Source of the DNA: a virus
IMG/VR virus record: IMGVR_UViG_3300009074_000009
Location: 1 to 38,056 of that record
Length of the DNA stretch: 38,056 nucleotides
Direction: 5' to 3' (one strand)
The notes beneath the pieces are model-generated. The model saw only the letters and a program-made list of their open reading frames with translations, made no database searches and was not told the DNA's origin. Position numbers and translations under genes: made by a program. This document shows positions 1-38,056 of this stretch, one piece after another (the first letter of the stretch is position 1; each line of letters opens with the position of its first letter).

Positions 1-261
1 AAAGTTAAAGGCCGTAGGTTCCGCTACAACCGACACGCCGTCGTCCTGCACTGGAACTGCTCCACCAATTGTATCCCAAGTTGATGTATATCCTTCAAAT
101 TTACCAAGCGAGGAATTGTAACGCATCTGACCAGCAATAGGAGATCCAGGGCGTTGCCCTGTTGTACCTACTGGAATCGATATACCGCCAGTCATATTAA
201 AGTCTAATAGGCCATCATCTGTAACAATGATATTTTGGCGGTGATCCATATTAATTGGCAT
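1..261 (-). CDS. Virion structural protein, N-terminal part (runs off left edge)
   Basis: An open frame of 87 codons runs from an ATG at 261 to the edge of the window without a stop. The product starts MPINMDHRQNIIV and contains the pattern GTTGQRP, then GQMRYNSSLGKFEGY, then W and GG. This pattern is common in tail-fibre and other exposed structural proteins of T4-like marine phages. An AGGA ribosome site lies at about 274-277 and a late promoter motif at 289-296, so it has its own late transcript separate from gp23. The family assignment is by motif only; the C-terminal part that would identify the protein is missing. Confidence 0.7.
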   Translation of the reverse strand, partial: MPINMDHRQNIIVTDDGLLDFNMTGGISIPVGTTGQRPGSPIAGQMRYNSSLGKFEGYTSTWDTIGGAVPVQDDGVSVVAEPTAFNF

Positions 262-288
262 TGAGTTCAGATTCCTGTTGACTTCCTG

Positions 289-296
289 ATATTTAT
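289..296 (-). promoter_or_regulatory. T4-type late promoter
   Basis: The minus strand reads GATAAATATC here, one base away from the T4 late -10 element TATAAATA. It lies 28 bases upstream of the start codon at 261, leaving room for a short leader with an AGGA site. The same core occurs at six other gene starts in the window. Confidence 0.65.
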
Positions 297-381
297 CGCT
301 TATAGTGAAGGTATATTAAACAGTATGTGGGTCCATTATTTTAGGACGGCGTGGAAGCGTAACCAGTATTTTAATCAAGAA

Positions 382-405
382 AGAACCGGCCCTAGGGCCG
401 GTTCC
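382..405 (-). terminator. Rho-independent terminator after gp23
   Basis: A perfect GC-rich palindrome occupies 383-404 (GAACCGGCC, centre CTAG, GGCCGGTTC). On the minus strand it is followed by TTTCTTG. It lies 23 bases beyond the gp23 stop codon and would end the capsid operon transcript. Confidence 0.8.
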
Positions 406-427
406 ATTATCTTTATAGTCCTAAAAC

Positions 428-1588
428 TTATGTGAAGCTTAGGTTTGCAGTTGTAACAGCGATTGCTGCAAGGTAGTCTGCTGCATTACCAAGAGATGAA
501 GCCTGGTTGCTTAGTTCTACATAGCCGTAACGTGTCATGAAGCTAACTACTGGCTCGAATGTGCTTGGGTCAAGCACTGTGCCTGAGCTCATTAGAGGGA
601 TGTATGGGCAATAGAACGCCGCTGCATCTGTCTCGTTTGAACCTTTGTAGCCGATAAGGATGTTATCGTCTGATGCATACTGGTTAACATAAACACGCAT
701 AGAGCCGTTTAGTGTACCAACGAACTTCGTATTTGTTGGTGCCTCGAAAGGACCTTCAGTTGTACGAGCGAACGCGCTTGTAGTTGCTGCCTGGAGAACT
801 GTAAGGATTGTAGGTGATACAACCATCCAGTTACCAGCGCCACGACGTGTGCGTGATGCAATGTCGTTAGCTGCTTTGTTAATTAGAACTGCAAGTGCTG
901 CATGTTCGTCACCAACAAATGTTGCTGTACCAGATACCGCGTTCTGGTCATATGTACCAGCTGTCGCGCCTGCTAGGCTAACTAGAGATGCAATGATCTC
1001 TTGGTCGATTTCAGCAGTAATCTCTTGAGCAAGTGCTGCCATGATTTCTGCTTCAACATCTAGGCCGTGCATAGCTTGTGCGTCTTGCGCTGCCTCAAAA
1101 GTCCAACGTGCGCTGAGCTTACGAGTTTTTGCTTCGACGGTCTGCTTTAGGACCTGAATGTTTAGTTTACGACCTGCTTGACCTTCAAGAATTGAAGTTG
1201 CGTCAGCACGGTTGGTTGCTGCATTACCAGAGTAACCGCTTGCAATTGCAAATGGGCTAAGTGCCTCATCGCCTGCTACTGCTGAGTCATAAGTTTCCGC
1301 GTAACGAACGCGAAGTGTGTGGATCTGACCAACTGGGCCTGTCATTGGCTGAACACCAACTAGCTCGTTTGCGATCACTGTAGGCATAACACGGCGGATA
1401 ACAGGTAGGATCACTTTGTTAAGTGTCGCAATGTTACCAGCGGATGTTGCGCCGATGGATGCAGATTCTGTAAGTCCGCGCTTAGTATTCTCAAGCACAG
1501 TCTCCATCACTGCTTTTTTATTACCGGTTAGACCGTCGGTGAGTGCACCTTTGGTTGCTGCCCAGTTTTCAAATAGAACGTCTGCCAT
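428..1588 (-). CDS. gp23: Major capsid protein gp23
   Basis: The 386-aa product is the main shell protein of the head. Assignment rests on position directly after gp21 and gp22 and on sequence typical of marine T4-like gp23: LNKVILPVIRRVMPTVIANE, VGVQPMTGPVGQI, LKQTVEAKTRKLSARWTFEAAQD, and the C-terminal GYVELSNQASSLGNAADY. T4 gp23 is longer (about 520 aa), but short versions near this size are normal in marine relatives. A gp21-type cleavage motif (L-x-E) occurs at residues 39-41 (LTE), just before SASIGATSAGNIATL, so maturation would remove about 41 residues. A good ribosome site (AAAGGAAAAAG) precedes the ATG, and the gene starts 12 bases after gp22 ends. Confidence 0.96.
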   Translation of the reverse strand: MADVLFENWAATKGALTDGLTGNKKAVMETVLENTKRGLTESASIGATSAGNIATLNKVILPVIRRVMPTVIANELVGVQPMTGPVGQIHTLRVRYAETYDSAVAGDEALSPFAIASGYSGNAATNRADATSILEGQAGRKLNIQVLKQTVEAKTRKLSARWTFEAAQDAQAMHGLDVEAEIMAALAQEITAEIDQEIIASLVSLAGATAGTYDQNAVSGTATFVGDEHAALAVLINKAANDIASRTRRGAGNWMVVSPTILTVLQAATTSAFARTTEGPFEAPTNTKFVGTLNGSMRVYVNQYASDDNILIGYKGSNETDAAAFYCPYIPLMSSGTVLDPSTFEPVVSFMTRYGYVELSNQASSLGNAADYLAAIAVTTANLSFT

Positions 1589-1600
1589 TTTCTTTTTCCT

Positions 1601-2722
1601 TTAGCTAAGTCCTGCCAATTTCTTTAGTTCAATAATATCAGCTGAGCTACGTGCATCTTGCACTGCGCCCTTGTTGACTTTATCACCGTTTACTGAACGT
1701 GTATTACCACGGCTTTCGGTGAGTTTAGCCTTTGTTGTTGCCTGTGTCTTCACATTAGCATCTTCTGAAAGTACACTTGGGAGGTACTTCTTATAAGCCA
1801 TCTTCAACTGTGCAGTTTTGACGGACTCAAGTAGTGTTCCCATTAGTTCTTTCTGGCCTTTGTTTAGAGGTCCAAGCATTTCGCTCATAATTTGCTTACG
1901 CTCGCTGAGATCAGTTGCGATCTTAGCTTTACGTCGTGCTTCAGTGAGCTGTTGATCCTTAGTAGTCATTGCATCGTTAGACTCTGCAACTTTCTGCTTA
2001 AGGTTCATTATTTCTTTTGCAAGTTTTGCAACCTGAGTTGATTCACTCAGTGTGCTAGTCATAAACTCGCTTGCGAATGTTTCAAAAATCTTACGTCCGA
2101 ACTCGTTTTCTTTAGCAGATTGTACGTCTTCACGTAGAGCAGTTAGCTCTTTGCGCATAACGCCTTCTACCATGGTTTCGAGTTGCGCAGCACCCTTCTT
2201 AACGAAGTTACGCTTTGCTTCTTCAATAACTTTTCGACCTTCGCGAACCATTTTGACTTTCTGCTCGGCTAGAGCACGTTTGTCATCGTGGAATTCGTTT
2301 AGTTCTTTGGATAGCTGCTTGAGAACAAACTCTTCTAGCTTACCAAAATTAGCCTTTTGTGTTTTGCGATCCCCGCGCAGCTCACGAATTTCTTTTGCAA
2401 GAACTTCGTTTAGGAAACCTTCAAGCATTTTAGTGTGCTCTTTAACCGCTCGCTTATAACGAACACGGTCTTCAGCAACCTTTGCTTTATCTTGAGCGAA
2501 CTCTTCGAGCTCAGTCTTGATGGCTTCGGACAACATAGCGTCCATTGCTTCTACAATCTGCGATTTGTCATTTTCATAACGTCCTGCAAATTCTTCACGC
2601 AATTCAGCTGTCAGTGTTTCGCGTTCTTCAGCAATACGTGCTTCAAACGCCTCATTTAGTTCTGACTGAAGTTCTTCATTTAGAACGTCGCTGCCGAGAA
2701 TTTCATTAAATGACTTAGGCAT
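1601..2722 (-). CDS. gp22: Prohead core scaffold protein gp22
   Basis: The 373-aa product is highly charged and almost wholly helical, rich in E, K, A and L. It has long stretches with coiled-coil character between about residues 15 and 290. It sits between the protease gp21 (2-base gap) and the capsid gene, as gp22 does in T4. Many L-x-E and I-x-E sites (for example LNE at 14-16 and 22-24, IAE at 30-32) fit a scaffold that is degraded by gp21 during head maturation. The C-terminus (residues 320-360) is polar and low in complexity. T4 gp22 is about 269 aa, so this version is longer. The call is by position and composition plus general resemblance to marine gp22 proteins. Confidence 0.88.
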   Translation of the reverse strand: MPKSFNEILGSDVLNEELQSELNEAFEARIAEERETLTAELREEFAGRYENDKSQIVEAMDAMLSEAIKTELEEFAQDKAKVAEDRVRYKRAVKEHTKMLEGFLNEVLAKEIRELRGDRKTQKANFGKLEEFVLKQLSKELNEFHDDKRALAEQKVKMVREGRKVIEEAKRNFVKKGAAQLETMVEGVMRKELTALREDVQSAKENEFGRKIFETFASEFMTSTLSESTQVAKLAKEIMNLKQKVAESNDAMTTKDQQLTEARRKAKIATDLSERKQIMSEMLGPLNKGQKELMGTLLESVKTAQLKMAYKKYLPSVLSEDANVKTQATTKAKLTESRGNTRSVNGDKVNKGAVQDARSSADIIELKKLAGLS

Positions 2723-2724
2723 TG

Positions 2725-3360
2725 TTATTTTCTCCCTAGGTCTTGGATAAATCGAATCATCTCTTCTTTGAGATACTTCTGTGCTTTGGAATCATGGTTA
2801 ACGCTTTCTGCTACGTCCCAAAATGTGCTGCCACGTCGGTGATTCATGATTTGCTCATAAATCGGGTCCGGGTATGCATCTGGTGCACTTGGGTTTGCTA
2901 CGATATCAACTGTAACAATTTCAAATTCTGACACATTGCCAGAACCATCAACGTTGCCAGATCCACGTGAACTGACTCCGAGCTTTACACCACTTTCAAG
3001 TAGTGTTTTGCATATATTGCCCATCGGAGTGGGCAACATTTTTAGTTTACCAATACCGTCATTGCCACGCATATCCATGTCAACAATTGCGTGTGAAACG
3101 CGGTCGATATTAATGTTGAGATCATCAGGATGATCTGCTTCACCAAGGACTGAGTATCCCCCGTTAATCTTTTCTTTAAGCGTCTTTACGGCGCTTGCGA
3201 TTTCATTAACGGGATAAACTCTTTGATTTTGATTGCGTTTATCACCTTGGATGAAAATGCCCTGCATGTAGAGATCCTTACCACCTTTGCCGTCGTCATG
3301 GCTTTCAGTGGTAATTTTCGCTGCATCCGGTGCAATTACTTCTCGTAGTGGTTTAAACAT
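2725..3360 (-). CDS. gp21: Prohead maturation protease gp21
   Basis: The 211-aa product is the serine protease that cleaves the scaffold and capsid proteins inside the prohead. Visible features are NQNQRVYPVNEI near residue 45, the histidine motif GEADHP (H77), and the serine motif GVSSRG (S130 or S131), as in the herpes/T4 assemblin fold. It ends in a basic, helical tail. I prefer the ATG at 3360 over a TTG one codon upstream, because an AAAGGAAA ribosome site at 3367-3374 is better spaced for it. It lies between the acidic core protein and gp22, matching T4 order. Confidence 0.93.
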   Translation of the reverse strand: MFKPLREVIAPDAAKITTESHDDGKGGKDLYMQGIFIQGDKRNQNQRVYPVNEIASAVKTLKEKINGGYSVLGEADHPDDLNINIDRVSHAIVDMDMRGNDGIGKLKMLPTPMGNICKTLLESGVKLGVSSRGSGNVDGSGNVSEFEIVTVDIVANPSAPDAYPDPIYEQIMNHRRGSTFWDVAESVNHDSKAQKYLKEEMIRFIQDLGRK

Positions 3361-3372
3361 CAATCGTTTCCT

Positions 3373-4266
3373 TTAGCTGCCAATATTAGATTTGGCTTTA
3401 GCACTTGAGTTGGATGGCTTAGAAACTTTCTTGTCCATCTTACCCTTTTGTTCTTGTGGTCCAGTTACATTCATCTTTTTAGCTGAATCGCCTTTACCAC
3501 CTTTTTCATCGCTACCGCCAGCAAAGTTTACTGCTTTGCCTTTGTCGCTAATGTTTGGTTGATTTTGCTTCAATGGTGATGCTTTACCGTCGTCGTCGCC
3601 CTTCATAGTAACAGCGTGCTTCTTAAGCGTTGCTGCTTCTTCTAGGTCGTCTTCTTCGTAAAAGCTTTCTTCCATGTCGTCATCGGACTCGTCGTCCTCA
3701 ACTTCGTCGCCAATTTCCATGTCGTCGAATTCGTCAGCAACATCATCATCCATGCCTTCTTCGTCGCCCATGTCGTCACCAATAAGGTCTGCAAAAACAG
3801 CCTTAAGTTCGTCCATAGCATCTTCAACGTTCTGCATAGCATTTTCTGCGTCGCCTTCGCCGCCCATGTCGTCGCCCATTTCAGCATCCATGTCCATGTC
3901 CATATCCATGTCCATTTCGCCTTCTAGGTCGTCCATAGCTTCGTCGTCCTCTTCTTCCTCATCGCCATTCTCACCAAAATACTCTTCAGTTTCTAGTTCG
4001 TCTTCCATTGAGTCCAAATCGTCTTCAAAGTCGCCGCTTGAGTTATCGTCACGGAAAGCTTCGTCAAGGTCTTCGTCATCTTCGTCGTCAAGATCTTCGT
4101 CTTCGTCTAGCTCTAGCTCTTCTTCTACCATTTCATCTTCTTCAGCAAGATCTGCATAGATCTCGCGTGCTGATTCAATGATGTGCTCATGTAGCATTTC
4201 GCTAGCGAGGTCTTTCTCGCCATTTACCATGTACTCAAGCACTTTTTCTAGTTTTGATTTTGTCAT
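3373..4266 (-). CDS. Highly acidic prohead-core-like protein (gp67/gp68 position)
   Basis: The 297-aa product begins MTKSKLEKVLEYMVNGEKDLASEMLHEHI, a short helical head. It then becomes extremely rich in D and E up to about residue 210, including a run of alternating D and M. The last 80 residues are basic and polar (K, S, G, N). It lies between the portal and protease genes, where T4 has the small acidic core proteins gp67 and gp68, so a role in the prohead core or as an internal protein is likely but inferred. I place the start at ATG 4266, because AGGAG at 4274-4278 is correctly spaced for it. A GTG two codons earlier is only one base from that site. Confidence 0.8.
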   Translation of the reverse strand: MTKSKLEKVLEYMVNGEKDLASEMLHEHIIESAREIYADLAEEDEMVEEELELDEDEDLDDEDDEDLDEAFRDDNSSGDFEDDLDSMEDELETEEYFGENGDEEEEDDEAMDDLEGEMDMDMDMDMDAEMGDDMGGEGDAENAMQNVEDAMDELKAVFADLIGDDMGDEEGMDDDVADEFDDMEIGDEVEDDESDDDMEESFYEEDDLEEAATLKKHAVTMKGDDDGKASPLKQNQPNISDKGKAVNFAGGSDEKGGKGDSAKKMNVTGPQEQKGKMDKKVSKPSNSSAKAKSNIGS

Positions 4267-4318
4267 TATCACACTCCTAAATACCCCTCATGGGGCACTG
4301 TTTTGCATTACTTCAAGT

Positions 4319-4326
4319 GTATTTAC
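4319..4326 (-). promoter_or_regulatory. Possible variant late promoter with leader hairpin
   Basis: The minus strand reads TGTAAATAC, one mismatch from TATAAATA, 53 bases upstream of the acidic-protein start at 4266. The leader would contain a small hairpin at 4284-4295 (CCCC, loop ATGA, GGGG) and then the AGGAG ribosome site. It is the only late-type element I see inside the capsid operon. It departs from the ATAAATA core of the other sites, so it is tentative. The rest of the 4267-4413 gap shows nothing else. Confidence 0.4.
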
Positions 4327-4413
4327 AAAACAAAGTGCCTTACCTTGTAAAAAGGCATGAAAAAGGGCAAAAAGTGTGTTTTAATTCGGTGGCCTACCTG
4401 ACTAAGTAATCTT

Positions 4414-5709
4414 CTACATATCGTTCGGCGTGAGTATCTTTAAATCTCGTGTCATAACTTCATACGCGTCACCGCCGAATCTGTCGACGGCTGCTTGATT
4501 TTTTTCTTGTGTCAACTCGTCCATCCATTTTAGATCAGTTAACCCAGGTTCTGTAACAACGGCTACGATTTCTGGGTTGTCTTTAAACCATTTTTTGAGG
4601 GATGCATTGGCTTTCTCTTTAAGCTTAGGATCAAGATCATTACCAAACGCAACTGCCCATATCCCTGCCGCGTTTATAAAGATTTCTTGAAATCTTGGAG
4701 GTATATCCTCGATTCGTCTTACTTCATGTATGTCTGGAATAGTTGATGGATCTTGAGTAAAAATTTCTGCAGTCATTTCTGGTGCTGCATCTATAATCCA
4801 ATCGAGTGCATCTGGGCTATTTTTTAACGCAATTCTTACTGTCTTTTCAGTTAGATTTGCAATCTTTTTCAGTCCGAATCCGGCTTGTGTTGCTATTAGT
4901 GTTTGCATATTTTGATCAAACTCTATAGGACCTTTTGAAAGCAACCGGATGTATTTGAGTAACAACTCTTTATGTTTTGTTTTTAGCAATAGTGTTTCGA
5001 TTTCCACGGAACGCTTGCCGCCGCCAGCATCCTGAAAATCATCAAGAAGTTGCTCAAGTGTTTGCAAGTCTTTTACCATTATTTCACGTGCAGAGCCAGC
5101 TTTCTTAGAAGCGTCTGAAGACTTATCTAATACCATATCAATATATTTTTGCGCAGTTTCAACAGAGATGCCGCTTTGGCTTGAAAACGTTCTTATATTG
5201 ATTTCTCTATCATTTATGTCAAACCATTCAATGTGATCTGTGTCCAAGTGTACTGCGGCAGACCATTTCTTGCCTGTTTGCTTGTGTAAAAAGTAGATTA
5301 AAGTTATGCTGTTGTCTCTAAAATACTGCTCAAAATAGTCGTGTGCTGGCTTTGTAGTACACCAGTCAGTGCCTTTGCCGTGAAAACAACTTGCGTCCTT
5401 GTCAAGCGGTATTACAACCAGCCATTCATTTGTTTCTGCAAGGTTATAACTTTTTCCAGTCTTTGAGCGTTTTTTCTGTTGGTTTTGACTTGACTGTTGA
5501 CTCTTAGCTGTAACAAACTTTTCAAACTGTCCCCAGCCTTGCTTGCCCCACCAGTCAATATTTCTTTCGTTGCCTTGAACTTGATTTCGGTTGACAAGAT
5601 CGCGATATGTTGTTATAACGTCTTTAACTGCCGCAGGATCATTATCCTGTGAAAACTTCTGTGTGACTTCTTTATAGCCTTCAAATAATCCAAATTCAAT
5701 AAAACGCAT
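4414..5709 (-). CDS. WCT-motif protein of unknown function
   Basis: I do not recognise a named gene. The 431-aa product has an N-terminal helical part (MRFIEFGLFEGYKEV). A central region at about residues 90-170 contains WLVVIPLDKDASCFHGKGTDWCTT, then NSITLIYFLH, KWSAAVHL and WFDINDREI. The GKGTxWCT signature followed by a beta-rich stretch recurs in phage and bacterial proteins of unknown function. The remainder (about 200-430) looks like short helical repeats (LLDDFQDAGG, ALKNSPDALDWIIDAAPEM). It lies 9 bases before the 70-aa gene within the capsid operon, where T4 has no equivalent, so it is an insertion that is probably late-expressed. Whether it is packaged in the head is unknown. Confidence 0.85.
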   Translation of the reverse strand: MRFIEFGLFEGYKEVTQKFSQDNDPAAVKDVITTYRDLVNRNQVQGNERNIDWWGKQGWGQFEKFVTAKSQQSSQNQQKKRSKTGKSYNLAETNEWLVVIPLDKDASCFHGKGTDWCTTKPAHDYFEQYFRDNSITLIYFLHKQTGKKWSAAVHLDTDHIEWFDINDREINIRTFSSQSGISVETAQKYIDMVLDKSSDASKKAGSAREIMVKDLQTLEQLLDDFQDAGGGKRSVEIETLLLKTKHKELLLKYIRLLSKGPIEFDQNMQTLIATQAGFGLKKIANLTEKTVRIALKNSPDALDWIIDAAPEMTAEIFTQDPSTIPDIHEVRRIEDIPPRFQEIFINAAGIWAVAFGNDLDPKLKEKANASLKKWFKDNPEIVAVVTEPGLTDLKWMDELTQEKNQAAVDRFGGDAYEVMTRDLKILTPNDM

Positions 5710-5718
5710 AGCCTACCC

Positions 5719-5931
5719 TTAAAGATCAGCTTCAGCGTCTGGGCGCCCGTAGATATATGCTACGTCATCGATTCTCTGCTTTTGCTCCAGATCTTCAATG
5801 CTTCGTGTTTTGCGCAGCTTTTGCAAGTGGCGCAAGGTAATACGTGGACGGCGGTGATGGTCAATATTAACCGTCATATAGTTGTCGTCCTTCTCATCAT
5901 AATATTCTTTTAAGAATTCTCTGCTTTTCAT
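5719..5931 (-). CDS. Small conserved-position protein after portal (gp67 position)
   Basis: The 70-aa product is charged and helical (MKSREFLKEYYDEKDDNYM, then RPRITLRHLQKLRKTRSIEDLEQKQ). Its start overlaps the gp20 stop by four bases, which suggests coupled translation with the portal. In T4 the gene directly after gp20 is the small core protein gp67 (80 aa). Size and position match, but this protein is not strongly acidic, so homology is not established. Confidence 0.75.
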   Translation of the reverse strand: MKSREFLKEYYDEKDDNYMTVNIDHHRRPRITLRHLQKLRKTRSIEDLEQKQRIDDVAYIYGRPDAEADL

Positions 5932-7640
5932 CTTGTTTCATCCTCTCCCTCAGCACCGCTAATTGCTGATTCGCCTTCATCACCAGCTGTATCTGCTAGC
6001 TCATCATCACCAAATTCATCTGGATCTGCCTCAAAGTCATCAAGACTTCCATCAGCACCGCCTTGGACGCCTACACTACCCAAGTCGCTAAATTCATCAT
6101 TATCAACACCGGAGCCAGCGACATCCTTAATTGGGTTTTCTTGCTTCCACATCTTTTCATTTTCAAGGATTTCATCCTCGCTCAATTGTAGATATTTCTT
6201 GAGTGCAAATCGCTTACTCATATAGTCAATTCCTTCCAACTGACCAAAGACACCAGCGCGGGCTCCGTTGATTTCAATTTCTCTGTAATCACTAAAGCTC
6301 TGTGGCTCTACAAAGTCTAGTTCAAACTGGCTAGAATCAATTGAATATCCACGATGCTTGAGGAACATCTTAAACTCTTTATCAAATGTTGGCTGTACCA
6401 TACGTTGCAAACGCTGGCAGTATTGTGTGAACCTATATTCCTGAATAAAGGCAGTACCAACACGCCCATCATTAAATGTTGCAGTTCCATCGTCAGGACC
6501 AGTAGGTAGGTAGCTTGACGGAATACGTAGACCTCTTGCAAGTTTGTTGTTAAAGAACTTGAGATCATCAATATCGCCTAGGTTATCACCGCCGGGCAGT
6601 GTATCAACTTTTGATCCACGTCCTTCCGCTGTCTGTGCGAAGAAATAGTCTTCCATGATTGAAAGCGGGTTATATTGTGCGTCCATCATGTTGCTACCGC
6701 CACCCGTTCTACTTGGGATACGGCGCTGGTGGATCTCGTTTTTAACACGCTCAACATGGCTCATAGCCTGGTGCGCTGGCATATCACCTACGTCAATGTA
6801 GAAGATGCGGCGCTCAGGTGCACGTTGTACACGGTAAATGATAATACTGTCTTCAAGTAGTTCTTTTTGCTTGTAAGTTTTGAATACTGCATCTAGAATA
6901 CTGTTACCAAAAGGCCAGCTCATGTCCATTCCATCAGTCAGTGCCATGTGAATAACATGTTTAGCATCTACTTGGTGTTCTACATCACTGTTCATTCCTG
7001 ATGCAGCGTTCACCTGTCCCATATTACGGTTCTGTGTACTGTTGACCATTGTGCTTGGGCTAATTCCTGCCCCTGCATATCCAGAACTACCTTGCGGGGT
7101 AGTTGCTGTCAAAGTTTGGAAGTTTGGATCAAGGTTTTTAAGGATGTATTGTGCTGGCTCTTTACCATTTGCTTCATCAACAATAACACGCATAACATCG
7201 CTTGGGTTAACATAAAACAGTTTCCAAGTTTCTGGATCACGCACAAAAGGCTGGTCGCCGTATTTGATTGTGTTGCGGAATGTATTGAATAGACGACGGT
7301 TCCAGTCATTAACGCGGCACCACTGCTTGAGTACTGTTGCTAACACATCGCTTTCAGTCTCTGTTGGGCTATCATTCCATTTGATTTTAAATGGAGTTTC
7401 TGTTTCTTCGTCTTGTTGTGTTGAAAATTCAGCAATTGTATCTAGTGCAGTGTTAATTTCACTGTCCATATCCATCTGATCATACTGTACATATCGCTCA
7501 AGACGGTTAGGCTGACCTACATATACTTCAGGTAGCCAGCTTTGGAATCGTGTAGATGTGTTACGGTCACGATTGCGGGCGTCACCACTAATCGGGCTTT
7601 GTGTGCCATTGTAGGTTTGGAAGTGTTTTTTCCATGACAT
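5928..7640 (-). CDS. gp20: Portal protein gp20
   Basis: The 570-aa product forms the ring at the head vertex through which DNA is packaged and to which the tail attaches. Typical gp20 stretches are visible: YVQYDQMDMDSEINTALDTIAEF near residue 50, WNRRLFNTFRNTIKYGDQPFV near 105, RAPERRIFYIDVGDMP near 280, and KVDTLPGGDNLGDIDDLKFFNNKL near 350. RIPSSYL and DGRVGTAFIQEYRF follow. The length is close to T4 gp20 (524 aa). The last 50 residues are strongly acidic and poorly conserved in look. An AGGA site precedes the ATG at 7640. Confidence 0.96.
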   Translation of the reverse strand: MSWKKHFQTYNGTQSPISGDARNRDRNTSTRFQSWLPEVYVGQPNRLERYVQYDQMDMDSEINTALDTIAEFSTQQDEETETPFKIKWNDSPTETESDVLATVLKQWCRVNDWNRRLFNTFRNTIKYGDQPFVRDPETWKLFYVNPSDVMRVIVDEANGKEPAQYILKNLDPNFQTLTATTPQGSSGYAGAGISPSTMVNSTQNRNMGQVNAASGMNSDVEHQVDAKHVIHMALTDGMDMSWPFGNSILDAVFKTYKQKELLEDSIIIYRVQRAPERRIFYIDVGDMPAHQAMSHVERVKNEIHQRRIPSRTGGGSNMMDAQYNPLSIMEDYFFAQTAEGRGSKVDTLPGGDNLGDIDDLKFFNNKLARGLRIPSSYLPTGPDDGTATFNDGRVGTAFIQEYRFTQYCQRLQRMVQPTFDKEFKMFLKHRGYSIDSSQFELDFVEPQSFSDYREIEINGARAGVFGQLEGIDYMSKRFALKKYLQLSEDEILENEKMWKQENPIKDVAGSGVDNDEFSDLGSVGVQGGADGSLDDFEADPDEFGDDELADTAGDEGESAISGAEGEDETR

Positions 7641-7667
7641 TATGTTTATTATCCTATTTGCTTCTAT

Positions 7668-9839
7668 TTAGCCATTATTTTCGATTGCGTCAAGTTGACG
7701 ACGCATAAGGCGATTGCCTTCTTCCATAGCTGATGTCAATTGCCGCAAGTATTCCTCGCCGCGGCTTCCGTGACGCCAGGCATTATCTGCATTTATGTCT
7801 GTTTGAATTGATCCATCTTGTTGTGTTTGTGCACCTTGAATAATCATATGATTGCTATCTATACGTTGGGACGCTGGATCAAATGCAGGAATTGGTTCGT
7901 GTGGTGCGGTTGCATAATCTCTCATTGCTTGACTCATATCTAAGTCGTTATCATACCCTGGACCTATACCAACTACTCCTGCAGCACCAGTAACAAGGTT
8001 TGCGCCAATATCACCAACTTCTAATAATGCTTCAGTAATACCTAATAGGCTACGTGATATTAAGTTAAAGTCAGCTTCGATAAATTCTTCATCAGCCATC
8101 CCCATAATAGCAGCAATAGCAGTACCATAACCAGGAATTTTTTTTCCTAAGTTTAGTGCGCCGCGGCCTGCGGCGGCGGCCCTTGCAGCCATACCAGTTC
8201 CAGCTGCTGTGCCTGTTGCGGCTGTCGTCGCTGCACCAGCAGTTAGGGCGGTCGTAAGGGCTTTAGCAGCAAACAAACTTGAAATTCCAGCTACCATGGC
8301 TGCGATAACAGCTGGTGCTATCCATAAAGCAGCTATACCTGCGACTATAGTTGCAACACCTATACCATCATCACCAAACAAGTATTCTTTCCAGGCTAAC
8401 ATATCTTCTATTATTGTATTAAGTTCACGCCCCCATTTTTCAAAATCAAGAGTGTCAAGTGCTACAAAATCTTCAACACCAAATGCTGCTAATACGCCTG
8501 CTCTAAGATTTTGAAGGAACACTTCTAGTTCATTACGGAAACTAATTAATTTTTCTGTTGTATCATCCATAGTCTCTGCAAAGTTTGTGGCGCGTCCTGG
8601 GTCATTTGCAGCGGCGGCCGTTAATCGGCTCTCTACAACGGCTTGCATTAATAGTCCAAATTCAGCTGCTAATGGTCCGGCTACGCCACCAGCGTTGAAA
8701 ATTTGGGATTGTTCTCTTATATACACTTCTTGTTCTTGCAGGTGTTTGGACGTATTGAAGGCGAAGTCTCTATTGACTCTAGCAGCGGCTTCAGAATCAC
8801 CGGCAGCGGCAAGTATATCTTTACCATACTGTGTGACGAACTCCCTTAATCCTGTCATTTCCAATGTGGCCATCATTTCTGCGCTCATCATAGGCATGCC
8901 TGTCTTAGCTTCAACAGTAGCAGCTTTAAGTATTTCAATAATACCAGAACTTGCCTCTCCAAATGTGGCGGTTGCCATATCAGTCATACCTTGGGCTGCG
9001 GTAATACCACTTGCGCCAAATTCACCCATCATGCTCATAAACATAGGATCGGCGTCAACAGCGGCGCGGTTACGCATCATGTCACGTGAATTGCGACCAG
9101 TAATACGCGCATATCCAAGCACTTCTCTGTTTAAGATAGTAAAGCTATCAGCCGCGCCGCCAAATAATTCGTCACCAGTTATACCTGCTTTGACAAGAGT
9201 ACCAGTTAATTCAGCAAGCTGGCCCGCTATTTCTTCACTTACATACCCATAATTGCCCATATGATCAGTCATATCACGGGTCACCATTACGAGGTCTTTA
9301 AACCTTGTAGCTGATTCAGCACCAGTCACACCTAAGCTGCGCAATGCATCACCATTATTTGCAAGTATTGTACTAAATTGAGTAAAATTAAGACCAATAT
9401 TTGCTAGTTCTTTACGGCTTTCAATAAGTTGATCACTAAAACTAAAACCACTTTGAATAGCAGAAACTTGCGCATCAACAAATGCATCAAATGTACCAGC
9501 AGCAAAACCAGCGGCGCCGCCTAGTGCGCCCATTCCGCCGACAACACCAAGTAGTCCATCTGTTACGCTCTTTGCACTTGCTTCAATGCCCTCAAGCTTG
9601 CCGCCCACTCGTTCAGCAGTTTTACCTAAACCTTTAAATTTTTCCTTTGTGTCTGTTGCCGCCTTGCTAAGGTTACCAATACTTTTTGTTGCATCGCCTT
9701 CAGCTTTAGCTTTTTTCTTGCCAGCTGGACTTTTAGGGCTGAGTGCAGCCAAAATATCTTGTTGAGTTTCTTCAGTTGCCCACTGTGGTACTTTAAATAC
9801 TTCGCCAGTCGTGCCTATAGGAATTTCAATATTTGCCAT
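7668..9839 (-). CDS. Probable tail tape-measure protein
   Basis: The 723-aa product has the make-up of a tape-measure protein. It has a charged N-terminus (GTTGEVFKVP, a K/A-rich linker), glycine/alanine-rich hydrophobic stretches near residues 90-115, and long amphipathic helices through the middle. A strongly hydrophobic segment lies at about 490-530 (VATIVAGIAALWIAPAVIAA), followed by an Ala/Gly-rich stretch, with a helical end (LTSAMEEGNRLMRRQLDAIE). It diverges from gp26 and its frameshift extension. A late promoter lies at 9888-9895. In T4 the tape measure is gp29; direct similarity to gp29 is not obvious by eye. It could instead be another large tail or internal virion protein. Confidence 0.75.
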   Translation of the reverse strand: MANIEIPIGTTGEVFKVPQWATEETQQDILAALSPKSPAGKKKAKAEGDATKSIGNLSKAATDTKEKFKGLGKTAERVGGKLEGIEASAKSVTDGLLGVVGGMGALGGAAGFAAGTFDAFVDAQVSAIQSGFSFSDQLIESRKELANIGLNFTQFSTILANNGDALRSLGVTGAESATRFKDLVMVTRDMTDHMGNYGYVSEEIAGQLAELTGTLVKAGITGDELFGGAADSFTILNREVLGYARITGRNSRDMMRNRAAVDADPMFMSMMGEFGASGITAAQGMTDMATATFGEASSGIIEILKAATVEAKTGMPMMSAEMMATLEMTGLREFVTQYGKDILAAAGDSEAAARVNRDFAFNTSKHLQEQEVYIREQSQIFNAGGVAGPLAAEFGLLMQAVVESRLTAAAANDPGRATNFAETMDDTTEKLISFRNELEVFLQNLRAGVLAAFGVEDFVALDTLDFEKWGRELNTIIEDMLAWKEYLFGDDGIGVATIVAGIAALWIAPAVIAAMVAGISSLFAAKALTTALTAGAATTAATGTAAGTGMAARAAAAGRGALNLGKKIPGYGTAIAAIMGMADEEFIEADFNLISRSLLGITEALLEVGDIGANLVTGAAGVVGIGPGYDNDLDMSQAMRDYATAPHEPIPAFDPASQRIDSNHMIIQGAQTQQDGSIQTDINADNAWRHGSRGEEYLRQLTSAMEEGNRLMRRQLDAIENNG

Positions 9840-9860
9840 TATATACTACTTTTATTATGG

Positions 9861-9868
9861 ATAAATAC
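9861..9868 (+). promoter_or_regulatory. T4-type late promoter for gp26
   Basis: The plus strand reads GGATAAATACAT. Transcription would start near 9873, downstream of the ATG at 9848. This rules out an upstream gp26 start on this transcript and supports the GTG at 9911. Confidence 0.7.
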
Positions 9869-9887
9869 ATATACCCAAGCTTATATT

Positions 9888-9895
9888 GTATTTAT
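9888..9895 (-). promoter_or_regulatory. T4-type late promoter for the tape-measure gene
   Basis: The minus strand reads TTGATAAATACAAT. Transcription would start near 9882 and give a leader of about 43 bases before the ATG at 9839. It faces the plus-strand late promoter at 9861-9868. Confidence 0.7.
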
Positions 9896-9910
9896 CAAAA
9901 GGATCAAGCA

Positions 9911-10759
9911 GTGACAAATAATCCACTATCAGAATTTTATACCCAGACAGGTATGTACGTTAAACTTCCAAGTCAAGGTAGATTTTACTCAGAGCGCCCG
10001 CGCATGTCAGCGGATGATGAAATTGAAGTATTTCCAATGAACGCTATTGACGAGTTGCATTTTCAAAACCCAGATGGACTACTTAACAATGAAAGTCTTG
10101 TTAAAGTGTTGCAACGTACTGTGCCTGGCATAAAAGATGCAAACGAAATACCTAAGCCTGACTTAGATGTATTGTTACTCGCATTACGAGTTATAACTTA
10201 TAGTAAAGATTTACAAGTTGAGGCTAAATGTAAAAAATGTAGCAACATTGAAAATTATGGCGTTGACTTAACACAAATTTTAAGCACAATGAAATCAATT
10301 CCAGAGGACAATGTTGTTAAAGTTGGCGAGTTAATGGTGCATATAAAGCCATACTCAATCAAAAGCCAAAACAGACTTAATGATTACATGCTTAGTATCC
10401 AGCGGACCGCGCGACAATTACAATCACATGTTAATTCTGATCAATCAGAATTACTTGCGAGATTACAAGATAAGATGACTAATGATGTTAAGTTGAGTGC
10501 CAATGAATTATTTAGTATTGCACGTGAATCTATTATCAAAATTCTGTTACCAAACCAAGATGAAGTGTCTGACCAAACGTTTATTGACGAATGGCTAAAC
10601 AAAATCAAAGCGCCTGAATATAAGCTGATTAGAGATAAATTAGCTACTATTAGTGCTGAAACAATTGATCGAACTTTTAAATTCGTGTGTGAATCATGTA
10701 AAACAGAAAATACAATGGAGGTGAATTTTGACCCTGCAAATTTTTTCGATCTCAACTAG
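9911..10759 (+). CDS. gp26: gp26-like baseplate hub / tail assembly protein
   Basis: The 282-aa product belongs to the T4 gp26 baseplate-hub group, recognisable by MYVKLPSQGRFY near residue 15. Two CxxC pairs (C107/C110 and C260/C263) could form a split zinc ribbon. I choose the GTG at 9911: it has AAAAGGA just upstream and lies after the late promoter, whereas in-frame starts near 9833-9848 precede that promoter. The frame ends ANFFDLN-stop inside an A/T slippery run, so a fraction of ribosomes probably continue in the -1 frame to give a product of about 375 aa. It is divergent from the tape-measure gene, which fits a tail-assembly role. Confidence 0.85.
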   Translation: MTNNPLSEFYTQTGMYVKLPSQGRFYSERPRMSADDEIEVFPMNAIDELHFQNPDGLLNNESLVKVLQRTVPGIKDANEIPKPDLDVLLLALRVITYSKDLQVEAKCKKCSNIENYGVDLTQILSTMKSIPEDNVVKVGELMVHIKPYSIKSQNRLNDYMLSIQRTARQLQSHVNSDQSELLARLQDKMTNDVKLSANELFSIARESIIKILLPNQDEVSDQTFIDEWLNKIKAPEYKLIRDKLATISAETIDRTFKFVCESCKTENTMEVNFDPANFFDLN

Positions 10760-10800
10760 CCAAAACTACTGAATATCACGAGGTAGTCGAGATAGTTGAG
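10738..10800 (+). promoter_or_regulatory. Programmed -1 frameshift signal at the end of gp26
   Basis: Two overlapping slippery heptamers are in the correct phase of the gp26 frame: A AAT TTT (10738-10744) and T TTT TTC (10741-10747). Three bases later a stem-loop begins. Its outer stem CTCAACTA (10751-10758) pairs perfectly with TAGTTGAG (10793-10800). Inside it, ACTAC (10765-10769) pairs with GTAGT (10783-10787). The gp26 stop codon lies at 10757-10759, within the structure. The -1 frame is open from 10732 through 11037. All parts were read directly from the sequence; the frameshift itself is inferred. Confidence 0.75.
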
Positions 10801-11037
10801 CGTTATGACAGTGAACGTGACAAGTTAACTAAATCATTAATGCAACTTAGTATTGCTGCATCCATGCCGTATGCTGACCTCGTGCATATGAGTCATAATG
10901 AACGCAAAATACTTTTACAGGTTTTGGAAGAAAAGGTAGCAGCAAGCGATCCTAATAAACAAAAGCAAATGAAAATGACACCAGGACAAGTTAATGGTCC
11001 ACAAGGACCTGCGCCAACTAGATCAGAATCTCGATAA
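10747..11037 (+). CDS. -1 frame extension of gp26 (gp51-like position)
   Basis: After slippage the -1 frame encodes RSQLAKTTEYHEVVEIVERY and onward for 96 residues, ending GPAPTRSESR. It is helical and charged. The frame has no ATG, GTG or TTG start between its opening at 10732 and the ATG at 10840, and that ATG has no ribosome site. A free-standing gene starting at 10840 (65 aa) is therefore possible but less likely than a gp26 fusion. In lambda-like and other tailed phages, tail assembly chaperones are made as a short and a frameshifted long form next to the tape-measure gene; the layout here is the same in principle. Homology to T4 gp51 is not shown. Confidence 0.7.
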   Translation, partial: RSQLAKTTEYHEVVEIVERYDSERDKLTKSLMQLSIAASMPYADLVHMSHNERKILLQVLEEKVAASDPNKQKQMKMTPGQVNGPQGPAPTRSESR

Positions 11038-11063
11038 TTAAGGCAGAACTCCGTCAACCGTAA

Positions 11064-11071
11064 TATAAATT
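11064..11071 (+). promoter_or_regulatory. Possible late promoter for the structured intergenic RNA
   Basis: The plus strand reads TATAAATT, seven of eight bases matching the T4 late element. Transcription would start near 11077, just before the hairpin at 11082-11100. It differs in its last base from the other late sites in the window (ATAAATAC/T), so it is tentative. Confidence 0.4.
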
Positions 11072-11076
11072 CATCC

Positions 11077-11656
11077 TATTGGATAGTCCTTCGGACTATC
11101 TGTTGCATCGCATCTCTCATCTCCATTCCACTTCGTTTCATTCCGATTCGATTTGCTCTCAACATGTTTTTTGGTTTAGAAAATGTATATTATATCGTGA
11201 TTAAAAGCTTTAATATACGGCGAAGCTTACTATTGGCTATTTACCAGAACCAATAACCACACTTAGCCTGAAATCGGCTAAGCATGGTTAAGCTGTCGGC
11301 ATTTACCGTCACCAACTCGTCGTAACGAGCCACATCATAACAGAAAAACCTTGTATAGCCAGGTTAAGGGCGGTTGAGCGATACCCTTTTACATTCTACT
11401 CTCAACGCGGGACCACGGAGTGCTGTTATGATAACACGACGCTGCCTGTAAGTTTCAATTGTCAGAAGAGCTTACTCATTTTCTGGGTGTCAAACCAGTG
11501 CGTAGATGACTGCGACATGCCAGTTCTGTCAACGCAATGGTTAAGTTGCGCCTTCTCAAGGCATTTTGCGGGGTCGCTATGGTCAGGGTTCTGGAGGTGG
11601 TCTCAATTAGCCTATATTAGCCGTTCAGTAGACTTTCAGTTTTTATGCCTAAAGTC
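11077..11656 (+). ncRNA. Candidate large structured non-coding RNA, unknown family
   Basis: About 600 bases between two convergent gene blocks contain no credible gene but many helices. (1) Hairpin GATAGTCC/GGACTATC, 11082-11100. (2) TATTGG/CCAATA, 11231-11255. (3) AACCA plus CTTAGCC pairing with GGCTAAG plus TGGTT across a symmetric CA/CA loop, 11255-11289. (4) CTCGT/ACGAG near 11316-11329. (5) A 10-bp long-range helix, ATCATAACAG (11334-11343) with CTGTTATGAT (11423-11432). (6) Inside it, AACCT/AGGTT abutting AAGGG/CCCTT, whose loop GTTGAG (11373-11378) can pair with CTCAAC (11401-11406) as a pseudoknot. (7) CAGAAGAG with CTC and TTCTG, 11463-11485. (8) CGCAA/TTGCG, 11533-11550. (9) GACTTT/AAAGTC, 11631-11656. 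The heptamer GGTTAAG occurs three times. The strand is uncertain, and the ends are approximate. Confidence 0.5.
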
Positions 11657-11665
11657 CAAAGGCAA

Positions 11666-12175
11666 TCATTCGTGCGCTTTTGCAAACGCCGTAGTATTGA
11701 GATCGAAAAAGCTATCGAACTCTGTAATTTTCCATTCCCAAGTCGCATCGTCAATATATGTTACTGCACGATGTGCGACGAATGGTTGTGTTGTTTCAAA
11801 TGCTACAAACTTACCAACACGAGTAATCTTCATGAATAGAATGTTTACGTCGCCTGGGTCAGCAGCATCACGTATCTGTCCTAACCAGTCCTCAAGTTGA
11901 GGTACTCGTTCATTAAAAAGTAAGCGATGGAATGGGAAGCTGGCATAGTTCTTACACTCACAATTGAAAAAATTCCAATCATCTGGTGGAACAATGTCAC
12001 CTTTCATATGTCGTATTTGACCCTCACTCATGGTTGTTTTCCGGAAAGCGTTCATGCCGCCGGTGTAAGCCCCGCTATTTGGAACCCTCATGAATGGTTT
12101 GTCATATACATTACTTAAATAATTGGCGACGTCACGTTCCCATGCACCACCTTTTGCTTTACTTTTAGAGGTCAT
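11666..12175 (-). CDS. PD-(D/E)XK-type nuclease
   Basis: The 169-aa product carries the layout of a small PD-(D/E)XK endonuclease or Holliday-junction-resolvase-like enzyme: GGAWERDVANYL (E13), MKGDIVPPDDW (D60), and FFNCECKNY (E73 and K75). The cysteine between the acidic residues and the following basic and aromatic residues are common in this fold. It is the last gene of the gp47-gp46 operon and overlaps the preceding gene by 11 bases. This fits a role in DNA recombination, repair or processing. The exact substrate cannot be told from the sequence. Confidence 0.8.
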   Translation of the reverse strand: MTSKSKAKGGAWERDVANYLSNVYDKPFMRVPNSGAYTGGMNAFRKTTMSEGQIRHMKGDIVPPDDWNFFNCECKNYASFPFHRLLFNERVPQLEDWLGQIRDAADPGDVNILFMKITRVGKFVAFETTQPFVAHRAVTYIDDATWEWKITEFDSFFDLNTTAFAKAHE

Positions 12176-12515
12176 TTAATATCTCTGCCAATGCTGGTCC
12201 AACACCTCGCCCTGAATATATAGTATCATCTTCAACACCAATATCAGAAGTTTTAATTGTAATTGAACCTGCCCTTGGGTCAGTGCCAGTATACTGGGGG
12301 TTAGTGTGATAATAATTTGGATCATCTCCGATCCAATACTGCCTGGTCTGGTCAGGACTAGACGTTAAACCAGTTCCCGTTACACTAACTGTATTCCAGT
12401 CACTGGACCAGTTACTGGTTGGGATATATGTGGTTCCACTCATCGTGGATGTATTATTTGATAAGGAAATTTCCTTACATGGGTTAATTGTAGCACTATT
12501 TTTACTCAATGTCAA
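12165..12515 (-). CDS. Hypothetical 116-aa protein
   Basis: I do not recognise this protein. It is rich in S, T, N, G and Y with few hydrophobic helices (SWNxT-like stretches, YWIGDDPNYYHTNPQYTGTDP), so it looks beta-rich. The C-terminus GRGVGPALAEILNDL is helical. Its start overlaps the end of gp46 by 14 bases and its end overlaps the nuclease gene, so it is translated within the recombination operon. Its composition is more like a virion-surface protein than a DNA enzyme, which is odd in this place. Confidence 0.75.
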   Translation of the reverse strand: MTLSKNSATINPCKEISLSNNTSTMSGTTYIPTSNWSSDWNTVSVTGTGLTSSPDQTRQYWIGDDPNYYHTNPQYTGTDPRAGSITIKTSDIGVEDDTIYSGRGVGPALAEILNDL

Positions 12516-14274
12516 ACTCCTGGTCAGGGCTGAAGCTGGTAAATCCGTTTTCTTTTACAACATAGAGTGTGTTGTTAACACGTCCAATTAATTCCTCACG
12601 GTGTGAGATAAGGAAGATGTTTTTGTCACGATCACGGTGCATTTTCTTTAGCACAACAAGTGCGCTTTCAACACCATTTGAGTCCATGCCACTATCAATC
12701 AATTCGTCGATAGCCATAAAGTCAATTGGTGTATTTGTGCTTTCGTGAACGTCACGGAACGCCCAGCTGAGACCGAGGATCAGCCTATTTCTTTCTCCTC
12801 GGCTTAAATTGTCAAAGTCTAACTCACGTCCAAGTTCAGTAATCTCTACATTAAGATCACTTTGGAATACAACCTCATGTGGCAAGCCAAGCTTGTTGAG
12901 GTAGTAGTTGAGTCGACCGTTGAGGTATTGTAGGTTTTGTTCAATGATGCGCTTGCGGATAAAGCTGTCTTTGTTGACGAGCAGCTTGAGTAAAAACTCC
13001 TGATGCTCACGCAAGTTGTGCAGTTGATTCATTCTATCCCATTCTATCGGCTGAAGACCAGTTTTTCCAAGACTTTGAATCTGGTCAACATACGGATCTT
13101 CAGCATTTCGAGTATCATCTAGCTTACTTTTTAAGGTTGTAAGCTGACTCTGTTGCTCATACGCTTCCTGCGCCGTTGCGTATTTAGTAACTGGAATTTT
13201 ATCTGGAAGGGTTAGCCCCTGAATTTCATCCTGGATTTCACTGATTGCTTCTTGTGCAATTTGTTGAGCAACTTCTGCCGACTCAACGGCCTGTGACTTT
13301 CTCTCGATGATTGAAATATTGGCGTCGTCGTGGAGATCTTGCCCACATGCGTAGCACTTATGGTCTTGAGCAGCCTTAAGGTCTTTTTGAGCTTGGTCAA
13401 AGTTACGTTTTTCTCTGAGAATTTCGGACTCGAAACCAGCAACGGCTTTGTTATAGTCAGCCAACTCAGAACTGATTTGCTTATAGCTGTCAAGCGCCAC
13501 ATGCTGAGCCAGCTCATACTTGAGGTCGAGTGATTCCAATTCTTGGACTGACTTTTCCAAATCAACCACTGTCTCGTCATTTCGCTTTTTCCAGACCCTC
13601 TGGCGGCGGCATAAATCGTCAATTGTTTTGTTAATTTGTTCGTTTGCATTTTCTACGCCCTTGATCCTATACTCTTCTTCCTTGATTTGATCTTTAGTAG
13701 TTTTGAGCAACTCTTTTAACACTGTTGCCTTCTCACTCAGCATTGTGATACCTAGTAGGTTCTCAATAATATCACGCTGATTGTTAGCACTCAGTGCAAG
13801 GAATGGTTCGTTATAGGTGTTAAGTGCTATCAGGTGCTTAAACATGATGTGACTCATACCAAACACTCGTTCAATCTCTAGCTGGGTAAGGCGCATTTCG
13901 CCTTGACCTTCGTCAGTTTCTTCAACTGCATCATGATCGTTTACTAAGAATTTGAGCACATTAGGACTGCGCCCACGCTCAACACGATAGTTTATGCTGT
14001 TCACTGAAAATTCAACCGTTACCAACATGCCCTTATTATTGGTCTTGTTGATTAGGTTGTTTTTGCGGATGTTTGTAATGGCATTGCCGTATAGCGCATA
14101 GCTGAGGGCATTGATTAATGTTGTTTTACCAACACCGTTACGGCTTCCATCACCACCTAAATCAAGGTTGTTGCCGAGCACAAGAGTGAGCCCAGCCTCC
14201 TGGAAATTTACAGCTTGGGTCACGTTGCCCACACTCATAAAGTTCTTGATTGTGATGTTTTTGATTCTGATCAT
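12502..14274 (-). CDS. gp46: Recombination endonuclease subunit gp46 (Rad50/SbcC-like)
   Basis: The 590-aa product is the SMC-like ATPase partner of gp47 in double-strand break processing and recombination-dependent replication. Walker A is GSRNGVGKTT (K50, T51). Two coiled-coil arms flank a zinc hook CYACGQ near residue 307. The ABC signature LSRGERNRLILGLSWAF lies near 490, and Walker B is DFMAIDELIDSGMD near 520. The H-loop is FLISHREE. The length matches T4 gp46 (560 aa). Its ATG shares one base with the gp47 stop codon, so the two subunits are probably made in a coupled way. Confidence 0.96.
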   Translation of the reverse strand: MIRIKNITIKNFMSVGNVTQAVNFQEAGLTLVLGNNLDLGGDGSRNGVGKTTLINALSYALYGNAITNIRKNNLINKTNNKGMLVTVEFSVNSINYRVERGRSPNVLKFLVNDHDAVEETDEGQGEMRLTQLEIERVFGMSHIMFKHLIALNTYNEPFLALSANNQRDIIENLLGITMLSEKATVLKELLKTTKDQIKEEEYRIKGVENANEQINKTIDDLCRRQRVWKKRNDETVVDLEKSVQELESLDLKYELAQHVALDSYKQISSELADYNKAVAGFESEILREKRNFDQAQKDLKAAQDHKCYACGQDLHDDANISIIERKSQAVESAEVAQQIAQEAISEIQDEIQGLTLPDKIPVTKYATAQEAYEQQSQLTTLKSKLDDTRNAEDPYVDQIQSLGKTGLQPIEWDRMNQLHNLREHQEFLLKLLVNKDSFIRKRIIEQNLQYLNGRLNYYLNKLGLPHEVVFQSDLNVEITELGRELDFDNLSRGERNRLILGLSWAFRDVHESTNTPIDFMAIDELIDSGMDSNGVESALVVLKKMHRDRDKNIFLISHREELIGRVNNTLYVVKENGFTSFSPDQEFDIE

Positions 14275-15293
14275 TATAAGTCCTTGTATATATCAGTCAG
14301 CAGCTTAGTATTGATCATCTCACTATCGACTGATGCGAGTTGATTGTAAACAATTTGATCAACACTTTCTACAATATAATCACCATCTTGTGCCGGGTCC
14401 ATACTAAGTTCTTCCTTCTTGACAGGAATAAGACTAAGCTCACGTGGTGTGAACTGAGTCATAAATGTCTCTTTAATAAAGTTCGCTTCCTCGTAGCTAA
14501 TTGGAACGTCAAGCATTGCACGACAATAAGTTTTGCTATTTAGGTAGTCCTCAGGCGCATCAATCAGGTCGCTGAGATTGAGGCGGATGTAACGCGGGCC
14601 GTCATAGTTGACATATTTAGGCTCACCTCCCCAGTTAAGGAACATGGCTCCACGTTGGTCATCCCAAGCATCCGCATAGTTATGTGCAAAAGGACTACCT
14701 AAATAATGGATCTTGTCTCGCACTTGGCGCTTGTGAAAGTGCCCGCTAAAGACTAGATCCGGTTTCTCAAAGTGTTCACTTTTAAGTTCACCATGGTCTG
14801 GCATCTCCACAATTTGGTTCATCATGAAGTGCGGCAGCTCAAAGTGTCCGAACACGTATTTAGATTTTAGCTTAGTCATCTGTTTCCACTCATTACCAAC
14901 AAGCCAGGGCACAAGTGCAACGTTGTCTTGTATTAGTATGTCGTCATTAATGATGTGCAGATTACCAAACAAGTCAGCATAAGGGAAACTGTTAATCTCA
15001 CGCTTCTCTCTGTAGAACAAGTCGTGATTGCCGACCAACAGATAAACTTCCTCAAAAGCCTCACTTAGCTTTTTAAGGTTGCTTACGCTGTAGTTAAGTG
15101 TTGATACGTTAACGCTAGCACGATGATGGTGCCAGTCGCCTAAGAATATGCATGTTTCACAACCACGAGCCTTAGCTTCTTCAATAAACCAGATTACAAA
15201 TTCTTCGCAATCGATATTGTGCTGTCGGCTATTATTTTTGTTACCAAAGTGGACGTCTGTGAAACATGCAGCATGTTTAAATAAGTTTGTCAA
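14274..15293 (-). CDS. gp47: Recombination endonuclease subunit gp47 (Mre11/SbcD-like)
   Basis: The 339-aa product is a metallophosphoesterase nuclease acting with gp46. The metal-binding motifs appear in order: FTDVHFGNKN (near residue 13), FLGDWHHHRAS (near 47), LVGNHDLFYR (near 82), VFGHFELP (near 150) and FSGHFHKRQV (near 182). The C-terminal third is the capping and partner-binding region. The length equals that of T4 gp47. A sigma70-like promoter lies just upstream at 15320-15347, so the operon is expected to be early or middle. Confidence 0.96.
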   Translation of the reverse strand: MTNLFKHAACFTDVHFGNKNNSRQHNIDCEEFVIWFIEEAKARGCETCIFLGDWHHHRASVNVSTLNYSVSNLKKLSEAFEEVYLLVGNHDLFYREKREINSFPYADLFGNLHIINDDILIQDNVALVPWLVGNEWKQMTKLKSKYVFGHFELPHFMMNQIVEMPDHGELKSEHFEKPDLVFSGHFHKRQVRDKIHYLGSPFAHNYADAWDDQRGAMFLNWGGEPKYVNYDGPRYIRLNLSDLIDAPEDYLNSKTYCRAMLDVPISYEEANFIKETFMTQFTPRELSLIPVKKEELSMDPAQDGDYIVESVDQIVYNQLASVDSEMINTKLLTDIYKDL

Positions 15294-15319
15294 GAGTGCG
15301 ACCTCAAATTAATATAATG

Positions 15320-15347
15320 ATTATAACAGGTTAGACGGGGTTGTCAA
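15320..15347 (-). promoter_or_regulatory. Sigma70-type promoter for the gp47-gp46 operon
   Basis: On the minus strand TTGACA (15342-15347) and TATAAT (15320-15325) are both perfect consensus, 16 bases apart. Transcription would start near 15313 and reach the gp47 ATG at 15293. The -35 overlaps the last codons of the upstream 88-aa gene. Confidence 0.85.
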
Positions 15348-15597
15348 CAAATTTCTGTAGTTCAGCTTTGAATTCATACTCTAATATTAGCATTAATTCT
15401 TCTTCAGCGTTTAGTCCATGCTCTCTCATCATAGTTTCTTCAAAACTAGATTCAAGCGTTGATGTAAACCCACGCTCCTTACCATCAACTTCAGTTGTAA
15501 ATCGGAATGTACGGGATTTGTCAGTCTCAGCCGTTACTTGCTTCATCACGACAAACTCTTTGTCGTTTACAGTTACACGCATAAATTCTTCACTCAT
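15331..15597 (-). CDS. Hypothetical 88-aa acidic protein next to gp55
   Basis: I do not recognise it. The product is acidic, with a beta-rich first half (MRVTVNDKEFVVMKQV, RTFRFTTEVDGKERGF). A helical second half follows (ETMMREHGLNAEEELMLILEYEFKAELQKFV). Its start overlaps the gp55 stop (ATGA), so it is translationally coupled to the late sigma factor. The size and the link with gp55 make a gp33-like co-activator conceivable, but I see no specific motif for that, such as the C-terminal clamp-binding hydrophobic patch. Confidence 0.8.
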   Translation of the reverse strand: MSEEFMRVTVNDKEFVVMKQVTAETDKSRTFRFTTEVDGKERGFTSTLESSFEETMMREHGLNAEEELMLILEYEFKAELQKFVDNPV

Positions 15598-16487
15598 AAG
15601 ATGTTGTATCCTCTGTCTTTGAGTTCTTGGTTACCCTTTTCTTCGTCTTCTGACCTGGCGCGTTGTTGTGCTGCTTCATCATCTAGCTGACGGTTAAAGC
15701 TTGGCATATATCCGCCGTCCTGAAGGACATCGTCACGGATGTTTTGGTTGCGCTTCTCCAAGTTGAGTACACGGGTAAAGCTATTAGTGATAGTAGCAGT
15801 GTAATAAGCAAACGGATTCAGCGATCGGGCTTCGTTGAACTTGAGTCCAACTTCACTTAGCTGCAACAGTGCTGCACTCTGCATCTCATCGTTGTAGGTA
15901 TAACCACGCCAGTTACCGCGCATAGCATAGCGTTCGACCAGCTTCATCATCATTTTTGCTAGCTCAGGAGTAAGGCCACCTTGATCCATACGGAATGCAC
16001 CGTTCTCAAGTCCACCTTCCCAATGACTGCGCAATGCCTCACGCCATTCACCATTAATGTAGCCATAGTGCTTGAATGGTGGGAAATTGAGGCGTGTATG
16101 TTTATCAGCTTCAGTCTTAGGATTCTTTTTACGTCCAGGCGTTTCTGGAATATGACCATACGTCATGACACGAAAAACAATATTTTCGATAGGAATATCT
16201 GCTGGATCTACACGAAAGTCAGCCTGTTTAGGCTTTGTATTACGTGCGCCATCTGTGTCATGCCAATGATTGATACCATTCTCATATCCTATGCCAGATA
16301 ATTTGCTGGCTTGGTTTTCCTTGGCGATTTGGATGTTTTCGGGAGTAATTTCACTGACATCATCTACGATAATGTCAAAATGTGTGTAAGCATTATCAAT
16401 TGATGAACAATATGTAAGTTTGCTTGCGTGTATTTCTTTAAGCATATCCTTGTTATTAAGATATTTTGTTGTCTTTTTTCTAGCCAT
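15594..16487 (-). CDS. gp55: Late-transcription sigma factor gp55
   Basis: The 297-aa product is the phage sigma factor that directs host RNA polymerase to late promoters. The recognisable core is in the second half: MMMKLVERYAMRGNWRGYTYNDEMQSAALLQLSEVG, then FNEARSLNPFAYYTATITNSFTRVLNLEKRNQNIRDD, which matches sigma region 2-like sequence in gp55 proteins. T4 gp55 is 185 aa, so this version carries about 100 extra N-terminal residues, including the segment ENIVFRVMTYGHIPETPGRKKNPK. The window's repeated ATAAATA sites are its probable targets. A sigma70-like promoter lies upstream at 16510-16538. Confidence 0.88.
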   Translation of the reverse strand: MARKKTTKYLNNKDMLKEIHASKLTYCSSIDNAYTHFDIIVDDVSEITPENIQIAKENQASKLSGIGYENGINHWHDTDGARNTKPKQADFRVDPADIPIENIVFRVMTYGHIPETPGRKKNPKTEADKHTRLNFPPFKHYGYINGEWREALRSHWEGGLENGAFRMDQGGLTPELAKMMMKLVERYAMRGNWRGYTYNDEMQSAALLQLSEVGLKFNEARSLNPFAYYTATITNSFTRVLNLEKRNQNIRDDVLQDGGYMPSFNRQLDDEAAQQRARSEDEEKGNQELKDRGYNIL

Positions 16488-16509
16488 TTAATGGTTCCTG
16501 TTCGATATA

Positions 16510-16538
16510 AGTATATTATATTAACCTATTGATGTCAA
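16510..16538 (-). promoter_or_regulatory. Sigma70-type promoter for gp55
   Basis: On the minus strand TTGACA (16533-16538) is followed after 17 bases by TATACT (16510-16515), five of six bases matching the -10 consensus. A start near 16503 would give a short leader before the ATG at 16487. Confidence 0.75.
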
Positions 16539-16554
16539 GCCGGTTTTCAAGCTG

Positions 16555-16562
16555 ATAAATAT
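16555..16562 (+). promoter_or_regulatory. T4-type late promoter for the gp48-gp5 operon
   Basis: The plus strand reads CTGATAAATATCAG, itself a palindrome around the central AA. A start near 16567 gives a leader of about 59 bases before the ATG at 16626. AGGA at 16616-16619 is the ribosome site. No other late element occurs before 22135 on this strand, so this one probably drives five genes. Confidence 0.7.
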
Positions 16563-16606
16563 CAGTTAGAAGCAGTGATGGTGTTGGGATTGTGACATTC
16601 ACATTG

Positions 16607-16614
16607 GTATTTAT
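16607..16614 (-). promoter_or_regulatory. T4-type late promoter upstream of gp55
   Basis: The minus strand reads CTGATAAATACCAAT. It points toward gp55 and would give a leader of about 115 bases, passing through the sigma70-type promoter. gp55 could thus also be made late and reinforce itself. It faces the plus-strand late promoter at 16555-16562. Confidence 0.6.
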
Positions 16615-16625
16615 CAGGAACTCAA

Positions 16626-17279
16626 ATGACAACAAAATCAGATTTAAGAGCAACATTGAAACCAAGAGGAATATTTCAATCAATTGGTCCAGGGCCTAGT
16701 TCTGTTCTTCCAACTTATAATGTACCATTCAGTGGGCCAGGAAGTGCATTGCGGCGTACAAACGGTATATTATTTCCTTACACTCCTAATATTTCAGTCG
16801 CACACCAGGTCGAATATAGTCAATATGATCTTGTTCACACAAACTATCAACAGAATTCATACAGCAGAACACGTAACCCACAAATACAAGTTACAGGAAC
16901 GTTTGCTAGTCAAACCCCTGCTGAAGCAGCTTACACAGTAGGCGTGATGCATTTCCTTCGTGTCACCAGTAAAATGAACTTTGGTTTGCTTGATGATGAT
17001 GCTGGAACGCCTCCACCTGTATTAGAGTTTAGTGCATATGGAACATACAATTTCCATCGTATTCCGGTTTTACTTGGTAGCTTCAACTTTATCTACGAGG
17101 ATGGTGTTGATTACATAGAAGTTGAGACGGCTGGTGAAGTTGTGCAGATACCTAGTGTTATGACAATATCAATGGATCTATTACCACAATACAGCGCACA
17201 AATTCAAAATGGTTTCAATCTTGAAGAGTTTGCAAACGGACGAGGGTATAGAGGAAATGGTCGCGGAGGATTTATTTAA
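16626..17279 (+). CDS. gp48: Baseplate tail-tube cap protein gp48
   Basis: The 217-aa product resembles the gp48 group of marine T4-like phages: LFPYTPNISVAHQVEYSQYDLVHTNYQQ near residue 50, VTGTFASQTPAEAAYTVGVMHFLR near 90, TPPPVLEFSAYG near 130, and IPSVMTISMDLLPQYSA near 178. The last two blocks match the layout of T4 gp48, where a tube-like domain ends the protein. T4 gp48 is longer (364 aa). It caps the baseplate and starts tube assembly. It is the first gene of a late operon and is followed directly by gp53. gp54 is the alternative reading. Confidence 0.78.
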   Translation: MTTKSDLRATLKPRGIFQSIGPGPSSVLPTYNVPFSGPGSALRRTNGILFPYTPNISVAHQVEYSQYDLVHTNYQQNSYSRTRNPQIQVTGTFASQTPAEAAYTVGVMHFLRVTSKMNFGLLDDDAGTPPPVLEFSAYGTYNFHRIPVLLGSFNFIYEDGVDYIEVETAGEVVQIPSVMTISMDLLPQYSAQIQNGFNLEEFANGRGYRGNGRGGFI

Positions 17280-17566
17280 TGGCATATAAAAAGACAAGTC
17301 ATCTTAGTCAGACAGCAATTGTAAATGGTTATACTAGTGTATACACGCCACCCTTTTCGCCAGACTATACTAAGACTAATGAGTTTACTATCACACAAAA
17401 ATTCAACAAACGACCAGATTTGTTAGCATATGAGCTATACGATGACGCAGCATATTGGTGGATCTTTGCAGTGTATAATCGTAATCAAATATTAGATCCA
17501 ATCAATGATTTTACTCTTGGTACAAAAATACTTGTTCCAACTCGCAACTTTGTTTCAGGAATATAA
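17279..17566 (+). CDS. gp53: Baseplate wedge protein gp53
   Basis: The 95-aa product has the gp53 core RPDLLAYELYDDAAYWWIFAVYNRNQILDPINDFTLGTKILVPT, a LysM-like fold in which PINDFTLGTKILVP closes the domain. In T4 gp53 (196 aa) this part joins neighbouring wedges. The short length is usual for marine relatives. Its ATG overlaps the gp48 stop by one base, and its stop overlaps the next start in the same way, so the three genes are translated as a chain. Confidence 0.88.
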   Translation: MAYKKTSHLSQTAIVNGYTSVYTPPFSPDYTKTNEFTITQKFNKRPDLLAYELYDDAAYWWIFAVYNRNQILDPINDFTLGTKILVPTRNFVSGI

Positions 17567-19671
17567 TGACCTATTTACCAAACCCACTTAATTCGTACGA
17601 CACCTACACATATAATATTTCGTTATATATGATTCCTCCTGATGCTGTGCATTTAATGGAAAAAAATATCAGTAACAACAATGCACGATTGGTTGCTGAT
17701 AATGCTAGATTGGCAGCATACAATATTAATGATTTAGAACAAATTTATGTTGTTGGACACAACAAAGTAAGATCAACATTTGGAAATCGGTTTAGCATGA
17801 CAATTGCTGAAGCAAATGGTGTTACGCTGCTTGACACATTGCGAAAATTGGCAAGTGAGTTGGGAATTGTTGATCATAAATTAGCTATATATTTGCTACG
17901 TATTGAATTTAATGGCAGGATGCCAACAGGTGCTGCGCGAAAGTACCCACAGATTTTCCATTGGCCAGTCATAATACAAAGTTTTGAATTTAAAGTAGAC
18001 GCAGGTGGCACACATTATTATATAGAGGCTGTTGAAAATTCTACCAATGCGTATAGCTATTTGAATAACGTTATACGTACACAGATTACTATTGAAGCAT
18101 CAACTGTTGGTGATTTCTTTGAAAAATTCAACCTTGAAGCAAACATAGCAGCGTCAGACTCTATCGCGTTCGCAACAGATCAACTATATCCAGACACTTT
18201 TGAAATTGCATTTGATGATTCTATTCAAAGTTGGACCCAATGGGAATTCCAGGCACTAACAGAAGAAAAAACACAAAACGGTATCAATATTATAGCATCA
18301 GGTCCTGGTGGTGAAAGACAACTACAAATCACAGTACCAAACGGTACTAATTTTACTGATTTAGTTAATGTAATTCTTGGACTTACAAAGGAATATAAAA
18401 ATATTGTACTTTCTGGCAATAGTAATAGTGAGTTTGCAAGAACGAGTCCAAATGAAGATGTACAAAGTACACTTGCAGAATTACCTGTATTTCATAAAGT
18501 TATTTCTAATTTAGAGTATAGCGTTTATGATATTTTACGTGGTGAGTATTCAAAAATAATTTCATATCGTGTTGTTCCTTATATTATAGCAGATGAAATT
18601 ATTAGTCCTACCGCATATGTAACAGGCATAACTGATTCTGGGATACAAACAAAACGACTGGCGAATATTCGAGAATCACAATTGTTGCGCAAACGATATG
18701 ATTACATTTTTACAGGAAAAAATACTGAAGTATTAGAATTTGAAATTAAATTTAATAGGGCGTATTTTTATGTTACGCCTTATGGCGGCGGCCAGACTGG
18801 TGATGCGAATGTACTAGTGCCAGTTGAAAGTCAAGCCCCACCATCATTGACGGCTCGCTTCCAAGCTGAAGCTGACCGTATCAGGCAGAAAATTTCAAGC
18901 CTCAATAGTCAAAAGTCGAGGGCAGCAAGCACATACCAGCAACGTGCCAGGTCGCGCGGATCAAACGCACCAACATCGTCACTTGGTGACGAAATTAGTG
19001 GTATTAACGCACAGATTCAAGCAGAAATATCTGAATTGCGAGGTGCAGCAGATATCTTTACGCAAGAATTGAGTGAGACAAATGGATACAGTCCAGAAGA
19101 AGTGGCGGTACGATTGAGATTTGCACAAGATGTTATCAATGATGATGACGCTGGAGGATCAGACAACGATAACCGGGGTGGTAAGCTACGTTTTGGTGCA
19201 CTACTAGCCAATATTGATAACCCTGCAGACTTGGTTCAGATTGAGCTAGGTATACGCGGCGACCCATTTTGGCTTGGTAAGCCAAATAGTTTCTATACTA
19301 CTGGACTTATGGAAAGTGATAGTTTAGCTGATTTTGAAAGAGGAACAAACGGATTCTTCTTGAATATGAATTTACCACAACCTGTTGAGGACATTCAAGG
19401 ACGGCGCAAACCATCTAGTGAATATGAAGTCAGTGGATACTATACTGTTCGTAACGTGATTTCAAAATACAGAGATGGACAGTTTACTATGTATTTGAGT
19501 GCAGTTCGAGATTTAGGAACAAACACACCAACAGTAAAAGATGATTTGTCAGATAATAGTTCTGATTCGACTGGTACAGCAAGTACCAGGCTCAAGTCAA
19601 CAGTTGACCCAGCCCAAGCAGGCGAAAACGCATTTCGTAATTTAATAAGTAGAATAGGAGGGTCACCATAA
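17566..19671 (+). CDS. Putative baseplate hub protein (gp27 position)
   Basis: The 701-aa product is not recognised with certainty. The first 200 residues (NSYDTYTYNISLYMIPPDAV, FGNRFSMTIAEANGVTLLDTL, IIQSFEFKVDAGGTHYYIEAVE) look like a tube-type beta domain as found in hub proteins. A long middle part follows. Residues 430-510 are a charged coiled coil with a QRARSRG-containing linker. The C-terminal part (PFWLGKPNSFY, YTVRNVISKYRDGQFTMYLSAVRD) has a tail-protein style. It directly precedes gp5, where gp27 analogues sit in contractile tails. The hub role is inferred from position and domain style. Confidence 0.75.
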   Translation: MTYLPNPLNSYDTYTYNISLYMIPPDAVHLMEKNISNNNARLVADNARLAAYNINDLEQIYVVGHNKVRSTFGNRFSMTIAEANGVTLLDTLRKLASELGIVDHKLAIYLLRIEFNGRMPTGAARKYPQIFHWPVIIQSFEFKVDAGGTHYYIEAVENSTNAYSYLNNVIRTQITIEASTVGDFFEKFNLEANIAASDSIAFATDQLYPDTFEIAFDDSIQSWTQWEFQALTEEKTQNGINIIASGPGGERQLQITVPNGTNFTDLVNVILGLTKEYKNIVLSGNSNSEFARTSPNEDVQSTLAELPVFHKVISNLEYSVYDILRGEYSKIISYRVVPYIIADEIISPTAYVTGITDSGIQTKRLANIRESQLLRKRYDYIFTGKNTEVLEFEIKFNRAYFYVTPYGGGQTGDANVLVPVESQAPPSLTARFQAEADRIRQKISSLNSQKSRAASTYQQRARSRGSNAPTSSLGDEISGINAQIQAEISELRGAADIFTQELSETNGYSPEEVAVRLRFAQDVINDDDAGGSDNDNRGGKLRFGALLANIDNPADLVQIELGIRGDPFWLGKPNSFYTTGLMESDSLADFERGTNGFFLNMNLPQPVEDIQGRRKPSSEYEVSGYYTVRNVISKYRDGQFTMYLSAVRDLGTNTPTVKDDLSDNSSDSTGTASTRLKSTVDPAQAGENAFRNLISRIGGSP

Positions 19672-21422
19672 TGTCTATTAATAGAAGTGTTGATACCCCA
19701 AGTAAGAAAGTTAGAGATAATTTTAACCATAATGTTATGGGAAAAGGCTTCAAGATTCCTGCAGGAATCTATCGTGGAGTAGTTGTTAATAATTCAGACC
19801 CTGAAAAAAAGGGACGAGTAAGAGTTCATATTATGAAATTTTATGGGCTCTCCCCGCCTGGCCAAGATCCAGGCACGGCGTCTGATGGCAGTGAGTGGAA
19901 GGGCGCAATGTGGTGCCGCCAGGCAATGCCATTTGGCGGAACGACAATTCCATCTCAAAATGGTGGACAAGATTCATATGGTGCCTTTGGACCGCCGCCT
20001 GACCAAGGTAACGAAGTCTTAGTTGCATTTAGTGGCGATACTCACAGTGGTATCATTATCGGTGTATTGCCTGACATGGATCGCCAGTCTGGTATAAGTG
20101 GTGCTGGTTTAACCAAGACCACTGCGTCTGGTGAAACTACAATTGGACAAGAAACAGCGGAAACAGCTAACGACTCAAGCACGCCACCACCTGAACACCC
20201 ACAAGCAGAACGTCTGCGTGTTCAGGGAATAGCCGGAGACCGTATTAGAGGACAAAATTACTCAAGCCCATCACGTGATAACTCACCACAAGTGAGTGGT
20301 ATAAGCAGCCCAGTTGGCCATGCTATTGTTATGGACGATGGTAATCAAGAAGATGGTGATAGCTTGCGTATGCAAATGCGCACAGCCGGTGGCGCACAAA
20401 TACTGATGGACGATACAAACGGTCTCACATACATCATTAACCGTGAAGGCAATGTGTGGATTGAAATGAACCGTAACGGTGACTTAGACATCTATGCTGC
20501 TAGCTCAATCAATTATCACACTGAAGGTGATTTTAACTTACATTGTGGTGGTAATTTTAACCTACAAACAGGTCGTGACATACAGATGAAAGCACTTGGT
20601 GCCCAAGGAATCAAATTGGAGGCTAGTAGAGGTAGCTTCAATATGAAATGTGCAGCTAACATGAACCTACAAGCAGATGCAAATGGAAACGTTCGCGTGT
20701 CTGGCAACTATCGTGAAACTGCGTCACGTATTGATATGAATGGTGCGCCAGCCGCAGCGGCGGCGGTACCACAAATTAACCAACTAGCAGGAAACACATC
20801 AGTCACAGAAAGTGTATCGCGACGCGTTCCTGAGGCAGAGCCTTGGGCAGGACACTTGGACGTTAGCACACTAGACAGCGCGTCTGCAAGCGGTGCAGCG
20901 CAAAGTAGCCAAAGTTTCTACTACGGCACACCATCAGAAGGTCGAGGTTACAACGATCAGACAGGGCAATATGAGGATCCATTTGCTGAGGCAGATGACA
21001 CTTATCCAAACCTCCGCTGGGCACCGGGCAATGATCGTCGTGTCAACCCCCGTGTTCTTACGTTAGCCAATCAAGTTGCAAAACAATTTGGTACTATTTT
21101 TACTATTAACTCTGGATTTAGAACCCCTGCCCGTAATACAGCGGCAAGCGGCGCAAAGTTTAGTCAACATATGTTAGGTAATGCTATTGACGTTGGCGCG
21201 GCAACCTATACCAATAATGAGAGATTACAAATGATTGCATATGCTAGCTCTATTGGTATTAGGGGAATTGGAATTTATTCAAGCGGCAATCTACACTTTG
21301 ACGTGCGTGATGGCGCGCGGGCGGCCTGGAATCGCGGACCAAACGGACAATATTCTATCCAATATGTACCACCGTATGCACGCGCGACCGCACAAAAACA
21401 CGTAGCTGGAGGATTTGCATAA
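19671..21422 (+). CDS. gp5: Baseplate spike gp5 with C-terminal M15 peptidase domain
   Basis: The 583-aa product has three parts. An N-terminal OB fold (about 25-150) includes GIYRGVVVNNSDPEKKGRVRV and DQGNEVLVAFSGD, as in gp5 and VgrG. A repeating beta-helix (about 240-350) has short strands such as GDLDIYAASSINYH, GDFNLHCGGNFNLQ and GRDIQMKA. A C-terminal domain (about 455-570) has SGFRTPARN, SQHMLGNAIDV and NLHFDVRDG, the pattern of M15 D,D-/L,D-peptidases, with zinc ligands H500, D507 and H542. T4 gp5 instead carries a lysozyme domain between OB fold and helix, which is absent here. The protein would pierce the envelope and cut peptidoglycan peptides. A strong AGGAGG site precedes the ATG. 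Confidence 0.9.
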   Translation: MSINRSVDTPSKKVRDNFNHNVMGKGFKIPAGIYRGVVVNNSDPEKKGRVRVHIMKFYGLSPPGQDPGTASDGSEWKGAMWCRQAMPFGGTTIPSQNGGQDSYGAFGPPPDQGNEVLVAFSGDTHSGIIIGVLPDMDRQSGISGAGLTKTTASGETTIGQETAETANDSSTPPPEHPQAERLRVQGIAGDRIRGQNYSSPSRDNSPQVSGISSPVGHAIVMDDGNQEDGDSLRMQMRTAGGAQILMDDTNGLTYIINREGNVWIEMNRNGDLDIYAASSINYHTEGDFNLHCGGNFNLQTGRDIQMKALGAQGIKLEASRGSFNMKCAANMNLQADANGNVRVSGNYRETASRIDMNGAPAAAAAVPQINQLAGNTSVTESVSRRVPEAEPWAGHLDVSTLDSASASGAAQSSQSFYYGTPSEGRGYNDQTGQYEDPFAEADDTYPNLRWAPGNDRRVNPRVLTLANQVAKQFGTIFTINSGFRTPARNTAASGAKFSQHMLGNAIDVGAATYTNNERLQMIAYASSIGIRGIGIYSSGNLHFDVRDGARAAWNRGPNGQYSIQYVPPYARATAQKHVAGGFA

Positions 21423-22135
21423 TGTTACGCCTGCCAGACGCCAATAGAAGAATACAGTGGGAAACATTTACCATTCAAGATGAATTTGCAGTACAATTCA
21501 TAATCAACAAAGGAATTGCGATTGTAAGTGAAAAAATGATAGATGTAATCCTGGCTGAAAAAACTTGGAATGGCAGCAAAACTGTAAACCCTGATTCAGG
21601 TTTAATTGAAATTGGTTATGGTATTGGTGACGTTGATGATGTTCAAGGATATACAGAATCACAGGCGTATGCTGAATGGGTAGGTTGGTTGCGCAATGAA
21701 CAGCGGAAGCTTCGTGCGCAACTACCAATTAATGGTATTACACAGACATCATATGACGCACTACTCAGCCTCTATATTGATACAGGTGATTGGCGCCGCG
21801 TTGAAGCTGAAGAGGGAACATACGACCTAGCAGATGCAGTTAAAAATGGTAATTGGTTACTAGCTGCTGACATTATCGCTAGAGGAAATGTGAACCCTAA
21901 CCTCCGTAAAAAAGAGGCAAGAGTTATGCGGCTCGCAGATTATTCTAGCAACAAAAATAGAGATATGCAGGTGGTGTCAGGTATACAACGATTGCGTAAA
22001 TTATATACCTCAGGTATAACGGATGACTTCATTAAGAAACAGACAGAATTTGTATACTATCGTCAGCTAGGCTCATTTTTGCCAGGCATGAGTGATGTCA
22101 GACAGCGTAGAGTGGTGGCACAGGCCACCACTTAG
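21422..22135 (+). CDS. GH24-like (T4 lysozyme family) protein
   Basis: The 237-aa product shows a weak T4-lysozyme pattern: AEKTW (possible catalytic E), then IEIGYGIGDV in place of the usual TIGxGH, TQTSYDALLSLYIDTGDW, and NPNLRKKEARVMRLADY matching the conserved R-x-x-E end. The threonine and histidine of the active-site loop are replaced, and the spacing from the glutamate to the next aspartate is longer than in T4 lysozyme. It may have low activity or be structural. It starts on the gp5 stop codon and probably supplies the muramidase-like module missing from gp5. A hairpin terminator overlaps its last codons. Confidence 0.75.
   Translation: MLRLPDANRRIQWETFTIQDEFAVQFIINKGIAIVSEKMIDVILAEKTWNGSKTVNPDSGLIEIGYGIGDVDDVQGYTESQAYAEWVGWLRNEQRKLRAQLPINGITQTSYDALLSLYIDTGDWRRVEAEEGTYDLADAVKNGNWLLAADIIARGNVNPNLRKKEARVMRLADYSSNKNRDMQVVSGIQRLRKLYTSGITDDFIKKQTEFVYYRQLGSFLPGMSDVRQRRVVAQATT
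22111..22132 (+). terminator. Hairpin terminator at end of the gp48-gp5 operon
   Basis: AGTGGTGGC pairs perfectly with GCCACCACT around the loop ACAG. The 9-bp stem lies in the last codons of the GH24-like gene, between convergent genes. The downstream sequence is only moderately T-rich, so termination may be partial. Confidence 0.55.
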
Positions 22136-22149
22136 CTAACTTAGCTATA

Positions 22150-22542
22150 TTAAATCTCTGTAAGGGCCACGTTTTGGTTTGCTGCTTTGCTAAGGGAATA
22201 ACGCTTCCCATCCAACTCAATGATGTCGTCCCAGCTTTGCGCCTTGATAACTAGCTTTTCACGTGGCTCGGATGTAAGTGTGACCGCCAATCCAAACGCC
22301 CAAGCCAGCTTGTGACCCATATATGGGAAGTCAATCATTTTCTGGTTACATTCCTGTACAGCCTGATCAACATCTTTACCGTCTTGTTCGGCATGTCCTG
22401 CAATTGTGCCAACTTGGAAACGATGGTACATTGTACCGTAACGCTTAGATTCAAATGGCATCGCCATGGTGTCACCTGACTTGTAAACACCATCGCCTTG
22501 GATATAGTCTACTGCGGGGTTTGCTTGAATTACAAGTGTCAT
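22150..22542 (-). CDS. Hypothetical 130-aa protein
   Basis: I do not recognise it. The product is soluble and mixed in character (MTLVIQANPAVDYIQGDGVY, then YGTMYHRFQVGTIAGHAEQDGKDVDQAVQECNQKMIDFPYMGHKLAW). It ends with a short beta-rich part (EPREKLVIKAQSWDDIIELDGKRYSL). Its ATG directly follows the stop of the 50-aa gene upstream, forming a two-gene minus-strand unit inside the plus-strand baseplate region. The sigma70-like promoter upstream suggests early rather than structural expression. Confidence 0.8.
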   Translation of the reverse strand: MTLVIQANPAVDYIQGDGVYKSGDTMAMPFESKRYGTMYHRFQVGTIAGHAEQDGKDVDQAVQECNQKMIDFPYMGHKLAWAFGLAVTLTSEPREKLVIKAQSWDDIIELDGKRYSLSKAANQNVALTEI

Positions 22543-22695
22543 TTATATAGCCTTTCCAATAAAGCAATCATTGTGAACTTCAATAACTTCAAATTCCATG
22601 TTACCAATCATGAAAAACGCAACAAATTTGTCTCCAACATTTTTGGCTTTGCCGCTTACGATATCTTTTTCGAAAAACTTTACAAAATCTAGCAT
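22543..22695 (-). CDS. Small 50-aa protein of unknown function
   Basis: This gene is short but well supported. ATG at 22695 follows an excellent ribosome site (AAAGGAGAT), and the stop TAA abuts the next gene's ATG. The product (MLDFVKFFEKDIVSGKAKNV, then GDKFVAFFMIGNMEFEVIEVHND, end CFIGKAI) looks like a small beta-strand protein. It has no membrane segment or known motif. It is the first gene of a two-gene unit. Confidence 0.72.
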   Translation of the reverse strand: MLDFVKFFEKDIVSGKAKNVGDKFVAFFMIGNMEFEVIEVHNDCFIGKAI

Positions 22696-22721
22696 GTCAT
22701 ATCTCCTTTGCTTACAATATC

Positions 22722-22750
22722 AATCTACAGCAAAACGCCTTGCTTGTCAA
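22722..22750 (-). promoter_or_regulatory. Sigma70-type promoter for the two small minus-strand genes
   Basis: On the minus strand TTGACA (22745-22750) is followed after 17 bases by TAGATT (22722-22727), a four-of-six match to the -10 consensus. A start near 22715 leaves a short leader holding the AAAGGAGAT site. Confidence 0.6.
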
Positions 22751-22774
22751 CCAAAAAAGCACCTTTCCTACAAC

Positions 22775-22782
22775 ATAAATAC
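22775..22782 (+). promoter_or_regulatory. T4-type late promoter directly before gp25
   Basis: The plus strand reads ACATAAATACTATTATGG. With T4 late spacing (element at -13 to -6), transcription would begin at or next to the A of the gp25 start codon at 22787. Confidence 0.7.
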
Positions 22783-22786
22783 TATT

Positions 22787-23152
22787 ATGGCAACATTTTT
22801 AGGTTTCAGCACATACGGTAAACGAACAGGCACAAGGACGCTAGAAGATAAAGCTCTGGCTGTTCGCGACTTACTTAACCATTTTTACACGCGGCGCGGA
22901 GAGCGCCTGGGCGAACCAGAGTTTGGTAGTATTCTGCCAGAACTAGTTTTTGAGCCTCTTGATCAAATTGTTATTGATGCAGCAGACGAAGACGTTCGCA
23001 GAATCATTTCTTTGGATCCAAGATGGAACCTAATAGATTATCAGCTCACAACTGGCGATCAGAGTATTACAATTACAGTCCAGCTCAGTTATATACCGGA
23101 TTTGAGCCAAGAAGATCTACTATTAGAGTACACGGGAACAGAAGAGATTTAA
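22787..23152 (+). CDS. gp25: Baseplate wedge protein gp25
   Basis: The 121-aa product carries the gp25 signature YTRRGERLGEPEFGSILPELVFEPLD (residues about 35-62), followed by IDAADEDVRRIISLDPRW. T4 gp25 is 132 aa and helps join the wedge and sheath. The longer upstream open frame (to 22598) lies over the minus-strand genes and before the late promoter, so ATG 22787 is the start. There is no ribosome site before it; the transcript is probably leaderless or nearly so. gp6 starts three bases after the stop. Confidence 0.93.
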   Translation: MATFLGFSTYGKRTGTRTLEDKALAVRDLLNHFYTRRGERLGEPEFGSILPELVFEPLDQIVIDAADEDVRRIISLDPRWNLIDYQLTTGDQSITITVQLSYIPDLSQEDLLLEYTGTEEI

Positions 23153-23155
23153 AGC

Positions 23156-26100
23156 ATGACACAAAGCGTAAGACAGAGAAATTTATTTGCGGCGGAAGAT
23201 TATCGCATCGTTTATGATAGCTTCAAGCAGGCAAATTTTCAAGCATACGACTATGACACAATTAGAGGTGCGCTGGTAGATTATATCCAACAGCAATATC
23301 CAGAAAATTTTAATGACTGGATTCAAAGTAGTGAATTTGTTGCTCTAATCGAGACACTTTCGTTTCTTGCTCACAGTTTAGCATTTCGAATTGACCAAGC
23401 AGGACGTGAAAACTTCCTTAGCACTGCAGAGCGGCGCAGTAGTGTTCTACGTATTGCTGACTTTTTAGGATATACGCCGTCAAGACATCAGCCTGCACGT
23501 GGCCAACTTAAAGTGACAGGCATCCGCACAACACAAAATGTTTTTGATATAAACGGCAACAACCTCAAAAATACCGCAGTTGATTTTGAAGATAACTTCC
23601 AAAACTTTTTGTTAATTATGAATGAAGTTTTGAGTGACACCAATAAGTTTGGTCGTCCTACTAATAGCACACGAATCGGAAATGTCAAGAATGATATTTA
23701 CTCAACTAAAGTAGTTGACAACAGAAATGTAACATACAATATAAATGGTGAAGTTAATGGTACCCGCCAGGCTTTTGAAATCCACAGCTTAGAAGTAAAC
23801 ACAGCCAAGAACACACTACAAGAAACAGAGCCAGATCCAAATAGTAGCTTTGACCTCGTTTATAAGAATGACGGACAAGGCTTAGGTAGCAACAGTACAG
23901 GCTTCTTTGTTGGATTTAAGCAGGGCACCTTACAATTTACAGATATTAACGCTGACAAAGCGGTTAGTAATCTAATAGTAGATGTGCAATCAACAAATAT
24001 TAACAATAGCGACATTTGGGTGCAGGCAATTAATAGTGCTGGTGAATTACAAGACTCCTGGACTAAAGTTGATGCAGGCTTTGGTGCTAATACAGTATTC
24101 AATAATATTCGTCAGGACAATCGCAAACTTTATACAGTAAAGACAGTAGAGAACGACAACATCAATGTACAATTTGGTGATGGTGTGTTTAGCGAAATCC
24201 CACGTGGAATTATTCGTATTTGGTATAGAAATGGTGTAAACCAGACTTATACATTGGACCCTGAAGATATTGGTAGTGCAACCTTTGGCTATAACTACAA
24301 CGCAAAGGATGGTAACGTTTATCGTGTCACCTTTACTTGTGAATTACAAGAGCCAGTTAATAATGCTGCGAGCCAAGAAAGTGTTACTAGCATTAAAAAC
24401 AATGCTGGGCGAGTATTTGCTACACAAGATCGTATGATTACTGCTAGCGATTACAGCGTATATCCTCTTACAGTGAGCGAGAATGTTAAGAAAATTAAAG
24501 CAATCAACCGTACATACACAGGACACAGCCGCTTTATTAAGCCGCGCGATCCAACAGGCACATATCAAAATGTAGACATTGTGAGTGATGATGGCTACAT
24601 TTATACTGATGGAATCACATACCGTAGCAGCTTAGACTTACCTTCTACACTCACAAGTGAACAGATATTTGAACGGTTTTTAGCAGACCTTATTGAAAAT
24701 CCTGAGATTATTAATCTGTTCTACGACAAATATAATGAAACTGATGTTGACTTTAGTGTTAACAGTAGCAGCTATGAGTGGCAGCAAATTACAAGCGGTT
24801 ACCGCGGATCAACAGGATATATCACACGTAACGGTACAATACAAAAAGTTGGATCATCAGCAATTAATGAGCTGAACCTTGCCCGCCCTGGCTCAATTGT
24901 TGAGTTTGTAGAGTCACCATACAATGCAGGTACACTTGGAGTAATAGGCTCCACATTAAATATTGTTAACGCAGGAACTGGATTTACTAGCGCACCTACT
25001 GTAACTATTAAAGGTACAGGCACAGGGGCGGCGGCAACTGCTACCATCACTGCCGGACAATTAGGTACAGTAACACTAACAAATGGCGGTACAGGATATC
25101 AAAATCCTGTCGTTGTAGAAATTACTGGCGGAAGCGGAAGCGGCGCAGAAGTTGAAGCAACAGCAACTAGCGCATCACGTGGCTGGGCCCGTATTGTAGA
25201 CATTTCAAATGATGGCCAAGGTGTTAATGACAGCAATGGTAACCCTACAGGACTTACCTCACGTGGGCAGGGTGCAGTTATTCTCAACAAGGCTATCCCT
25301 AACACTGCCCGTGTCAGTCGCATATTCCCAGCTTATCATACTGTTTTTAGTTCAGAAGAAAGAGAAGCAATTATTGATGAATTAGTTTCACTTAATACTT
25401 TTGGATTACGATTTGACAGTGAACTAGGACAGTGGTTTATTATTAAGGCAGGTGATCTTTCTCCAGCTACTGATAATAGTCCTGATAATTTCAGCCTAGA
25501 TAATGCAGGCAACGCAAGTAACAGTAATACAGATAACAGCTGGATCATACGTGCAGATTATTCTGCAAGTTCCTGGGGATTTATATCACGCCGAACACGT
25601 TATGTATTTGGTAGTGATGAACGAATCCGCTTTTATAATCAGAATGGCGCACGTCGTTTCAACTTAGATACAAACAAACCAGAGCGTGATCGTATATTGA
25701 TCAATAAAGTAAATACTCGCCCTGGTGGAAGTGTTTACCCAATTGAAGAAACATTGCCATTCTTTACCTTTCGTTACTATACTGAGCCTGACGGCTATAC
25801 AGATGACCGAAAAGTTATTGTTACCTTAGCTGATATTGATAATGACAATTATCCAGACAACCCACTAGCGTTTTCTACACTGGTAGGAAGCGACAGTATC
25901 AATCTCAACACTGTCACTGAAGATGGTTTTACTTACACAGTGCGCAGCGATACTGGAACGGAAGTTAATGGACGTGAAGCCCTTAGTTTTGTATGGCGCC
26001 GCGTATCAACATCAAAATATCGAATCGATCCTAGTTTGTCAAATATTATTGACATCTTCGTTCTTAACCAGAATTATGATACTAAATATCGAGAGTGGAT

Positions 26101-26581
26101 TGCAGGAACGCGCAATCTAGCAACAAAGCCGTCTCCGCCTACTGAGGTTGAATTAGGCCAACAGTTTGCTAGTATTGAAACTAAGAAAGCAATCAGCGAC
26201 AGTGTGGTATATCGTCCAGCAGAATATAAGATTTTGTTTGGTGAATTAGCAGACATAGAGGTACAGGGTAGGTTTAAAATTGTGAAAGTAACAGGCACAA
26301 CGTTAACAAATAATGAGATTAAATCACGTGTACTGATTGCAATTAATGAATTCTTCAATATTGATAACTGGGACTTCGGTGAAACGTTCTACTTTACAGA
26401 GTTGAGCGCATACATTCACCAAGAAATGCCAGGTATTATTAGCAGCGTTGTAATCACACCTATTCAAACTAGCAGCGTATTTGGTGATTTATTTCAAATA
26501 TCACCAGAGAGCAACGAATTGTTCATCCCAGACGTAACACTACAAGATATCGACATTGTCGACTCATTAAACTCATTGTAA
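23156..26581 (+). CDS. gp6: Baseplate wedge protein gp6 (enlarged)
   Basis: The 1141-aa product matches gp6 at its start (YDTIRGALVDYIQQQYPENFNDWIQSSEFVALIETLSFLAHSLAFRIDQAGRENFLSTAERRSSVLRIADFLGYTPSRH). It also has VQFGDGVFSEIPRGIIRIWYRNG near residue 340 and the QDRMITASDYSVYPL block near 425. The C-terminal part (LADIEVQGRFKIVKVTG, INEFFNIDNWDFGETFYFTEL) is also gp6-like. T4 gp6 is 660 aa. Much of the excess lies between about residues 520 and 1000 and includes a Gly/Thr-rich repeat module at about 592-672 (NAGTGFTSAPTVTIKGTG and NGGTGYQNPVVVEITGG). gp6 forms the iris-like inner ring of the baseplate. Confidence 0.92.
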   Translation: MTQSVRQRNLFAAEDYRIVYDSFKQANFQAYDYDTIRGALVDYIQQQYPENFNDWIQSSEFVALIETLSFLAHSLAFRIDQAGRENFLSTAERRSSVLRIADFLGYTPSRHQPARGQLKVTGIRTTQNVFDINGNNLKNTAVDFEDNFQNFLLIMNEVLSDTNKFGRPTNSTRIGNVKNDIYSTKVVDNRNVTYNINGEVNGTRQAFEIHSLEVNTAKNTLQETEPDPNSSFDLVYKNDGQGLGSNSTGFFVGFKQGTLQFTDINADKAVSNLIVDVQSTNINNSDIWVQAINSAGELQDSWTKVDAGFGANTVFNNIRQDNRKLYTVKTVENDNINVQFGDGVFSEIPRGIIRIWYRNGVNQTYTLDPEDIGSATFGYNYNAKDGNVYRVTFTCELQEPVNNAASQESVTSIKNNAGRVFATQDRMITASDYSVYPLTVSENVKKIKAINRTYTGHSRFIKPRDPTGTYQNVDIVSDDGYIYTDGITYRSSLDLPSTLTSEQIFERFLADLIENPEIINLFYDKYNETDVDFSVNSSSYEWQQITSGYRGSTGYITRNGTIQKVGSSAINELNLARPGSIVEFVESPYNAGTLGVIGSTLNIVNAGTGFTSAPTVTIKGTGTGAAATATITAGQLGTVTLTNGGTGYQNPVVVEITGGSGSGAEVEATATSASRGWARIVDISNDGQGVNDSNGNPTGLTSRGQGAVILNKAIPNTARVSRIFPAYHTVFSSEEREAIIDELVSLNTFGLRFDSELGQWFIIKAGDLSPATDNSPDNFSLDNAGNASNSNTDNSWIIRADYSASSWGFISRRTRYVFGSDERIRFYNQNGARRFNLDTNKPERDRILINKVNTRPGGSVYPIEETLPFFTFRYYTEPDGYTDDRKVIVTLADIDNDNYPDNPLAFSTLVGSDSINLNTVTEDGFTYTVRSDTGTEVNGREALSFVWRRVSTSKYRIDPSLSNIIDIFVLNQNYDTKYREWIAGTRNLATKPSPPTEVELGQQFASIETKKAISDSVVYRPAEYKILFGELADIEVQGRFKIVKVTGTTLTNNEIKSRVLIAINEFFNIDNWDFGETFYFTELSAYIHQEMPGIISSVVITPIQTSSVFGDLFQISPESNELFIPDVTLQDIDIVDSLNSL

Positions 26582-26590
26582 GGTAATTAA

Positions 26591-29500
26591 ATGGCTATAG
26601 ACTACACTGCCAACCCAACAGACGTAAAGAATTTCACAACAACCTCCGAGGTTAATTTAGATCAAAGCTTCCAAGATTATAGTGAATTTCTACCAAGTAT
26701 TAACCGTACTGAATCACTACAGCGGTTCTTTGGTGCGACTGTTAATCAGCTTCTTAGCAGCGGTTCAACGCAAACTATTGATGCTTATTGGGGTCGTTTG
26801 GCAGGACGTAACTATAACCCAGATAATGAATTATTTCAACCTGAAATATCAGCTAACCGCATTAACTACCAATTCCAGCCTGGCGTTGTTAGCCGTCTTG
26901 GTGGGGATGTTGAACAAACAACTTCTTATATTAACTGGTTGGACCGTATTGAAAGCCTTGGTGCAGATCTAGACAATCATGATCGTATATTCAGTGAGCC
27001 TGGTTATGTATTAGATCTTCCTATCAATGCAGATATGTTTATCAATTACCGCAACTATTACTGGTTAGAAGGTGAAATTCCCCTAATTGAAATTGAGGCA
27101 ACAATTACTGATCCAATTGATATTGATGATATCGTTGCGCAAAGCCAATATACAACACCTGACTTGGGTAACTATAAAACAGTAGAATTTGTTAATGGTA
27201 TTCGCGTTAAATTTACTGGTCTATATGTATCTAGTACAAGTGGTGACTATAACGTTGATTCTATTTACTATGTTGAGAATGTTGGTGGACGCGGCGGCAT
27301 TAAGCTAGTTGAAATTGAAGACGCGAGTGGAAACATCTTGTTTCCAGAAACTAGCCTCTACCGTGTTGAACCACGTGAAGGTTGGGACACTGTTGATTAT
27401 GACGCCACCCCTTGGGATGGCACAGCTGATTATGACGATTATGACCTAGCTACCAACGCGAGCCGAGAAGATCTTGCACTTAACAAAAGTTATATTGTTA
27501 TGGAACGTTGGGCACAAGATAAAAACCCTTGGGCAAGAACAAATAAGTGGTTCAGCATTTATGCACTTCGTGCAGCGACAGAGTATAATGAACTTACTTT
27601 AGAAGCTTACCTTAACACACGGACACGAGCAGACCGACCAATCGTCGAATTCCATGCTAACTTAGAGCTTTACAATACATGTAAAACTTATGTTGAAACA
27701 TTAGATTATGTTATTGACTTGAATCAAGTTACCGACATGATAAGTGGTCGTCCAGACTTTCTTATTGACAGTGAAAACGCTGTTCAAAATGGTGATATTA
27801 TTCTTGTTGCAAAAGAAGAAATTGGCGGAATTGAACTTGTTGACTTTAATGGTGACTTTAATGACGATTTTGACGCTGGTGCTGCCGTAGGCGGATCATA
27901 TAGCTCTAGCTTCAGCCTGGCATATAATCTTGGTGTACAGGGAACATTTTATGAGGACGCATTCATAGTAAGCGGTGTTGGCACAAACATTACGCTTTCA
28001 GCATATAGCAGCTATAATGAAGATGAATACATTATTGTAGGTAAGGGAACAGAAAAAGGCACAATTTTTTGCTTTAAGAATGGCGAATGGTCTGTAGCAC
28101 AAAACAAAGAGAATCGTGGAGATGCTCCGCTGTTTAAACTATATGACCAGGATCTAGTAGATCTTGAAGCTTTTGATAATAATGATTTCTTAGGTGATTT
28201 AGTATTTGGATATGAAGTTACACCTGGCGCACAATTTGATCGTGAATTAGGATTTTCACCAACATTTACTGATCAAGGTTCGTTTAACAATTTTAAATTC
28301 TCTTGGACACTGAGTAATCAACGTTATAACCAGAACGTTACAGTTGATACACAAGAAGAAATTGTAGGCTATTACTTTTATCATAATTGGATAGAGGATG
28401 AATACCTAAACGGCTGGAGTAACATTCAAGAAGGACAACGTGTCCCTGTTATCCAAACTCAGATTGCTGACGGTGTTAGCACTGTGGAATTTGAGTTGGG
28501 CACTAGTGCAGTTGGGAGATCAACTGAATATACTGTTGCTCTTGAAAATAATAAATTCCGTTGGCATTCACACAGTTATATTGACCGCAATACAATTGGA
28601 TATGCTAACCCAGACTTTATTTGGAAATATGACACAAACTATACAATAAATGATTTAATTTCTGTAGATGCTAGTAAGTTGGAAATGACTGACCCGTTTG
28701 GTAATGCAGATGGTAACATCACTTACAGTGGAACAGATACCCTAAAGACATTTAGTGTTGCTAGCGCATACGTGTATGATAAAGTCCTATATCGCAAGTC
28801 AGATGAGACTAATGTTTACGGTGAAATCTTCCTTAGCAATAGCAATCAAAACCGTTACGGGCTAACAAAAAATGGTCAAAGATTGGTTGAAGATGTTGAC
28901 TTTACATACAGCGGCACAACACTCACAGTTACAGCCACCACAGTAGAAAATGACGTTATTGAATTGCGTTACATTCCTGACTCAGATCTTACGGATGTAG
29001 TTTATGATGTTGCACCTGTACATTTTTACAATAACGACAACAACCCATTCAATGGGGCTGGATATGATGATCTAATTAACCACTTTATATTACAGGTCGG
29101 GGCAATGCCTGGACTTGAAGGAAAAGTTAGTGGTACCAACAATTATCACAAAACATTTCGCAAGCACACATACGATGGATTGATTCGTCAACAAATTTTC
29201 AGGACCAAACATATTCAATATCTACTTGATCAAGAAGATATTAACCCAATCCGCGCACTCAAGTCGTTTAGCCGTGACTATGTTGATTTTAAGAAATCTT
29301 TCCGTAGCAAGGTTTCTCAGTTGTGGCAGACAGAGTCCTGGAACACCACCCGCGAGCTAGTAGACCGCGCACTCAGTGATATCAATATTGGTAAAAATGA
29401 GTCGTTCAAATATTCACATAGTGACATGCTTTATTATAAGCAAGCCCGCAGCACCACATATATTATTGGCGATAGCACAACTACTTTTGCATTGCCAGAA

Positions 29501-32500
29501 CTAATTAACCGTTACGGCGATACACAAAACCACATCCAGGCTTACCTGACAGAAACAGTAGCAGAAGTTGGCGCAGTAGTTGAACGCCCTCTGACCTTAG
29601 GTGTTGACTACACTATCGAAGGACCAAACCTTGAACTAGCAACCGCTGTCGTTAGCACTAACATTGTAAACGCATTAGACAACGTTGTGAACGGCCCAGA
29701 CAATGTCGTTCTTGAAATCGGTACTAATGACTCTGGAACCTCCGGCGCAATATTAACGATTCGCTGGTATGATTATACACAACACAGTCATGTTCCATTC
29801 AGTGCAGTAAAATTAGGATTCTTTAAACCAACCCAAATTGAAATTGTTGATGGTGAATTAATTGGTCATGATGGTAGCAGATATACATTGACTAATACTA
29901 ATGTATATGATTTAACTAGCGTAGATTTTGATCCAGTTGCCGCAGCACTTTGGGACTTTGAGCTACGTATTATTAATAACCTTGTCCCTGAACATTTTGT
30001 AGACGACAAAATGGGTCAAGATATGATTAGCTTCTATCCAAACCCAGTAGGTGAATTTAGCTATAGTGTAGCAGATATGAATGCACGACTTGACGATTGG
30101 TACAACCGTTACGCTGTTCGCAATGGTATAACTGAAATTGATCAAGTAGACTATAACGCTGGTGACGAGTTTACATGGAATTACAACACAGTTGGTCCAG
30201 AACTTGGCAGCTGGCGCAGCCTATACACTTATGAGTTTGGAACTGATCGACCACATACCCATCCTTGGGAAATGTTAGGTCATCACATCAAGCCGACATG
30301 GTGGGATGCAACATATAGCTGGACGGCTGGCGCACTGCGCACCGCACTTGAGGATGCATTGCTTTATGGAATCACAGGCAATGCATTGACGCCTAGCTAT
30401 TCAGACATCCGTTACGCAAGACCAAATTATGATTGGGCCAATGACACACTAGTAAGTTCTGATGGAAATGCTACCCTAATAGGACCAGTAACAGCTAATG
30501 TAGTTGCTACACCAACCGCCGTGGCGGCAGCGCAAGATTTTGTGTTTGGTGATTGGAGTGAGACTGAAAATAGATGGCGCAAGAGTAGTGAATACCTATT
30601 TGCACTTGCTGAAGTATATCTACAGCTAAAACCATATCGTCTACACGAAATATTTTGGAAGCTTGATCAATGGAATGTCAATACCAATGTCACACAAGAG
30701 CAATGGGTTGACCCAGATACATGTCAGCGTTTGCACATCAATGAACTACATAACCAACTTATTGAAGATGGAATCATTGGTAAGATTTCCGTTGTCACAC
30801 CTGGCACTGGTTACACATACCTGGACCTAGAATTTAAAACTAATGATTTGGTTTGTTACCGCACTGCGTCAGCCGTAGCGTATACAAATGCTGGTCAAGC
30901 AGTTGGCGTTGCAATTACTGATCCAGGACGTGGATTTGACAATGATCCTGTTGTTGAATTGACTGGACCAATTGCTTCTACTGGTGTAGAGTTAGAATAC
31001 GTATTGGATTTCAATTTCATTGTAACACACTTGGGATTTAATACATTACCGTCAGAAGAATATCGCACACAAGAAAGCACAACTAACGCGCTCAGCGAGC
31101 GTCTAGATGGACTTGAAATTAACTATACATTGCATGTTGGTGGATATACTGACAAGCGTATCTTGAATATTGAAATTGATGGTGACTATGAAAGTGGACT
31201 TATTCGTATTCCAGAATCAAGCTATGATATTAAAATTGATCGTAATGCACCAATCAAGACAGCATTTTACAGTGGTGTAAAAATTACAAAGATTGAGGGC
31301 AGCGGATATCAGGTTGATGGATATGATCTAGACAGTACGTTCTTCAACTTCCTACCTCCAAGCACTGCTGGTACACAAGTTGGTGTAGAAATTGGTGGCA
31401 CTGAGGTAGTCAAATATCTCAAGTGGCATAATAATCCAACTCGTATTCCATATGGTACACGCTTACTCAAGCGCCAAGAATTGTACCAATTCCTATTAGG
31501 ACTTGGCAAATATTATGAAAGCCTAGGATTTGATAACTACAGCCGTTGGGAGGAGGAAGCCCGACTCGCTATTATCTGGGCGCTAGACAGTGTTGAGACT
31601 GAACCACACTACGTTAACGGTATAGATGGCAGCTTATTTTATAACCAGGGTAGCCGAGGCGTTGTACAGCAAATCGATATAAACTATGATGGTGTTAGCA
31701 ACGTATTGGACTCAGAATTTAAGAATATTCGACGCAATGAGCTCTTAGTTTTGCGTGATAACGAAATGACAGAAATTAGTATGAAGGGTGGCGACGACCG
31801 TATATACGGCGTGGGAGTAAGAGTTGTTGAATTTGAACACATTGTTGCATTTGACAACGTGACTACATTCAATGATCCAATTTACCAACCAGAACTTGGA
31901 TTGGGCCAAAACCGTGTACGACTTATAGGTGAGCGCACCCGTAATTGGAATGGTCGAGTTGAAGCGCCTGGTTACATGGTACAAGACACTGGACTTATCC
32001 TTAACATGGAAAACAGTGTTCATGAATTAGAAACAGAATGGGTGTCGGCAGAAAGTAAAGCACTAGAACGCCTGACACGCCAAACAATTGGCTTTAATGC
32101 AGGATACAGCAAACCAACATATATGACCAACCTGTTTATTGGTGATAAAACTGCATACCGTTTTGAAAAAGGTAAGCGCAAATACCAAGGAACCGAATCA
32201 GCAATTGCAGCAATGACTCGTAACAAGAATATCTTTGGCAGCGAATTTGAGCATGAACTATATGAAGAATGGCTAGTACGTTTAGGTGAGTATGGTGATG
32301 TTAGCGAAAGCAGACCACTTCAGTTTGCAATTGATCCTAACCAAATTAAGACAGATCCACAGCACTTCCGTTTCAGCGAGCAGTTTGTAAGTGATAAGAG
32401 TGAAGACCTAATCATTGACTTACATAAAGGCGCAGCAAATTCAATTTCAGGAACATATGATTCACCCTTCAGCATTTATGATGTGTTGCCATTGGACAAC

Positions 32501-35500
32501 ACAAGCATTCAAAATCTAGAGCAGTATCAGGACTTTACTCGTGACGCTGGCTTGCCAATTGTTGATGAAGTTGATTATTTCTTAGGAAGTATTGATGATA
32601 TTGGCGACATTTATGATCCAACAGCGCCCTATGCACTTGTACCAAATTGGAGTTCAACCACTGCATATGTACAAGGTGAATTGGCTCGTCTATATGGAAA
32701 AGTTTATCGCCTCGCTATTGATGCAACAGGACTAACTGACGTACAAGGTGATATTGTAGTACGTGGTACTCAGATATTCCCACAGGTTGCTAGCGGCTTA
32801 ACATTTATTGCTAACGGAACAACGGTTAATTTTAGCAAAGACGGCAGCAGTATTACATACGATAATATACAACTACAAGGTACAGTAGTAAACCCAACAG
32901 TACCAAGTGGTGATACACTAGTTCTTGACGGTATTAACGTTAACTTTATTAAAGATGAAACTACTACAACATATAGTGATATTGTTCTTGAAGGTGGGGT
33001 AACAGGTCCTGACATACTTAACAGCGCCAGCCGTACATTGGAAATCTATTATGCTAACTCAGCGTCACCTACACTAATGACAACTGTTACAGTGACGTTT
33101 AACGAGCTAAATCCAGAACTCACAATGCAGACGATTTGGAACAATGCACTTGGTGATGCTATTACAACAGCAGGCGGCGCAACAGTCAGCCTTACAGAAA
33201 CAAACGCACGTATTGTAGCACTCGACGCATTACGTGCGGCATATATTGCAGCAGGCAATACTACCACGGCATGGCAAACTCGTATGCTAGAATATTATGA
33301 TGAAGTACCAGGAATCGCACCTGATCGATTCCTTAACCCAGAATATTGGGGCACGCAGATCCTAGCTGCTGGAGTTCCAACTTGGCAGTCAGAAGCTGAA
33401 GCCTTAATGCAATTGGATCTGGATCTGATTGCAGATATTGGTGGTGCACATAGTGAAGACATTGCGTCAATGACGTCAGGATCTCTTAACAGTGCTGGAA
33501 CTTGGAATACCGCCCGTGACGCAGCAAATGATCTTCTAGACTATAATAATACGGTATCAGACAATAACCAAAACTTACAGGATTACCGAACATTTATAAC
33601 AATTATCGGTAGTACCTTTAGTGCAGGTCAACTAATTACAGTAACTAATCCTATAAATTATGTATTGGATGACATAACTGCAATTGCTAACAAGATTGCC
33701 GCAGCATTAACTCTAGCCGGCGCTCCTGGTGATATTACGGTAAGCCCAGCAGGTAATATTATTACACTTACCCGCACAAACAATGCTGTTGGTTATCGTT
33801 TAGGTGTTGAAAATGACACAGATCTAGGATTTACTGGTGTAACTGATGTGCAAACACAAGGCACAACATCAACAATATCAGTTCCTCTTACTTTAAGCGA
33901 AGCTGTTATTGCTATCAATAACTTTTCAATAACAGGTGTCACCGCACAAATTGCTAGCAATCAACTACGTATTGTAAGTACAAACGAACAGTTGGTAGTT
34001 GGTACTGGTTCAGCAAACAATGACTTTGGAATTAACCAAGGAACTTACAATGCAACTGCTAATACTGTACCTGTTCTGGTAGACTTAGCAATTGGTGATG
34101 TTGTGACGCAGATTAACGATGCTAGTATTACTGATCTGGTTGCAAGTCAAGTTGAGGGTGCATTACTATTGAGTTATGCAGGTGATCAGCTTATAATTGG
34201 TGATGGAACATCTAATACTGAATTAGGCATTATTGCGCAAACATACGAGAGTCAGACTGACAGTGTTAGCAATGTATTTAATGCTGATGAATGGGACGTT
34301 GTACAGGACCCAGCTAACTTTAACGTTTGGACAATTGACAATATTGGAAGTAACACAATAGGGTCTGTAAGTACAACCAACCGTTATGATGTATTACAGA
34401 CTATGGATTTACAAATTGGTATACTTGAAGTTTGTGCTGGATCTGAAAATGGTGATGATGCGCTTATCCAATGTGATACAGCACATACACTCGCTGTTGG
34501 TGACTATGTTTTACTAGTGAACACAACAAGTGTACCAAGCTTGGACGGAATTTATCAGGTAACTACCCTCCAAAGCGATACAGGCTTCTACGTTGATCGT
34601 TATATTGAACAAAAAGGATTTACTGGAAAAGTATTCCCAATGCGTTCTGTCCGATTCCCAAGCAGCACGGTTGCAGAAGCAGCAATGTCAGATACAGATT
34701 ATATTCAGGACGGACTAGGACTGCGCAGCGGAACTTACGTTTATGTGGATGAAGTATTTGATGGTGGCAATAACGGTCTTGGCTACGGTGCAGTTTATCA
34801 AGTGCAACGTACAACTGGCGGCGCCGGACTAGTTCTAGTTCGTAACGAAACAGGTAAGACTAATAACAGCACAATCAAGAATGGTGTGCTTTATAGTAAT
34901 TCAACTGGTGAGACAGTTGTGCGTTTTGAAATTTATGACCCGCTCAAAGGAATTATTCCAGGTATTGCGGCGGCTGAACTTGATCTGCGTAGCGATGTAG
35001 ACTTTGCTTATTACACTGACTCAACCGATCCAGAACTTGAGATTCGTCCTGAAAACGCATGGGGCAACCGTCAAGTTGGTACAACTTGGTGGGATTTGAG
35101 CAATGCAATTTACCTTAATTATGATCAAAGCTCAACAGAATATCGTCAAGAGCAATGGGGCCAACTATTCCCAACAGCAACAATTGATGTTTATGAATGG
35201 ACAAAGAGCTCAGAAACACCTGATGATTATCTCACAGCCGTACAGGCAGGTACAATTATTGATGGTGTAGAGTTGACAGGACAGCCTTACCAAATTGAGG
35301 ATCAATTTGGTGATGTACAGTACAATTGGTGCGAAGAGATGGAAGTCAATCGTAATACCAATCAAATTGAAACATACTATTACTTCTGGGTAAAGAACAA
35401 AACAACTACACCAACCCTGGAACGTCAATACAGTGTTCTGCAGATAGCTGACATTATTATAGATCCAACGACACAGGCAGTTGACTGGCTTGCAGCAACA

Positions 35501-37624
35501 AGTGAAAATACACTATTGGTTAGCAGCTTGAGCAAGTCAAATGGATTTGATGACTTGGTTATGCAAGTTAACTATGATGCTAATGCAAGCGATTATCACC
35601 AGGAATTTGCATTGCTGGCAGAAAATGACCCAGCACTTGTAATTCCAGAATGGTTGCACATTAGCTTGCGAGATAGCCTAGCAGGATTTACACAAGACAC
35701 TACAACTCTAGATTATACTGATTGGGACAGTGTTACTACTTACAGTCCTGAAAGTATAGTTTTGAGTGCACTTGGAAAATATTACCGTAGCCACACTGAG
35801 TCTACTAATATTAATCCTGATGGCGATACAGACCAAGACTATTGGTCAGTACTCGAATTTAATGAAAATAATCCTGATGGTCTTTATACAGGTGTTGATA
35901 CTGTAAAGATTAACACACCGCAGACAATTCCAGACAGAAATTTACATCCGAGCGTGCGCTATGGTATTGAAACACGACCACACCAGATTTGGTTCCAGGA
36001 CCTTGAAAAATCTCGTAAGGTAGCTGTAGACAAGCTTAATGATCAACTCACAAGTATCAACTTGGTAGATAGTGATATACCTTGGCGCGAAGAATTTGAG
36101 CGTTCATTCTTTGTAGGTGATCTTGAATATGACATTACTCAGTATTGGAATTTTGTAGATTGGAACCTTGAAGGAACATTATATGAAAACGGCACTGGTG
36201 ATTATTTTGTTGAATTTGTAAATGATTTATCAGCATTGACTCCAAGTGAAGGTGAATTAGCACAAGTTGAGCGCAGTATTGACCCAGATGGTAGATCACG
36301 CCGCAGTGTATGGGTATACAGTGCTGGTGAATGGTCCATAGTTTACAAAGAAAAAGCAACAATTAAGTTTAATAACTTACTTTGGAATAACGAATCAGCT
36401 GCAACAGGATGGGATATTGTAGGATGGGACACTGATGAATGGGACAAGAGCTCCAGTGCAGTTATGGTGGAAATCTTTGACAGCTTCTATAATAGAATTT
36501 GGGTTGAAGAGCGCCGCAGCTTTTATGCAGACTTGTGGTTTGACATGGTTAAGCATGTGCTGCATGAACAACGCGAGCCAGACTGGATCTTTAAGAGCAG
36601 TTATTTCAAGTTGATTGTAGAAGATACACTAGAAAAGCAATACAACAAATATTTCACAGAAAATGCTGATGAATTCTTTGACTTTGTCGATGTTGTTAAG
36701 CCATTCCGTAGCAAGCTACGTGATGGAATTGTGCGTAAGGTTGCTGATGATGAAATTAATACGTCACCATTAGACACAATAGAGGTTAGAGTACAAACTA
36801 ACCCTGTAAATGAAGCAATTGACGAAACAAATACTCGTAGCTTCCGACTAACTGTTGGTAGTGATGGGCTTAACTATTCAAGTCAGATTGTTAATGAGCA
36901 CAAGGTACTATTAGGAATTGATATTGGTCCTGATGATTTGATCATCCCAATTCTTAATATTGGAACCAATACGATTCCAGAAACATCTGGCGCAATTTGG
37001 ATTAATAGTGAACGTATTGAATACACAAGTACATCATTCACAGACGCAAGTGGAATTGGTAGCGGATTTACTAGTGGATTTGATGTTGGCTTTGGTGGCG
37101 TTACATTACTAGTGGGTATTACTCGTGGTACACAAGGCACATTTGCACGTGGTCACAGCTATGCTGATATTGTTGAAGATGCAACTAACTTAGATCTAGT
37201 AGAAAATACAACCCTAAGTGATTATGGAACTACTACAACTGGTGCAACAGATAATCTTGCACCAGCCTGGAATGAACTAGGTGATGGACTATTGGAGGCA
37301 GGTAACCTGGATCCAAATGGTATTACTATACGTGGCGAGGCATTTGGTACAATCGATCCATATGGAGAGATTTTGTATGCACAATGGTTGATATTCCAAG
37401 AAACAGCTGAAGCAATTGAGAATTTCCAAGGCGAACTTGAACAGTTAATTGAGGAATTTTGGATAGAAAATTATCCGTGGCTATCAGCAGACACTGAATT
37501 GCCTAGTGGAACAACTACACGTACCGCAGCGGTACCACATGATTCCGTTACTACATCTGATAGTGATTACTACGGTGTAACGGCTGACGGCACCGCCTAC
37601 AAAGCAGATAATACTAAGGACTGA
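26591..37624 (+). CDS. Giant virion structural protein in the gp7 position
   Basis: A single uninterrupted frame encodes 3677 residues, starting 9 bases after gp6. T4 has gp7 (1032 aa, wedge) here. The N-terminus (NRTESLQRFFGATVNQLLSSG, YWGRLAGRNYNP, FINYRNYYWLEGE) looks virion-structural. Later parts are mosaic. A GTGY-type module lies near 1405-1450, and two CBM5/12-like W-Y-G-Y stretches near 2016 and 3041 (WSSTTAYVQGELARLYGKVYR; WDSVTTYSPESIV with GKYYRS). A tandem beta repeat spans about 2067-2140 (NGTTVNFSKDGSSITY and DGINVNFIKDETTTTY), and a second pair about 2430-2540. A GITRGTQGTFARGHSY motif lies near 3515. Likely a wedge protein with a large peripheral extension; gp7 identity is inferred from position. 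Confidence 0.85.
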   Translation: MAIDYTANPTDVKNFTTTSEVNLDQSFQDYSEFLPSINRTESLQRFFGATVNQLLSSGSTQTIDAYWGRLAGRNYNPDNELFQPEISANRINYQFQPGVVSRLGGDVEQTTSYINWLDRIESLGADLDNHDRIFSEPGYVLDLPINADMFINYRNYYWLEGEIPLIEIEATITDPIDIDDIVAQSQYTTPDLGNYKTVEFVNGIRVKFTGLYVSSTSGDYNVDSIYYVENVGGRGGIKLVEIEDASGNILFPETSLYRVEPREGWDTVDYDATPWDGTADYDDYDLATNASREDLALNKSYIVMERWAQDKNPWARTNKWFSIYALRAATEYNELTLEAYLNTRTRADRPIVEFHANLELYNTCKTYVETLDYVIDLNQVTDMISGRPDFLIDSENAVQNGDIILVAKEEIGGIELVDFNGDFNDDFDAGAAVGGSYSSSFSLAYNLGVQGTFYEDAFIVSGVGTNITLSAYSSYNEDEYIIVGKGTEKGTIFCFKNGEWSVAQNKENRGDAPLFKLYDQDLVDLEAFDNNDFLGDLVFGYEVTPGAQFDRELGFSPTFTDQGSFNNFKFSWTLSNQRYNQNVTVDTQEEIVGYYFYHNWIEDEYLNGWSNIQEGQRVPVIQTQIADGVSTVEFELGTSAVGRSTEYTVALENNKFRWHSHSYIDRNTIGYANPDFIWKYDTNYTINDLISVDASKLEMTDPFGNADGNITYSGTDTLKTFSVASAYVYDKVLYRKSDETNVYGEIFLSNSNQNRYGLTKNGQRLVEDVDFTYSGTTLTVTATTVENDVIELRYIPDSDLTDVVYDVAPVHFYNNDNNPFNGAGYDDLINHFILQVGAMPGLEGKVSGTNNYHKTFRKHTYDGLIRQQIFRTKHIQYLLDQEDINPIRALKSFSRDYVDFKKSFRSKVSQLWQTESWNTTRELVDRALSDINIGKNESFKYSHSDMLYYKQARSTTYIIGDSTTTFALPELINRYGDTQNHIQAYLTETVAEVGAVVERPLTLGVDYTIEGPNLELATAVVSTNIVNALDNVVNGPDNVVLEIGTNDSGTSGAILTIRWYDYTQHSHVPFSAVKLGFFKPTQIEIVDGELIGHDGSRYTLTNTNVYDLTSVDFDPVAAALWDFELRIINNLVPEHFVDDKMGQDMISFYPNPVGEFSYSVADMNARLDDWYNRYAVRNGITEIDQVDYNAGDEFTWNYNTVGPELGSWRSLYTYEFGTDRPHTHPWEMLGHHIKPTWWDATYSWTAGALRTALEDALLYGITGNALTPSYSDIRYARPNYDWANDTLVSSDGNATLIGPVTANVVATPTAVAAAQDFVFGDWSETENRWRKSSEYLFALAEVYLQLKPYRLHEIFWKLDQWNVNTNVTQEQWVDPDTCQRLHINELHNQLIEDGIIGKISVVTPGTGYTYLDLEFKTNDLVCYRTASAVAYTNAGQAVGVAITDPGRGFDNDPVVELTGPIASTGVELEYVLDFNFIVTHLGFNTLPSEEYRTQESTTNALSERLDGLEINYTLHVGGYTDKRILNIEIDGDYESGLIRIPESSYDIKIDRNAPIKTAFYSGVKITKIEGSGYQVDGYDLDSTFFNFLPPSTAGTQVGVEIGGTEVVKYLKWHNNPTRIPYGTRLLKRQELYQFLLGLGKYYESLGFDNYSRWEEEARLAIIWALDSVETEPHYVNGIDGSLFYNQGSRGVVQQIDINYDGVSNVLDSEFKNIRRNELLVLRDNEMTEISMKGGDDRIYGVGVRVVEFEHIVAFDNVTTFNDPIYQPELGLGQNRVRLIGERTRNWNGRVEAPGYMVQDTGLILNMENSVHELETEWVSAESKALERLTRQTIGFNAGYSKPTYMTNLFIGDKTAYRFEKGKRKYQGTESAIAAMTRNKNIFGSEFEHELYEEWLVRLGEYGDVSESRPLQFAIDPNQIKTDPQHFRFSEQFVSDKSEDLIIDLHKGAANSISGTYDSPFSIYDVLPLDNTSIQNLEQYQDFTRDAGLPIVDEVDYFLGSIDDIGDIYDPTAPYALVPNWSSTTAYVQGELARLYGKVYRLAIDATGLTDVQGDIVVRGTQIFPQVASGLTFIANGTTVNFSKDGSSITYDNIQLQGTVVNPTVPSGDTLVLDGINVNFIKDETTTTYSDIVLEGGVTGPDILNSASRTLEIYYANSASPTLMTTVTVTFNELNPELTMQTIWNNALGDAITTAGGATVSLTETNARIVALDALRAAYIAAGNTTTAWQTRMLEYYDEVPGIAPDRFLNPEYWGTQILAAGVPTWQSEAEALMQLDLDLIADIGGAHSEDIASMTSGSLNSAGTWNTARDAANDLLDYNNTVSDNNQNLQDYRTFITIIGSTFSAGQLITVTNPINYVLDDITAIANKIAAALTLAGAPGDITVSPAGNIITLTRTNNAVGYRLGVENDTDLGFTGVTDVQTQGTTSTISVPLTLSEAVIAINNFSITGVTAQIASNQLRIVSTNEQLVVGTGSANNDFGINQGTYNATANTVPVLVDLAIGDVVTQINDASITDLVASQVEGALLLSYAGDQLIIGDGTSNTELGIIAQTYESQTDSVSNVFNADEWDVVQDPANFNVWTIDNIGSNTIGSVSTTNRYDVLQTMDLQIGILEVCAGSENGDDALIQCDTAHTLAVGDYVLLVNTTSVPSLDGIYQVTTLQSDTGFYVDRYIEQKGFTGKVFPMRSVRFPSSTVAEAAMSDTDYIQDGLGLRSGTYVYVDEVFDGGNNGLGYGAVYQVQRTTGGAGLVLVRNETGKTNNSTIKNGVLYSNSTGETVVRFEIYDPLKGIIPGIAAAELDLRSDVDFAYYTDSTDPELEIRPENAWGNRQVGTTWWDLSNAIYLNYDQSSTEYRQEQWGQLFPTATIDVYEWTKSSETPDDYLTAVQAGTIIDGVELTGQPYQIEDQFGDVQYNWCEEMEVNRNTNQIETYYYFWVKNKTTTPTLERQYSVLQIADIIIDPTTQAVDWLAATSENTLLVSSLSKSNGFDDLVMQVNYDANASDYHQEFALLAENDPALVIPEWLHISLRDSLAGFTQDTTTLDYTDWDSVTTYSPESIVLSALGKYYRSHTESTNINPDGDTDQDYWSVLEFNENNPDGLYTGVDTVKINTPQTIPDRNLHPSVRYGIETRPHQIWFQDLEKSRKVAVDKLNDQLTSINLVDSDIPWREEFERSFFVGDLEYDITQYWNFVDWNLEGTLYENGTGDYFVEFVNDLSALTPSEGELAQVERSIDPDGRSRRSVWVYSAGEWSIVYKEKATIKFNNLLWNNESAATGWDIVGWDTDEWDKSSSAVMVEIFDSFYNRIWVEERRSFYADLWFDMVKHVLHEQREPDWIFKSSYFKLIVEDTLEKQYNKYFTENADEFFDFVDVVKPFRSKLRDGIVRKVADDEINTSPLDTIEVRVQTNPVNEAIDETNTRSFRLTVGSDGLNYSSQIVNEHKVLLGIDIGPDDLIIPILNIGTNTIPETSGAIWINSERIEYTSTSFTDASGIGSGFTSGFDVGFGGVTLLVGITRGTQGTFARGHSYADIVEDATNLDLVENTTLSDYGTTTTGATDNLAPAWNELGDGLLEAGNLDPNGITIRGEAFGTIDPYGEILYAQWLIFQETAEAIENFQGELEQLIEEFWIENYPWLSADTELPSGTTTRTAAVPHDSVTTSDSDYYGVTADGTAYKADNTKD

Positions 37625-37630
37625 TGGTCC

Positions 37631-37638
37631 ATAAATAC
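37631..37638 (+). promoter_or_regulatory. T4-type late promoter for the tail-fibre gene
   Basis: The plus strand reads CCATAAATACTTG just after the giant gene's stop. A start near 37643 gives a leader of 18 bases with an AGGA ribosome site at 37650-37653. Confidence 0.7.
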
Positions 37639-37660
37639 TTGAAACCCATAGGAACAAGAA

Positions 37661-38056
37661 ATGGCAGTAGATCTAAATCAACTTGAAATTACAGTTGCAC
37701 AACTAGAAGAAGATGCAACAGTAATCGGTAAAATTGTAAATGATGCAGTTGATGCACCAAACGCCGGTGAAGCTGACGGCACAGTTACAACACGCTTAGG
37801 CGATGTTGTTAAAAACGTTAATCGTGTCTTAGCTGACTTAACAGCAAGCAATCCGGTTGCAGATTTGTCTAACAGTACAACAACCGACCTAGCTGAAGGC
37901 ACTAACCTTTATTATACACAAGGCAGATTTGATACGGCATTGACTGCTAAGTCAACTACTGATCTAAGTGAAGGCACTAACCTTTATTATACACAAGGCA
38001 GATTTGATACGGCATTGACTGCTAAGTCAACTACTGATCTAAGTGAAGGCACTAAC
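37661..38056 (+). CDS. Tail fibre protein, N-terminal part (runs off right edge)
   Basis: The frame is open from ATG 37661 to the window end (132 codons). The first 70 residues are a helical head (MAVDLNQLEITVAQLEEDAT, then GTVTTRLGDVVKNVNRVLAD). Then begins a 25-residue repeat of the form STTDLSEGTNLYYTQGRFDT followed by ALTAK, which is common in trimeric tail fibres of marine phages. The C-terminal receptor-binding part is outside the window. Confidence 0.88.
   Translation, partial: MAVDLNQLEITVAQLEEDATVIGKIVNDAVDAPNAGEADGTVTTRLGDVVKNVNRVLADLTASNPVADLSNSTTTDLAEGTNLYYTQGRFDTALTAKSTTDLSEGTNLYYTQGRFDTALTAKSTTDLSEGTN
37877..38056 (+). repeat. 75-bp in-frame tandem repeat in tail-fibre gene
   Basis: The block beginning GAAGGCACTAAC recurs at 37895, 37970 and 38045, exactly 75 bases apart. 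Between copies the DNA is identical over most of the unit; only the first unit differs in its opening 15 bases. The array continues past the window edge. Confidence 0.9.

Follow-up and report, generated by a model that had tools for sequence, protein, structure and literature searches.

GOLLD RNAs, many of them longer than 800 nt, are phage-borne, fold elaborately, have an unknown function and are often encoded near tRNA islands, according to the available part of a recent account (PMC12286853). The same part of that source describes ROOL, which is 659 nt long in the solved example, occurs in phages and prophages, contains several predicted pseudoknots and has no known protein partner; both GOLLD and ROOL form oligomeric cages. 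RNAs of this type accumulate abundantly or upon induction, but the examples named in the available text of PMC12286853 and PMC7567579 could be dispensed with. The latter excerpt also describes, in the lytic phage ICP1, a very abundant noncoding transcript of about 800 nt that arises from ORF-less space next to the lysis genes. Non-coding RNA is mentioned once, for phiKZ, in the accessible portion of a review on jumbo phages (PMC13282480).

The RNA analyzed here, about 560 nt long, is likewise large, phage-borne and elaborately folded, but unlike many GOLLD RNAs it has no tRNAs nearby and lies mostly between nuclease and hub genes. It shares with ROOL a similar length, phage carriage and pseudoknots, but differs in having no tRNA nearby; proximity to tRNA genes is common, though not required, for GOLLD and ROOL. 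The ICP1 transcript, which we liken to it by description only, adjoins lysis genes, whereas the RNA here mostly neighbors nuclease and hub genes. Being long, highly structured, noncoding and equipped with several pseudoknots, and supported by covariation, it has the properties of a large ornate phage RNA. That kind of RNA is known; of the class itself, Rfam contains nothing beyond the 5' portion seen in relatives, and no description of it was found among the open-licence PubMed Central papers searched. It adds a large, strongly structured RNA class in jumbo phages to a small group that comprises GOLLD, ROOL and OLE.

The locus and its relatives

The window, by which we mean the whole 38,056-base virus record that was analyzed, encodes a portal (phrog_213), a hub (phrog_150; PF12322), a RusA-like/PDDEXK nuclease (phrog_244; PF24608), SbcC and SbcD. 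These genes are of the T4-like jumbo phage type and identify the record as a fragment of such a phage. Among named phages, those whose hub proteins rank first in similarity (31-32% identity) are Sinorhizobium phage Phosso and Agrobacterium phage Atu_ph07. Elsewhere in the window, a single plus-strand ORF of 3677 aa spans 26591-37624; it has no Pfam match, nor do ORFs at 23156-26581 (+, 1141 aa) and 7668-9839 (-, 723 aa).

A gap of 628 bases separates the end of a small plus-strand ORF at 11037 from the end of the minus-strand nuclease gene at 11666 (Table 1). The small ORF comes after the hub gene, the position that gene 51 takes after gene 26 in T4. The original prediction saw no credible gene in this gap, and that view is borne out: six ORFs of at least 30 aa are present in the stretch and none is conserved. 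The anchor string is present in 54 of the 68 core sequences, and each reading frame stays open in at most nine of these 54; because the frames are closed, a decayed gene is disfavored, and none was seen in the relatives. There are no tRNAs in the window or in 23 loci of relatives, and no tmRNA match in the window. Nothing in the window matches Rfam at gathering score, and a permissive scan of 10900-11800 gave a best E of only 4.6. GOLLD and ROOL covariance models found no match in the window or in the relatives' loci scanned, in agreement with the earlier remark that no sequence match could be defended. When the remaining Rfam families, with group I and II introns, RNase P and tmRNA among them, were applied to the window and relatives, only RF01718 reached gathering score.

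Table 1. Features of the RNA and of the adjoining genes, in window coordinates. Paired segments are given as strand 1/strand 2.
Feature	Position	Strand	Remarks
Whole RNA, ~560 nt	11080..11640	-	5' end near 11640, 3' end near 11080; ends inferred from conservation
5' domain	11490..11627	-	RF01718 sits at same position in relatives
Helix of 5' domain	11573-11577/11512-11516	-	
Hairpin of 5' domain	11544-11551/11532-11539	-	
Core domain, ~150 nt	11329..11480	-	Basis of covariance models R1 and R2; contains both pseudoknots
Helix A	11471-11475/11448-11452	-	100% paired in 68 sequences; two-sided changes at 4/5 pairs
Helix inside A	11465-11467/11454-11456	-	91.7% paired (68 core sequences)
Pseudoknot C	loop 11423-11432/11334-11343	-	93.3% paired; two-sided changes at 7/7 pairs
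Pseudoknot D	11402-11406/11373-11377	-	Crosses hairpin E; 99.1% paired; two-sided changes at 3/5 pairs
Hairpin E	11384-11388/11366-11370	-	Among 8 helices of core structure
Helix F	11394-11396/11343-11345	-	Among 8 helices of core structure
Hairpin G	11361-11363/11349-11351	-	Among 8 helices of core structure
15-bp hairpin	11254..11290	-	Plus-strand 'CA/CA loop' is tandem G.U on minus strand
A+T-rich linker	11165..11240	-	Variable in length and sequence (alignments)
3' stem domain	11102..11163	-	Two-sided changes at 11/13 pairs; 1 pair does not vary (11 sequences)
3' hairpin	11082..11100	-	Watson-Crick in 86/86 cells; 8/8 pairs vary (11 sequences)
RusA-like/PDDEXK nuclease gene	11666..12175	-	Same strand as RNA, upstream of it
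Baseplate hub gene, T4-type (phrog_150, PF12322)	9833..10759	+	Convergent with RNA
Small ORF past hub gene	10840..11037	+	No family match

Folded alone, the window sequence is structured hardly beyond chance (z-score -1.19 on the plus strand, where 2 of 20 shuffles were as good, and -2.00 on the minus strand, where 0 of 20 were); comparison with relatives decides the matter. The mean MFE of 73 family members, window included, lay below that of dinucleotide shuffles (eight each) by 14.9 kcal/mol on the plus and 17.5 kcal/mol on the minus strand. A blastn comparison of the gap with loci collected via their flanking proteins showed conservation in four other phage lineages (L095, L090, L092 and L011, plus duplicates), where 182-525 bases align at 72-80% identity; further relatives shared short conserved cores. 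Iterated nhmmer matched 79 of 163 sequences and, after a pattern scan, 191 of 288; both counts take in the window itself and contigs that were fetched more than once. A 22-base RNA motif, used without other criteria, led to at least 116 new loci; of the 116 listed, 115 were matched by the profile, and model R2 matched 76 of the 80 listed loci from a second pattern scan (80 of 120 stretches). The alignments were made with plain MAFFT, hmmalign and Infernal, and 159 aligned core sequences fell into 117 clusters at 90% identity. A pattern scan of genome contigs returned 10 stretches, none of which was matched by the HMM. Locus L287 (19.9 bits, E 0.005 with R1) had been preselected by motif and was treated as a chance match, and L143, an HMM match, scored no higher than 18.6 bits (E 0.3) when searched with R2. 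Judged by sequence comparison, the RNA represents a conserved and apparently widespread family.

Searches of whole records with R2 gave a match in 7 of 12 records (E up to 1) and 16 of 20 (E up to 0.1); the other five and four, respectively, had none, and virus records may be fragments. The 317,722-base record of L107 contains four divergent copies, at 12285 (-), 120356 (+), 251844 (+) and 315042 (-), which score 101, 85, 81 and 56 bits, and a 235,561-base record contains two. At locus L108, two adjacent divergent core-model matches on the same strand (6831-6954 and 6966-7102; 38 and 25 bits) look as if one core had been duplicated in tandem or split.

Placement was counted over 157 aligned loci with contig ends ignored; 93 of these had been reached partly via flanking proteins and 64 via the RNA pattern alone. 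Of the 93 and the 64 loci, 79 and 52, respectively, have a gene for a RusA-like or a SegE-type GIY-YIG (PF19835) nuclease on the 5' side, encoded on the RNA strand, and 76 and 30 have the hub gene on the 3' side, encoded on the opposite strand (106/157). In some loci the 5' neighbor is another kind of gene, for example a phosphorylase-like or deaminase-like one. Within a set of 107 loci, an ORF was called on the 5' side in 99 and is on the RNA strand in 93 of these; the 3' neighbor is on the opposite strand in 76 of 102 and on the same strand in 26.

Strand and covarying structure

The original prediction read the RNA from the plus strand, and this reading is rejected in view of RNAalifold and the asymmetry of wobble pairs. 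Consensus energies were lower for the minus than for the plus strand in each of three alignments (-126.9 vs -115.4 with 41 sequences, -234.1 vs -201.8 with 11, and -115.9 vs -100.3 with nine). In helices predicted on both strands, 139 wobble pairs fit the minus strand and 54 the plus strand; by helix, 17 of 22 favored minus and five favored plus (sign test, p 0.017). Across 34 core pairs, 106 G-U combinations were counted vs 18 A-C, and of the 22 pairs with unequal counts 18 favored minus and four plus. Weaker indications came from shuffle-corrected MFE, which was better on the minus strand in 46 of 73 members, and from a loose 76-sequence alignment. In the latter, a nearly neutral test that spoke only weakly for minus, pairs present in at least 60% gave A-C 84.4 vs G-U 49.1, with a slid control that itself had a ratio of 1.36, and pairs present in at least 80% gave 7.3 vs 5.3. 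The minus strand was accepted because the cleaner alignments decided the wobble test. RF01718, which was built independently by others, also falls on this strand, and we assign the RNA to it with high confidence.

With the RNA on the minus strand, the late-promoter-like sequence noted just before it loses that role: TATAAATT, on the plus strand at 11064, falls past the 3' end of the RNA and so cannot be its promoter, and the sequence is absent from aligned relatives. The hairpin with a symmetric CA/CA loop is present, although the loop is a tandem G.U on the minus strand. In alignment A6, columns 433/458 of this tandem are UG in six sequences and CG in five, and columns 434/457 are AU in six and GU in five; the positions are Watson-Crick in several relatives. 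Three copies of GGTTAAG do exist (starts 11286, 11362 and 11539) but are incidental and absent from aligned relatives. The perfect 10-bp long-range helix and the H-type pseudoknot of the original prediction both hold and correspond to pseudoknots C, which covaries, and D, which forms through the loop of hairpin E (Table 1).

Covariation across the family supports a large structured phage RNA, as had been proposed, and is strong in the helices listed at that time. In an APC-corrected G-test of 76 sequences, contiguous helices ranked among the top column pairs. The full-length fold has 97 consensus pairs, of which 58 show at least one two-sided change among 11 sequences of the window's group. 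The core, which carries the strongly conserved segment GUAAAAGGGUA..GC..AACCGCC, was evaluated in alignment A3 (68 sequences) with a structure of 34 pairs in eight helices, two of which cross others. Of 2298 cells, 94.4% were paired, a level that none of 500 shuffles reached (72.6% after shuffling); when the structure was slid, 35-47% were paired. Two-sided changes occurred at 26 of the 34 pairs. Position 11343 is able to pair in either pseudoknot C or helix F, and beside helix F, 11393/11346 is U.U in the window and paired in most relatives. At the other end of the RNA, the 3' hairpin may be a terminator usable from both directions; it is not followed by a U-run in the window.

Models R1 and R2 were built without either pseudoknot, and for this reason the pseudoknots could be checked in new sequences independently of the fit. 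Of 26 rows outside the R1 training set, 22 have letters at pseudoknot D, and 20-21 of these can pair there, with several pair types. It also pairs in 59-63 of 63 among the 64 sequences of the second pattern scan, where of the five 3' letters the pattern had fixed three, held one to C or T and left one free. Pseudoknot C in the model-fitted register was poorer, pairing in 8-19 of 25-26 at eight of nine positions in the 26 rows and in 20-43 of 60-63 per position in the second-scan sequences, apparently as a result of a shifting register. Because of these counts, a register-free test was performed in which each loop was matched first to the 3' tail of its own sequence and then to tails taken from other sequences. 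Watson-Crick runs of at least six were found in 61 of 68, 18 of 22 and 45 of 64 sequences, vs 14.8-18.9% with swapped partners (18.8-18.9% for the latter two sets). Taken together, we regard the existence of a structured RNA as close to certain.

RF01718 and named isolates

RF01718, the Polynucleobacter-1 motif, matched 19 of the 35 relatives' loci scanned (7/7, 11/20 and 1/8) above its gathering score of 37 bits. At each of the 19 loci the match is on the RNA strand and immediately precedes the core, such that the first ~144 nt of the RNA in these relatives are the Polynucleobacter-1 motif. RF01718 did not match the window itself, even with E values of up to 5 admitted. The earlier statement that there is no sequence match therefore holds for the window, which matches nothing in Rfam, but not for the many relatives in which the 5' quarter is RF01718. 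At locus L299 the core scores only 30 bits and the adjacent RF01718 match 79 bits; more distant core matches are supported because this weak core adjoins so strong a match.

As far as Table 1 of Weinberg et al. 2010 (PMC2864571) reports, Polynucleobacter-1 is scored 'y' (probably) as an RNA and 'y' as cis-regulatory, with Burkholderiales and fresh water/estuary entered as its taxa. A search of the open-licence PubMed Central literature for the RF01718 accession found it named only by that paper. The motif shares strand and sequence family with the 5' domain of many relatives, but it is only 141 nt long, and the core and 3' domains of the phage RNA lie outside it. In the loci considered here, RF01718 makes up the 5' portion of a longer RNA, which itself is located 3' of a phage gene. 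A piece of the class had thus been catalogued without being recognized as belonging to a ~560-nt phage RNA, and an orphan Rfam family is explained as one end of it.

Nine named isolates were searched with R2. Atu_ph07 gave one accepted match, at 490094-490269 on the minus strand (29.2 bits, E 9.6e-4), within an ORF-free gap of about 840 bases that spans the record end. Helices that could be recognized there by eye, and were not scored, are A (GAAG/CTTC), B (TATAGCGT/ACGCTATA), C (GTAGTAAA/TTTACTAC), D (GTTGT/ACAAC) and F (CGAGAAT/ATTCTCG). A second hit in this phage (E 0.147) was rejected by eye as coding-looking sequence without similarity to the first. Atu_ph07 probably carries the RNA and would then be an isolate in which it could be studied directly. 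The other eight isolates gave no convincing match: Phosso, PA5oct and SCTP-2 had none at E up to 1, XbC2, CBB and BF had only matches of E 0.2 or worse, and RaK2 and Munch had none. The best chance-level hit among them reached 18.4 bits. When the gap or the relatives' RNAs were compared by blastn with named phages, chance matches or none were obtained, except in Atu_ph07 with its own copy as query. Because eight of nine isolates lack a convincing match, the RNA is not general in T4-like jumbo phages.

ORF-poor stretches are present beside the RusA-like gene in Phosso (L007 10301-11316, ~1.0 kb) and PA5oct (L010 4478-5992, ~1.5 kb). They contain visible hairpins, match neither the RNA model nor Rfam, and may hold unrelated RNAs.

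Proposed production and possible roles

The reading we favor, at just short of an even chance, is that T4-like jumbo phages encode a conserved, large noncoding RNA that stands alone; it would arise at the 3' end of a nuclease operon and serve in trans as a scaffold, made of RNA only or an RNP. It would be transcribed as the 3' end of an operon ending in the nuclease gene (RusA-like here, SegE-type GIY-YIG in relatives), either be released by processing or start at a promoter inside the nuclease gene, and end near the 3' hairpin. Production from the operon is suggested because in several relatives the 5' end of the RNA abuts or overlaps the gene end, which leaves no room for a promoter. The nuclease stop codon overlaps the conserved 5' segment in L095, as do the last nuclease codons in L211, and no promoter fits between gene and RNA in either. 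In the window, 38 nt separate the nuclease stop from the conserved 5' segment, and a short promoter is possible there. We consider production from the operon's 3' end evenly balanced.

During infection the RNA would act in trans as a rigid scaffold, either alone as an oligomer or together with protein, and not as a cis-regulator of one gene. Action in trans is suggested because the upstream genes vary and the copies multiply, and a scaffold because GOLLD and ROOL, the closest RNAs in kind, build cages; resting on this analogy, the role is put forward more tentatively than the origin of the transcript. By a bolder extension of the analogy, which we think rather unlikely, the RNA would be a further class of RNA-only phage assemblies unrelated in sequence to GOLLD and ROOL. 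A jumbo phage would make one to four ~560-nt versions, the doubly pseudoknotted core would lock copies of the RNA into a homo-oligomeric particle or scaffold during infection, and the Polynucleobacter-1 motif would be the RNA's 5' arm.

The frequent placement after a nuclease gene is a point against a stand-alone RNA, since it could mean a link to that gene. The chief rival, which appears unlikely but stands well ahead of the others, builds on this placement: the RNA would be a long structured 3' UTR that serves to protect the nuclease mRNA (RusA or SegE) or to terminate it, and that stops both read-through and antisense transcription from the convergent late genes. Such a role would fit the same-strand gene, mostly a nuclease, that precedes nearly all the RNAs, the usually convergent next gene, and a 3' hairpin that is fully Watson-Crick for both strands. 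A terminator or stabilizer, however, needs no 150-nt core with two conserved pseudoknots, and the upstream genes come from several unrelated families. The 26 of 102 loci in which the next gene is on the same strand, together with the several copies in two records, also argue against it.

Regulation of the neighboring genes, whether as an antisense regulator of the late hub transcripts or as a cis-regulatory leader or riboswitch, is improbable. The hub gene does lie 3' of the RNA on the opposite strand in most loci, and Polynucleobacter-1 carries the cis-regulatory score given above in the tabulated part of PMC2864571. In the window, however, there is no overlap between the RNA and the hub coding sequence. 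As for a leader, the RNA lies 3' and not 5' of its gene, RF01718 is followed by the RNA core and not by a gene in 19 of 19 loci, and the downstream gene is usually on the other strand.

A role of the structure as DNA, for instance as a replication origin or packaging site, is very improbable: helix A is free of wobble pairs across 68 sequences and some phages have several copies, but the wobble asymmetry elsewhere is not expected of DNA and disfavors it. Equally remote is a single RNA-guided or RNA-dependent nuclease unit, arranged like a nuclease gene with its guide RNA downstream, which would suit an RNA directly 3' of the nuclease gene, in some cases overlapping its end, and the multiple copies in two records, but not the alternation of two unrelated nuclease families (PF24608 and PF19835) or the RNAs that adjoin other genes.

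Independently of the RNA, the nuclease position near the hub gene is variable among these phages. It is occupied by a RusA-like enzyme, by a SegE GIY-YIG enzyme or, in RaK2 (L443), by endonuclease VII, as if unrelated enzymes had filled one role.
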